Below, in pieces: positions 1 to 64,000 of a stretch of DNA of 64,000 nt. The notes under the pieces were generated by a model, which worked only from the letters and a program-made list of their open reading frames with translations, did not search any database and had not been told where the DNA came from. Source of the stretch: Lunularia cruciata (lineage: Eukaryota; Streptophyta; Marchantiopsida; Lunulariales; Lunulariaceae); contig OX419756.1 of NCBI GenBank assembly GCA_948567375.1, positions 3,415,001 to 3,479,000 of the forward strand. Reading direction: 5' to 3'. Within the stretch, counting starts at the first letter, position 1. Every line of letters starts with the position of its first letter. The translations under genes and the position numbers were made by a program.

Positions 1-330
1 CTCTGATCCTACTGGCACTCCAAGAACACAAAGTTCATCTGTGGATGTGATACAACCCTCCGGAAGCTCAAGGTGGGGAGTGATACCTAAAGGGGACCAT
101 GCCCTACACTTTGACACTTTGACTCTCAAGACTACTAGATGTAGCTCGAGAGTAAAGTAGTCAAGGGCTTGCCTAATCTGATCTACAAGGCCTACGATGT
201 GTGTATCATCTGCCAAGGAGGGAAATACACAACCTGACATGGCTAAAGTAGTAGATAGGAAAGCTCTAAAATGAACCATGGCAAATAAAGGCCCACCCCA
301 AAGGATCTCTCTAACGTGTACTAATAGATG
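1..330 (-). mobile_element. R2-like retrotransposon fragment (RT palm region)
   Basis: The reverse complement aligns by eye with the RT region of the full-length element at 48492-52237 (its positions about 50380-50680). It covers motif B (GDPLG) and motif C (ADDT) and runs into the following helper region. It is cut by the window edge and ends near 330 in AT-rich sequence. Its motif-B G-rich run has the same length as in the full copy, so it carries the same apparent +1 shift. Many substitutions make it an old, dead fragment. Confidence 0.8.
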
Positions 331-700
331 ACTCCCAAACGATGACTCTCTCCTGTGAATCACCATGCTAGTAGTAAAGGAAAGTAAAAAAACCATAAAA
401 AGATTAAAAAAAAAAGAGATTTGCCAAAAATCCACCAATCTCCCTAAATTCTCTAAAGATAAATACATATGAGATATTATTAAAAAAGATTCTCAATATC
501 CACCTAGAGGATGACCCACTCCGGATGGATATTTAAGAATACTCTAATATTTAGAGATATAACCTCGCATCTTCGAAATGTGACTAATCCAAATTAATGT
601 GAACTAAGGTACTATCGTAGGTGAAAACTCGCTTCTTCGATATGTAACTAATCCAAATTAATGTGAACTAAGGTACTATCGGAAGTGAAAACAATAATCA
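331..700. repeat. AT-rich spacer with a 64-bp tandem duplication
   Basis: No gene is seen. A unit of 64 bp starting CTCGCATCTTCG at 564 is repeated once from 628 (CTCGCTTCTTCG) to about 691 with few differences. The rest is A-rich low-complexity sequence. Confidence 0.6.
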
Positions 701-1074
701 TGGTTATTTAAATACGGACTGATCGGGAACAAGTCGGCGACCGTCGGGCCCCACGAGTCGCGACGTCGTGTGGTGGCGCGCCAAAAGGTTCCGAAGGATA
801 CTCCTTTGGCTTTTCGACCCTCTCCCTGTAGTCGAGTACTACGCACCTCTCCTCTCGCCCTATGGACCCTTTTCCGTGAAGGCAAAGAGTTTGCCGAAAT
901 GGCTTATTCCCGCGCACGAGTGCTAAAGGGAGATGTGCTAAGCACTTTGTGTGTCTGAAGGACGCTTAACTTATCTGGTCGAGCTACTACGTGCCTATCG
1001 GGTCTCGCATCCCTCGGACCTGCCCGGGGGACGCGTCTATCTCGAACGAATAGAGGATTTGTTTTTACGTCTCG

Positions 1075-1122
1075 GAGAGCCGTATGCGGGGAGATTTTGC
1101 ACGTACGTACGGTTCGGAGGGA
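1075..1122 (+). ncRNA. Group II intron domain V-like hairpin
   Basis: The arms GAGCCGTATG and CGTACGGTTC with a GC-rich stem and small loop match the usual domain V of plant mitochondrial group II introns. The 3' arm has an extra ACGT (ACGTACGTACGG instead of ACGTACGG), a 4-base insertion that should disturb the bulge. It is therefore probably a dead copy. Confidence 0.7.
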
Positions 1123-1227
1123 GGCCACCCAAGCATAAAAGATATACTTTTCCCTTACGCACCCTTTCCCTCTGGTCTTCGCAGTAGTGCTTCCCCGAAA
1201 GTGCGGAAGCACTTTCGGACCCATAGG

Positions 1228-1280
1228 GAGGCTTGATGGGGTTTTCCCATCCTTCATTTTTCCTACACGGTCGCCTTTTT
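1228..1280 (+). mobile_element. Short 3'-end copy of the R2-like element
   Basis: The stretch from GGCTTGATGGGG to CGGTCGCC matches the 3' tail of the element at 48492-52237 (its end about 52180-52230). Only about 50 bases of the 3' end are present, inserted in mitochondrial-type DNA. I could not define a clear target duplication. Confidence 0.65.
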
Positions 1281-1545
1281 CCCTTTCAAACAGGAGACTT
1301 CTTTACGAAAGAAGCGCCGAAGGCCAGATATGTTTTGACAATTTCCGTGCACGAAATCTAGTAGGAGAGGGTCGAGTGCCCGAAGGGCTGTAGAGTTCGG
1401 GTCGCGTGTCCTTTGGCCCGGAAACTTCAAAGGTTATATTCGTAGTGTTCGACAAAAGGGAAAAAATCTCTGCTATTGGACGGGTGGCCAACCCCCTACA
1501 AATTGAATTAATGTTTGGTCAATTTGAACTTTTTGGTATTTTCTA

Positions 1546-1760
1546 CCAATTGAGTTTAAGTTACTTGCTGTCAATGTGAACCTTTTGGTATTTTCTGTTT
1601 ATTTGGATGATGCGAGGTCAATTATTTGCTTTATTGTTTTAACTGTGGCTGCTGCGGAATCCGCTATGGGTTGGCCATTCTGGCTATTACTTTTTGAATT
1701 CGCGGTACTATTGAAAGAAGAAGAGAGACTACTATTCGCGGTACTATCGCAGTGGAGTTT
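1546..1760 (+). pseudogene. nad4L: Mitochondrial nad4L fragment (NUMT)
   Basis: The + frame reads PIEFKLLAVN, LLVFS, YLDD and LTVAAAESA, then RGTIAVEF near the end. This is the conserved core of NADH dehydrogenase subunit 4L of mitochondrial complex I. The N-terminal part before PIE is missing. Near the 3' end a stretch around TTCGCGGTACTA is duplicated (about 1700 and 1735), which breaks the frame between the ESA region and RGTIAVEF. It is a dead nuclear copy of a mitochondrial gene. Confidence 0.85.
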
Positions 1761-1860
1761 AGGGCGACCGTTCGTGTCGCTTACAGTCATTGTTTGGCCA
1801 TACGGAGACGAATTGTTATTTTGTGCTCACCATGTAGCAAACGACGCATAGAGCTTACCT

Positions 1861-1945
1861 AAACTGGAGGCAACACCGGTGAAGTCCACTCCAGTCATCT
1901 GGACGTAGGTGGACGGCAGAGAGCTCGTAGTACTCGCTTATCCGA
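1861..1945 (+). other. Remainder of mitochondrial-type insertion
   Basis: A GC-richer stretch follows nad4L and stops abruptly at the AT-rich repeat A. No gene was recognised. Confidence 0.4.
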
Positions 1946-3780
1946 AAGGTAAAAAATTATAAAAAATTGTATGAGAAATATTAATATAAAAAGAGGAAAA
2001 CACAAGAAAAAATAAAACACTCTTTATAATCAAATCACCAAAATTCAAATTTATTGAAATATTAAAATGATTGTAAAATAAAAATTTATTTTTTAAAATA
2101 GAAAATTAAAAAATATTATATTATTAAAAATATTCTCAAACATAAAAAGATGACTATTTAGATAATACCTTTGCTTTAGAGAATGTGCAGAAGAAATTAT
2201 TATAAACTTAAAGAGAAAACTGAAAATTCAATTTTAAATATCATGAATTAAAAAGAAAAAAGAAAAATCTAATCAGAGTAAAACCACTTGGAGAGAGTTT
2301 ATGGAACAAACTACAGGAATAAAGACATAACGAGTGGAAGGGAGAATAATAAAAATTTATAACTTTAGATGTAGAAAAGGACAGGTTACTCTAAGAATAT
2401 ATAAAATAACAGAGAAAAAAATGCATACAAGAACTAACCAAAAAAACTATTTTGATTAGTTTGAATGTAATAAAATATATGTTTACCTTGGAAATAAAAT
2501 AATTACAATATATGAAAGACAACTATTTGATACATTCAGATATTAGGTAAATATTGCATCTATTCTAGAAATAGACAAAAATAAAAATATAACAAAATAA
2601 GTAGAAGGAAGTTAAGCAAAATCTGCAGTGTAAACTTTGCTATTAGTAGATCAAGAAATGAAAGCTATTTCTTAAGTATATTATTAATTACAAGTACTTA
2701 TGAGAAAATACATTTTGGGTCAATTATTAGATCTATATTATTGAGAGTCTATTAAGCTAAAACATTATAGTAGTTATATCTTATTGTTAATTTCTTGCAT
2801 TAGATATTGCAATTGGATACACTAATGCTTTTTTTTTACAACTACCATAAGTCTACTTGAAGGTGAACTTCATCTCTAACTTTCATTTTGTGGACTGAAG
2901 ACCTTCCTCTACCATATACAAGGTGCTTCTACTTTGTAAATGAAAGACCTTCCTTGCACTTTCTACTAAGATAAAGGCAATTTGCCCAATTTAAGGTGAT
3001 TTTGAGGCATTGGATTTCTATTAATACCTTAATCAATTCACTATAATGGATGATTCTACTTTGTAGATAGAAGACCTTCATCCACTTTTCTACTAAGACA
3101 AAGGAAATTTGCACACTCAAGGTGATTTTGACTCATTGGAAATTAATACATCAATCAATTAAATCCTTTCTTATTTGAATTATTAATGTTTTATGAGGCA
3201 TTGGATTTCAATTGATTCTTTAATCAGTTCATGCTTTATTTATGGCAGGTTTTAATTTTTTTCCTTAACCCAATCTTATGATGGTAAATTTGACCATAGT
3301 TATATAGTAACTTCAATTAATGCCTTAAGTATGGTGTGTTTCAATTAATCAATTCTTGCTTTCATATTGCAAGTTTTAATTGTTTTTTTCTTGATCCAAT
3401 CTTATGATGGTAACTTTGACTATAATTATAGTAATTGAACATGACATTTTAGATATGTTCATGGTAGATTTTTTGTATCTTAGTAGAAAATTGGACAAAT
3501 TTCCTTTAGTAGAGAAGTGTACGAAGGTCGTCCATTTACAAAACAGAAACAAGAAGTTAGACCATTGAGAGTAATAACATTATTGAGAACATATTCATCT
3601 CAAGGTTGCATGCCAGAATCAGATCCATTAGCAGCTAGGCACTAACCTATCTGAAGGGCATTGGAAGGGGTACAACAATACTGCCTAAAATTTGTCTCAA
3701 ATTTTAAACTGGGTATTTTTTTCTTATGAAAGAAATATCAAGCTTGCAATTTCCGAGCTCTGAATATAGAATTAGGTATT
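1946..3780 (+). repeat. Repeat A, copy 1
   Basis: Very AT-rich interspersed repeat, also present at 31780-32395 plus 45267-46288 (one copy split by a gypsy element), 54770-57345 and 61795-63655. Near 2925-3125 a motif of about 60 bp (CTTCTACTTTGTAGAT to GGAAATTTG) occurs twice in direct orientation. It recurs inverted near 3475-3560 (CAAATTTCCT to TTTACAAAA). No long open frame is conserved between copies. The class of element is unknown: the inverted motifs suggest a non-autonomous DNA element, but terminal repeats are not defined. Confidence 0.7.
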
Positions 3781-4560
3781 CTCCTCTTAAGCAAGAAACA
3801 TCTAACTCACGATTCTTGAGCTCTGTAGAGGCTGTCCACATACTTTTGTTACTTAATGAAGTTTCTAACATTCACTAGATTTCCATGTCTCAACAATGTC
3901 TACATTATTATGGACATTAGAACACTCCAATATCCACATTGTTGGAATGCCAGAATACGAAGATTGCAAGATCACCAAATGAAAAGCAAGTACCAAGTAG
4001 CTTTTTCATTTTCAAGTCAATAATAAGGAAGTTATCCACATGAACTGGATCCAACACACTCAAAAAGTCATACTATTTGCTAAGAGCTAAAGTAAGAAGA
4101 ATTAGATTCTCTTGAAATTTTACATCTTAAGTAGCTTCCATAGCCAGTCCCAAAAGATAAATCCTAAAGGAAAAAGAAAGCACCCACTCAAGAGTATAGG
4201 AGAGAAATAGAGCATAGTGCCCAATGAAATCCAAGGGAGGCTACAAAGCAACAAGTACAATATTATTGGACAAGATAAGGTCCTCTACAAGAATATATGG
4301 TAAGTGAGAGAGAAAGCCTTGGACATGATGTGTACTTCTCCCACACTTTCTCATCTATGAAGACCCCAATTCTTGTATTTCACAAGAACTTGACATGATC
4401 AATCAACAACAAACTATACCAGTGTTGCGGTGAAAATCTGGAAAAGTTGACCATTTGTCCACCATTCCTCCATCCTTTACAAGAGCAGGGATTGCCGCCC
4501 AAAACACCATCAAAGTTGTGAGTCTTATCTATCACACTTGTAATTACATGCCACCTATCT
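3781..4560. other. Unassigned spacer
   Basis: I see no convincing gene, RNA or repeat here. Short open frames such as the minus-strand one at 4380-4604 lack recognisable motifs. Confidence 0.4.
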
Positions 4561-4564
4561 ATCA

Positions 4565-5020
4565 TATAGGCGGCAAGCAAAGCGGGAGCAGGCAAGGTCT
4601 CCAAGTATAGGAGGATGCAACAAGGTCACATCTTTGTTCCTCTAGTCCTAAAGTTATTTTGGGTGATGGATGTGGCATTTGATACCTTTGTCAAGGAGTG
4701 CAAGGGGGCATATCATTCAAGACATTAGGAGGTATCACTATCACTCTCATGTGTCACCACATATTTTAGGCAGTGTGTGTACATTGCTCTACAAAGAGAA
4801 TTGGTTGGTGCAATCCATAGGAGAGTAAAAAGACAAGGTGATGCTTCTTCAGATGTTCCAACTGTTCGTAGACCATATGACTTGCACAACTTAGATATCT
4901 TAGGTGCTGTAAGGCAGGTTCCTCCTATGGATACTAATGGGGCTTAGCCCTATTTTACTTCCTTTGTCTTTTCTTTGGATGGCTTGATGTGATCTTCCCA
5001 TCTTTCTTGCTTTCACTCGG
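4565..5020 (+). mobile_element. R2-like element, 5'-truncated 3' end
   Basis: This matches the last 450 bases of the element at 48492-52237: the endonuclease C-terminus, the stop next to GGGGCTTAGCCC and the 3' tail with GGCTTGATG and TTCCCATC. Frames are broken by several indels. 5' truncation is the usual result of incomplete target-primed reverse transcription. Confidence 0.8.
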
Positions 5021-5039
5021 GTCCATTTTTCTCACATCT

Positions 5040-5410
5040 ATCACATGTATAATTTAGACTAGGCTTCTAGAATAGACTGTGTACACACCTACATAGCAAT
5101 AGCAATAGTGTCCAGCTGGCTGCCCACACTTTCCCTTATCATCAAATATTCCTATTCAACATAGTTAGAGCTTCAACAACATCATATTCTCTTCTTGCAA
5201 CAAGATGTTAGTCCTTGTTATTTGTCTTCCAAAGTGGCCTATCAAAGATTCCTTTCCAACATAGTTAGAGGTACGGTAAGGGAACACCATATTTTCTTCT
5301 TGCAACTAAATCTCTAGTCCTTGACATTTGTCTTCCAAAGTGGCCTTGTATTGATGGGTCAATACCTACCTATGATGGATGATGTCAATCATGAAAAACA
5401 CAAACTATCT
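5040..5410. repeat. Repeat B, copy 1
   Basis: This nearly matches 63660-64000, with shared landmarks CACATGTATAATTTAGACTA, AGCAATAGTGTCCAGCT and GTGGCCTTGTATTGATGGGT. It directly follows an R2-like 3' end. A minus-strand frame exists in the second copy but carries no motif I recognise. Confidence 0.65.
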
Positions 5411-5479
5411 ATGCTTGGAAAAAGGAAATTTATGAAACAATCATGAAATTTATGGATTATCATCTAAATTTTGTCAAAA

Positions 5480-7388
5480 GCTCCAAAAAGGCGACCACAT
5501 AGAACACAAGAAGGATGGGAAGACCCCATCAAGCCACAAAAGGGAGAGAAAAAAGAGGTAGAATGGGGCTTGTCCCTAATAGTATCAATATGAGAAATCT
5601 GCCCTACCACACCTAAGACATTCAAACGATGCAAGTCATAAGGTCTACAAACAATTGGAGCATCCAAAGAAACATCACCTAGAGTGATTGCTTTCCTATG
5701 GATTGCACTAGTCAATGTTCTCTATAGAGCAATGGACACATGCTGTCTAAAGTATGCTACAAAGTATGAGAGTGAGAGTGGTATTCCTTGGCATCTAATA
5801 TGATAAGACTCATGCACTCCTTGACAAATGTGTCGAATGCCATGTCCATTGCTCCAATATAGATTCAAGGCTAGAGGAACAAGAGGTGACTTTGTTGTAT
5901 ACCTCTATACTTGGAGGCTCTGCATGATGCTACTTTGCTCACCGCCCATCTAAGAGGATGAGTAATTACTCCCTCCAAAATTGCATCAGCGTAGGGACTA
6001 TAACCACAACATCTGCCCCTATCACCTGATCATCTTGGACCAAGTATAATTCTACTTTGACATATGTTGTTTGCAAAGAATATGAATACTCCCTTCAAGC
6101 AAGGTATCCACTCTCTTGTGCCATAACAAACACTATATTGCATCATGGGTAGCTATCCTCTATCTTCCATAAGGAGACCATGCCATATGGATTGTTTCTA
6201 GATCTAGTGTAGAACCACACTCACAAGTGAGTAACAAAGATGCATACAAGTGGACCAAACTTAGGTGGTGTAACAATATGGAGTTTATAGAAAAGTTAGT
6301 TGATACTAAGGAAGTAGCAAATAGGCCAAATTAGCCAAGAGTATGAGAATATTCTAGAAGCATCTCAAAAGCTATTTGGTACCTTCCAAGTATTGGATAA
6401 TGTGCATGCCAAGTGGTGACTTCTAGGAGGAAGCTTTTTGGCTAGCTTAGCTTGCACACCAAGGAGGTAGCTTCTAGAGGAAGCTTCTTGGGAAGCTTCT
6501 AACTAGCTTAGCTTGCATGCCAAGTAGCTGGCTTCTAGAAGGAAGCTTCTTGAGAAGCTTTCTGATTAGCTTAGCTTGCATTCCAAGAAGGCGGCTTTTA
6601 GGAAACTTCTTGAGAAGATTCTCTAGAGCCTTGTATACTCCTTTTAAATACCAAAGCCCAAGCAAATGCTAGGCATTTGGAGTTTCTTGCATTCAAGTGT
6701 CCCAATGTGATTTCTCACTTTGGTGTTCCATTCTCCTATTTCTCTCCTCCGTCTTCTACATGTGGAACCTCATCAATGTGGAGAAAGTGCCTGGTGTGAA
6801 TTAGAATGCCCTAATGCATAGTCAAGCTCCGATCCAAAAGCTTGCACTCTTGCCGGAGAAAGAGCAAAGACGTGCTCTAGTGGCCCAAGGAATGGATGAG
6901 TCAACTAAGAGAGAATGTATCATATGATGACACTATTGCTCCATCAAGGAAGATTGCAAACCTCTAGTCCAATCTGATGGAAGTGAATCAAAGGATGGAA
7001 GGTCCTCCAATGCTTGCGGAGATACACCATCTTGATACACCATCTCTTGTTTGCCGTAATAACACTTGGAGTAAAAGGATCCCTCCTCCATCTTGATCAC
7101 ATAGTCCCCAAACCAAGCCTATCAACAACCACAAAATGGGAGGAAAGCAGGGGTGTTGAGAAAGCCCAACTACCCAAAAATGCTATAGGTGCCATCTCTT
7201 CCATAGATAATAGGCCTACTCCTCTGCACAACATTGGTAGGGATGTCTATCTACATGCCAAATCTCTCGTCACACACTCAAATATCCATGGTCCAATGAT
7301 ATCACCATATACTTCCATAATCCTTCTATCAAAAGTTCTTAGACATGATAGGAAAGTCAAGGAAAGGAGAACCGTGTAGAGAAAGTAA
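5480..7388 (-). mobile_element. R2-like element fragment, split by a solo LTR
   Basis: Read on the minus strand it matches the full element from about 50840 (FDRRIM region) through the endonuclease and 3' tail. The Cys-rich CECG site lies near 6220 and the tail GGTCGCC near 5490. It is interrupted at 6269-6760 by an LTR; the two halves join up in the alignment to the full copy. Several frameshifts and stops make it inactive. Confidence 0.85.
6269..6760 (+). mobile_element. Solo LTR, gypsy family L
   Basis: It starts TGTAACAATATGG and ends TCTTCTACA (TG...CA, 492 bp). It is the same family as LTRs at 7389-7872, 15607-16034 and 18263-18615. It is flanked by GGTGG (6264-6268) and TGTGG (6761-6765), an imperfect 5-bp target duplication, and it interrupts the R2-like fragment around it. 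It contains several copies of a short palindromic AGCTTCTTGAGAAGCTT-like motif. Confidence 0.85.
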
Positions 7389-7872
7389 TGTAAAAGACCA
7401 AGGAGAGAAAAAAAGAACGGAAGATTGGAGAGAAAGATCACATTGGGATTCTTGAATGAGGGAAATTCCAAATGTGTAACATGAGCTTAGGCTTTGGTAT
7501 TTATAGGAAAATAAACAAGGCTCTTGAAAAGCTTCTCAAGAAGTTTCCTAAAAGCCGTCTGCTTCAAGTGCAAGCCAAGGTAACTGGGAAGCTTCCCAAG
7601 AAGCTTCCTTCTATAAGCCACTTACTCGGCATGCAAGCTAAGCTAGCCAAGAATCTTCCTAAGAAGTTTCCTTCAAGAAGCCATCTACTTGGCATGCAAG
7701 CTAAGCTAGCCAAAAATATTCCCTAGAAGCTTTATCCTTGGCATGCACATTATCCAACACTTGGAAGGTGCCAAGTAGCTTCCAAATGATTCTAGAATAT
7801 ACTTAGCTAATTTGGTCTATTTGCTACTTTGTTAGTCTAGACTAACTCATTTTTAAGCTCCATATTATTACA
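7389..7872 (-). mobile_element. 3' LTR of a minus-strand family L gypsy element
   Basis: On the minus strand it starts TGTAATAATATGG at 7872 and ends CTTTTACA at 7389. The purine-rich stretch AGTGGGAGA sits just upstream of the LTR start, as expected for a polypurine tract. Upstream of that lies the integrase C-terminus/chromodomain coding region at 7873-8319. It is inverted relative to the solo LTR at 6269-6760. Confidence 0.8.
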
Positions 7873-8319
7873 TATTCTCCCACTGCTAATTGGTGATGTT
7901 CTTGTCACCATGGAAGCTTCAAACTCTTGGATAGTTGTTTGTGCATTTTGGAGATGAGAAAGAGGTTCCCTAGTAGCATCATGAAGAAGATACTTTTTCC
8001 AAAGGACCTTATACTCTATATGTTATTGGCAGCTGTGCTGAACATGGTGACATGCAAGGATATGATTAACTTCATACTCCTCATGATCATTGATAAGGAC
8101 ATGAGGAGGAGGAGGTTGGACACTAGAAGAAAACGAAGATGGATTAGGAACAAAGGGTTTCAACTTAGGAATGTGAAAGAAAATGTAGATGCACACATGA
8201 AAAGGCAAGATAAGTCAAAAAGCAATAGGAGAAATGTTTTGGGTGACCTCAGATGGTCCTATCCAATTAGGAACAAGTTTATAGATTTGCGTATCAAGTA
8301 GAAGGGGTAGGTTACTAGA
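7873..8319 (-). pseudogene. Gypsy integrase C-terminus with chromodomain (relic)
   Basis: The minus-strand frame at 8023-8208 contains KLKPFVPNP, then PPPPHVLINDHEEYEVNHIL. This matches the end of chromovirus integrases (FHVS-LKP motif) followed by the start of a chromodomain (EYEVE-IL). It lies directly before the 3' LTR. A related copy is at 61229-61790. The upstream part of the element is cut off by LTR family C at 8320. Confidence 0.75.
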
Positions 8320-9060
8320 TATAATATCAATAGCTAGACATATGATCTAGATGTGAAATTTGGTTTGGTAATATCTTGAACGATGTTACACATGATGGAA
8401 AAAATAGATCAAATAGAGGTATCACCAAAAGAGTACTTCTACTAATAGGGTAGAAATCAAAATAGACTTGAAAACCTTAAAACCAATAGCTAAACATATG
8501 ATCTAGAGGTGAGAATTGGTTTGGTAACATCTAAAAGGATGTTACAAATGATGGACTAAATAGATCAGAAAGAGATATCACCAAAAGGGGACTTTTAATA
8601 ATAGAGTAGAAATCTAAATATGCTTGAAAACTTTGAAAGCAATTTCAGAGACTTAAACAGATGAATTAGACCTCAAAAATGTACAATTTCTCCCTTGAGA
8701 CAAAAAATGAGGCTTTCACTCCCTCCTTGTTTGTCTCATCAAGAGATTTCCAACGGTACCTCACCCATGCAATTCTGAGATTCCTACAAGAAGATTCCCT
8801 AAAGATTCCCTTTGGTCAACATTGGTTTGACCAGCCAAATAGGATCAGGTCCGACATGTCACCCATGCATGCATCCAATCTGAGGGTGAAGATCAATGAC
8901 ATGTCACCAATCCATGTATCTAATCCAAGGGTTTTACTTCCGTTGGGTGTCTTTGCTTTGCTATATAATAAAGCCAAGGTGCTCATTTGGGGCCTTGGAG
9001 TTTGAGTGTGAAACTTGTGTTTTTTCTTTTGTGTTTCTCTACTATCCTCTGAAAATTACA
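8320..9060 (+). mobile_element. LTR of gypsy family C (probably 5' LTR)
   Basis: It is similar to the complete solo LTR at 43858-44604 and to 53930-54360 and 60645-61228. The start is degraded (TATAATATC for TGTAATACC); the end is GAAAATTACA. Within it a 156-bp unit is present twice in tandem (starts 8331 and 8487, landmark ATATGATCTAGA). It has inserted into the family L integrase region. A TATA-like TGCTATATAATAAAG near 8957 may be the element promoter. Confidence 0.7.
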
Positions 9061-9930
9061 ATCATATTAGAGCAAGTGTTTCAATCCAAGAGAGTGGATC
9101 ATCTCTCTTAGAAGAACATGTGCTATTGCGATTGAGTAATTTTGGCAAGAAAACTCAGATAAAATTGATAGGATAGGAGTGTTTCAAAGAGAGGATGAGA
9201 TGAGGCTCTTGGAGGACAATTTCTTGCATCCCATTTTCTATTTTTGAATCCGTTTCATATGAAGGTCATGTACATTCAGCGAGAGCAAGTGAGAGTATAC
9301 CTCATTTACTATTTTGGAGTAGAGTTCATGGACATAGTGATGAATTCACCAAACCCGGTGATTCTACCTATAGTAATTTATGATAAAGAGTGGGATTTGA
9401 CAATCTACATTCTTTTTGTTTGATTTGAATGTCCCAAATCCTCTCCCTTTCGACACTCAAGTAGAAATTTTTTACGTAGTTAGACCAAATGTGATATTTA
9501 GAGATTTCATGGTAAGGAATTTTGGTGAGGAATATTATCAACATGTGATAGCTTCTAAGGTCCCAATGGTAGTCCCAATAGTTCATGCGCCCTCTCAAGT
9601 GATCATATTAACTCTCTATTGAAGTAGACAGCAGTGATTGAGTGTTTTAGGAACCATGGATCTGTAGTTGCAAGAGTTGATGCAAGGAATGCAAGGGATA
9701 TTGAATGAGTTTTGAGAGTTTAAGATGACCGCGGAGGCATTACAAAGTCAAGTGTGGACCTTCAAGAATGATCAGGCAATGCAAGAAGGAGAACCATCTC
9801 AAAACCTAGTACCTATGATTGAAGTACTTGGAGAGGCACCCATGCCTACGAACCCGATCAACAATGAAGCCACATTGCTATTACGGATGAAGAAGACCTG
9901 CAACATCAAGCCTTACAAGGGGTAGCGTAC
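9061..9930 (+). other. Leader and unrecognised reading frames of a retrotransposon
   Basis: This follows the family C LTR and precedes a gag-like region. The frame at 9416-9622 has a protein-like composition (FDTQVEIFYVV, FGEEYYQHVI) but I do not recognise the family. Stops occur nearby. Confidence 0.35.
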
Positions 9931-9934
9931 AATG

Positions 9935-10420
9935 GGAGTAGTGGAGAATTGGATCTTGAGAATGAATCAACGTTTCTGATTGTTCTCAACAAAGATCACC
10001 AAACATGCCACAAGGGTGTTTGCATGTAGGTACTTGACTGATGAAGCCCTCACATGATACAATTCTTAGGAACAATTAATGTCTACAAAGAGAAGAGAGG
10101 TCATGTGGATAGCAATGCAAGAAAGATTGCTAAAGAATTTCCAGTCGGTGGATTTTGTGCAGATAGCCCAAATTTGACTATGGAGATTGAAACAAAAGAA
10201 TAACATATAAGAGTATGTGGAGGCATTTCTAGATCTACAAGTCTTAATAATCAACATGAGTCGAACAGAGGCTCTAGACAATTTCAAATGAGGGTTGAAG
10301 GAGCAGATTCACCAAGAAGTCATGGTACAAAATCCTTGCACGGTCTTTGAATCCATTGCTTGTGCATAGAGAATAGCAAGGGCACTTGGTGGAGGTGAAG
10401 GATGATGTTGACTCTTCATG
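9935..10420 (+). pseudogene. Retrotransposon gag (capsid) relic
   Basis: Read across stops, the + strand encodes a typical plant retrotransposon capsid region. Recognisable stretches are a W-I-R-M-N-Q-R-F start, FACRYLTDEA, a MQERLLKNFQ segment, IREYVEAF-like spacing and GLKEQIHQEVM. Stop codons interrupt it several times (for example TGA/TAG in place of Trp or Arg codons). No zinc knuckle is visible downstream. Confidence 0.65.
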
Positions 10421-12000
10421 TGCTCCAAATGTAATATCTACAACAAGAGTTTGTGAGCGGTTTGCATGATCACTTATTGTCCCAAGAGATAATGCCTCCA
10501 TACCTTGGTGGCATATACAATAGCTAGTTGCTTTTAATCTTGAGTAGAGTGATTCCTTTCTACAATGGTTTTCGTACCCATATTTTTTTAGTTTTAGTAG
10601 TTTATAGTGGTTTTTGGAGAAGAATAGTTTAGTTTAAGATGAATTGAACGCAAAGGAGGGAACAAAGAAGTTGTATGCATTTTCAGGTTGGACCCAAAAA
10701 AACTTGCCTTGTGTCAAAAGGGGTCAGGACTTGGATTAGAATTGTCAAGTTGAGCCAAAGAAAGGAGACTTCATCTCGGGGTGATCAACCCAATGCAAAG
10801 AAAGTGTAACAACTTTCCTTTGGGTCTGCCATTCAAGGACATACCACACGTAAAATGGCTAAGGCATGGGCTCGAGAAAGTGATTGTGACCAGAGATGTA
10901 CATATAGAAGGTGTGATTTCTTGGTAGAAGATTGATTGGAGAATGACTAAGAAGAGTATCCTTGTAAAGTCCGGACTCGGAATAAGAAGGAGAAGAATGA
11001 CAAGAAAATTTCTTGTGCAATTGAGAAGTGATCTAGAAGGAGATGAGGGTAGAGGAATGGTTGTGAGTGAAATTTTTATGCATCCAAAAGGGATTAGAAT
11101 CACTCGTCCAAGAGATGGTAGAATTATCTTTCATAGACCCAAAGAGAGAGGAAGCAAGATGAGAGGAGGAAAGAAGAGTGTTGAGTTTGCAATGAGGAAT
11201 CTTGTGATTTGGAGGTTAGATGTGATGGCCAAGATTGAGGTCTTGAGGAGACTTTAGATCACTTTCCTTGGTTGGAACTGGAACTTAAGCTTTCCAAGAT
11301 TCATGATAGAGATTGCTGAGAGTTAGTGTGTAGAGGGTCTAGAGGAAGAAGGGAAGGGAGGCAATCCAGCAAGGTGGACAGAGTTGGATTGGAGATTAGT
11401 TTTGGGAAGAGAGGCCGGGGAAGAGACCGAAGCCACTTTCCTTGAGAAGGGAGGAATAGCAGAAGAGATAATAAAGGTTAGAGCAACATTTACCAGACCG
11501 CATACAAAGAATGAGTACAAGGTAGATAACTATCTAGACTCAATTAGGCAAAGTGTTATCAGAGTGATGATGGTGATATTCAAGCCATAGCAAACTACAT
11601 ATGTAATGAAACACTAGGTGGTGTTCTTTCACAAAAGTTTTGGGGCAAACCCATCAACTAGGCAAAATGTTTTTACTAACAAATGCGGCAGATGGTGTGA
11701 AACTTGCAGGACAAGACGTCATCGCATTACATTGTTCCATTTGTAGCCCATTTCTATCTAGGGTTAAATCTACTTAATGCGGGTGAGAGGCAGTGGATGG
11801 TATTGCATTTTCATTTGCATTTGCATTTGAGACGAGAAGCGGATGTCAATGAGTAGAAATACATTCGGCAAATTTGGAGTAATGACAAGCACTATGCAAG
11901 AATGGGTCAGCAAGTGAAGATATTGGTAACTCTGACAAAGATGAAGAAGCATAGTTGACCAAAAGGAGAGCTTGTCTCAAGAGGATCAAGAAAGGTAAAC
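10421..12000 (+). other. Degenerate region between gag relic and coiled-coil frames
   Basis: Several purine-rich short frames exist (10943-11257, 11384-11590), rich in Arg, Lys and Glu, with no recognised domain. They may be remains of the same retroelement, or purine-rich low-complexity DNA giving open frames by chance. Confidence 0.35.
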
Positions 12001-12015
12001 CCTAAGCACAAAGTC

Positions 12016-13564
12016 ATGGTGATTGAGTTGTCAAGAGAGGAGTCAGAGGGAGAAGCTGAGTACCAATTAGAAGACTTGGAAAGAGAGGAGGAACTGGAGC
12101 TCACATTGCAGAGTGAAGAATCAAGCAACATGAGTAAGGACAATACCAAAGTACAACAACCAATGGAGGAGATCACAGAAGAGGCGGCTTGGGAGTTCAA
12201 GGCTGCAATTCATTAGATGGAGAAAGAAGAAGTTTTTGAACCTGAACCCAAGATTTTCATTCAAAAGGAGACGAGGTCAAAGCAAAGTGCTCAAGTGATA
12301 GATGCGGGACCAAGTAGAATACAAGAAGAAGAAGAAGACACAAGCTCAAAGGAAGAGTGATTGAAAGTGAGAAGATCAAGACTTAGGGGGAAGACCTTGG
12401 TGGAAGAGAAGCATTGGAGGAGAAGGAGAATAGTGAAGAAGGCTTTGACAAAGTGAAGTACCGGTTCAAGATTGTCTATCCGTTGTTGCTGTAGTTGAAG
12501 AAGGAAGATTTGAAGAAGGAACACCCGGAGTTGAAAGATGAACTGCAAGTGGTGAAGTACTTGATGGCCTTAGAGTTGAGGAAGAAGATGGCTAGAGGCA
12601 AAGAGGAAGCTGAAGAACTTTGGGTTGATGTAGTGCTACAAAAGAAGATGCTCACTAACTTAAAGGAGGAGTTGGTAAAGCAAGGAAGAGAGCTAAAGAA
12701 CCAAGTTGAAGATAAAAAAGACTAGCAATTATAAATGGAGAGATTGGAACCAAAACTATGAGATGCTCAAATAGAAAATGTACAGTTGAAGGCGAGTGCA
12801 ACAGTTATGGAACAAGAGTTAAAAAGCTTGAAGTTAAGTGTGGTGGAGAAAAGTCAAGCTTGTTAGAGAGAGTTAGGGAGAAGGTATGAAGAAGAAGAAC
12901 AATTGCAAGGATTGATTAAAATTCTAAGTGAGCAGTCAATGCAGCATGAGAAGGAGAAAGAGGAGTTGAAGGCCGAGTTGGAGGTTGAGTTGAACTTGTA
13001 CAGAGAAGATTAATTAAGAAGATAGAGAGAGAGAGAAAGGTAAGATAAACTCAGATTGATGGAGAATGTGGCGGTACAGATGAAAGCAATGCTCAACACC
13101 AAAGCTAATGTAAGAATAGAAGAATTGCAATTACACGAGGTAAGGTTACTTGTATAGGAAATGAGACAAAAGAATGCAAAGGATAATGATTTAAATCCCT
13201 TATTAGTTAGTCTCAGAACTCGGGTGGACAGGAAGATATTAAAATAGAGGATAATGTTTTAATCAAGTTGGATTTAGTTTGGGTAAAGTTAGATAAGCTT
13301 TGGAGTAGTGTAAGGACTAGACCCGAAGTAAGTGAAGTAGGAGTATATGTGTCTTCAGATTTGTTGTCTGAGACATTAGAAGAAGGTGGGTTGCAAGATA
13401 TAGAGCTAAAAAGATTACCCATATCTCTAATTGCAGATCAAAGTGAGAGAGTGTTAGAATTAGCAAAAGAATTAGTAGTTGTTAGACCTAAAGTAAAGGA
13501 GGCAAAGGATGTTACTTCAGGATTAGAAGGCAAAGTAGAAGTAGACACTGGATTAGAATCATAA
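12016..13564 (+). pseudogene. Charged coiled-coil reading frames (broken), probably element-borne
   Basis: Three + strand frames (12016-12216, 12495-12725, 13268-13564) are joined by further broken frames with the same character. They are very rich in Glu, Lys, Leu and Gln with heptad-like spacing, for example ELRKKMARGKEEAEELW and LKEELVKQGRELKNQVE. This would be a long coiled-coil protein if the stops were removed. The position downstream of a gag relic suggests an extra ORF of a retrotransposon. I cannot name it, and a captured host gene fragment is also possible. Confidence 0.4.
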
Positions 13565-14150
13565 TCAATTTGAGATAGGAATCAACAGATATGAAGAAGT
13601 GGGTTGCCATTTAGGATCAAGAGATTGTTAGGAAGTAGTTAGGAAATAAGATAACCATCAAAGAGCTCTACCTATTCAAAGGAAGCATTTGTAGTATAAT
13701 GTTGTTCAATATTCATTATTCATAGGGATAAATAAAGCAAATTGTTGTTATGCAATGCTCGTTGTTTGAGCTTAATTCCGAGTATCAACTCTATGTATGT
13801 GTTTGTGAGTGTGTGGAGAATTTTGAAGTGCAATTTTGAGTGTTAGATGTTGGATTCTACATCTTTGATTCCATTTTGTGTGTTTGATCTTGAATGGATA
13901 GCAATCAAAGCAATGCCTTGACAAATTTGATTGAGGACGTTGTGCCTTTAGTGGATAGGTGGAACACAATTCTATAGCAAAGTTGTTTTGCAGCGAAGTA
14001 GCCATCTTTGGGAGAAACTGAATCACCACACTCAAGAATGTTTGGACATATTTGATGTAATTATGATTTATGGATGACAAATTTTTATGCCAAGACTATG
14101 ATTCAATGCTTGTTATTATCTTTTGGGTGAAGTTTCTACCTGAGAGATTA
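13565..14150. other. Unassigned spacer
   Basis: No convincing gene is seen. It separates the plus-strand retroelement remains from the minus-strand gypsy pol relic. Confidence 0.4.
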
Positions 14151-15606
14151 AAGACACAATAAAGAAAAACTAATTGTTATTATTTGATTTTGTATTTGAA
14201 TATTTCTAACTTGTATCTCTAAGGGAATGAACTTTACTTTCCTGATTACTACAAAAGTGATATTTGGCGGGTTGTCACAATGGTTAGTTGGCATGACAAT
14301 AGACAATAGAATGTAACTCATCTGGAAATTCCTACACCCATACAACTCTAATGGTACAGTTAGAAGTATCAAAATCAACCACATAAGGTAATTGAGGATC
14401 ATATGGTTGAAGGATGGATCTTGAAGACACCATATATTTCAACTTTTGGAATACTTTTTCATGCTTGGTGGTCCAATGAAAGCTTGCGGTCTTGCGGTAG
14501 AGTAGGTCAATGGTGCAGCCACATGAGCATGATAGTGGATGAACCGTCAATAAAAACTTGCCAATCCAATAAATGCCCTCACTTCTATGGTATCTTTTGA
14601 AGGAGGCCAATCAATAATGGCCTTGATTTTCTCCTCTTCCATCTTGATCCCCTTTGATGAGATCTTGTGACCCAAGAATTTAAATTCCTTCTACCAAAAG
14701 GAACACTTGGACTTCTTGCAATAAAAGTTCCATTGCTGTAGCCATCGTAGGACCTCTCATACATGATTCACATGTTTTGCTTCCATCTTGCTATAAATTA
14801 AGATATCATTCAAGAACACCACCATGTCCCAGTCTAATAGCCCATCCAACACCCAATGCATCTAACCCATGAAGACTATTGGAGCATTAGTGAGCTTGAG
14901 AGATAAAACTTTCCACTCAAAATACCCATACCTTGTGTGAAAGGTAGTCTTTTGCACATCCTCTCTATCAATGAGAATATGTCAATATCCGCTTTGGAGA
15001 TCCAACTTAGAGAAGTATCATATGCCCCTCAATTAATTGAGCAAGTCATAAATTCAAGGCAAGGGATGTGCATTCTTCATTGTTTGTTTATTGAGGCCAC
15101 GATTATCAATATAGAAGAAAAGTCCTCCGTCCTTCTTTGGAACAAATAGTATTGGTGCTCCACAAGGAGATGTACTATGTTGTATGAAATCCTTCTCTAA
15201 TAAATTTGTCAATGTTGTTTGAAGCTTATCCAATTCCTTTGGTGAGAGTAGATAGATTGGTCTACTCATTGGAGTACTTCCTGGTAATAACTCAATCTTG
15301 AAGTGCATACCACGATTGGAGAGTAATCCTTTTGATAGATCATTTGGAAACATATTTGAAAACTTTTGAACTTTTTGATCAACCATTGCTTGATAAAACT
15401 TTTGACCCTCATCAAATTCTCCATGTGCAATTGGCTTGATCCATATTGCAAAAATAAAGTTATTTTTCTCCAAAGCTTACTCTATGACTATTTTACTAAC
15501 AAAATTCTCATCTTGGGATCAACTATTCTTAGGTGTCTTACTCAAAGGTGCCAAAAAACCTAATTTGAAATTCCTATCTTGGTGTTGTACTTGAATTTGT
15601 CATCGA
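14150..15606 (-). pseudogene. Family L gypsy pol relic (RT and RNase H), minus strand
   Basis: The minus-strand frame 15054-15473 has the gypsy RT start: [19 protein letters not shown], the segment [13 protein letters not shown], then [11 protein letters not shown]. The frame at 14332-14610 covers the RT connection and RNase H start (FHWTTKHEKVFQKLK, then VVDFDTSN). Gag and protease of the same element lie at 18616-19760. The gap is filled by a later, related element inserted at 15607-18615. Confidence 0.8.
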
Positions 15607-16034
15607 TGTAACAATATGGAGTTTATCAAGGAAGTTAGTTAGGGTTAATGAAGTAGCAAATAAGCCAAATTAGCCTAGAATATTCCAAAAATATCTAGGA
15701 AGCTTCTCAAGAAGCTTCTTGGCTAGCTTAACTTGCATCCCAAGTAGGTAGTTTCTAGAAGGAAGCTTTTAAAAGCTTCCAACTAGCTTAGCTTGCAAGC
15801 CAAGTAGATGACTTCTAGAAAAACAATTTCTTGAGAAACTTCTCTATTAACTTGGCCTGCATTCCAAGAAAGCAACTCAAGGAAACTTCTTGAGATGCTT
15901 CTCAAGAGCCTTATATGCTTCCTTTAAATACCAAATCTAAAGCTCATGCTAGGCATTTGGAGTTTTCTCACATTCAAGTGTCCCAATGTGAGCTTCCATT
16001 CTCTTATTTCTCTCCTTGGTCTTGGTCTTTTACA
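15607..16034 (+). repeat. 5' LTR of nested family L element
   Basis: It starts TGTAACAATATGG and ends TCTTTTACA (428 bp). It contains several AGCTTCTTGAGAAGC-like short palindromes and a TATA-like CCTTTAAATACCAAA near 15921. Confidence 0.85.
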
Positions 16035-16039
16035 TTCGA

Positions 16040-16051
16040 TGGTATCATAGC
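16040..16051 (+). promoter_or_regulatory. Retrotransposon primer binding site
   Basis: TGGTATCATAGC lies 5 bases after the 5' LTR. It matches, with one change, the TGGTATCAGAGC primer site complementary to initiator methionine tRNA used by many plant LTR elements. Confidence 0.75.
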
Positions 16052-16379
16052 AAGAATGTGATGGATGAAATTTATGGACCACCAAATCCATCATTGCCAA
16101 ACCATTGGGATTTTTGTATCCAAGTATTACCCAAGCATTGTTTCACACAATTCATCACCTCATGTTTTGGGCAGGATTTTTTGAATATGATCACCTTGTT
16201 TGAGGAACCCTTGGTACTTCCGGTTGTAACTTATGGAAAATGGTGGATGTGCTATATCTATGTGTTAATAAATTAGATAAACTGTGGATATTGTGTTAGA
16301 GTAGTAGTCATGGTAGTAATGCCCGATGTTATCCTTGTGATGTAGCAACAAATCGAGCACCTTACTCAATTCTTGGATG

Positions 16380-17260
16380 AATTAGACCGTCAACAACAAG
16401 AGCAGGTAGAGACATCACCAATTCAAGAGGGAGAAAAGTGAATGTGATTCCCAACACCTAAGGTATTCAAAGGCAAGAATCTTTCGGGTTGAGTGGAAAA
16501 TTTTGTGTTTGATTGTGAACGTTTTTGCAAAGCAACAAACCTTCAATATGAACATAAATAAATTGTATTGGCCTCAAGCCAATTGGATGGAGTGGCAAAA
16601 CTATGGTGGAAATTTTGAGTGGATTGAGTAGAGTAGTAGTTTGTTACACCAATCTTAATATGGGAAGAATTCAAGAGTGCATAATTGGGCAATTCCAAAC
16701 TATAAATGCTACACGGGCCACACAATATAACTTGGCAAAATTGAAGTAGATTGGCTCTATAAGAAGCTACATCACTCAATTCCAGAACACCATTATGAAA
16801 ATTCCATATATATTAGATGGAGAAGCTCTAGATTGCTTTGTGAGAGGCTTGAAGTCACGCACTAGACTGGAAGTAACTATGAGTGAGCCCAAAGACTTGG
16901 TTGAAGCCATGTAATTGGCTGAGCACTTTGATTCCTTGGTTGCAACAACTTTGTCTTGACCTTGGCCTTTACAAAACCCACCCACACATGACACACAAGT
17001 GGAAGAGCCAACACCAATGGAGATCAATGTCATCCAACAGAAACCACTTGGCACGTTAGATCATGAAAGATTAAAACAAAATGGTGGATGTTTCTATTGT
17101 CACCAAATTGGACATCACATTGCTAAGTGTCCACCCAAGAATGAGCGACCTCAACAAGTCACCCAAATGGAGTTTGTGGAGCAGAATAATCAAGGCCTAA
17201 ATGGAGTTTTGTGGAGCAAAATAATCAAGGAAACGAGGAATCTTAGTAAGAAATTTTGAG
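16380..17260 (+). pseudogene. Gypsy gag with zinc knuckle (broken)
   Basis: The + strand carries a retrotransposon gag region with stops. Its C-terminal part (16999-17259) is open and contains CFYCHQIGHHIAKC, a CX2CX4HX4C zinc knuckle used to bind element RNA. The upstream capsid portion matches the minus-strand gag at 19240-19750. Stops near 16495, 16630 and 16910 disable it. Confidence 0.75.
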
Positions 17261-17339
17261 CTATCTATTGGGAACTTGATTAGTTCCAATGGGATTAAAG
17301 GCTCAATCTTTGCAAGTTTGCTCTACTTGCAAGGTATGA

Positions 17340-17640
17340 TATTTGATGTATGATATTTGATGATGATATTTGTAGGATTTTGGTTGATTTTAGGAGTTCA
17401 AAGAATTACATGTCCATGCAATTTGCAAAGGAATTAGGTATTCCTATAAGGCCAATAATTGGAAATAGATTGATGACGGAAGATGGTCAAAAAGGTGATA
17501 CATTTTGTACCTCACATCATATTACATTCAAGATTGGGAATGAATATTTGAAGTGTATCAGGTTTGTAGTGACACCTCTATAATATGATTTCATTTTGGG
17601 TCTACCTTGGCTTGAACGTCATAAGGTTCAATTTGATTGG
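17340..17640 (+). pseudogene. Gypsy aspartic protease (degenerate)
   Basis: The frame 17350-17583 has the expected retropepsin-like order. ILVDFRSSKNYMS sits where D-S/T-G-A-S-x-N-F/Y is expected, so the catalytic DSGA is damaged. GLPWLE follows near 17600 after a stop. It lies between the zinc knuckle and RT as usual. Confidence 0.65.
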
Positions 17641-17929
17641 AACTGATGACAAATTCAAGTACAACACCAAGGTAAGAAATTTAGATTAGGTTGTCTAGCA
17701 TCTCTGAGTAAAACATCTTAGGATAGTTAATCCCAAGATAGGAAGATTGTCCGGAAGGCAGCCATCGAGCAAGCCTTAAAAATAAGATAAGTCTCAAGAG
17801 AGAAGTTTGTTAAGAAAGCAACCATTGAGCAAGCTTTGAAGGAATATAAGTCCCAAGATGGGAAGTTTGTTAGTAAAGTTTGTTAGTAAAGTAGCCATAG
17901 AGCAAGCTTTGGAGGAAGAATAATCTATT

Positions 17930-18262
17930 TTTGCGGTGTGGATCAAGCCGATTGTGCATGGACATTTTGAGGAAGGCCAAAAACCTCATCAAGCAATGGT
18001 TGATCAAATAGTTCAAGAGTTTTTAGATGTGTTTTTGGAAGATCTACCGAAGGGATTACTGTCCAATAGTGGTATGCCTTTCAAGATTGAATTATTGTCA
18101 AGAAGTACTCCAATGAGTAGACCAATCTATAAGCTCCCACCAAAGGAGTAGGATGAGCTTCAAATAACATTGACAAAGTTTTTGGAGGAGGATTTCATAC
18201 AACATAGTACGTTTCCTTGGGGAGCACCGATACTATTTGTTCCAAAGAAGGATGGAGAGATA
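17930..18262 (+). pseudogene. Gypsy reverse transcriptase, N-terminal part only
   Basis: The frame 17936-18151 and its continuation carry the linker (EGQKPHQAMVDQIVQEF), [15 protein letters not shown] and FVPKKDG, which is RT motif 1. It breaks off directly at the 3' LTR. The palm with the catalytic aspartates is absent. Confidence 0.8.
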
Positions 18263-18615
18263 TGTAATAATATGGAGATAGTGATGAAGTTAGTTAGGGT
18301 TAACAAAGTAGCAAATTGACAAAATTAGCCTAGAATATTCTAAAAGCATCTAGGAAGCTTCTTTGGAAACTTCTCGACTAGCTTAACTTGCACCTTAAGC
18401 ATGTAGCTTCTAGAAGCTTCCAATTAGCTTAGCTTTCATGCCAAGTAGGTGGCTTCTAGAAGAAAGCTTAGTGAGATCCTTGTCAAGAGCCTTGTATGCT
18501 CACTATAAATACCAAAGCCAAAGTTCATGCTAGGCATTTGGAGTTTTCCCACATTCAAGTGTCCCAATGTGAGCATCCATTCTCCTATTTCTCTACTTGG
18601 TCTTGGTCATTTACA
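18263..18615 (+). repeat. 3' LTR of nested family L element
   Basis: It starts TGTAATAATATGG and ends GTCATTTACA (353 bp). It is about 75 bp shorter than the 5' LTR because of internal deletions. Confidence 0.8.
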
Positions 18616-19760
18616 ATCAAGCCCAATCAACCTGAATCTTATGATGTTCAAGCCAAGGTAGTACTAGAATGATAGTATATATAGAGGTGCCACTACAAAC
18701 CTCATATACTCCAAATAATCCTTTCCAATCTTAAATGTAATAAGATGTGAGGTATGGAATGCCGAACCCTTTCTATCATCTGCCATCATCAATCTACTTC
18801 TAATTATTGACTTGATAGGAATACTTAATTCTTTTGCTAATTTGTAGACATGCAGTTCTCTAAATTTCTAAAATCCACCAAAATCCTACAATCATACCTT
18901 GCAAGTGAAGTGAACTTGCATAGGTCAAGCCTTCAATCCCAATGGAACTAATTAAGTCCCCAATAGGTGGCTCAAAATCCCCTATTGGGATTCCTTGTTT
19001 CCCTAACCATCACACTCCACAAACTTCATTTGGGCTATTTGTCGGGGTCATCCATTCTTGAGTGGACATTCAACAATACGATCCCTAATGTGGCAACAAG
19101 AAATGCAATCATCATTTTGTCATAATCTTTCCGTATTTGTAGGGTCAAGTGGTTTCTATTGGATGACATCAATCTCCACTGGTGTTGGCTCTTCCACCCA
19201 TGTGTAGTGTATGGGTAGGTTTGGTGTGAAGGTTGAGATCAAGTCCAAGTTGTTGCAATGAAGGAATCAAAACGCTCAACTAATTGCATGGCTTCCTCCA
19301 AGTCTTTGGGTTCTCGTATGGTCATTTCCAATTTGGTGCATGACTTCAAGCTTCTCACAAATTGATCCAGAGCTTCACCTTCTATTATATCTACAATTTG
19401 CATAATGGTGTTCTGGAATTGTATGATGTATCTCCTTATAGAGCAAATCTGCTTCAACTCTGCCAATCTATCTCATACAGCTTGTGTGGTATTTATAGCT
19501 TGAAATCAACCAAATATTGCACTCTTGAATTCCCCCATGTCAATATTGGTATAACAATTTGTTTTTTAGCTTGCTCCACTTGGAACCACCACCATAACTT
19601 TTCCACTCCATCCAATTGGCCTGAAGCCAAGAGAATTTGTTTTTGTTCATCTTGACGATTTGTAGCTTCAAAATAATATTTATTGTCAAACATAAAGTTC
19701 TCCATGGTGCGTGAGAGATTCTTGTCTTCAAATACTTTGGGCTTCAGAAATCTGATTTGT
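18616..19760 (-). pseudogene. Family L gypsy gag and protease relic, minus strand
   Basis: The minus-strand frames 19493-19846 and 19239-19466 give a capsid region: KPKVFEDKNLSRTMENF, ASGQLDGVEKLWWWF, QFQNTIMQIVDIIEGEALD, then EAMQLVERFDSF. The protease region follows towards 18616. It is the 5' coding part of the element whose RT lies at 14150-15606. Stops and frameshifts are present. Confidence 0.8.
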
Positions 19761-20410
19761 GCTCTCCTTCTCATGTGTACATAATCTCGAGTGTCATAGT
19801 TGTCAATGTGGTCGCTTGCTTCACGTGAGCATCCCAAGTGATCCAATCATAGTCCTTGTGCATCTTTCTCACATGGGTCTTTACCCCTTGCGAGGTAAAG
19901 TGTCAATGATACACCGAGCATGGTATATCCCGGGCCGCTCTAGGCACCCCTACATGGGGAGGTGTAGCCATGGCTAGCACAAGAATAACGATAGTAATAC
20001 ATGATGCTCCTCTACGTAGCTCCCCATACCTGCCAACCCACAACCCTCACATCCCAACTCTCATAAGATACAATCTCTCCAAACCCTAAAAACTATGAAC
20101 TATCTCAACTTACAATTTCATCTCAAAAAAGTTCAAACTAAATTTCCATGGAACTCAACCATGAAAACCAAGAGAATAGAAATGAAAATTCCATACCTAT
20201 TACTGTCAATATGTAATGATCACTCTTAACCCTAAAAACCTAAACATTCTCATAATTTTTTACTCAATTCTCTATAATCTTCCATCTAGGTACCAATAGA
20301 ACAAAAATTGAAAAACTAACAAAATCTACTATTCACTCGAGTGCTATGTGCTAGAGAACACTCCGAAAATGTAAATTTTCCTTATACATCTCTCCCTCTC
20401 CTCTCCCGTC
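19761..20410 (-). mobile_element. R2-like element 5' end fragment
   Basis: The reverse complement matches the 5' end of the full element (about 48520-49190). It covers the shared start GTGTGGAGACGGGAGAGGA, the AT-rich 5' untranslated region and the start of the ORF with its zinc-finger region. The second Cys of the finger is lost in this copy. It supports the 5' boundary of the family near 48500-48540 of the full element. Confidence 0.8.
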
Positions 20411-21991
20411 TCCACACTCCTCCCACTATCTTGATTCGAGGAACCTTCTTATGTTCTACGAGGTCGGCTTTCCTCTACAGTAAACCGATGTATATGTTAG
20501 CATATGTTAGTATTCACCTATCACGGATGTTCAGGAATATGTAGTTCCTTTTCTTTTTGGTTTTGTTTTCTTTCTTTTTCATTTGGTATTCGTCTGTTCT
20601 TCCGATTGTGTAAGATCAATTTCCAGTAGTTAGGCTCTGAAGAATCTTTCCACTCTCCAGGATACTTACCAGAGGAACATGAGTATTGTGCGTTTAATTT
20701 GCAATATTTGGAAATGGATGATGTATGTGGTAAGATGACGTAAACAACTTTCATGCAACTGAAGAAACCATAGACTGTGTTATTTCTAATTCAATATAAA
20801 TCATCTCAATGTTGCTTTTATCCTAATATATTTGAAATCTTATTCATTACTCATATCATTATTATATTTTCACTACGTTCATAACTGGTAATCTACAAGG
20901 TAAACCCAAGTCATTCACGAGGAGCGCCGGGAAAACTCTGGTCGGGAAAACCTGACAAGATGGTGGGGAACTACAGTACCTCTATTAGTTATTCGACAAA
21001 TTGCAGAAGCAAGTCCACACGTGTCTTAGGTGTAGGTGTTGTCATCGCAACACTCAGAGCGGAAGACAATCTGGCACAATGCGGAAGGCGAGGAGGAGCA
21101 GTTTTGTCTCCACAACAAGTAGTACAAGTAGCAAACTATATGCCACCGGTCGTCCGAGGCATTCTGACCAAGGAAGGTATCCTAGTAGCGTTCTCGTTCC
21201 AAGAGCTACTCTGTCTGAGTATCTTCACTAGTCGTTTAGAGTTAGTATAGTACAGATTTCGTAGATTTTAAATGTCTGTACAGGAAGTTGAGGAGTCCTT
21301 AAGCTAGCTCCTGGATAGTCACTCCGTTCGATTAGTGGTGTGGTGGACATTTGTGGGCGTCATCCGGTTGGATCAGTTTGAAAATGGGAGAATACCAAGT
21401 TTCTCCAGGGATATTGGTGTGAGCTCACTGCGTGATTCTCCATAGAACTGAGCCTGATACGGGGAACATGACGACCAGAGAACCTCTTAAGGTGGTAATT
21501 CTCTCTTCTGCATTTGACTCTGTCAGATAGTAAGGGTCTTGGTCGCAATCAATCAGGAGAAAATGCAATCAAATTACCATTTGAGTCTACGGCTTTTACG
21601 GTGTCCTTGTCCCGATCTCATCGGGATCGATTGACTGCTCTGGAATGTTTTCTGACTCGATAAGCATATCTGGTTATCGCTTAGCTCTAGGTTATCAGGT
21701 AAGCATGCTACCATCGACGTTGATTCTCTTGTAACAGACCAGTCGTCGTGAACATGCCACCGCCAGGTTCAACAATGATATTGCCAGTATGAAACTGTTA
21801 AGAACAATCTTTTAAGCTAGAGCAGTTACTTGTGCATGTTTAGAATGAATGGTTTCAAAAGCCTTGCCCTGGTTGTATGCCCTTATATTATCATTTGCCT
21901 CAATATGGCAATCTGCGAGCAAGGAGTTTGTATTCATTCGGACTGTTTAATTTGATACGGGGATCATCTAACCGTTTCGTATAATGTTCAG
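20411..21991 (+). promoter_or_regulatory. Upstream region and possible first exon of the NLR-like gene
   Basis: The region changes from AT-rich to higher-complexity sequence. A pyrimidine-rich run at 20543-20580 resembles plant promoter or 5'UTR Y-patches. Open frames at 20960-21250 and 21001-21231 overlap and have no recognisable domain. A good donor CAG|GTAAGC lies at about 21697 and the hydrolase acceptor at 21989-21991. The N-terminal exon is likely in this region but I cannot decide its frame or start. Confidence 0.4.
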
Positions 21992-22738
21992 GTGAACGAC
22001 ATGGTATACGAACTACACAGGCCTGAGAAGACGAAATGTGAAATTTTGTTTTTCCATGGACTTCAATTTGGAGATAGTGTAGAATCGGAGATCTATCTAT
22101 CGACTTGGAAGTCGGGAAATTTGTCATCACAGGAAATTTGGCCTATGACATGGCTACCTGAGCGATTCCCATGGGCGAGAATTCTAGCTATAAGATAAGA
22201 TTCTTATGTCATAACCACACCAGATAGAGGTAGATTTGATCTTCATATTACTTCGGAAAGTCTGGCCCGAGATCTAGTTCATGCAGGGGTGGGGAAGTCG
22301 ACTGCTTGCCCAGTGATATTTGTCGGGCACAGTTTTGGTGGACTTGTGATGAAACAATTATGTTTCCATGTCGATTATACAGAAACTAGTTCAGTGTCTC
22401 AACAAGAAAAAGCAGAGATGAAATGTTTGTTAGAGAGCATCAAAGGATTATTTTTCTATGGAACTCCTCATCGTGGGATGTCACCACAATATGTTATACC
22501 CATGCAAAATCCTAGTCCTTTAATGGAGTTCGTAAAAGTACTTAGCGCCGGAGCTGCAAGACTACATCAACACCTGGAGAACTTACAAGAGCGCTACAAA
22601 TGGGAGGTTGGTGGAGTTGGAGAGATCAAGGAAACATGCTTGGCATGCGGAAAGCGAAGACCGTTGTGGTTGCAGATCATGCTGGCAGGAGCTAATTTAT
22701 GTAGCTGCGGTTTCACAGCAGTATGGCATGACAACTAC
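21992..22738 (+). pseudogene. Exon: alpha/beta-hydrolase core (with internal stop)
   Basis: The acceptor TTCAG is at 21987-21991 and the donor TAC|GTAAGT at 22739. The protein has FFHGLQFGDS (oxyanion strand), WPMTWLPERFPWARIL, then GHSFGGLVMKQL, whose Ser is the nucleophile (22324-22341). LFFYGTPHRGMS is typical of SERAC1-like serine esterases. Codon 22196-22198 is TAA exactly where family members usually have an aromatic residue before D, and the frame continues intact on both sides. A substitution is therefore more likely than an intron. Catalytic His is in the next exon. Confidence 0.8.
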
Positions 22739-23110
22739 GTAAGTATCCTCTTATCTCCATCGGACTCCTCAGATGCCTCATAACACCTTTGTGATGCCAA
22801 CAACTCAAATCTAACTTAATATCCTTGCAACCTGTAGTGAATTCGCAAATCAATGTGAATGGTGTTATGTCCACACAGAGCTCCGTACGGTACTTGGAAC
22901 AAAGTGTATCAAACTCAGATCCTGACCAAGAGATAGTAATGGACAAACTTTCTACAACTGAGATCATCTCGTGATTTTCAGTTTCCTCTCAACTTGGGTG
23001 AGTTTCAAGCGTCCAAATCGTACTCCACGAGTAAGATCAGGTTAATTTTACCAATTAAAGAGATATTCTAAAAGTCATAGGCCCTGCCATTTCTCGATGT
23101 CTATGTACAG

Positions 23111-23254
23111 AGTGATTTCAAAGGTATCCTTGTGGAGGAAGGATCGGCACGGTATGGTCAATTCACGATGGTGAATGCGGATCACATCTCATTGTGCCAA
23201 CCTGAAACCCGGAAATCCAACTCTTACACACGTTTGATAAACTTTGTTGAGCAG
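23111..23254 (+). CDS. Exon: hydrolase C-terminus with catalytic His region
   Basis: This 48-codon exon lies between acceptor TACAG and donor CAG|GTACGT. It encodes EEGSARYGQFTMVNADHISL. The segment ending in DHISLC is the conserved catalytic-His strand of SERAC1-type hydrolases (usual form DHxxIC). No frame lesion is seen. Confidence 0.75.
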
Positions 23255-23429
23255 GTACGTTTCAAGTTCGTTGCTGGACAGGTTCTCTAACCTCTATCTT
23301 GTCTGTCAGAATATATTTCTATTCAAGTTGGCTTGATATGCTAGAAAATATTTTGAAGAAGTTTTCGCACATATTTTACTTTCATCACAACTAGTTTAAT
23401 CAACCTATGTCCATTATGCAATGTTTCAG

Positions 23430-24095
23430 GTTACTGGAATGGTGCGAGAACCCCGAAACTGGCCACATTCTACAAGAGGCCTGAACACATATGCACCACT
23501 TCCGGACCTAGAGGCAAGCGTTCGGGAAGCGTTGGAAGAGAAAGATGTAGTTTTGTTGTATGGCAATCCCGGAAGTGGTAAATCCACTCTGGCCAGATAC
23601 ATAAGAGATTACTACTCACATAGTCCTCATGAACTGCGAAGCAGGAACAAAGTCGCAAGTGGATCTAGCCGGGATGTTCCGCTTTCTGAACCCAGAAAGT
23701 GGATCATCGTTTTCTTGGAATGTGGATCCGGGGCGGACGTGGGATCCAAGCTGTCAGAACTTTTCCATAGCCTTGGTTCAATGGCAAGTTCCAGGTTAGA
23801 CTACAGTTCAGATCAAATTGTTCTCATCACACAAGAAATACGATCTGTACTCAAAATGCAAGAAACTTTGATAATCCTGGATGACGTATGGGAACAGCAT
23901 TTCATCAAAGCTTTCGTTGCTGACCTTGCGTTTGATTTACACCATCAAGTGAAATTTCTAATCACCTCCAGACTTTCCACCATATGGAATTCTTCAGTTC
24001 GCATAAAAGTTCCACCGGTCAGCTTGGAGAACGCAGAACGTATCCTGGCTGCGGATGCAGGATTTCCCCATCTCGAACTGCCCTCGGACTTGAAG
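23430..24095 (+). CDS. Exon: NB-ARC first half (P-loop, kinase 2, RNBS-B)
   Basis: The acceptor TTTCAG precedes 23430; a donor AAG|GTTTGA follows 24095. The protein contains the Walker A GNPGSGKSTLA (about 23562-23594), LIILDDVW (kinase 2/Walker B, about 23869) and KFLITSRL (RNBS-B, about 23952). These are the nucleotide-binding and hydrolysis elements of the STAND ATPase switch used by plant NLRs. All key residues are present. Confidence 0.85.
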
Positions 24096-24344
24096 GTTTG
24101 AGTTGCAATAACCTGCTAGTTCCATGATTTACTGCAACAGGCTAAATTGTCCAACTTCTCTCTCTGTACTTAATATTGTAGTTATTTCATTTGATGAGAT
24201 AACGTGTAACTTGACGGAGTTGCTGCGTAGCCGCTGCTATGATATGAAGAATTATTTGTCGTATCAAGCAAAGTTTATCCAAATTGGAATATTGCTTGAC
24301 ACATATGTTTGCTGATTGCATCCAGTGGTACAAAACACTTGCAG

Positions 24345-25267
24345 GTTACTGTTGATCTTTTGATAAAACGAACAGAGTGTAATCCATTGGCTCTGGCGAT
24401 GGTAGGATCGAGAATATGCAAGAACAACAACGAGGATCCCAAGGAGTGGATTCAGGTGACAAAGGATTACTCCAGCACCATCATTGGCCTCGGAGAAGGC
24501 GCAGATTCACATTTCACACCAGTATTTGATTCTCCGTATGGAAGAAATATTGGAGAAACATTGTTGTTGACATACAGACACTTGTCTCAGGACGTTAGAC
24601 GTCTGCTTATTTTGATCACGAACTGTGATGGGAAAAGCATTCCCCGGCATGTTGTGCGCAAGCTGCACGCAAGAATTCAACCCCAAGAAGCAGGAAATCT
24701 GGTGATATTTAACAATCACGTCAAAAAATTGACAGAAGATGGTACTATGCTGCAAGTCAACGCCGCTTCGACTATAATGTTTGATCCGACACTGTCTATC
24801 AGTACCTCGCAGCCATACGTGTTCAGTCCCTATAACTATGAAACCCTGGGGTTTCATGAGTTGCAACGGGAGTTCGTCAACAAACACAATGAAACGAGGA
24901 ATAATGTCATGAACGTGATGGATTCCTTAATGGGTACCTGTCGCGGTGGAACATCCTCTGTACAAATCACGCTAGATGAACACCGCGGCGCCATCAAGGA
25001 GGTTCTTGCACTTTGCATTCTTTATTTAAGGAAGCCGTATGCAATGAGAGCCGCCGAATACCTGGGAATACGTGATCCAGATTTCAGTCTTTTCAAGGAA
25101 CAACGGGTTGTACTAGGACCCCTTGTTACTGTGTTGTGTGAGCAACTCTCAGAGGACGAAGGGCGAAATCACGAAAACTCAGAGAGTGAGGAGGAGAGCA
25201 ACCAATCGTCAAAGAGAGAGTAGAGGTCGAAGCGGACTTGGACAAATCGGTTTGTTGTGCGAAGCAG
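24345..25267 (+). pseudogene. Exon: NB-ARC second half (GLPLA-type motif, winged helix) and acidic linker
   Basis: It starts after TTGCAG. ECNPLALAMVGSRI is the GLPLA-type motif; LLLTYRHLSQDVRRLLILI matches the ARC2/winged-helix start. A clear MHD motif was not found. The exon ends with an acidic Ser/Glu stretch. In the main frame a TAG occurs at 25219-25221. One frame over, the coding continues as VEVEADLDKSVCCAKQ to a good donor CAG|GTAAGG at 25267/25268 that joins the next exon in phase. This implies a one-base indel near 25180-25215. Confidence 0.7.
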
Positions 25268-25858
25268 GTAAGGGAAGAATATTTCCTCCAGGATATATCA
25301 GTTCAAGTTGACGAGGAAGTGGAAACATGCGCGGAAAAATGTAGTGACATTGGCTCATTTCACCTAGTAAATGCATGAAACCAAATATTCGAACCTTATT
25401 TGTAAACATAAAAGGTAACTACGAATTCTCTGAACATGAAAATTTTAGTAATTTTCTTATTTGGTAAGAATCGAGTCTACGGCTGTTTTATGTTATTTTT
25501 GTCTACGCCCATTGGGGAGATATTAAGCCGTACATCTCTTACCTGCTCTTGTGGAATTCCTCATGAACTCCTTGCAATACATAATTTTGCAAATGAACAA
25601 CCACGGACGGGCGTCACTGACTATTTCATTTCATGACGTGTAATTCTTTCTGCTAGAGATCTTATTTTAGTGAATGACTTTAGTGGACATGTAGGATATA
25701 CATAGAGTTGAAATGGTGCAACCTTTTACTAGGTAATTTTGCAACTCTCACTTTGAGTTTTTGAATTTGACTATAATGAGAAACTAGAATCAGCACAAAT
25801 TGATCTTGTGTAGTTTTGCTCATAATGAGAAGAAGTGAACGCATTCTCCCTTGCGCAG

Positions 25859-28800
25859 GTAATGATCAAGATCGTTTGCAACGGTGAACTCCATGATGAT
25901 AGTCTTGTAACTTTGCTGTCCTCTTTCAAGTTTGGGCCCGCCATTGCCACCGTGTTACACAACCTTTACTACTCAAAGCTACGTTCAACACTGGAGGGTC
26001 ACATTCCCAGGACGATACAGAATTTGGTCAGTTCGTCGCACGGAGATATAAACCAATCGCCGCCAATCCAGGCACTTCACTTGTGTTGTCTTTCAAAGCT
26101 AGCGTGGCTCTCCGCTCCTCGACAAGAGATTCAAGCATTCCCCGGTGCCATTAAGGCAGTGGTGAATTCCTACTGGCCTGATCATGAGGATTGTTTTGTC
26201 CTCTCCATTTACAAACTAGACACTTTGACTGGTTTGGCCGTGGACGCTGTAGCTCGGAAGAAAATAGGAGAAGTCAGTGGCGCCATTCCGAAGATGCTGT
26301 CTTTGATCCACAAGGAAAGCGGCGATATTGCTTCACAGGAGGCATTGATGCGAGTTCTGCAAAATTTGACAGCGGAAAATGAGTCGAATAAAAAGCAGAT
26401 TGTGGAACAGCATGGCGCTGTTGAAGGATTGATGAAGCTCTTGGATGGTGAGAAGAGCTCCAAGTTCCTTCAACATTTGGCATATACCCTAGGGAATGTG
26501 GCAACCGGAACCGAAGGACAGAAGAAAATAGGAGAAGTGAGTGGGGCCATCCCGAAGCTGCTGTCATTGATCCACAAGAAAAGCGGCAATATCGATCAAC
26601 AGGAGGCATTGATGGGAGTTGTGGAGAATTTGACAGGGGGAAATGAGTCAAATAGAAAGCAGATTGTGGAACACCATGGCGCTGTTGAAGGATTGGTGAC
26701 GCTCTTGGATGGTGAGAAGAGCTCCAAGTTCCTTCGACATTTGGCGTGTACACTAGGGAATGTGGCAAGCGGAACCGAAGGAAAGAAGAAAATAGGAGAA
26801 GTGAGTGGGGCCATCCCGAAACTGCTGTCATTGATCCACAAGAAAAGCGGCGATATTGCTCAACAGGAGACATTGATGGGAGTTCTGCAGAATTTGACAT
26901 GGGGAAATGAGTCAAATATAAAGCAGATTGTGGAACAGCATGGCGCTGTTGAAGGATTGGTGAAGCTCTTGGATGGTGAGAAGAGCTCCAAGTTCCTTCA
27001 ATTTTTGGCATATACACTAGGGGATGTGGCAATCGGAACCGAAGGAGAGAAGAAAATAGGAGAATTGAGTGGGGCCATCCCGAAGCTGCTGTCATTGATC
27101 CACAAGGAAAGCGGGGATATTGCTTCACAGCAGGCATTGATGAGAGCTTTGAGGAATTTGACAGGGAGAAATGAGTGAATATTAAGCAGATTGTGGAACA
27201 GCATGGCGCTGTTGAAGGATTGGTGAAGCTCTTGGATGGTGAGAAGAGCTCGAAGTTCCTTGAACACTTGGCAGTTACACTAGGGAATGTGTCAATCGAA
27301 GGAGCGCAGAAAATAGGAGAAGTCAGAGGGGCCATTCCGAAGCTGCTGTCATTCTTCCACAAGGAAAGCGGGGATATTGCTTCACAGGAACCATTGATGA
27401 GAGCTTTGAGGAATTGGACAGCGACGCATGAGTCAAATAGAAAGCAGATTGTGGAACACCATGGCGCTCTTGAAGGATTGGTGAAGCTCTTGGATGGTGA
27501 GAAGAGCTCCAAGTTCCTTGAACATTTGGCATTTACAGTAGGGAATGTGGCAATCGGAACCGAAGGAAACAAGAATATAGGAGAAGTCAGTGGGGCCATT
27601 CCGAAGCTGCTGTCATTGATCCACAAGGAAAGCGGGGATATTGCTTCACAAGAGGCACTGATGAGAGCTTTGAGGATTTTGACAGGGGAACATGAGTCAA
27701 ACAGAAAGCAGATTGTGGAACACCATGGCGCTGTTGAAGGATTGGTGAAACTCTTGGATGGTGAGAAGAGCTCCAAGTTCCTTGAACATTTGGCAGCTAC
27801 GCTAGGGAATGTGGCATTAGGAATCGAAGGAGCGCAGAAAATAGGAGAAGTCAGTCGGGCCACTCCGAAGCTGCTGTCATTGATCCATAAGGAAAGCGGG
27901 GATATTGCTTCACAGGAGGCATTGATGATAGCTTTGACGAATTTGACATCCAGCCATGAGTCAAATAGAAAGCAGATTGTGGAATGCCCTGGCGCTGTTG
28001 AAGGACTGGTGGATCTCTTGGATGGTGAGAAGAGCTCCATGTTTCTTATACGTTTGGCATGTACACTAGGGGATGTGGCAACGGGAATCGAAGGAGCGCA
28101 GAAAATAGGCGAAGTCAGTGGGGCCATCCCGAAGCTGTTGTCATCGATAGAGAAGGAAAGCGGGGAGAATGTTTTACAAGAGGCATTGATGGTAACTTTG
28201 TGCAATTTGACCTGGAGCAATGGGTCGAATCAAAAACAGATAGTGGAACACCCTGGGGCTGTTGAAGGACTGGTGAATCTCTTAGATGGTGAAAAGAGCT
28301 CCATGTTCCTTGAACTTTTGGCACGTATACTAGGGAATGTGGCAATCGGAACCGAAGTAAAGAAGCAAATAGGAGAAGTCAATGGGGCCATTCCAAAGCT
28401 GCTGTCATTGATTCTCAAAGAGGACGGTAGTCCAGAATCACAAGAGGCACTAATGAGAACTTTACGACAATTAGCCATGTTGGAGGCTAATCGGATCCAG
28501 ATCATGGAGTATACTGGCGCTCTCGAGGGATTAGTGAAACTTATTGATGTTGGTAAGGGTTATGGGTACCTGAACGAGGTTTGTGGGACAATATATTCCC
28601 TGGCTATTGAAAGTGAAGGTGGGATGAGGACAGGGAATGTTCCTGGAGCTATTTCCAAGATGATATCACTCGTCTTGCAAGATGATGGGAATATCCCATA
28701 TAACGTTCAAGAGACATTAGTGTTAGCCTTGCAGCGTTTAATGGTGATCAAGGGCAATCGAAGGCAGATTCTAGAAAATCGGGGAGCACTAGAGGGATTG

Positions 28801-29013
28801 TTGCAACTCGTGGATAGTTGGAAGAGCTCTCGGTACCTTGAAGGGGTGGCATCCATATTGGCTACAGTGGCAATCGACGCTGAAGGTACCCAGTACGCAG
28901 GAGTAGTTTCTAGAGCTATATCCAAGCTCGTAATCTCCGTCTTACAAGATAACGACAGTGGTGTATTTGACTCGAAGTTGGTAGAATCGTTGCTTGTTCG
29001 TTGCTTAATCTAG
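25859..29013 (+). pseudogene. Exon: armadillo repeat array, C-terminus
   Basis: The acceptor TGCGCAG is at 25852-25858. About 130 residues of helical sequence lead into ten to eleven near-identical 88-residue units (each two ARM repeats). The unit starts are near 26258, 26522, 26786, 27050, 27307, 27571, 27835, 28099, 28363, 28624 and 28891. Typical unit text is GEVSGAIPKLLSLIHKESG, HGAVEGLVKLLDGEKSS and LGNVA-GTEG. The last two to three units are more diverged and end at a TAG (29011-29013). Around 27174-27178 one base is missing compared with sister units (GAGTGAAT for GAGTCAAAT), creating a stop and a frame change. By family, ARM arrays form a superhelix for protein binding. Confidence 0.85.
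26258..28890 (+). repeat. 264-bp in-frame tandem repeats coding for paired ARM repeats
   Basis: Eight of the ten spacings are 264 bp or differ only by the one-base loss and a two-codon deletion (257 bp between units 4 and 5). The others are 261 and 267 in the older 3' units. DNA identity between inner units is high, so they spread by recent unequal exchange. The array makes a spurious long open frame on the other strand. Confidence 0.85.
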
Positions 29014-29046
29014 CTGGGCCCACTTAAAGAGCTTGAAGGCCTTCTG

Positions 29047-29052
29047 AATAAA
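29047..29052 (+). terminator. Candidate poly(A) signal of the NLR-like gene
   Basis: AATAAA lies 34 bases after the stop codon at 29013. Plant near-upstream elements are loose, so this is only a candidate. Confidence 0.4.
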
Positions 29053-29059
29053 CATGAAG

Positions 29060-31200
29060 CTCATTGTGGAATTTTAAAGCCTAAGAACAGTCCGAACATA
29101 TACAAAAGGTGCTCCGTGCGTAACATGTTTGGCAACGAGCTTGATGATATGAAACCTTTTACTTTAACATGGAGGCCATAAGTAAGAACGGAAAGAACTG
29201 CCAAGTCGCTTTTCAAAACAAGGTCCTGTTAAGTCACACTCTGATTTTTGAAACTTTATCGGGGCCTTATTGCGGAATAGTGAAGTAAGGGAATGAACGT
29301 GGGGGAAGTAGATCCGGGGTTAATGAAGGAAAAGGGAACTTGCATTTCGAATCGCCTATCGACGGACAGGTCAATGAATCCGTTTTAAGAATTCAAACAA
29401 TCTTCTTTTTAAATCTAAAATTTATTTATTTTAAATTTATATATTTTCCAAGTATGATAGGATCATTTGCAAGTTTTTATATTGATATCAATTGGATTTA
29501 AAAATTGGTTATTAAAATTATATATTTGGAATTAAAAACATATTCCACAATGATAATATATACAGTACAAGAAACATATTGGTTTGTCCACTATGATATA
29601 GATTTGGAACTGAGTATATGTAGCAGATTATTGAAGTGTGAGTGACTTAATAAGATAAAAAGAAATTTCTAGTTGTAAGAATTGGAAACGATTGCATCTA
29701 TGTATTCACTAAATTTTGATTATTTCAAATTTTTTGTACACCTCAAGATCATAAATAAGAAGAAAACTTAAATATGCAAACGTATGTATGATATTCCAAA
29801 TTCTCCAAATTTATGATATTCCAAACATTTTGTACTTTTCAAGGAAAAATTGGACAATCTGATTCAGCTATTTAGATTTTTAGTTTGAACTATTTGGAAA
29901 TTTGAAATAAAATTCCAAACTTTATGACATAAGGTAAAATATTATTTGTTGAATTTAATTATCACGTATATTGCATTTAACTGGAGATAAGTAATACTTG
30001 CTCCATTAGCCGAAGAAATATCTGACTGATTAAATAGTAAAAACAGAAAATTATTAGTATTCACAGAATGAAAATTCTAAAGTCGTTTATATTTAACTTA
30101 GATACTTTAAAAATTTAAAAAAAAAAAAAAACAGTGAATCAAGGAATTTTATATAATCAAAATCTAACTAAAGATCTATGAATCATATGCTCAATATTGC
30201 AATCCTCGCGAAATTATCAACAGAGTCCTCCAGCTGAGATCTCCGGACATGCAGTCCTATCTTCTTCGGTATCGATGGCTTTCCTTCCAAAGGTACATAG
30301 ATGGACCCGAAGAGGCTATGATAGAAAGAGAATACTATACAAGAAAGAGAAGAGGTGATCGACATTTGATGTCTATGGTGCAACTGAATCAGAAGTGTTG
30401 ATCTTGCTAATATATTCGGTAAAAAGAAGGAATTTGTACTTAAAATACTGGAGCGGTTTTGAAGGGCTGTATCAATCTTGCAAAACTTGTACAAGTCATG
30501 ACATGATTTCAACGCAAATAGAATGCCTGTCAAGCTTGGCAGAAGACATTCTGAAGTTGACCTAACGGAGTTCAACACGGCCGACCTCACCTGGCCATGG
30601 CTAGTTGAGCTAAATTTATATGGGATTCCAAATTTCATGAGTGATTTTCTCGGCTCTGCAATCCAGGAAGAATGAAACTTCCTCGATCCTACACGAAGGG
30701 GTGCTAATCTCCGGTTCTGTAACGAGCATAGCTACCAGAAAGAATCCTGCAACATGTTAACGAGGTGTTTCGAGGTCGCCAAACAAAACTGGCATGCGCA
30801 GGAACTCTGGTTTTCATCAAAAGGTAAACGCATGAGTTGCAAAGGCTTACCGGGGGTGTCGGGTAATGCATGAGCTTAGTTAGAGGTATAGGTACATCTA
30901 ACTTTCCCAGATTTCATGACGTGTGGAGGAGAAGGGAACATATGGCACCTCCCCATCTTACGAAGGATTAGTCTTTTGCTGCATCAAGAAAAGGAAATCC
31001 CACTAATTAAACTATAGAAGTCATATTATAGTCGGTCTATCCCCGGATATTATGTAGATGATGAACGTTTAATCGTGCAATCAATCTTGTTGCAGTGATA
31101 GATTTCAATTGTATATGGAAAAGAATAAGTGAACTTGGTAGCCCGCAAGATAAATATCTCCATTGGTGTGGTACACAGAGGCACAAGGTATATTTTTCAA
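29060..31200. other. Intergenic region, AT-rich then mixed
   Basis: 29390-30180 is strongly AT-rich, with an A run at about 30115-30132. 30180-31000 has more even composition. The minus-strand open frame at 30183-30638 has no recognisable motif, and I do not call it a gene. Confidence 0.4.
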
Positions 31201-31242
31201 GGTAAGATTGACAAGTTTAGTTTGGTAATCAATCAGAGGATG

Positions 31243-31521
31243 CTAGGTTGCAAACAAAGCAAGTTTGGTGCCAAATAGCTTGAAGAGCGCTTGGAAAAGC
31301 TTACCAATGAATTCAAGATCATGGTTGGAGATCCTTTGGCATCCCATGGTGATTGAAATAGTTTCAAAATAAATATTGGCAAGTTTTAGAACATCCATAG
31401 TATCCACAATGGGTGTCAAATGAATCTTATTGCTAAATTTATCATCAAACACCATAATGGCGGTATAGCTATGATTTATCTTGGGCAAGAATACAATAAA
31501 GTCAAGATTTACATGTTCCAT
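31243..31521 (-). pseudogene. Gypsy integrase core fragment
   Basis: The minus frame shows LDFIVFLPKI, IMVFDDKFSNKIH and FQALFKLFGTKLAL, the N-terminal half of a gypsy integrase catalytic core. The second catalytic Asp region (usual SDRD) reads ISNHDLEF. It is a fragment: no RNase H or zinc-binding domain precedes it. Instead AT-rich sequence follows on the high-coordinate side, as at 54365-54512. Confidence 0.7.
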
Positions 31522-31779
31522 GGCTCACTATTGGCATCAGCTAAATATTCAACTAAAATATGAGCAAATTACAACACATATATAAATCAAAAGAATAATT
31601 TTCTATAACTTTATTACTAACTGCATAAATAAATACTCTAATTGGAGATAAATGACAATAAACATTTGATGAAAGTGGATAAAACTAATTTAACATTAAG
31701 AAATTCAGAAGACTTAATTATATAGAAGTAACAAGTGAACATGAAGTTTAGTATCGTTCTCATAGATTATACTCAAAGA

Positions 31780-32395
31780 CGAGTAAATCATCATTCATTT
31801 AATATGATATTATCCTCTATTGTAGTGGTATGGTGATACCTGATATGTCATCTATATCTATCATCTCAATTACGCTCAGATTTATATCCCAGCTCCTCAA
31901 CATCAATCTCTTTCTACACTTGTCATGATAACTAACAACAATACGATGATCATCACATAGTGCATAGAGAGAATGAATCATAATTTTAGGAGATAAAAAA
32001 GAGTATAGGCATGTGATCAAACTATAGGCTTATCATCATTACCCTTGTCTTCAATCATCCAAGTCAAAATAAGGATTCCAAATATAAATACCATCTATTT
32101 TGCATTTTGTATTAGTATATTTTTTCTTATCCACATTCCAAGAACTGTAAGTAATGTATGCACTGATTTTCTCTATGGATAAAACATGTTGTTAAAAATA
32201 ATCCAACTTGCCTGATATCATACCATAAACTCTATGAGAAATATTCACTAAAAAGGAGAAAAATACAAGAAGAAATAAAAAATTCTTTATAATCAAATCC
32301 CCAAAATTCAAAAGTATTGAAATGTTAAAGTGATTTTGAAATAAAAATTCTATTTTAAAATGATAAAAAAATAAATATAGATTATTAAAAGCATT
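31780..32395 (+). repeat. Repeat A, copy 2, left part
   Basis: This shares ATTATCCTCTATTGTAGTGG, the CATCTATATCTATC region and TTTATAATCAAAT with the other copies. It is cut at AAAAGCATT (32387-32395) by the minus-strand gypsy element and resumes at 45267 with CTCAAACATAAAATGATGA. The uninterrupted arrangement is seen at about 55360. Confidence 0.75.
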
Positions 32396-32500
32396 GTTGA
32401 GCGTATATACATTGCTACACAACATACATCGCTGTCAACATCATACACTATAGAAACACAACTCACACATAAGTCATACATAGACTCTAAAGTGTCAAAA

Positions 32501-32944
32501 TAATCAGATTGCTTACCACTCTCAACTCAACTCAGATTAGTACTCGATCTATCACTCTATAAACTGCCAACAACTGGGCATTGATTACAATCATACCACA
32601 CCCACTCAAGCATAGAGAATCTAGATGACGCTCGCCGACCTCTATCCACCATAGCTAGGAACTCGAAGGCTCAACATTAGAGAAGTGAGCTCTCTAGAGT
32701 TGCACTTTGAAAGTATACCCCATGGACTCGAGCTAGGTCTGAACACTAACGGTCCTGCTGACGGCACACTCGATGGTGTGAACGGTGCAAAGTGACGGTG
32801 GGCCCCACTATGAAGTCAGTACCCTGAAAACCAAATTTGACTGTCAGAAAGTAGTCTCTGAGAAACTGCCAAAATAACTCTAACTACTATCACTAGAAAT
32901 CCAGTGTCTAAGCATCTAGATGCGGCACTACAAATGGCGTGACA
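32501..32944 (-). repeat. 3' LTR of the methyltransferase gypsy element
   Basis: This matches 44824-45266 almost throughout. On the minus strand it starts TGTCACGCCATTTG. Its far end lacks the terminal CA of the other LTR (TAATCAG preceded by AAAA). It is flanked on both sides by direct copies of an element-internal 80-95 bp segment (32401-32496 and 32953-33032, landmark CTATAGAAACACAACTCACA), an unusual arrangement. Confidence 0.8.
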
Positions 32945-33203
32945 GTTGTCATGCGTATATACATCGCTGTCAACATCATACACTATAGAAACACAACTCA
33001 CACATAAGCCATACATAGACTCTAAAGTGCCACAATCGCCCCCCTAGCTGGCGGTTAGGCCCCTCTAACTCCAGATAGCCATCTACTCTAAGTATATGGT
33101 ATACCCTCTCATGGGCAAAGATCAAGAGGCCGGGTGCTATGGAGCCCCATCGTTAGTTGCCTATCTGCAATCTATACCATATAAAGAATGAACTAGCTAT
33201 AGG

Positions 33204-33360
33204 TCAAGTATATCTAGGACATAACCACTGTCCCTGAGGAACCACCGTGAGGGGAGGAGTCATACATGCCATATGCCATCCTCTCAAACAACTATCACAC
33301 ACTAACATAGTAGCAGCTCCACCAAAAGAGCCACATAACATACACCTCAAGCCTGCACGT
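33204..33360 (-). pseudogene. PHD-finger module downstream of gypsy integrase
   Basis: The minus frame 33204-33503 encodes a short beta-rich linker (VLEGHDGVVWKDHMRNCVPC) and then CMLCGSFGGAATMLVCDSC, LRGWHMAC and QWLCPRY. This is the Cys4-His-Cys3 pattern CX2C-X11-CX2C-X4-HX2C-X14-CX2C with the last Cys changed to Tyr (33210-33212). By family, PHD fingers read histone H3 tails or coordinate protein contacts. Its place after the integrase is where chromoviruses carry a chromodomain, so a role in choosing integration sites is a reasonable inference. A RING-like variant is less likely given the W two residues before the late Cys. Confidence 0.75.
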
Positions 33361-33875
33361 ACAAGTGCCAAGCTTGGGTCCATAGTACCATCAATGTTTG
33401 GGAGGTGGCATGGCACACAATTGCGCATATGATCCTTCCAAACAACACCATCATGTCCTTCTAACACAAGGACTCTAGATGGCAAAACCTTGCGCACTCT
33501 CAAGATAGTACGACCTGTAGAAACATCAAGTGTCGTTGGTGCTATCTACTGTAGATATACATAGTCGCCTGGATGAAATCAACGGATCGAGGGTCTATAA
33601 CCTCCTCCTCAAATGGTAGCATAGCGTAAAGTATCTCTATGCTGAGCAATGGCCAAGTTCTCAAAGGCCATCGGCATCACTCTCCGAAAGATCTCTACCC
33701 ATTGAGAACATGCGCTCATCCATACATCGGGGTCATCCAAGTCCAACACTATAGTAGCATCTTGACGAATGGCTGCAAGTAAATCAAGATCTCATCCATA
33801 GAGTAGAAAAAGAAGGAGAGAAGGATGCTAAGGAGGCTTACCGGCTGAACCGATAGCCCATGGCCAACCAAGATC

Positions 33876-34450
33876 TCAATCTCCCAAGTGGCCCCTCTGC
33901 AAACCATAATTTTGCAATCCTCTCTTCACCGTCTGAACCACTCTCTCTGCTAAGCCATCTGCCTCAAAGTGATCTCGGGATGTAGTATGATGATCAATCA
34001 AAGCCTTGTCACACAAGACCTGAAGCTCCCCCAAGAACTCTATACCTTGATCAATCACAACCTCAACTAGTGCACCAAAATGACTAAGAACTCGATCCAG
34101 GAATGAGTAAGCTGTCCCTTCACTAGACTTGTCAAGAAGTGCCACCAACTCAATCCACTTGGAGAAGTGCTCCACCATCACCAAAACATAGCGATGATGT
34201 CTCACAGTCAGCGGTAAAGGTCCGACAAAGTCCAAACTCCAACGATAACCCAATCCTATGATAGGTAATGGGTGTAACTGTGGCGTAGGAGCATTGAATG
34301 ATGCTCTAACTTGGTCACAAACCACACATCTGGCAACAAACTACTGTACCTGGTCTGCATACCATGCCACCAATAATGACTTTGGAGTAAGCTATATGTA
34401 TGCTTTACTCCAAAATGTCCTAGCTCCTCATGAGCATGACGGACCAACTA
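33876..34450 (-). pseudogene. Integrase of the methyltransferase gypsy element
   Basis: The zinc-binding start HEELGHFGVKHTYSLLQ (34256-34447) and the Cys pair in VVCDQVR are present. The core (33876-34325) has SLDFVGPLP (first Asp), VVIDQGIEF (second Asp) and EADGLAERVVQTVKRGL (Glu region). This is a DDE integrase that inserts the element DNA. The frames are shifted between the zinc-binding and core regions. It continues towards the PHD module across several stops. Confidence 0.85.
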
Positions 34451-34890
34451 TGGTCTCTGTGATGGAAGTGGTACTACTCGCACTCTACCATCCTCCCATA
34501 CACACAAAAGGTGTCTACCCTCCAATCTAAACCGTCTGGCTTGCTGAACAACACGGTCTCTCTCCTTGGCTCCAGCTATGCCACCCACAACACTAGTGCA
34601 AAGATAGTCCATCACTAAGACATCATCATGAATGTCTCGCTGAACTGTACCAATATCTTCACTCTCTGGATCTGTGACCTCAATAACTCCTCTTGTATGC
34701 GCTAAGAGAGATACCACCAAAGCCTCTACAAATATACATAGAAAGGTCGATGCATGCCAACCTGGCACCATCTCCTCATCTGTCTCACCATGCCAACGTG
34801 CTCTGGTCTGATCCTGCTGGCTGGGACATAGGTTTCTACTCAACCCATCTGCATCACGGTTCACCACTCCAGGTCTGTGAACAACCGTGA
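34448..34890 (-). pseudogene. RNase H to integrase connection region
   Basis: The frame holds NRDADGLSRN, the conserved end of gypsy RNase H (usual N-x-A-D-x-L-S-R). A long linker follows. No separate domain is recognised. Confidence 0.65.
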
Positions 34891-35330
34891 AATCATACTC
34901 CTATAAAATCAGAGCCCATCGTGCAAGCTTCCCTGAAAGCTTGTTGGACTCCATCAACCACTTCAGTGGCTAATGATCAGTGATGAGAGTGAAGGGGTTA
35001 CCAAATAGGTAACATCAGAAATGTGCTACTGCCCAAACTGCTGCCAAGCACTCTCCCTCATATGAACTATACTTTGCCTCCGTTGAATTGTTGGAGCGAC
35101 TAGCATAGACCATCACAAACTCCTTCCCCTCATCATCATGTTGGGTGAGCACCGCTCCAAGCCCCAATATACTCCAATCAGTGTGAACCTGAAATGGTCG
35201 TCCCTTGATTGGTCTCCTCAAAATAGGAGTAGATGTCAACCTCTCCTTGAGCTCTACAAAAGCTCTCTCTTGCTCATCTCCCCAACACCGCTCCTATGTA
35301 AGCTTGGTCAGCTTCGTCAAGGCCTTGGCA
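34890..35330 (-). pseudogene. RNase H of the methyltransferase gypsy element
   Basis: The frame 35015-35239 has PILRRPIKGRPFQVHTDWS (first catalytic Asp in HTDWS), GLGAVLTQ and YASRSNNSTEAKYSSYEGE (catalytic Glu). Nonsense codons interrupt it: TGA in HF*CYL (a CGA to TGA change), and TAG in TDH*PLKW and LIL*EYDF. Confidence 0.8.
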
Positions 35331-35439
35331 ATGGCACTAAATCCTCTAACATAGCGGCGATAGAAGTTTGCCAACCCAAGGAATGCTTGCACTCTGCTCA
35401 CATGCGTAGGCCGAGGAATACGTGCAATAGCCTCCACCT

Positions 35440-36060
35440 TGGTTTACTGGACACCAAGTCCTTCGGGGTAGATAGTGTGACCCAAATACTCAACCTGCTC
35501 GTGGAAGAACCTACACTTCCCAGGATGTAATTTGAGTCCATGAGATCTCAACCTCTCAAACACCTCCAACAACAGTCTCTCATGCTCCTCCACAGTTGTG
35601 CTATAAACCAAAATGTCATCAATATAGCACCAAGTAAAATCCAATCGAGCTAGGATCCTATCCATGACCCTCTAGAACTCAGCAGGAGCGTTCTTTAACC
35701 CAAATGGTAAGAACCTCCACTGATATAACACATCCCTGCCGTGAAGATCAATAGCCCAAAATGCTATCTTGGACTTATCCTCCTCCCTAATCGGCAACTG
35801 ATGATATCCCGCTCGAAGATCCAAAGTACTGAAGACCTTTGCATGTCCAATCGCATCAAAAATCTCCTATGGTGTTGGCATGGCATACCAATCAGCCCTG
35901 GTCTATTGGTTGATAGGACGGTAATCTCCACACATCCGCTTATCTGTATAGTTGCCATGCATATCCTTCTTGGCTGGCATCACTGTCGCTGATGCATACT
36001 CTCCATGTGAAATCTCCACCAAACCAGCCTCAAAAAGGTCACTACTCCGGGTTTGAATCA
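35440..36060 (-). pseudogene. Reverse transcriptase of the methyltransferase gypsy element
   Basis: Recognisable blocks are ASATVMPAKKD and RMCGDYRPIN (motifs 1-2), FSTLDLRAGYHQLPI (motif A), FLPFGLKNAP (motif B) and CYIDDILVYS (motif C with both catalytic Asp, frame 35444-35665). Stops replace Gln in NQ*TRADW, TP*EIF, EF*RVMDRI (35672-35674) and VQ*TKVEA. Otherwise the palm is intact. Confidence 0.85.
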
Positions 36061-36509
36061 ATATTCTCTCTATATCACTATATCGATAAGGATGTCAGAA
36101 AACTGGTGTGTCGCTAGTCAGCTCAATCCATATACCAGGTCCCTTTAGAGCACCCAAATCCTTCATACTGAAGGCAAAACAACTCGTGTGACTCCTCAAG
36201 AACCTCCAAACCCTCCGTCTTTCCTCTCCAATAAGCTTGGGTCCAAGATCTGGCTCCCAAGTATCCTCTATAACTGTAGTAGGAGTGGAAGACGTACTGA
36301 CTGACTACTACACTGGGCCCTTGGGAGCAATAGTGTCATGCTCCCAACCACTAGAGGTCCCAACCTCTGTGTGAAAAACTCCCTCCACTTTGGTTGCAAG
36401 CTCCACACGTCTGGCTGCATCCCATGTGGACCAAGGGTGTAATCCAAGTAGCCCACGCTCACCTGGATGGACTCCAAGTAGACCACTCTCCCTAGTAGCT
36501 ACTGGATGT

Positions 36510-37610
36510 GTCCCAAGAATACCATGTCCACTCAATCCATCGCCCCCAGCATGTGCCTGAATTGTCTTGATAGGCACATGGCTCACAAGTGTCCGAGTGG
36601 TGATGCCTATCAAGCGCATCTTACGCTACTCTGCCAAGCCAAGGCTCACAATCCAAGTCAAACAGTTCAGGTCCATAGCCTGACCTAACACTTGACGCCT
36701 AGATGCCTCTGACACTATTGGAACAGCGTTAATACCGGTGCAAAAACCTATCACCCGCTCTCTCTCATCAGCGTTGGGCTCCACTAATTGTTGTAACTGT
36801 GAGTTCCAAACAAGTCCAAGTCCTCCCTCTTGAAAAGCATGAGAGCTTGGGAAACTCATGAGTGTGGGAAATGCGGTTCTAGGCTATCCAACTAGGTTCA
36901 CCATTGCCATAGGTGACTTATCAGCCACTACCATTGTCTGAGACTAACGCCCAACATCCAAGATATCATCAACAAGAATGTGGTCCAGTCACTGAATCCC
37001 ATCATAAGCACGTTGTAGAACCTCTCTGGGTAAGAGGTTTGTCCACCAAAGATGAAGACGATGAGCCCGTGATCCCACTCTGGCTGCATCTAACAATACA
37101 ATAGGTCCCATCCAAGAATGGACATGATGTGTACTTGTCACCACTCTAGTGCGAGAATCACCCATCAAAGGACCGTTCTCCAAAAGGTAAGCTGGAGAAA
37201 TAGACTGATGAACCTAGAGATGTCGTAGTATCTGTAACATCTCCTAAAACACACCAGAACAAGGATCTTGAAGACCCAAACCGCGGCCCGCACGTGTATG
37301 TCCCGGACATGGCCATCTAGAAATCACCAAGTGAATAGGCCCATGTCTCTCTAGGTCATGCACCCCCAGTAAGGAAATGTCTCATGGTAGGGCCTTCTGG
37401 TAACCTCTAACTGCTGACATTGGTAATAACTCCGGATACCGATAGGCCAAGTGTGCCACATGATGTAGAGAGACTTGCCTAGCAGTCTCATCTCTCTCTA
37501 CATACAAGTACTTCTGTACTCATATACCCGCATGTAACACCATAGCTAGTCGGAACCCACCAAATAACTCCAATAGGCATATCCCCTTTACTTGATACTG
37601 CCAAGCAATG
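36510..37610 (-). pseudogene. C5-cytosine DNA methyltransferase, copy 1 (motif I damaged)
   Basis: It has the same domain as copy 2. The catalytic motif IV, RWPCPGHTRAG, is at about 37283-37315 and is followed by RGLGLQDP. ENGPLMGDSRTRVVTS (motif VI region), HRLHLWWTNLL (motif VIII) and GQAMDLNCLTW (motif X region) are present. In motif I two codons are missing (about 37550-37556), so LFGGISTGLAM reads LFGGFRLAM. The SAM-binding loop is likely destroyed. Stop TAG at 37244-37246 is shared with copy 2. Confidence 0.85.
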
Positions 37611-37689
37611 AGTGTGGTATCCAGAGATGTCCAAGCAATCGCCTCTAGAGGCTCATCCTCACACTCATCTCCTTATGGTACGAAGGCTC

Positions 37690-38670
37690 CACTCCAAGCC
37701 TACTGCACCAACTGATCTGCATGATGCTGCAATGCCTCCTCTGAACTCCACAATGGAACATCTAAGGTGGATGGAACAATCCCACTTGTACACCAAAGCC
37801 GAGTGATCTCCTCTGGTACCGGAGTATCCTCTGCATGGATGTTCCCTTCCAACAAGTCATCAGGCCAAGTAACTGCACCACTGAAAGCTAAAACTGATGC
37901 TGCCATGGTCCAGGACTGTAGTGAGCCAAGATTGCCACTACTGAAGCGTACTGGTAGGCGACATACCCGTCCCTCACCAGACTGCCAACCAGGTCTATAA
38001 GAGGTTGTCTCCTCCCAATAGTCAATGCTGAAACCCATGGGGTATAACACTGTTCCCCCAACTAGCACATCATATGACTCAACTATCATCACAATAGCCT
38101 GAGCTCTCACCACTAAGCTATCAGTTGGATGACCAAGCTGAACTTGGACAACAAGCTCTCCACGTGTGATGTACTATGTCGAACCATCACCTAGAGATGT
38201 TTGGATCTGAAATGGACACCTCTCCACATCGGTCTTCCGTAACTCTAGACCGACAACTGCAGCCTTCCCCAACATAAGGGGCTGTGCACCAGAGTCTAAC
38301 AAGACTCTATGTGGTGTATAGACCTTCCTTGAAGGTCCCACTAAACAAAAATCCCCCTCTGGTTATCCAATAGGACAACACCAGGTGTAAACCGCGCTCT
38401 CTCAAAGGCCGGTCTAGTTGGCAACTCCTCCAGTTTAGCCGCTACTGCCTGCCATAAACCACTGGTCGCTGAACGGATCCCATGCTCCTCAACCATGTCA
38501 GGTCCACTACCAACCACCTCTGCTCTAGTAGTAGGAACTGCACCATCCCTACTTTCACACAACGTGGCAGCCAACTGGAATACTAGGGCTGGGTCAACTC
38601 CCAATGTAAACATATCACTGGCCGAAAACAAAGGATGCCGTATAATCAGCTGAGCCGCCCCCAACATCAT
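37690..38670 (-). pseudogene. Aspartic protease region, copy 1
   Basis: The minus strand carries LDSGAQPLMLGK with the catalytic DSGA at 38285-38296. QTSLGDGST and ESYDVLVGG follow as in retropepsins of gypsy elements. The N-terminal frame 38341-38670 is a conserved region of the element without a known domain. A TAG replaces Gln after DGST. A Trp-rich segment (GAVTWPDDLLEG) links it to the methyltransferase. Confidence 0.75.
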
Positions 38671-38829
38671 GCTAGACTAAGTCTATGTAGTAGCAGGTGG
38701 CTGACTAGCAGGTAGTCCATCATGTACTCCATCACCACCTACCACACCTGCACTGGGACGTCTAGGAACCATGGATGTCGTCTAGGAACCATGGATGTCG
38801 TAGACCACTCTCCCTAGTAGCTACTGGAT

Positions 38830-39930
38830 GTGTCCCAAGAATACCATGTCCACTCAGTCCATCGCCCCCAGCATGTGCCTGAATTGTCTTGATAGGCACA
38901 AGGCTCACAAGTGTCCGAGTGGTGATGCCTATCAAGTGCATCTTACGCTGCTCTGCCAAGCCAAGGCTCACAATCCAGGTCAAACAGTTCAGGTCCATAG
39001 CCTGACCTAACACCTGACGCTTGGATGCCTTTGACACTACTGGAACAACGGTAATACCAGTGCAAAAACCCATCGCCCGCTCTCTCTCATCAGCGTTGGG
39101 CTCCACTAACTTCTGTAACTGTGAGTTCCAAACAAGTCCAGGTCCTCCCTCTTGAAAAGCATGAGAGCTTGGGAAACTCATGAGTGTGGGAAATGCGGTT
39201 CTAGGCTGTCCAACTAGGTTCACCATTGCCATAGGTGACCTATCAGCCACTACCATTGTCTGAGACTAACGCCCAACATCCAAGATATCATCAACAAGAA
39301 TGTGGTCCAGTCATTGAATCCCATCATAAGCACGTTATAGAACCTCTCTAGGTAAGAGGTTTGTCCACCAAATATGAAGACGATGAGCCCGTGATCCCAC
39401 TTTGGCTGCATCTAACAATACAATAGGTCCCATCCAAGAATGGACATGATGTGTACTCGTCACCACTCTAGTGCGAGAATCACCCATCAAAGGACCGTTC
39501 TCCAAAAGGTAAGCTGGAGAAATAGACTGATGAACCTGGAGATGTTGTAGTATCTGTAACATCTCCTAAAACACACCAGAACGAGGATCTTGAAGACCCA
39601 AATTGCGGCCCGCACGTATATGTCCCGGACATGGCCATCTAGAAATCACCAAGTGAATAGGCCCATGTCTCTCTAGGTCATGCACCCCCAGTAAGGAAAT
39701 GTCTCCTGGTAGGGCCTTTTGGTAACCTCTGACTACTGACATTGGTAATAACTCCGGATACCGATAGGCCAAGTGTGCCACATGATGTAGAGAGACTCGC
39801 CTAGCAGTCTCATCTCTCTCTACATACAAGTACCTCTGTACTCGTATACTCGCATGTAACACCATAGCTAGTCCGGTGCTGATCCCACCAAACAACTCCA
39901 ATAGGCATATCCTCTCTACTTGATACTGCC
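38830..39930 (-). pseudogene. C5-cytosine DNA methyltransferase, copy 2
   Basis: The frame 39566-39901 reads ELFGGISTGLAMVL (motif I, SAM binding), YLYVERDETARRV (motif II, acidic residue), GPIHLVISRWPCPGH (motif IV with the catalytic Pro-Cys, 39620-39637), then RAGRNLGLQDPRSG. Further down are ENGPLMGDSRTRVVTS (motif VI region), a target-recognition-like stretch, HRLHIWWTNLLPRE (motif VIII, QxRxR-like) and LGQAMDLNCLTW (motif X region). The order I-IV-VI-VIII-X, with FGGIxTGL and the Asp-Leu-Asn-type end, is closest to Dnmt3-like enzymes. It would methylate C5 of cytosine in DNA using SAM. Three or so TAG codons in place of Gln (for example 39566-39568) inactivate this copy. Confidence 0.88.
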
Positions 39931-40009
39931 AAGCAATGAGTGTGGTATCTAGAGGTGTCCAAGCAATCGCCTCTAGAGGCTCATCCTCACACTCATCTCC
40001 TGATGGTAC

Positions 40010-40998
40010 GAAGGCTCCACTCCAAGCCTACTGCACCAACTGATCTGCATGATGCTACAATGCCTCCTCTGAACTCCACAATGGAACATCCAAGGTGGAT
40101 GGAACAATCCCACTTGTACTCCAAAGCCGAGTGATCTCCTCTGGTACTGGAGTATCCTCTGCATGTGTGTTCCCTTCCAACAAGTCATCAGGCCAAGTAA
40201 CTGCACCACTGAAAGCTAAAACTGATGCTGCCATGGTCCAGGACTGTAGTGAGCCAAGATTACCACTATTGAAGTGTACTTGTAGGCGACATACCCGTCC
40301 CTCACCAGACTGCCAACCAGGTCTATAAGAGGCTATCTCCTCCCAATAGTCAATGTTGAAACCCATGGGGTATAACACTGCTCTCCCAACTAGCACATCA
40401 TATGACTCAACTATCATCGCAATAGCCTGAGCTCTCACCACTGAGCTATCAATCGGATGACCAAGTTGAACCTGGACAACAAGCTCTCCACGTGTGATGT
40501 ACTATGTCGAACCATCACCTAGAGATGTCTGGATCTGAAATGGACACCTCTCCACATCGGTCTTCCGTAACTCTAGACCGACAACTGCAGCCTTCCCCAA
40601 CATAAGGGGCTGTGCACCAGAGTCTAACAAGACTCTATGTGGTGTATAGACCTTCCTTGAAGGTCCCACCAAACAAAAATCCCCCTCTGGTTATCCAATA
40701 GGACAACACCAGGTGTAAACCGTGCTCTCTCAAAGGCCGGTCTAGTTGGCAACTCCTCCAGTTTAGCCGCTACTGCCTGCCATAAACCACTGGTCGCTGA
40801 ACGGATCCCATGCTCCTCAACCATGTCAGGTCCACTACCAACCACCTCTGCTCTAGTAGTAGGAACTGCACCATCCCTACTTTCACACAACGTGGCAGCC
40901 AACTGGAATACTAGGGCTGGGTCAACTCCCAATGTAAACATATCACTGGCCGAAAACAAAGGATGCCGTATAATCAGCTGAGCCGCCCCCAACATCAT
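40010..40998 (-). pseudogene. Aspartic protease region, copy 2
   Basis: The catalytic DSGA lies at 40613-40624, with the same flanks as copy 1. The upstream frame 40624-40998 (LFSASDMFTLGVDPALVFQL) joins gag. By family, the enzyme cuts the Gag-Pol polyprotein in the virus-like particle. Confidence 0.75.
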
Positions 40999-41010
40999 GC
41001 TAGACTAAGT

Positions 41011-42853
41011 CTATGTAGTAGCAGGTGGCTGACTAGCAGGTAGTCCATCATGTACTCCATCACCACCTACCACACCTGCACTGGGACGTCTAGGAACCAT
41101 GGATGTCGTCTGCAATGCCTCAGATAGCATGAAAGACTGGGGAAGTCTGACCTGTCTCCCAACCTCTCCTCTTTGTGGGTCCAACTCCACTAATGCTCCT
41201 CTAGGCTCTGGAGCACGTATTGCACTCCTAGTCACTGTTGCAGATGCATTCACTTGTGCTGCTCCGCACATGAAGTCCAAAGCATCTCTATCACCAGCAT
41301 ATGAGGTGGAAGCCTCAGCACCCAAATCTGATCTCCTCTGAGCAATGGCCATACTAGCCAATCTCTGCACCAACTGCTCAATCCGAGTAGCCATAGCTAT
41401 GTCAAAAGTAAGGGCAGGTACTGCACCCCTACTAGGTGTAGATCCTCTCCCACCACCTCTACCACCTTGTCCTCCATGAATTGGAGCTCCTCTACTACCT
41501 ACCATAGCAGCCCTACCACTCCGTAACTCTGGGTGTAGGTCAAAACACCGGTCACTAGTGTGACCAAATCTGTGGCAATGCTCACACTGCCTCTGTGCTG
41601 GCTGTGATGCACCAGAGGTATCAGGTCCGCTGCCCTGAGTACACTCTCTCTTATGGTGAGGTCCACCACAAGTCCAACAAGCAACACCACCACTCACTGG
41701 CTGCTGTTGACCCCAAAATGAGGGTAAGGGTCTAACTCCACTAGGCCTTCCACTCGCTCCATAGGATCTGGGCTGTCCACCTTGTCCTCAAAAACCAACT
41801 GGGCGTGGTGCACTCTGCTGCACTCTAGAAGAAGTCACAGCCGTGGATGAGATCTCCCTACCAAATCCAAATGTCACCACTCTCCACCATATTGAGCTCA
41901 ATACGCTCAGCCAAACCAAAGACTATTGCCAAAGTGGGCGAAGTAGCCTGCAACAACGTAGCATCACGAACTCTACGTTGCAACTCCTTGTCCAGTATCC
42001 CATACCAAAACTAGACTGCCTGGGCCTCAGAAACTCCCTGAGTGAAACTGATCAGCCACATCATGCGAGTGTATGCCTTGCGTAGGCTCTCTCCAGCCTT
42101 CCTCTGGAACTCCTACAAGCTCCTCAGCTTGTCAGTCCGCACTCCGTGGTAGTTCTGCCTCAAACATAGGAAGAACTCCACCATGGGGTTAAACCCCGAT
42201 ACCACACCACCTCCTGCAGCGGTACCTCCAATCGTAGTAGCACTATCTCCAGCTAGTGCACCTCCACTAGCTCCACCCACACTACTCGAGCTAGAACTCG
42301 TAGGCACAGCCGATCTACTCCTGGCCACCGAGCCTGAAGTGATGGAGACATAGTGTGGAGACCAATACTGTCTCCATAACTCAATCTCCTCCAAATGAGC
42401 TCTCCTGAACTCATGGTAGTCATCCATTGGCAGACCCTCCAAGTGCTGAAACAACCCCTTCCATGCCATGAAGGGCGTGAACAAAGTCGGGTTCCGCATC
42501 TGCTGCAGATCACACCAACTATCAAACTCTTGGATGAAGTCATCCAACTCAATGGTATCCACTGTACCAGAGTAACGCCTAGGGCCTTTGGAGGCCCCAT
42601 AAATCTCGTCCATGTCCCACAACAACAGTACGGACACACCAAGTGCACTCTCAACTGAATCAGCTCCTGTGTTGAACTCCAACTCAGAGTCAATCTCTTC
42701 CCTCACTGGGACCTGAGATACAAGCTGATACCGAGCACCACTCCGAGTAAACCCACTGCGTATTGTAGGGCTAACTCCTCTGGAATCTCCAAAGAACTCT
42801 GTCATGACAAAGTAACCACAATAGCAAACCCGAACCACCAACTGCAACCTCAA
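41011..42853 (-). pseudogene. Gag of the methyltransferase gypsy element, two zinc knuckles
   Basis: The frame 42113-42853 is the capsid part: TIELDDFIQEFDSWCDLQQ, FTPFMAWKGLFQHLEGL, FRRAHLEEIELWRQYW, then a Ser/Gly-rich spacer and FFLCLRQNYHG. After a broken stretch, 41011-41697 has CWTCGGPHHKREC (CX2CX3HX4C) and CEHCHRFGHTSDRCFDLH (CX2CX4HX4C), RNA-binding knuckles. Stops between them (for example AV*FWYG) again fit CAG to TAG. The start used is the Met at 42853, but the true start may be a little further in (MTEFFGDS). Confidence 0.8.
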
Positions 42854-43857
42854 GTCGCAACCGCAAGTACCCCACCAAGTGCCAATACTAACTAAGCACC
42901 ACCCACTAATGTAACTCTAACCGAGATAACTACACTAGGAGAAAGGGCAACCTATAACCTGCCATCATAACACGCACTCTCACGGTCTACAGATCATCAC
43001 TTCATGCCTCACCGGAGAGAAACAAATGTAGTTTGACTGGTCATCACTCCAGCCTCACCACCGAGAGCACACCAGAGCACCAACGCTCAAAAGTCAGGGC
43101 ACCTCACACAAACATGGTGCACAAACAAGAAGTAGAGAATGGAGAGGATCCAATCACAAGAAATCTAAATGAAAACCCTCCATCTCATAACACAACACGG
43201 GACAGACTCTGGCACCATTTGGCATTTGACATAAGAGAAGTTCGTATCTAAGTCCTAAGCTACTAAGATCACCAAGAATGGGATCAAACTGCTTCTCCTA
43301 GCCAAAGCTACATGTGTATAGATAACAGTGGCACAGTCACTAGGACAACAAGTGAGGGTGGACCAGTTGGCTAGTGCACTAGTCTAGGAACAAGAGATCT
43401 AGGGGTCAAACCCTGTTGCACACAATCTAGCAGGAAAGGCAAATTTTGCCAACCAATGACCAAGATCTACTCTAAACTAGCTAGCCTCACGCCAGCAAGC
43501 TGGCTTGCTGGCCCTTCTAAGCCTCTCATAGCCCATAGCCCTATGCCTCCTCCAAAATTGGCAAAACTTCTCCAAATCTGTGAAAGTCCTCCAAACTAGC
43601 AAAACTCCTCCAAATCTGGCCAAAATCTGACGTAAATCCCAACCAAAATCTGACATAAATTCTGACATAAACCCTAAAGATGGTTGTCCGCCAAATCCTC
43701 CGCTAACTTTCCACTCGAGCCACATTGACAACACGGGTTTTTCCAAATCACAAATTCATGAAGAGAGCTTCCCAACTCCACCTTCAATTTGACTTTTTGA
43801 GCCCAACTCGTAGCAAATTGATCTTGCTTTCACCTCCTGAGCTCAAAATCACAACCA
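42854..43857 (-). other. Leader of the methyltransferase gypsy element
   Basis: Untranslated region between gag and the nested solo LTR. It contains short open frames without recognisable content. Confidence 0.5.
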
Positions 43858-44604
43858 TGTAATACTCCGAGGACAAGAGAAGAGAGAAAACACAGATTGC
43901 ACACTCAAACATTCGATGCCCCAAGGGAGCACCTTCTCTTTATTATATAGACAAAGAAGATCTCCTCCAAGGAAGCTCCACCATAGGATTAGGGACACAA
44001 ATAGGTGACATGTCAGCAAGCTCCATCCTTGGATTACTTACTTGGATGGGTGACCTGTCTGGTCTGGGTCCTATCTGGTTGGTCAAACAAGCTTTGACCG
44101 GAGGAAATCTTTTAGGGAATCTTCTTGTAGGAATCTCAGAATCACGTGAGTGAGGTACTGTTGGAAAGCTCTCGATGAGACAAAGCAGGGGGGAGGAAGG
44201 CCAACCTTTCCTATGTTTGGGGGAGGGGGAGGGGAATCTGCACATTTTCAAGGCCTAACTCATTCGTTTAGGCCTCTAAAATTGCCTTCAAAGATTTCAG
44301 GCATATTTCGGTTCCTACTCTATTAGTAGAAGTCCTCTTTTGGTGATACCTCTTTCTGATCTATTTAGTCCATCATGTGTAACATCCTTCCAAATGTTAC
44401 CAAACCAATTCTCACCTTTAAATCATATGTCTAGCTATTGGTTCTAAGGTTCTCAAGTCTATTTCGGTTTCTACCCTATTAGTAGAAGTACTCTTTTGGT
44501 GATACTTCTATCTGATCTATTTTGACCATCATGTATAACATCATTCTAGATGTTACCAAACTGAATTTCACATCTAGATCATATGGCTAACCCTTGGTAT
44601 TACA
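43858..44604 (-). mobile_element. Solo LTR, gypsy family C, with perfect target duplication
   Basis: On the minus strand it starts TGTAATACCAAGGG and ends CGGAGTATTACA (747 bp). AACCA flanks it on both sides (43853-43857 and 44605-44609). It contains the duplicated ATATGATCTAGA-type unit of this family. It lies within the leader of the methyltransferase element, so it is younger than that insertion. Confidence 0.88.
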
Positions 44605-44823
44605 AACCACTACTCAAAATTTGCTCCTTCTTTGCTCAAAATTTGGCCAGCGCTTCCGCACACCATCCGCCTAACTGCCAAACCTGCATCAATTGAATGA
44701 GCTTCTGCACACTAGGGAAACACTGAACTTGAATCGAGCTACAAACAATCCACCGAGCTTAGAGATACCACCAACACTCAAAGTTCTTGCACCCAATTTC
44801 CCCCTGATTTCACTTCTCTGATG

Positions 44824-45266
44824 TAATCAGATTGCTTACCACTCTCAACTCAACTCAGATCAGTACTTGATCTGTCACTCTATAAACTGCCAACAACTGG
44901 GCATTGATTACAATCAAGCCACACCCACTCAAGCATAGAGAATCTAGGTGACACTCACCGGCCTTTGTCCACCATAGCCAGGAACTCGAAGGCTCAACAT
45001 CAGAGAAGTGAGCTCTCTGGAGTTGCACTTTGAAAGTATACCCCTGGACTCGAGCTAGGTCTGAACCCTAACGGTCCCGCTGATGGCACACTTGACGGTG
45101 TGAACGGGGCAAAGTGACGGTGGGCCCCACTGTGAGGTTAGTACCCTGAACACCAAATCTGACTGTCGGAAAGTAGTCTTTGAGAAACTGCCGAAATAAC
45201 TCTAACTACTATCACTAAAACTCCAGTGTCCGAGCATCTAGATGCGGCACTACAAATGGCGTGACA
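44824..45266 (-). repeat. 5' LTR of the methyltransferase gypsy element
   Basis: On the minus strand it starts TGTCACGCCATTTG and ends GCAATCTGATTACA (to 44822). It is the partner of 32501-32944. LTR divergence is visible by eye but modest. Confidence 0.82.
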
Positions 45267-46288
45267 ATATTCTCAAACATAAAATGATGAGTTTTAAGAT
45301 AATATCTTTGCTTTAGAGAAAGTGCAGAAGAAATGAACTTAAACTTAAAAGAGCAAACTGAAAACTCAATTTCAAATATCATGAATTAAGAAGAAAGAAT
45401 AAAAATTCTAACTAAAGTGAAAACAACGTTGCGAGAGTTTATGGAAGAAAACTAAAGAAATAAAGAAATAATGAGTGAGAGGGAAATAACAAAATTACTT
45501 GAATTTAAATGTAAAAAAGGACAGTTACTCGAAGCATATATAAATAACATAGAACAAAGATGCATAAGAGAATTAACTAAAAATTTTGATTGGTTTGAAT
45601 GTAATAAAATATATGTTTACCTTGTGAAATAAAAAGAATTACCATATATAAAAGAAGACGGTGAAAGAGGCGACCGCGCAGAAAACACGAAGGATGGGAA
45701 GACCCCATCAAGCCGAAAGAAAACTATATGATACCTTTAGATATAGGTAAACATTGCATCTACTCTAGAAATAGAGAAAAGTAACATAAAACAAAACAAA
45801 ACAAAATAAGTAAAAGGAAGTAATTAAAAAAATCATCTTTGGTGTAGTAGTAGTAGATAGAGAAATGCAAGCTAATTCTTAACTATTTTATTAATTATGA
45901 GTACTTATCAGAAGATTCATTGTGGGTCAATTATTAGATCTATATTATTTGAAGTCCATTTAAGCTTAACTGTTATAGTAGTTATATCTTACTGTTGATT
46001 GCTTGCACTAGAACTGGATACACCAATGCTCTTTTGGTACAGCTGCCATAAGTCTACTTAAAGGAGAACTTCATCTCTATCTTCCACTTTGTGGATTGAA
46101 GACCTCCCTCTACTATATACAGGGTGCTTCTACTCTGTGCTTCTACTCTGTAGATGAAAGATCTTCCCCGCACTTTTACTAAGATAGAAACAATTTGCCC
46201 AATTCAAGGTGATTTTGAGGTGTTGGATTTCAATGAATACCTTAATCAATTCACTATGATGGATGCTTCTACTTTGCAGATGGAAGAC
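45267..46288 (+). repeat. Repeat A, copy 2, right part
   Basis: This continues from 32395 after the gypsy insertion. It carries a short minus-strand R2-like tail at 45657-45715. It ends at TGCAGATGGAAGACC, where mitochondrial-type DNA begins. Confidence 0.75.
45657..45715 (-). mobile_element. R2-like 3' tail insertion in repeat A
   Basis: The reverse complement gives GGCTTGATGGGGTCTTCCC and GCGGTCGCC, the family 3' end. AAAGAA occurs on both sides (45651-45656 and 45716-45721), and other repeat A copies lack this insert. Insert length is about 59 bp. Confidence 0.8.
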
Positions 46289-46512
46289 CCCTATGGAATA
46301 TTCTTCCGATGCCTACGTTCGGTATTCCAGGAATATATATAATATTTCTTAAAAGGATGTCTCGTTCAAAGATGCGAAGGTTGAAAGAGATCGCCCGGAT
46401 AAGACTCCTACCCTAAAGCGGGACCAGACTACAGGGGACTAAAGTCAGGGTGCGTAGTAGCCTGGTCCGACAGCTGGCCATTCTCATCAGCTCTGACTCG
46501 ACTAACTTCTTT

Positions 46513-46614
46513 GGGGCTTAGCTCCATGTTACCCTTTTTGTCTCTCCCTTGTAGGGGGAGACAAAAAGATGGGGTCTTCCTATCCTTCAATTTTCCTACC
46601 CGGTCGCCTTTTAT
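46513..46614 (+). mobile_element. R2-like 3' tail insertion with 14-bp target duplication
   Basis: It contains GGGGCTTAGCTCC, GATGGGGTCTTCC and CGGTCGCC. CGACTAACTTCTTT precedes it (46499-46512) and follows it (46615-46628). The matching place in the other mitochondrial copy (inverted, near 57565-57600) has one target copy and no insert. Confidence 0.92.
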
Positions 46615-47589
46615 CGACTAACTTCTTTCCATTCGAGGTTTATTAACCTCTTGCTCGAACGGTCGTGGTGTGTTATAAGAAAGCTTTTATGCGCTTTGCT
46701 TGTCCCACCGTAGATATTTATGCTATGCCCTGGAAGGACTTTTGCCATCAAGACCTAGGGGCCGTAGGGCAAGCAGACAATACCCAAAGGGTACTTGTTA
46801 AGTCCTTGCTGGAGATTATTCGTTCCCAACTTTCTAGGGAGCGAAACCCGCTTATCCGGGGGGAAGACTCCAGAAAAGAGTTTCCTAACTATGGAAAAGT
46901 GCTAAAGCCTACCCATTTGCTCGCCAATCTGGGTTGAAGTCAAGTTGGAGCCAGAATGGCCGGTAAGCTGCTACCATTACGTGCGTGATTTGCAACTCGC
47001 ACGGCGCCTGTGGCCTGAACATTTTGATCTGGAACAGCGGGCCTAGGAACCTTAACAACTCGTAAATACGTGCAAAGCCAGAGGGTGGAGGGGGTCACAA
47101 GCGAGCCTCCTTCGGTAGAATACGCTTGTGCATACCCATCGTCATATTATCGGGGTCTCCTAGGGACCCTTCGGATCCAGACCTATTACGGCGCATTTTA
47201 TACGTGCGACGGGGGAGGGTTTTAGTTTCTTCAACCCCGCACACCCCCCGAGCGCCTATTACGCGGTCCTTTGAAGATGACCTGATAGACTGCGTCAAAG
47301 TCATAAACCTGCCACGCGGTAACCATTTAATAAGTACATAGGTTCCTTCTCTACTGTTTGCTATCAAGCGCTTTCCTATTGCTAGGTAACTTCCGGTTTG
47401 TGGGTAATACAGGCCTCTCTGACTTCCTAGGTATAAAAGTAACCACTATGACCTCCCCGTTAGTAATTCCGCTTCAATAAAAGCGAATTTAAAATAGTTA
47501 TTATAGAACTCCTTTTCACGAGGTCTATTTTCTCCTAAATGAAGCCCAAATAAAAGAGACAGTTGAAAGAAAACCAAATCTAACAAATA

Positions 47590-47650
47590 AGATAAAGCGG
47601 CCGTAGGACGGGAAACTGTCACGTATGGTTCTCAATTGGCGGCCAGGTGG
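47590..47650 (+). ncRNA. Group II intron domains V and VI (nad7 intron)
   Basis: GCGGCCGTAGGACGGGAAAC with the returning arm GTCACGTATGGTTCT forms a domain V hairpin. A second hairpin (GGCGGCCAGGTGGGAAACC) follows before the nad7 exon. The same structure is at 58765-58850. Confidence 0.75.
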
Positions 47651-47663
47651 GAAACCCGTGGTC

Positions 47664-47905
47664 GACCATAACATCCTAGCAGATGGTGTCACTATCATAG
47701 TTACTCAAGATATTATGTTAGGTATTCAAAATATCTTAGGCGCTGTAAAATAAATTTCTCATATAAATTCTGTTGGGTTTAGCTCCAATTTTTTCACTTT
47801 TTCATTTTTTCATCTATCTTGTACGGTTTGGTAGGGTCTTTTCATCTTTCGTGTTTTTACGTGGTCGCCCTTTTAGATATTGTGTTTGGAGAGGTCCTCG
47901 AACTG
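47664..47905 (+). pseudogene. nad7: nad7 3' exon (NUMT), interrupted by retro-insertion
   Basis: LADGVTII lies before the insert and DIVFGEV after it, matching the C-terminal end of NADH dehydrogenase subunit 7 (usual MLADVVTIIGTQDIVFGEV). The exon follows directly on the group II intron end. An R2-like tail at 47715-47874 splits it. The uninterrupted copy is at 58849-58911. The usual stop after FGEVDR is lost. Confidence 0.85.
47715..47874 (+). mobile_element. R2-like 5'-truncated copy inside nad7
   Basis: It includes the last codons of the element ORF (AATATCTTAGGCGCTGTAAA), the stop region and the 3' tail to GTGGTCGCCC. AGATATT flanks it at 47708-47714 and 47875-47881. The other nad7 copy (58879) is uninterrupted. 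Confidence 0.9.
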
Positions 47906-48984
47906 AACATGAATGCCTTTGGGCCAACAAGCCTAGTTGGAAAATTGCTTGTCTTTATATCTGACAGCGAAGTTTATCAAGGGGACACTTGGAGATCGGC
48001 ATCCACGGAGCACCGCCGGCTAAACGACCTTCAAGCGACCCTGAGAAAACTACAGTCGTGTAGCACGATGCCAGATCAACATCTATGATCCCGAATACAC
48101 TACCAACGCCCCAGTACGGCCTCTTCTTTTCCCTTAACAGCATTGACGGAATTCAAGGAGTCCTTGTAACTTACGGCGCTATCGACTCTTTTTCGTGCCA
48201 TTCAGGCTAGCTCATAAGCTAGGAAACAGGCTCACCTTGCAGAGGAGCAATAGTAACATGGCTTACCCGGGAACAGCAAGTTTCAATCAGAGAACCGTGG
48301 GGCTGCCACCGCTAAGACGCTCTAAAAGAGCCGAAGGTAGGGCTGCCTTTACCATCATTCGCTATGCCGGGGTAAAGCTGAGAAGAGAATGCAAAAAAAT
48401 ATATGTTTTTTCTTTTCGCTTTCTCATACACCCCCGGAAAAGGCTGATGCTTTACGCGGAGGGAAACCAACTAAAACCCAACCCAAACCTTGCATGAGTT
48501 TTTTTACTGGACGGCGTGCGGGGGAGCAGCGGGAGAGTGTGGAGACGGGAGAGGAGAGGGAGAGACGTGAGACAACTTTGATGATTTTTGAGTGTTTTCT
48601 AGCAGGTAGCATTTGAGTGAATAGTCAATTCTCTTTGTTTTTCAATTTCGGTTCCATTGGTACTTAGATTTAAGACTATGGATAATGGAATAGAAAGTTA
48701 TGATGATTTTTAGCTTTTTTAGGGTTGAAAGTGATCATAATACATTGAGAATGATGGGTTGGAAATTTTCATTTCTAATCTCTTGGTTTTCATGATTAAG
48801 TTCAATGTGAATTTAATTTGAAAATTTTGGAGATGAAAATTGAAAGTTATGAAAGTTTATAGATTTTAGAGTTTAGAGAGATTATTTCTTATGTGGGTTG
48901 GGATGTGAGGGGTTGTGGTTTTGCAGATATGGGGAGATATGGAGAGGAATATCATGTGTTACTATCACTATTCTTGTGCTAGCC

Positions 48985-50415
48985 ATGGCTACACCTTCCC
49001 ATGTGGGGTCGCCTAGAGCGGGTCGGGATACACCATGCCCGGTGTGTCGCCGACGCTTTACCTCGCAAGGGGTAAAGACCCATGTGGGAAGGATGCACAA
49101 GGACTATGATTGGACCACTTGGGATGCTCACGTGAGACGAGCGACCACATCGACTGCAGTGACACTCGGGATTACGCACGTTTCTTCTATACCTTTGTTG
49201 ATCGTTCCAGGGATACCGACCGAGTCGTGGGAGTGGTTAGTTTCTCAGGCAGGTTGCATTTTGGGGTTATTTGAGACTAGTTTTCCATGTCCACGTCTAT
49301 TCCATAGGCTACCCCGCACACTCCATGATGAGGCTAGATAGGCTTTTTACCTACCACTAGATCGTTTAGCACATGATCCCTTGGACGAGTTAGCGTGGTT
49401 CCTATTCCTCCTACTCCCTCGATGGTGTCTTTGTTATGCTAGAGGGGGACGCGCGGGGCATATAGAGGTGGCGGCTAGATTTTGTCGATTTTGAGCGGAG
49501 GATTGGGCAGTGCTTCAGGAGAAGTCTGTTAGGGCTATACGAGTTAGGAGACAAGCATCGCCACAGGATACCACACATTCCACTCGATTACGACGATGTA
49601 GGACATTGGGTCTGGCGGGAGAGTTTAGTAGAGCAGCACGAGCGCTACACCCTTTGTCTATAGCGAGTCCTACTGATGAGACCATCTCTTCCCTACGCTC
49701 ATTGCATCCTATAGCAGTAGAGGGACTACCACTAGAGGTCTTAGATTATCACCCTGAGCAGCCTTTATGTCTTGAAAGGTTGCTATTTGCACAAGCATTG
49801 TGCACTGCCCCTCGCCTTTCCTCAGGAGGCTTGTCAGGGATGGTTTATGAGCACCTTAGAGATTGCTTCCAGGCATATGATCCTTCTAGTGGTTTTACCG
49901 AGTTGTTTCAAGTGGCTGCAGCAGTAGCGAGAGGAGACATTCCTATGTCTATTAGTCGGGTCTTAGGTGCTAGTCGACTTCTTGTGATTGAGAAGGACAC
50001 GGGAGGCATTAGACCGATTGCTATTGGAGAGATCTTTTTGTGTTTGGTCAGTCATACCATTGTCCATTAGCATCGTTCTCACTTTTGACAGCACCTTAGT
50101 CCACATCAGTTTGGAGTAGCTACACCTGGAGGATGTGAGGCTATATCTCTAAGCATTAGAGCACTCCTAGATATCCATCCGGAGTGGGTCGTCCTACAGG
50201 TGGATGTTGAGAACGCTTTTAAGAGCGTCTCACGTGCATCCATCTTTAGAGAGCTTAGGGAGGCTGGTGGATCATTGGCGAGTCTCATTCCTTTTGTGCG
50301 GTCTTTTTATGGCTCTCCTGCTTCCCTTTACTACCAGCATGGTGGTTCACAAGAAGGAGTTACCGTCTTGGAGTCACCTGTTGGTACACAACAGGGAGAT
50401 CCTTTGGGGGGGGCC
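48985..50415 (+). pseudogene. R2-like ORF, first part: C2H2 finger and RT motifs
   Basis: The ATG at 48985 has a good context (GCCATGGCT). CPVCRRRFTSQGVKTHVGRMH is a C2H2 zinc finger (CX2C-X12-HX4H), as at the N-terminus of R2 proteins, where it binds target DNA. RT blocks follow: LLVIEKDTGGIRPIAIGE (motifs 1-2), VLQVDVENAFKSVS (motif A, catalytic Asp) and SPVGTQQGDPLGG (motif B). In-frame stops are near 49339, 49492, 50067 and 50088. The frame ends at the G run. Confidence 0.85.
50406..50413 (+). other. G8 run with reading-frame change in RT motif B
   Basis: Motif B (GDPLGG) is read in one frame and motif C (LADDTHIVGP) in the next. The switch is at a run of eight G. The old copy at the window start has GGGGTGGG, also eight bases, at the same place. 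Confidence 0.75.
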
Positions 50416-52149
50416 CTTATTTGCCATGGCTCACTTTAGAGCTCTCCTATCTACTACTTTGGCCATGCCAGGTTGTGTATTTCCTCCCTTGGCAGATGAT
50501 ACACACATTGTAGGCCCTATAGATCAGATTAGGCAGGCCTTTGACTACTTGACTACCGAGCTACATCTAGTAGGCTTGAGAGTGAAGGTGTCAAAGTGTA
50601 GGGCATGGTCCCCTTTAGGTATCCCTCCCCACCTTGAGCTTCCAGAGGGGTGTATCACATCAATAGATGGACTTTGTGTTCTTGGAGTGCCAGTAGGATC
50701 GGAGGATTTCATCACACACTTCTTGGACGCTGCCCTTGCAGAGGATGTTCTCCATGTGGATGACCTTCCATTACTAGGAGATCCACAAGTGGCATTTGGT
50801 ATACTCTCTTGGAGTATTGCTCGTTCACCATCCTACCTCATCCGTATAGTTCCCCCCTCATCGTCCTTCCTATCACGTCTGACAGCATTTGATAGGAGGA
50901 TTATGGGAGTCTTTGGTGATATTGGACCAGGGACTTTTGAGTGTGTGACAGGGGATTTGGCACGTAGATAGATGGCTCTACCAATCTCATGTGGTGGGGT
51001 TGGCTTGCTTTCTATGGAGGAGATGGCACCTATAGCATTTTTGGGTAGTTGGGCTCTCTCGGCACCCCTACTTGCCTCTCGTTTTGTGGTTGCTGATAGG
51101 CCGGTTTTGGAGACTTATGTGACAGAGATGGAAGGACGACCCTTTTCTCTCCAAGTGTTATTGCGGCAGACGAGAGATAGTCCATCCCCACGAGCACGAG
51201 AGGGTTTTCCATTGTTTGCTTCACTATTGTCAGATTGGACTAGAGGTCTACATTCTTCCTTGATGGAGCGACAGTGTGAGCATACGCTACATTCTCTCTT
51301 AGTTGACTCATCCATTCCTCAAGCTACTAGAGCACGTCTACGCTCTTGCTCCGGCAAGGGTGCAGGCTCGTGGATCCTAGCTCGACCATGCATTAGGGCT
51401 TTCCGACTCGCGTCGGCTACTTTCTCTACATCGATGAGGTTTTGCCTAGGTTTGGTCCACCCATCTGCATCTTCACTACTCACTTGTGAGTGTGGTTCTA
51501 CACTAGATGCAGCGGTGGTCCACATGACATGGTGTTCTTTTGGAGGACAGAGGATAGCTACACATGATGCCATTAGAGACATAGTGCTTGCTATGGCACG
51601 AGAGAGTGGATACTTAGCTTGGAGGGAGTGTTCGTATGCATTGCAGACAACACATGTCAGGGCAGACTTATACTTGGTCCGAGATGATCAGGTGACAGTA
51701 GCGGATGTCATGGTCATGCACCCTACACGGGATACAGTTTTGGAGGGAGTGATTACCCATCCCTCTGGATGGGCGGCGAGTGCAGCAGCAGGTCGCAAGG
51801 TCTCCCAGTTTAGGGGCATCCAGCAAGGTCACCTCTTTGTTCCTCTAGCGTTGGAGTTATATGGAGCAATGGACAAGGCATTTGACACATTTGTCAGGGA
51901 GTGCGCGAGTGCTTATCATGTTAGGAGTCAAGGGGTACCATTCTCACTCTCATACTTTGTAGCTTACTTTAGACAGCGTGTGTCCATTGCTCTACAAAGG
52001 GTAGTGGCTGGTGCAATCCAGAGGAGAGCAATCACATTAGGTGATGTTTCTTCGGATGCTCCAGTTGTGTGTAGACCGTACGACTTGCATAGCCTGGATA
52101 TCTTAGGTGCGGTAGGGCAGATTTCTCATACAGAGTCTATTGGGGCTTA
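50414..52149 (+). pseudogene. R2-like ORF, second part: RT motif C, thumb and restriction-like endonuclease
   Basis: PLADDTHIVGP holds the two catalytic Asp of RT motif C. After a stop at 50969-50971 the same frame continues for 392 codons. LTCECGSTLDAAVVHMTWC is the CX1C...HX3C zinc site before R2-type endonucleases. THDAIRDIVLA, VRADLYL and VADVMVM correspond to the RHD and PD...D active-site strands; here the usual Pro-Asp is Ala-Asp. GRKVSQF and FVPLALELYGAMDKAFDTF are typical of the end of this nuclease fold. It nicks the target to prime reverse transcription. Confidence 0.8.
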
Positions 52150-52237
52150 GCCCCATGTTACCTTTTTTGTCTCTCCCTTGTATGGCTTGATGGGGTCTTC
52201 CCATCCTTCATTTTTCCTACGCGGTCGCCTTTATCTT
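52150..52237 (+). other. 3' tail of the R2-like element
   Basis: GGGGCTTAGCCCC is a short hairpin directly at the stop, followed by a T/C-rich stretch, GGCTTGATGGGGTCTTCCC and CGGTCGCC. This segment alone is found in all the short insertions of the window, so it is the probable RT recognition signal. Confidence 0.75.
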
Positions 52238-52620
52238 ACCCAAACCTTTAAGTGGCAATAACTAAGCGAGTAAAATATTAAAAACCCTTGTAAAGGCAAA
52301 GATGTCTCCTTTGGACCTGTGCCTGTACCAAATCACATCGGGCCCTACTCAATGAAAACTTGTAGTAGGTGGTGACAGGATTTGAACCTGTAACTTTCAG
52401 GCAGACACGCTTCCAAATCTATACTAGCTAAATGTTGATTAGACTCTTCCATAAGGAGCTTCCATGTGCGGTGCAGGATGGATGGTCAAAAAAGAGGCTA
52501 TGTCGTGTGGAAACAGGTTGTTGGTGCAAGGCCTTTTTGCATCGACTATCATTTAGTCTCTTGTCCCAAGCAGTTTGTGTAATCTGCTCCATCGTTGAGG
52601 CTCTATAATGTTAGTAGGCC
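52238..52620 (+). other. Mitochondrial-type insertion 1, right part
   Basis: This continues the sequence interrupted by the R2-like element and matches 59590-59990 (CCTGTAACTTTCAGGC, GGAGCTTCCATGTGC, AACAGGTTGTTGGTGCAAGG). It contains a tRNA T-arm-like sequence on the minus strand but no complete tRNA. Confidence 0.7.
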
Positions 52621-53049
52621 GAAAGTACCCCTTCTAGTCCTACCATAATTTATGAACTTATTGAGAGCTCAAATTTTATCATAACAAATAGATTTATCTT
52701 TGACTTTTATCATAATAAATAGATCTAATTTTGGATAAAATTTTGATGTAATTAAATATCATTATTATTGATCCAGAATAAATAATAATATGATGAATTC
52801 ATCTAACATTGTTTATTCTATTGATTAAAAAAACCTCTAATCAAACTCTTTTAATTCTCTTTATTCTTATATAGCATTGGAGTAAGTCAATATGGATTTG
52901 GTGCATGAATCATTTAAGATCATTTTAAATTTTGACTTCAATATAATCTTTGTAGATGGATTTAGAAAAATGATTAATGAATATCTTACGATTAAAGATG
53001 TGATTCTCAATTGTACTTAGTTGTGATCGTTTCTCACCATGATCGTTTC
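52621..53049. other. AT-rich spacer
   Basis: No gene is seen. The composition is AT-rich, with a duplicated GATCGTTTCTC near 53026 and 53041. Confidence 0.4.
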
Positions 53050-53929
53050 TCGAGTGTTCATCATCAATTGGTGCATTCAATTCACTAGTTTATTTTGGAG
53101 AATATTCTTTGTCATTTTCAAAACCAAACTTGCTATGTTCACAGTATACCATCTACAAACCAATGGATAAATAAAGCAGGCCAATTGCACTATTGAAGGC
53201 ATACTCTAGGGCTTCATCTTATAGGAATAAGAAAGGTGAGACACCTTACTTCCACCGGTGGAATTTACAAAAATACAGTGAATGCATCTATATAGATCAC
53301 CCCATTCTTCCTCATGTATGGAGAACACCCTTTCAGACCTTCAAGCTTGGAAAAGATCTGCCCAATGGCTACAAAAGTTGACATTTTCAACACTTTGGTT
53401 TCTAGAATCCAACAAAGTGTGGAGAACGCCAAACACAAGTTGCATATAGCCCAAAATTAACAAAAAAAAAATATATGCACATTGTAAGCACATGGAGTTC
53501 AATAGTGGAGATCAAGTGTGGCTATCCACAACCAATTTCATGTTAGTTGGCACTTGTAAGCTCAAACCTTATCGTTCCTTTTCCCATTATCAGTAAAATC
53601 AGGTGTAGTGACTTATCACCACGAACTACCACTACACATTAAGATCCATCCAATGTTCCATGTTTCCTTGCAACAAGAAGTTAGACCTTCTCCAACACTC
53701 ATTGATGATAGGATTAATATGAAGTCACATGCATTTCCCAAATGCATTTTTGGTAACCCCCTTCCATGTGTGGAACATCTCATACATTAGAATAGATACC
53801 CATTGTATGAGACAACATGGGCATATGTGGCTAACTTGACAAATGCACCGGTACTAATGCAATCTTTTGAGCAAGAACTTTACAATGAGGATGTTACACC
53901 TTAAAAGAGGAGAGGTTTGTAATACTACT
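53050..53929 (+). pseudogene. Gypsy integrase end and chromodomain-like region (family C)
   Basis: Broken frames show the integrase stretch corresponding to F-W...AYHPQTDGQTE (near 53130-53180). Then, at 53608-53790, come HIKIHPMFHVSLQQEVRPSP and the following chromodomain-like end with the RYPLYETTWAYVANLTNAP segment. It runs directly into the family C LTR at 53930. Stops are frequent. Confidence 0.75.
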
Positions 53930-54360
53930 AACTATATGTATTATCTAGAGGTGGAAATCGGCTTGATAATATCTTGAGAAATGTTTTATATGTGTAATAC
54001 CAAGAGCTAGACATATGATCTAGATGTGAAATTTGGTTTGGTAACATCTGGAATGACATTATACATGATGGTCAAAATAGATCAGATAGAAGTATCACAA
54101 AAGAATAATTCTACTAATGGAGCAGAAATCAAAATAGATTTGAAGACCTTCGAATCAATAGCTAGACATGTGATTTAAAGGTGAAAATTAGTTTGATAAC
54201 ATCTAGAAGGATGTTACACATGATAGACTAAATAGATTAGGAAGAGGTATCGCCAAAAGGGGACTTCTACTAATAGAGTAGGAACATAAATATGTTTGAA
54301 ATCTTTGAAGGCAATTTCGGAGGCCTAAACGGATGAATTAGGCCTAAAAAATGTGCAAAA
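53930..54360 (+). mobile_element. Family C LTR, 3' truncated
   Basis: It begins TGTAATACTACTAAC next to the pol end, so it is a 3' LTR. A second LTR-like start (TGTAATACCAAGAGC) at about 53994 suggests an internal duplication or a second insertion. It breaks off near 54360 into a minus-strand integrase fragment. Confidence 0.65.
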
Positions 54361-54512
54361 TAAATCTTGGCAAACGTTGGAGCATCCATGGTATCTACAA
54401 TGGATATCAAATGAATCTGATTGCTAAATTTATCAAGAAATACAATCATGGCTATATAGCTTTGACTTATCTTTGGCAAGGATGCAATAAGGTCAAGACT
54501 TACATGTTCCAT
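54361..54512 (-). pseudogene. Gypsy integrase fragment, second copy
   Basis: The minus frame starts EHVSLDLIASLPKISQSYI and ends with FAKIYFAHFLG, like 31243-31521. It is truncated and is joined on its high-coordinate side to the same AT-rich sequence as the other copy. Confidence 0.7.
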
Positions 54513-57345
54513 GGCTAGTTATAAGCATCAGCTAAAAATTCAACTAAAATATATAAAAATTACAACACATAAATATAAATCCAGAGAATATTTTTCTATA
54601 ACTTTACTACTAATTGCATCAAGAAAGATTCTAATTGAAGATTAATTCACAATAAAAATTAGATGAAAATGGATAAAATAATGTAACATGAAGAAATTGA
54701 GAAGGCTTAAATATATAGAAATAAGAAGTAAACATGAAGTTTAATATACGTTCTCATAGATTACACTCAAAGATGAGGAAATCATCTATTTGTTTTGCAT
54801 GATATTATCCTCTATTGTAGTGGTATGGTGATACTTTATGTGTCATCTATATCTATCTTCTTAATTATACTCAAATTTATATCCCTGCTCCTCAACATCA
54901 ATATCTTTCCACACTTGTCATTATAACTAACAACAATATGATGATCATCACATAGAGTATAAGAAAATGGAGTCATAATTTAGCATGTGATCAAACTATA
55001 GGCTTATCATCATTACCCTTGTCTTCAAATTATCCAAGTCAAAATAAGGATTCCAAATATAAATACCATCTATTTTTTTATGCCTTATTAATAGATTTTG
55101 TCTTATCCACATTCTTAGAACTGTAAGTAATGTATGCAATGATTTTCTCTAAGGATTAAACATATTGTTAAAACTAATCCAACCTGCATGATATCATACC
55201 CATAAACTCTATGAGAAATTTTCATTAAAAAAGAGAAAATTACAAGAAGAAATAAAATACTCTTTATAATCAAATTACAAGAATTCAAAATTATTGAAAT
55301 ATTAAAGTGATTTGAAATGAAAATTCTACTTTAAATGGGAAAACATCAAAAACATTATATTATTAAAAGCATTCTCAAACATAAAATACTATTTAGCTAT
55401 TACCTTTTCTTTAGAGAAAGTGCAGAAGAAATGGATATAAACTTAAAAGAGCAAACTGAAAATTAAATTTGAAATATCATGAATTAAGAAGAAAGAATAA
55501 AATTCCAACTAAAGTAAAAACAGTTTATGGAACAAAACTAAAGGAATAAAGAAATAATGAGTGAGAGGAGAATAACAAAAATTCACATCTTTAGATGTAA
55601 AAAATGACAGGTTACTCTAAGAATATATAAAATAATAGAGAACAAAGATGCATAAAAGAATTAACTAATAAACTATTTTGATTATTTTTAATGTAATAAA
55701 ATATATGTTTACCTTGTGAAATAAAAAGAAATATATGAGAAAAACTATGACATTTTTAGATATAGGTAAATATCACATCTACTCTAGAAATAGACAAATT
55801 AAAATTAAATATAAAACAAAATAAGTAAAATAAAGTCATTAAGCAAGATCTTTAGTGTATTAGTAGATCTAAAAATGCAAGCTATTTCTTAAATTTTTAT
55901 TAATTATGGGTACTTATTCATTGTGGGACAATTATATTATTTGAAGTCTATTTAAGCTAGACTGTTATAAGAAAAAGGGCGACAGAGGAGAAAACACGAA
56001 GGATGGGAAGAACACGCTAGACTGTTATAGTAGTTATATCTTAGTGTTGATTGCTTGCACTAGATAGGGCAACCGGATACACCATTGCTCTTTGGTACAA
56101 CAGTCGTAAGTCTACTTAAAGGAGAACTTCATCTCTAACTTCCATTTGTGGATTGAAGACCTCCCTTTACTATATACAGGGTGCTTCTACTTTGTAGATG
56201 AAAGACCTTCCCCCACACTTTCTACTAAGATAGAAGCAATTTGCCTATTTTATGGTGATTTTGAGACATTGGATTTCAGTTAATACCTTAATCAATTGAC
56301 TATGATGGATGTTTTTACTTTGTAGATGGAAGACCTTCATCCACTTTTCTACTAAGACAAAGGAAATTTGCACACTTTAAGGTGATTTTGACATATTGGA
56401 AATTAATACATTAATCGAATTCAATCCTTACTTGTAACATGTTTGAATTACTAATACTTTTTTTAGGCATGGGTTTCAGTTAATGCTTTAATCAATATGA
56501 TTATTATTGCTTAATTATGGTATGCTTTAATTTTTTGTCTTTATCCAATCTTATGATGGTAAATTTGACCATAGTTATATAGTAACTTCAATTAATGCCT
56601 TAAATATGGTGTTTCAATTATTACAATTTTTGCCTTAATTATTGCAGGTTCGAATTGTTTTTTTTCTTGATCCAATCTTATGATGGTAAATTTGACTATG
56701 ATTTTTATAGTAATTGAATTTAGCATGTTTCAATTATTACAAATCTTGCCTTAATTATTGCATGTTCGATTTGTTGTTTTTCTCGATCCAATCTTATTAT
56801 GGTAACTTTGACTAAAATTCTATAGTAATTGAATATACCATTTTGATATGTTCGTGGTAGATATTTTGTATCTTAGTAGAAAAGTGGACAAAATTCCTTT
56901 TATAATTGAAACCTTACTTATTGCATGTTCGAATTGTTTTTTTTCTTGATCCACTCTTACGACGGTAACTTTGACTATAATTCTATAGTAATTGAATGTA
57001 GCATTTTGGATATGTTAGTGGTTCATTTTTTGCTTCTTAGTAGAAAAGTGAACAAATTTCCTCTAGTAGAGTGATGTACGAAGGTCTTCCCTCTCCAAAA
57101 TAAAAGAAAGAAGTTAGACCACTGAGAGAGTAGTGGGTAATAACAAGATTGAGAACATATTCATCTCAAGGTTGCATGTCAGAATCAGATTTGTTGAGGA
57201 GTAGCCACTAACCTATGTAATAGGCGGTGGAAGATGCACCATAATACTCTCTAGAATTTTGTCTCAAAATTAAAATTAGATATTCTTTTCTTATGAAAGA
57301 AATATCAAACTCACAATTCCCAAACTCTGAATCTGGAATTAGGGG
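54513..57345 (+). repeat. Repeat A, copy 3 (most complete)
   Basis: This is the longest uninterrupted copy, joined on the left to an integrase fragment. It contains the two direct CTTCTACTTTGTAGATG motifs (56180 and 56310 regions) and the inverted counterparts (about 56870 and 57050). It also carries a triplicated segment around TTGCATGTTCGAATTG and CTTGATCCAATCTTATGATGG (56540-56960). A short R2-like tail is at 55970-56015. It ends where mitochondrial-type DNA starts. Confidence 0.7.
55970..56015 (-). mobile_element. R2-like 3' tail insertion with 14-bp target duplication
   Basis: Only 46 bases of the family 3' end are present (reverse complement: CTTCCCATCCTTCGTGTTTT, CGCCC). GCTAGACTGTTATA flanks it at 55956-55969 and 56016-56029. 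Other repeat A copies have this target once. Confidence 0.92.
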
Positions 57346-57870
57346 ATAAGCGGGTTTCGCTCCCTAGGAAGTGGGGAACGAATAATCTTTAGCCAGGACG
57401 TGACAAGTACCTTTGGGTATTGTCTGCTTGCCCTACGGCCCCTAGGTCTTGATGGCAAAAGCCCTTCCAAGGGATAGCATAAATATCTACGGTGGGATAA
57501 GCAAAGCCCATAAAAGCTTTCTCATAGCACACCACAACCGTTCGAGCAAAAGAGGTTAATAAACCACGAACGGAAAGAGGTTAGTCGAGTCAGAGCTGAT
57601 GAGAAGGGCCAGCTGTCGGACCAGGCTACTACGAACCCATGCTTTAGTCCCCTGTAGTCTGGTCCCGCTTTAGGTTAGGAGAGTTATCCGGGCGATCGCT
57701 TTCAACCTTCGCATCTTTGAACGAGACATCCTAGACTTCTTTGAACGAGACATCCTAGACTTCTTTGAACGAGACTTCCTTTTAACAACTTTTATAAATC
57801 TATGTACATATAGATATTATATTCCTGGAACACCGAACGTACGCATCGGAAGAATATTCCATAGAACCTC
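57346..57870 (-). other. Mitochondrial-type insertion 2, inverted segment
   Basis: The reverse complement matches 46289-46870 without the retro-insert there. Near 57717-57782 a 24-base unit (TTTGAACGAGACATCCTAGA start) is repeated three times, which the other copy does not show. Confidence 0.75.
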
Positions 57871-58848
57871 CCCAAATAGTATTATATCAATGCTCACAAA
57901 TTTGATTGATAAATGAATGAAAGGACTAGAAGGAATAACAGAAACTTTTGCCTCACGAACGTCTACGAGATTTTCAGCCTTTACACATTCGCTCAAGCCC
58001 GGGAGCGTCTAAGTCGGTTAGGGGGGGCGAAGACTACGGGAAAGAGTTTCCTAACTATGGAAAAGTGCTAAAGCCTACCGATTTGCGCGTCCAATCTGCG
58101 CTGAAGTCAAGTTGGAACCAGAATGACCGGTAAGCCGCTACCATTACCTGCGTTATTTGCAACTCGCACAGCGCCTGTGGCCCGATCATTTTGATCTGGT
58201 GGGCGGGCCAAGGAACCTTTATAAGCATCACAACTCGTAAATATGTGCAAAGCCAGAGGGTGGAGGGGGTCACAAGCGAGCCTCCTTCGGTAGAATACGC
58301 CTGTGCATACCATCGTTATATTACCGGTGTCTCGTGGGGGCCATTCGGATCCACACATATTAAGGCGCGTTCTATACGTACGACGGGGGAGACTTTTAGC
58401 TTCTTTCAACCCCGCACACCGAGCGCCTATTACACGGTCATTTGAAGATGATCTGATAGACTGCGTCAAAGTCAACAACTTGCCAACGGTAATCGTTTGG
58501 TAAGTAAATAGGTTCCTCCCCTACTGTTTGTTATCAAGCGCTTTCCTATTGCTAGGTAACTTTCGGGTCGGTGGATAATCCAGGCCTCTCTGACTTCCTA
58601 GGTATAAAAGTAACCACTATGAACTCCCCGTTAGTAATTCCGATTCGATAAAGAAGAATTTAAAATGTTTATTATAGAACTCCAAACCTTTTCACGAGGT
58701 CTACGGTCTTCTAAATGAAGCCCAAATAAAACAGACAGTTGAAAGAAAACCAAATTTAACAAATAAGATAAAGCGGCCGTAGGACGGGAAACTGTCACCT
58801 ACGGTTCTGAATTGGCGGCCAGGTGGGAGACCTCTGGTCGACCATAAC

Positions 58849-58920
58849 ATGCTAGCAGATGGTGTCACTATCATAGCTACTCAAGATATCGTGTTTGGAG
58901 AGGTCCGCGAACCGAACATG
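58849..58920 (+). pseudogene. nad7: nad7 3' exon (NUMT), uninterrupted
   Basis: It reads MLADGVTIIATQDIVFGEV, against the usual MLADVVTIIGTQDIVFGEV, so two residues differ. The exon begins directly after the group II intron domains V-VI. The stop codon is missing and the frame runs on into mitochondrial spacer. It is not expected to be expressed. Confidence 0.88.
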
Positions 58921-58969
58921 AATGCTTTTGAGCAAACAAGCCTAGTTGGAAAATTGCTTGTCTTTATAT

Positions 58970-59065
58970 ATTGGAGCTTAGCTCCATTTTACTCTCTTTT
59001 TTTCTCCCTTGTACGACTTGATGGGTCTTCCCATCCTTCGTGTTTTTTACACGGTCGCCCTTTCT
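58970..59065 (+). mobile_element. R2-like 3' tail insertion downstream of nad7
   Basis: It contains GGAGCTTAGCTCC, GACTTGATGGGTCTTCCC and CGGTCGCCC. It is flanked by TCTTTATAT (58961-58969) and TCTTTACAT (59066-59074). Insertion 1 has the uninterrupted site TCTTTATATCTGACAG near 47955. Confidence 0.9.
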
Positions 59066-59755
59066 TCTTTACATCTGACAGCTAAGTTTATCAAGAGGAC
59101 AATTGGAGACCGGGCATACAAGGAGCACCGCCGGCTAAACGGCTTCAAGGGACCCCGAGAAAACTACAGTCGTGTAGCACGATGCCAGATCAACATCTAA
59201 GAAATCCACTACCAACGCCCCCGTACGGCCTCTTTTTTTCCCCTAACAAGCATTGACGGAATTCAAGGAGTCCCTGTAGCTCACGGCGCTATCGACTCTT
59301 TTTCGTGCCATTCAGGCTAGTTCATAAGCTAGGAAACAGGCTCAACTTGCAGAGGAGCAATAGTAACATGGCTTACTCGGGAACAGCAAGTTTCAATCAG
59401 AGAACCGTGGAGCTGCCACCGCTAAGACGCTCTGAAAGAGCAGAAGGTAGGGCTGCCTTTACCATCATTCGCTATGCCGGGGTAAAGCTGAGAACAGAAT
59501 GCAAAAAAGTATATGTTTTTGCTTTTCGCTTTCTCATGCACCCCCGGAAAAGCTGATGCTTTACGCGGAAGGAAACCAGCTAAAACCCAGCCCAAAACCT
59601 TTAAGGGGCATTAACTAAGGGAGTCAAAAACAAAAAACCCTTGTAAAGCCAAAGAAGTCTCCTTCGGACCCTGTGCCTGTCCCAAATCACATCCGGCCCT
59701 ACTCGATGAAAACTCGTAGTAGGTAGTGATAGGATTTGAACCTGTAACTTTCAGG

Positions 59756-59836
59756 TTACCTATTTTGTCTTTCCCTTGTACGGCTTGATGGGGGTCTTCC
59801 CATCCTTCGGTTTTCCTACGCAGTCGCCTATTTTTC
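59756..59836 (+). mobile_element. R2-like 3' tail insertion with 9-bp target duplication
   Basis: It contains CGGCTTGATGGGGGTCTTCC and CGCAGTCGCC. ACTTTCAGG flanks it at 59747-59755 and 59837-59845. Insertion 1 has the site once (near 52395). Confidence 0.92.
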
Positions 59837-59990
59837 ACTTTCAGGCAAACACGCGTCCAAAGCTGTACAGGCTAAACGTCGATTAGACTCTTCCATAAGG
59901 AGCTTCCATGTGCAACGTAGGATGGAGGGGCAAAAAAGAAGTTGTGCCTTACAGAAGAAACAGGTTGTTGGTGCAAGGCCGTTTTGCATC

Positions 59991-60644
59991 AACCTTGTAT
60001 GAAATGTATCTTTTTGCACCTACCTTGTATGAAATGCATCTATATAGGTCACACTATTCTTTCTCATGTATGGAAAATACTCTTTCATATTTTTAGGTTT
60101 GATAAATATTTGCCCAATAGTTACAAAAGTTGACATGGTCAACACTTTGGTTTCTTGAATCCAACAAAGGGTAAAGTTTGCCAAGCACAAATTGCATATA
60201 GCCTATATATATATATGCACATGGAGTTCACCACTGGGGATCAAGTGTGGCTGTCCACAACCAATTTCATGTTAGTTGGCCCTTGTAAGCTCAAACCTTA
60301 TCGTGCCTTTTTTCCCATTATCCGTCAAATCAGTGTAAGATCCATCCAATGTTCCATGTTTCCTTGCTATGTACTTATGCACCCCAATTGCACCGCTTTA
60401 CTTCCATACAAGAAGTTAAAACTTGTCCAACACTCATTGATGGTAAGGACTAATATGAAGTCAAACGTAGTCCCCAAATGCATTTGTGATACCCGCCTTT
60501 CGTGTGTGGAACATCTCATACATTAGAATAGGTACTCATTGTATAGGTGACGTGTGCACGTGTAGCTAACTTGACAAATGCACTGATTTTAGTGCAATCT
60601 TTTTAGCAACAAATTTACAATGAGGATGTTACTTCTTAAAAGAG
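59991..60644 (+). pseudogene. Gypsy pol end (family C), second relic
   Basis: This is similar to 53270-53929 throughout (shared GAAATGCATCTATATAGGTCAC type start, GGGGATCAAGTGTGGCT, CTAACTTGACAAATGCAC). It represents the integrase C-terminal and chromodomain-like region with many stops, directly followed by a family C LTR. Confidence 0.7.
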
Positions 60645-61228
60645 GAGAGGTTGGTAATACTATTAGCTAGTCATATTATCTAGAGGTGGAAATTGGCTTG
60701 GTAATATCTTGAGAGATATTATATATGATAGTCTAAGTAGATAAGTTGAAGGTGTCACCAAAAGAGTACTTCTATTAGTAGAGAAAAGACAAAAACACCC
60801 AAAACACTTTAGATCCAACTTCAAAGGCCTAAACAAATGAATTAGGCTTCAAAAATGAATGATTCTCCCTTCCAAGAGAAAACGTGGTGCCTTCTCTCCT
60901 CCTTGTTTGTATCATCAAAAGCTTTGCAATGGTACCTCATCCATACTACTTTGAGCTTCCTACGAGAAGATTCTCCAAAGATTTCCTCTAGTCACACTTG
61001 TTTGACCAACCAAATAGGACAAGGATTTACATATCACCAATCCATGCAGCTGATTTAAGGATGGAGATTTTTGACATATCACAAATCCATGTATGTAACT
61101 TCTCTTTATTATAATAAAGACAATGTGCTCCTTTGAGGCATTAGAGTTTTGAAGGATGAAGCCTTGTGTTTCTCTTTTGTTTTTTCTCTTGTGTTTCTCT
61201 TTGGTTTCTTCTATCCTTAAAATTTACA
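60645..61228 (+). mobile_element. Family C LTR (3' LTR of the relic before it)
   Basis: It starts TTGGTAATACTATTAGC and ends AAAATTTACA. It contains the LTR promoter region (TCTCTTTATTATAATAAAG). It is shorter than the 747-bp solo LTR because it has one copy of the internal unit instead of two. Confidence 0.7.
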
Positions 61229-61790
61229 CTAATGGAACTTATATTCATTACGTTGTAGGTGGTAATGTTGGATGTCATGATGTGCAAATATACCATCAAC
61301 TTTTTATTCCTCATGATCATTGACAAGGATGGGAAGAAGAGGAGGATGGACACAAGTGGAGAAGGAAAATGGATTAGAAAAAAGTGTTTAAACTTGTAAA
61401 CATGGAAGACAGGATGATATGCATATGACTAAGAAGTGCAAGTTGGTAGGCAATAGGAGAAATGATCTAAGCAATATCAAATGGACCTATCCAATTAGGA
61501 GCAAGTTTATGAACTTGGGTATCAAGAAGAAGAGGAAGGTTATATGAAGAAAGCATAACCTTATTGCCTAGTTGAAAGGTGAGATTGCGACAATGGTTAT
61601 GAGGAAAAAAAACTTGCCAAGTTTTAGCAACTACAAGATGGGACTTGGCTTAGTGTAGGGATTTAGATAACATGGACAAGAAAATGGAAGTATGAGGAAT
61701 GTGAGATGGTGGGGAAGAAAGAAAGGAATTTAGAACAATTGGAGCCTACCCAAAATTAAGGAAGAAGAGAGAGCTTGGAGATGAATAAAT
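61229..61790 (-). pseudogene. Family L gypsy integrase C-terminal/chromodomain relic
   Basis: The minus strand matches 7873-8319 (CTCATGATCATTGA, CCTATCCAATTAGGA, AATAGGAGAAATG). The coding content is the FHVS-LKP to chromodomain region, heavily degraded. Upstream integrase sequence extends to about 61790, next to repeat A. Confidence 0.65.
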
Positions 61791-61794
61791 CAGC

Positions 61795-63655
61795 TATTCA
61801 TTTTAAATAGTATTATCCTCTATTGTAGTAGTATGGTGATACCTGATGTGTCATCTATATCTATCATCTTAATAATACTCAGATTTATATCCCAACTCCT
61901 CAGCATCAATATTTTCCACACTTGTCATGATAACTAACATCAAGAAGATTATAATCACATAGAGAAAAGAGAGAATGAGCCATCATTTTAGGGAATAAAA
62001 GAGAAAATATTATAAGCATGTGATGAAACTATAGGCTTATCATCATTACAATTTTCTTCAAATCATCCAAGTCAAAATAAGGATTCCAAATATAATAACA
62101 TCTATTGTCTATTCCTGATTAACAGATATTTTCTTATGCACATTCCTAGAAATGTTAGTAATGTATGCAATGATTTTCTCCGAGGATTAAACATATTGTT
62201 AGAAATATTCCAACCTGCATGATATCATACCCAAAAACTCAATGAGAAATATTCATTTAAAAAGAGAAAAATACAAGAAGAAATAAAAGAACTCTTTATA
62301 AACAAATCACCATTATTCTTACATATTGAAATATTTTCAAATGAAAAATATATTTTGTAAATGAGAAAACATCAAAAATAGTATATTATTAAAATATTCT
62401 CAAATGTAAAATGATGACTATTTAGATAATACCTTTGCTTTAGTGAAAGTGATGAAGAATCATAAATTTAAAGAGAAAAGTGAAAATTAAACTTTAAATA
62501 TCATGAATCAAGAATAAAAGAAGAAGAAATTGTAAAAGAATAAAATTCTAACTAGAGTAAAAACACTTTAGGAGAGTTTATGGAACAAAACTAAAGGAAT
62601 AGAAATAATTTCTCGAGGGAAGAATAACACAAATTTATAACTTTAGATGTAGAAAAGGACATGTTACTCTAAGAATATATAAAATAACAGAGAAAAAAGA
62701 TGAATAAAATAATTAACCAAAAAACTATTTTGATTAGTTTAAATATCATAAAATATATTGTTACTTGGAAATAAAAATAATTACAATATATGAAAGACAA
62801 CTATATGATACTTTTAGATATAGGTAAATATTGCATCTACTCTGAGATAGATAAAATAAAAGTAAAAGGAAGAAATTAAGCAAGATCTTTAGTGTAAACT
62901 TTGCTATTAGTAGATCAAGAAATGCAAGCTATTTCTTAACTGTATTATTAATTATGAGTACTTATTAGAAGATTCATTGTGTGTCAATTATTAGATCTAT
63001 ATTGTTGGGAGTCTATTTAAGCTGGACTGTTATAGTAGTTATATCTTAGTGTTGATTGCTTGCACTAGATATGGCAATTGGATACGCCAGTTCTCTTTTG
63101 GTACAACTGCTTATAAGTCTACCTATAGGTGAACTTCATCTCTAACTTTCATTTTGTGGATTGAAGACCTTCTTATGCTTCTACTCTACTTGTAGATGAA
63201 AGACCTTCCCTGCACTTTCTGCTAAGCTAGAGGCAATTTGCCCAATTTAAGGTGATTTTGAGGCATTGGATTTCAATTTATGCCTTAGTTATTGCATGTT
63301 TTAATTCTCTTTTCCTTGATCCAATCTTATGATGGTAAATTCAAGCATAGTTATACAGTAAAGTCAATTAATGCCTTAAGTGTGTTTCAATTAAGCAATT
63401 CTTGCCATCATATTGCATGTTTTAATTGTTATTTCTCTTGATCCAATCTTATGATGGTAACTTTGACTATAATTATATAGTTATTGAACATGGCACTTTA
63501 GATATGTTTTTGGTAGACGTTTTGTATCTTAGTAGAAAAGTAGAAAAATTTCCTCTAGTAGAAAAGTGTACAAAGGTCTTCCATCTACAAAATAAAAACA
63601 AGAAGTTAGACCATTGAGAGTAGTGGGTAATAACAAGATTGAGAATAATTCATCT
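61795..63655 (+). repeat. Repeat A, copy 4
   Basis: This has the same order of landmarks as copies 1 and 3: ATTATCCTCTATTGTAGTAG at the start, the direct CTTCTACT motifs near 63180, and the inverted motif near 63545-63600. Repeat B follows directly. Confidence 0.7.
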
Positions 63656-64000
63656 CACCTTATTTTGTGACATCTATCACATGTATAATTTAGACTACGC
63701 TTCCTGAATCAGACTTTGTGCAGACCTACACAACAATAGCAATAGTGTCCAGCTTGCCGCCCACAGTTTTCCTTATCATCAAAGATTCCTGTTCAATGTA
63801 GTTAGAGCTTCAACAACGTTGTATTCTATTCTTGCAACTGGATATTCAGTCCCTGTTATTTGTCTTCCAAAGTGGCGGTTAGAGGTGTGGTAAGGGAACG
63901 CCGTATTCTCTTCTTGCAACTGAATCTCCAGTCCTTGGCCTTTGTCTTCCCAAGTGGCCTTGTATTGATGGGTCATCCTGACCATCATGGATGATGTCAA
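63656..64000. repeat. Repeat B, copy 2
   Basis: Close match to 5040-5410, cut by the window edge. A minus-strand frame (63779-64000) is open to the edge but carries no known motif. It could be a piece of a retrotransposon polyprotein. Confidence 0.55.

Follow-up and report, generated by a model that had tools for sequence, protein, structure and literature searches.

Cytosine methylation is one of the main weapons of plants against transposons. The locus studied here raises the question whether a Ty3/gypsy retrotransposon of the bryophyte Lunularia cruciata carries a C5-cytosine DNA methyltransferase (DNMT) of its own and, if it does, how the enzyme would be made and on which DNA it would act. 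The window (the whole analysed stretch of 64,000 nucleotides; contig OX419756.1, positions 3,415,001 to 3,479,000) had been read before from its letters alone, and this sequence-only reading placed two copies of such a domain within a gypsy element. The explanation that we favor, at a probability of roughly 55%, is a partly intact family of split-repeat elements whose DNMT would be made at the level of Gag and would methylate the element's own cDNA.

Anatomy of the element in the window

A single Ty3/gypsy element occupied the minus strand from 45266 to 32395, in the order A1, Gag, protease (PR), DNMT, PR, DNMT, reverse transcriptase (RT), RNase H (RH), integrase (INT), PHD, B1, A2, B2. Its features were as follows.

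44824..45266, minus: repeat A1, 5' element end, starting TGTCACGCC; direct repeat with A2
40897..42196, minus: Gag/nucleocapsid with CCHC knuckles, frameshifted; tblastn of genome copy
40214..40710, minus: aspartic protease, duplicate 1; tblastn 88% over 40687-40214
38939..39916, minus: DNMT copy A, four in-frame stops, PCP at catalytic motif; translation, protein search, tblastn
37886..38382, minus: protease, duplicate 2; tblastn 90% over 38359-37886
36614..37588, minus: DNMT copy B, seven in-frame stops, motif I minus two codons; translation, tblastn
36478..41111, no strand: 2.3-kb tandem duplication (38800-41111 and 36478-38783); 96.6% identity over 2312 nt
36305..36310, minus: decayed candidate leaky stop TAG TAG; TAG CAG in 9/10 genome copies
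35297..36268, minus: reverse transcriptase; tblastn 92% to genome copy
34457..35287, minus: RNase H; Pfam RT_RNaseH_2 6.9e-28 (35293-35015), tblastn 91%
33360..34456, minus: DDE integrase, frameshifted; Pfam rve 6e-10 (34340-33876), tblastn 84-91%
33213..33353, minus: PHD finger at integrase C-terminus; Pfam PHD 7.2e-10, tblastn 96%
33037..33049, minus: presumed polypurine tract AGCTAGGGGGGCG; sequence, with its role taken from position
32947..33036, minus: repeat B1; direct repeat with B2, 96% over 78 nt
32501..32944, minus: repeat A2; direct repeat with A1
32395..32500, minus: repeat B2 and 3' element end; end set by comparison with genome copies

Gag was recovered as two tblastn segments (42196-41882 and 41919-40897) of 88-89% identity, and its CCHC knuckles were spotted by eye. 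Repeats A1 and A2 were 92.6-92.8% identical over about 444 nt, with differences at 32 of 443 aligned sites. The insertion is old by comparison with most of eight further copies: A1/A2 identity was 92.8% in the window and 96.7-99.3% in seven of these, and the eighth, at 90.0%, was older than the window element. The split repeats, the PHD finger, the leaky stop and the dead state of the window copies had gone unremarked in the sequence-only reading.

The DNMT domain and its decay

Motifs I, IV, VI, VIII and X had been claimed for both copies. Copy A retained all five, as LLELFGGISTGL (I), RWPCPGH (IV), LLENGP (VI), RAHRLHIWWTNLL (VIII) and GQAMDLN (X); copy B kept the others, and its motif I was damaged (LLELFGGFRLAM, two codons gone). 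The domain measured about 320 residues and not the 360 or so first given. The catalytic motif read PCP in both window copies, with the catalytic Cys kept, and PCQ in all 28 full-span copies fetched from the genome. Both window DNMT copies are dead. Three in-frame stops, read from the translations, lay at the same sites in A and B, indicating that decay of the PR-DNMT block preceded its duplication and that A and B do not count as separate lines of evidence.

When the copy-A translation (X at stops) was used in a protein search, 200 proteins matched with E<=0.01, the best at 1.7e-139 with 68% identity over 100% of the query, showing that chance resemblance is excluded. A profile check of the minus-strand translation, as proposed earlier, did not call the domain: Pfam returned copy A at E=0.083, short of its cut-off, found no match for copy B, and called no DNMT in the window ORFs; the family search alone recovered the domain. 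Pfam used alone would have returned a false negative for the window DNMT.

The element family in the Lunularia genome

The host assembly comprised 565.8 Mb in 74 contigs (565.6 Mbp is given for the species in the available text of PMC12885004), and the window lay within a contig of 76.6 Mb, a nuclear size that makes the earlier mention of a mitochondrial background misleading. The land-plant setting was supported by this and by named relatives found by protein searches in Marchantia, Riccia, Calypogeia and Sphagnum. Group II intron matches in the window were sub-threshold only and may be organelle-derived inserts. According to the available text of PMC9985172, Ty3/Gypsy bursts account for most of the enlargement of the L. 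cruciata genome; the word 'methyltransferase' is absent from its main text.

The order PR-DNMT-RT-RH-INT-PHD was found in 10/10 host-genome copies picked for long open frames, with Gag detected in nine of them. The sequence-only reading had weighed two ways in which it might fail, a lack of any C5-methyltransferase match and a separate insertion of the domain; relatives of the window DNMT matched that family, and all ten copies carried the domain, so that its central claim of a gypsy-borne C5-cytosine methyltransferase stood. The same linkage was seen in a set of 24-mers on contig C1 below 35.08 Mb, which was not picked for open frames: 34 of 63 DNMT 24-mers were followed, in the same orientation and at a distance of 2 to 4.5 kb, by an integrase 24-mer (chance expectation about 0.004 per site), and the spacing was exactly 2949 nt in 17 of those 34 pairs. 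Over the whole genome, exact words numbered 803 for DNMT, 1422 for INT and 1949 for the start of A, and 0 for the reversed controls. INT words were thus the more numerous. Of the first 100 INT places on C1, 66 lacked a matching DNMT word, through either mutation of the word or absence of a DNMT from the copy.

A protein search of the genome gave 111 scored matches (13,360 first-look candidates) that spanned nearly the full query at 72-74% identity. The search for intact copies, also suggested earlier, was successful: the DNMT domain was spanned in 28 of 30 fetched copies and was free of stops in nine of the 28. Open frames reached 1448 aa, and one of 1428 aa recurred. The window copy is a dead member of a still partly intact family, in which, judged from sequence, a DNMT3-like methyltransferase is almost certainly a standing part of the Gag-protease ORF of an element with split-repeat Ty3/gypsy anatomy. 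In the family alignment the catalytic Cys was kept in 123/126, the motif VI Asn in 160/162 and the motif VIII Arg in 163/181, and the motif order I-IV-VI-VIII-X was unrearranged. A second look (VIA) at the Foldseek top 1000 found the DNMT fold within that list. The sole match among bacterial genome contigs, L002, was a eukaryote-like contaminant whose DNMT was 51-54% identical; Pfam identified RVT_1 (4.3e-31), RT_RNaseH (1.8e-38) and rve (1.2e-13) in its ORF2.

Split repeats, element ends and integration

The repeat plan of the family was A1 (about 450), coding region, polypurine tract, B1 (about 107), two bases, A2 and B2 (about 107). The first 100 A-starts listed for C1 gave 26 same-strand pairs, 8.9-9.7 kb apart; a B junction lay upstream of the 3' A in 21/26 pairs and of the 5' A in 0/26. 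Simple LTRs were rejected, as B flanks A2 on both sides and is absent beside A1; two complete identical LTRs were not found, and the repeats followed an A-coding-B-A-B plan instead. B1 and A2 were most often joined as GACA-GC-TGTC, a palindrome of 10 bp, and the non-coding stretch of L002 held the same palindrome within ACGACAGCTGTCACG. Genome-wide, GACANNTGTCACGCCATTTGTAG was counted 918 times; its length is unlike that of the A-start word, so the ratio of about 1:2 is indicative only. The element ended in TGTC..GACA, and exact 4-bp target duplications, read by eye, were present in seven of the eight copies with both ends visible.

As far as sequence can tell, the element joins a gypsy-like protein set and gypsy-like ends to DIRS-like repeats, a combination that poses a puzzle of replication. 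On our reading, if the polypurine tract and the A1/coding border are taken as references, the copy unit would be B-A, and the integrase would join the element at the B/A border, which would require a circular or permuted intermediate. Such a route was not found described for a gypsy element in a listing of literature matches.

ORF layout and the in-frame stop

ORF1 encoded Gag-PR-DNMT and ended in frame at a UAG-CAR-YYA stop, followed by ORF2 with RT-RH-INT-PHD. TAG CAG CCA, in the RT frame, closed the DNMT ORF about 100 residues past the domain in 9/10 copies. The exception was the tenth copy, L030, whose frame broke within the DNMT and showed no such stop where it was read. L002 had TAG CAA TCA. 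Both contexts conform to UAG-CAR-YYA, known as a leaky stop from tobacco mosaic virus. From this motif and its position we infer readthrough at the UAG. As the stop lies downstream of the DNMT, the enzyme would be made with Gag, and RT and integrase would be confined to a minority of chains, the readthrough products; if the stop leaks as it does elsewhere, the DNMT is quite probably expressed at the level of Gag, above RT and integrase.

Selection and mutation spectrum

Pooled dN/dS was 0.456 for the DNMT (nine open copies, 36 pairs, dS 0.008-0.066), 0.385 for RT (five copies, 10 pairs) and 0.607 for INT (four copies, six pairs), which points to a similar restraint on the three domains in a few young copies chosen for being stop-free. 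A Ka/Ks below 0.2 is given for the DNMT of KnitGypsy-Dnmt3 in the available text of PMC5890265.

Transitions made up 115 of the 134 differences between A1 and A2 and affected 43/332 CG, 39/473 CHG and 33/1225 CHH sites. All 28 stops in 25 DNMT copies fitted a C-to-T change on either strand. Transitions per site were 0.114 (CG), 0.094 (CHG) and 0.031 (CHH) in the DNMT domain (12 disjoint pairs, 25 copies) and 0.109, 0.066 and 0.007 in RT (four disjoint pairs, nine copies). A distant Gypsy family, in which the one copy inspected (L025) had no DNMT match beside it, served as control and gave 0.272, 0.185 and 0.039 (five pairs). Self-methylation was therefore rejected as a reading of the mutation spectrum, since the control showed the same CG/CHG excess, indicating that the copies are targets of ordinary host methylation and that the deamination signature is silent on the element's own enzyme.

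Relatives and origin of the DNMT

Relatives of the element seem, by sequence, to occur in green algae as well. Of 7,999 scored candidates for the integrase-PHD part, 438 were relatives at E<=1e-10; the 120 listed included Haematococcus, Volvox, Chromochloris (label Chrzof1) and Marchantia. When 155 proteins pooled from two long-protein searches were typed for domain order, the layout DNMT-RT-RH-INT-PHD was found in three and DNMT-RT-RH-INT in one; a second layout placed the DNMT between RH and INT (RT-RH-DNMT-INT-PHD 17, RH-DNMT-INT-PHD 3). Fragments with DNMT-INT-PHD numbered 23, and DNMT or integrase was unseen in the other 111. The RH-INT gap was 562-759 residues in the 20 proteins with the DNMT there and 116-350 in 43 without it. 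A Volvox fragment (P0216, DNMT-INT-PHD), found by our own profile and missed by precomputed Pfam, fits the second layout. With the DNMT before RT in one ORF in 4/155 and between RH and INT in 20/155, dosage at the level of Gag is not universal.

In quick trees, the second layout and two untyped rows formed one DNMT clade (37 rows, SH-aLRT 99); seven first-layout integrases clustered (97) beside P0272, also of the first layout, and P0243 of the second. Some fragments were assigned a layout by DNMT-INT distance, and three rows paired a DNMT ORF with an RT-INT ORF on a presumed common source only. These patterns suggest one acquisition of the DNMT followed by a change of its place in the polyprotein; quick trees with long branches are no proof of a single acquisition. 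Among viral contigs there was one weak DNMT relative (25% identity) and no ORF2 relative, and 202 records of phage C5 methyltransferases were all below 60% identity, the ten listed being at 24-31%.

In a tree of 48 rows, which left out P0155 (Closterium, degenerate) and L001, the element DNMTs from this genome, Marchantia, Calypogeia and environmental relatives formed one clade (41 rows, 100/100), within which the window copies grouped with copies of the same genome (11 rows, 100/98). The host genome owns two multi-exon DNMT3-type genes (DNMT3a/b) and two DRMs, from which one element family could have captured its enzyme recently. Such a capture is very improbable, as these host proteins and human DNMT3A formed a separate clade (97/89) and the 41-row element clade was placed outside it, with long branches flagged. 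It is almost inconceivable that the window feature is a chance resemblance or a pseudogene without a functional family: the window copies are dead and below the Pfam cut-off, but open relatives exist in the same genome, with stop-free domains and the long frames described above.

A broader account, which we hold only tentatively and think unlikely to be right in all its parts, would assign the DNMTs to one ancient retroelement-owned lineage. This lineage would have resided in green-lineage gypsy elements with a PHD finger from a time before the chlorophyte/streptophyte split, or have spread between the two groups, and would have changed between two positions within the polyprotein. The bryophyte enzyme would be a Gag-level particle component that methylates the cDNA of the element inside the particle; the DNMT-bearing element would have had a share in the near doubling of the Lunularia genome by Gypsy bursts; and its DDE integrase would act on a circular or permuted intermediate, at the palindromic B/A junction.

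Proposed function and alternatives

Made at the level of Gag, many DNMT molecules could be packed in each particle, where the enzyme would methylate the new double-stranded cDNA before or during integration. The PHD finger of the integrase may dock the complex on histone H3. New copies would then arrive pre-methylated and would not be met as naked foreign DNA, and host enzymes could afterwards maintain CG and CHG methylation. That the element's own cDNA is the main substrate, a possibility raised in the sequence-only reading too, is a proposal from sequence to which we give slightly less than even odds.

The DNMT might instead act in trans on host DNA, for example where the element inserts or at loci of silencing or recombination, and so serve counter-defence or self-restraint. 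Its DNMT-type fold and motifs, the dosage offered by a high copy number, and a PHD finger matching those of the chromatin proteins CHD4, KMT2C/D and KDM5B are all consistent with this; we consider it doubtful, as the placement in the Gag ORF favors a location in the particle. Quite unlikely is a role as a structural component or nucleic-acid chaperone, or in RNA methylation, with DNA methylation not what selection keeps. The domain adjoins the nucleocapsid and protease, and KnitGypsy-Dnmt3 showed no activity in a yeast test, a result called inconclusive by its authors in the available text of PMC5890265, but the catalytic Cys, motif VI Asn and motif VIII Arg are kept, which mere structure would not need.

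Relation to known systems

The earlier statement on retrotransposon methyltransferases in dinoflagellates and charophytes was borne out by de Mendoza et al. 2018 (PMC5890265). By its text and Fig. 4 legend, the Klebsormidium nitens element KnitGypsy-Dnmt3 combines the Ty3/gypsy domain set and an unrearranged DNMT3-type domain in the polyprotein with the repeats of a DIRS retrotransposon, as does the Lunularia element; its enzyme is viewed there as having been gained independently by a single charophyte lineage. The Lunularia element differs in its bryophyte host. Its DNMT within a Gag-PR ORF ending at UAG-CAR-YYA and the PHD finger on its integrase may be further differences; the words Gag and PHD are absent from the main text of PMC5890265. 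Among the listed matches of our searches, none was named as coming from K. nitens. The dinoflagellate elements SymbioDIRS-Dnmt3 and SymbioLINE-Dnmt also bear a C5 methyltransferase, and the former shares the A-coding-B-A-B repeats, but they use a tyrosine recombinase or endonuclease where the Lunularia element has a DDE integrase, and their backbone is only distantly related (PMC5890265, available text).

With the order RT-RH-INT, TG..CA ends and a short target duplication, the element belongs to Ty3/gypsy. DIRS/PAT-type elements share its A-coding-B-A-B repeats but not its TG..CA ends, its 4-bp target duplications or its DDE integrase; when L002 was scanned with Pfam, no tyrosine recombinase appeared at E<=0.001, and the rve integrase was present. 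Ty3/gypsy chromoviruses carry a chromodomain, a chromatin reader, at the integrase C-terminus. The Lunularia element resembles them in its gypsy backbone and in having a chromatin-reader module at that place, and differs in having a PHD finger for the chromodomain, split repeats and a DNMT; Pfam scans of the window and L002 gave no chromodomain. Animal DNMT3A/3B and plant DNMT3 are nearest to the element DNMT in fold and sequence and share its motif order, but the element DNMTs form a separate clade, and no ADD or PWWP appeared in the L002 Pfam scan.

No DNMT-bearing gypsy element of a land plant was found in the literature covered (including PMC12344493, PMC5784723 and PMC6338049), a weak absence, as supplements and most subscription papers lay outside it. 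By domains and repeats, the Lunularia element is a further form of the KnitGypsy-Dnmt3 kind: an abundant, partly open land-plant family whose DNMT lies in the Gag ORF and which has split repeats and a PHD finger. The data suggest that DNMT and gypsy elements have been associated for longer and more widely than in the single-charophyte view of 2018; here a large transposon family owns a silencing-type enzyme with its active site kept. The ORF layout suggests how much of the enzyme is made and where, and the many copies in a small cultivable plant would make the gain of a transposon from methylating DNA directly testable. As a minor observation on the stop, the term CAR-YYA occurs in one retrotransposon paper among those listed by a literature search.

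Related elements and host genes

A second polyprotein layout, RT-RH-DNMT-INT-PHD, was found in environmental elements; the protein relatives concerned include P0151, P0153, P0216, P0221 and P0235, among others. The Volvox reticuliferus fragment (P0216) had the order DNMT-INT-PHD, which is compatible with this layout. The relative L002 (CADCWO010000201.1, 9285 bp) was assigned to a cyanobacterial MAG; its content, however, was that of a eukaryotic retroelement, and the assembled contig carried 127-bp identical ends. The protein relative P0022, assigned to Obscuribacterales, was a similar case, and the presence of both in bacterial records is likely contamination.

Methyltransferase genes of the host genome were noted at L003, L055, L004, L053 and L005. 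Judged by their motifs, these comprise two multi-exon DNMT3-type genes and two DRM-type genes with permuted motifs, together with one exon that we take to be CMT-like.

Repeats and nested copies

At L029/L030 (G000:C6:41209500-41225700 of the host genome), the A repeat of one element copy was interrupted by another copy, with a 4-bp duplication at the nested insertion. Inside the element of the window, one repeated unit lay just inward of its 5' A repeat (A1), ahead of the Gag region, and similar units were present elsewhere in the window.

44281-44592: 156-bp unit, two repeats (80%)

Other features of the window

Two plus-strand regions contained further open frames.

26257-29013, plus strand: 612-aa open frame, repeats at 264-nt (88-residue) spacing
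48877-52150, plus strand: several open frames, zinc-finger-like start

By eye, the repeats of the former look armadillo-type, and the latter looks like a decayed non-LTR retroelement. Group II intron matches were weak, all below the gathering score.

1075-1255: group II intron match
47597-47672: group II intron match
58773-58848: group II intron match

Many repeats were common to both ends of the window; together with these matches, they possibly indicate organelle-derived inserts within a nuclear contig.
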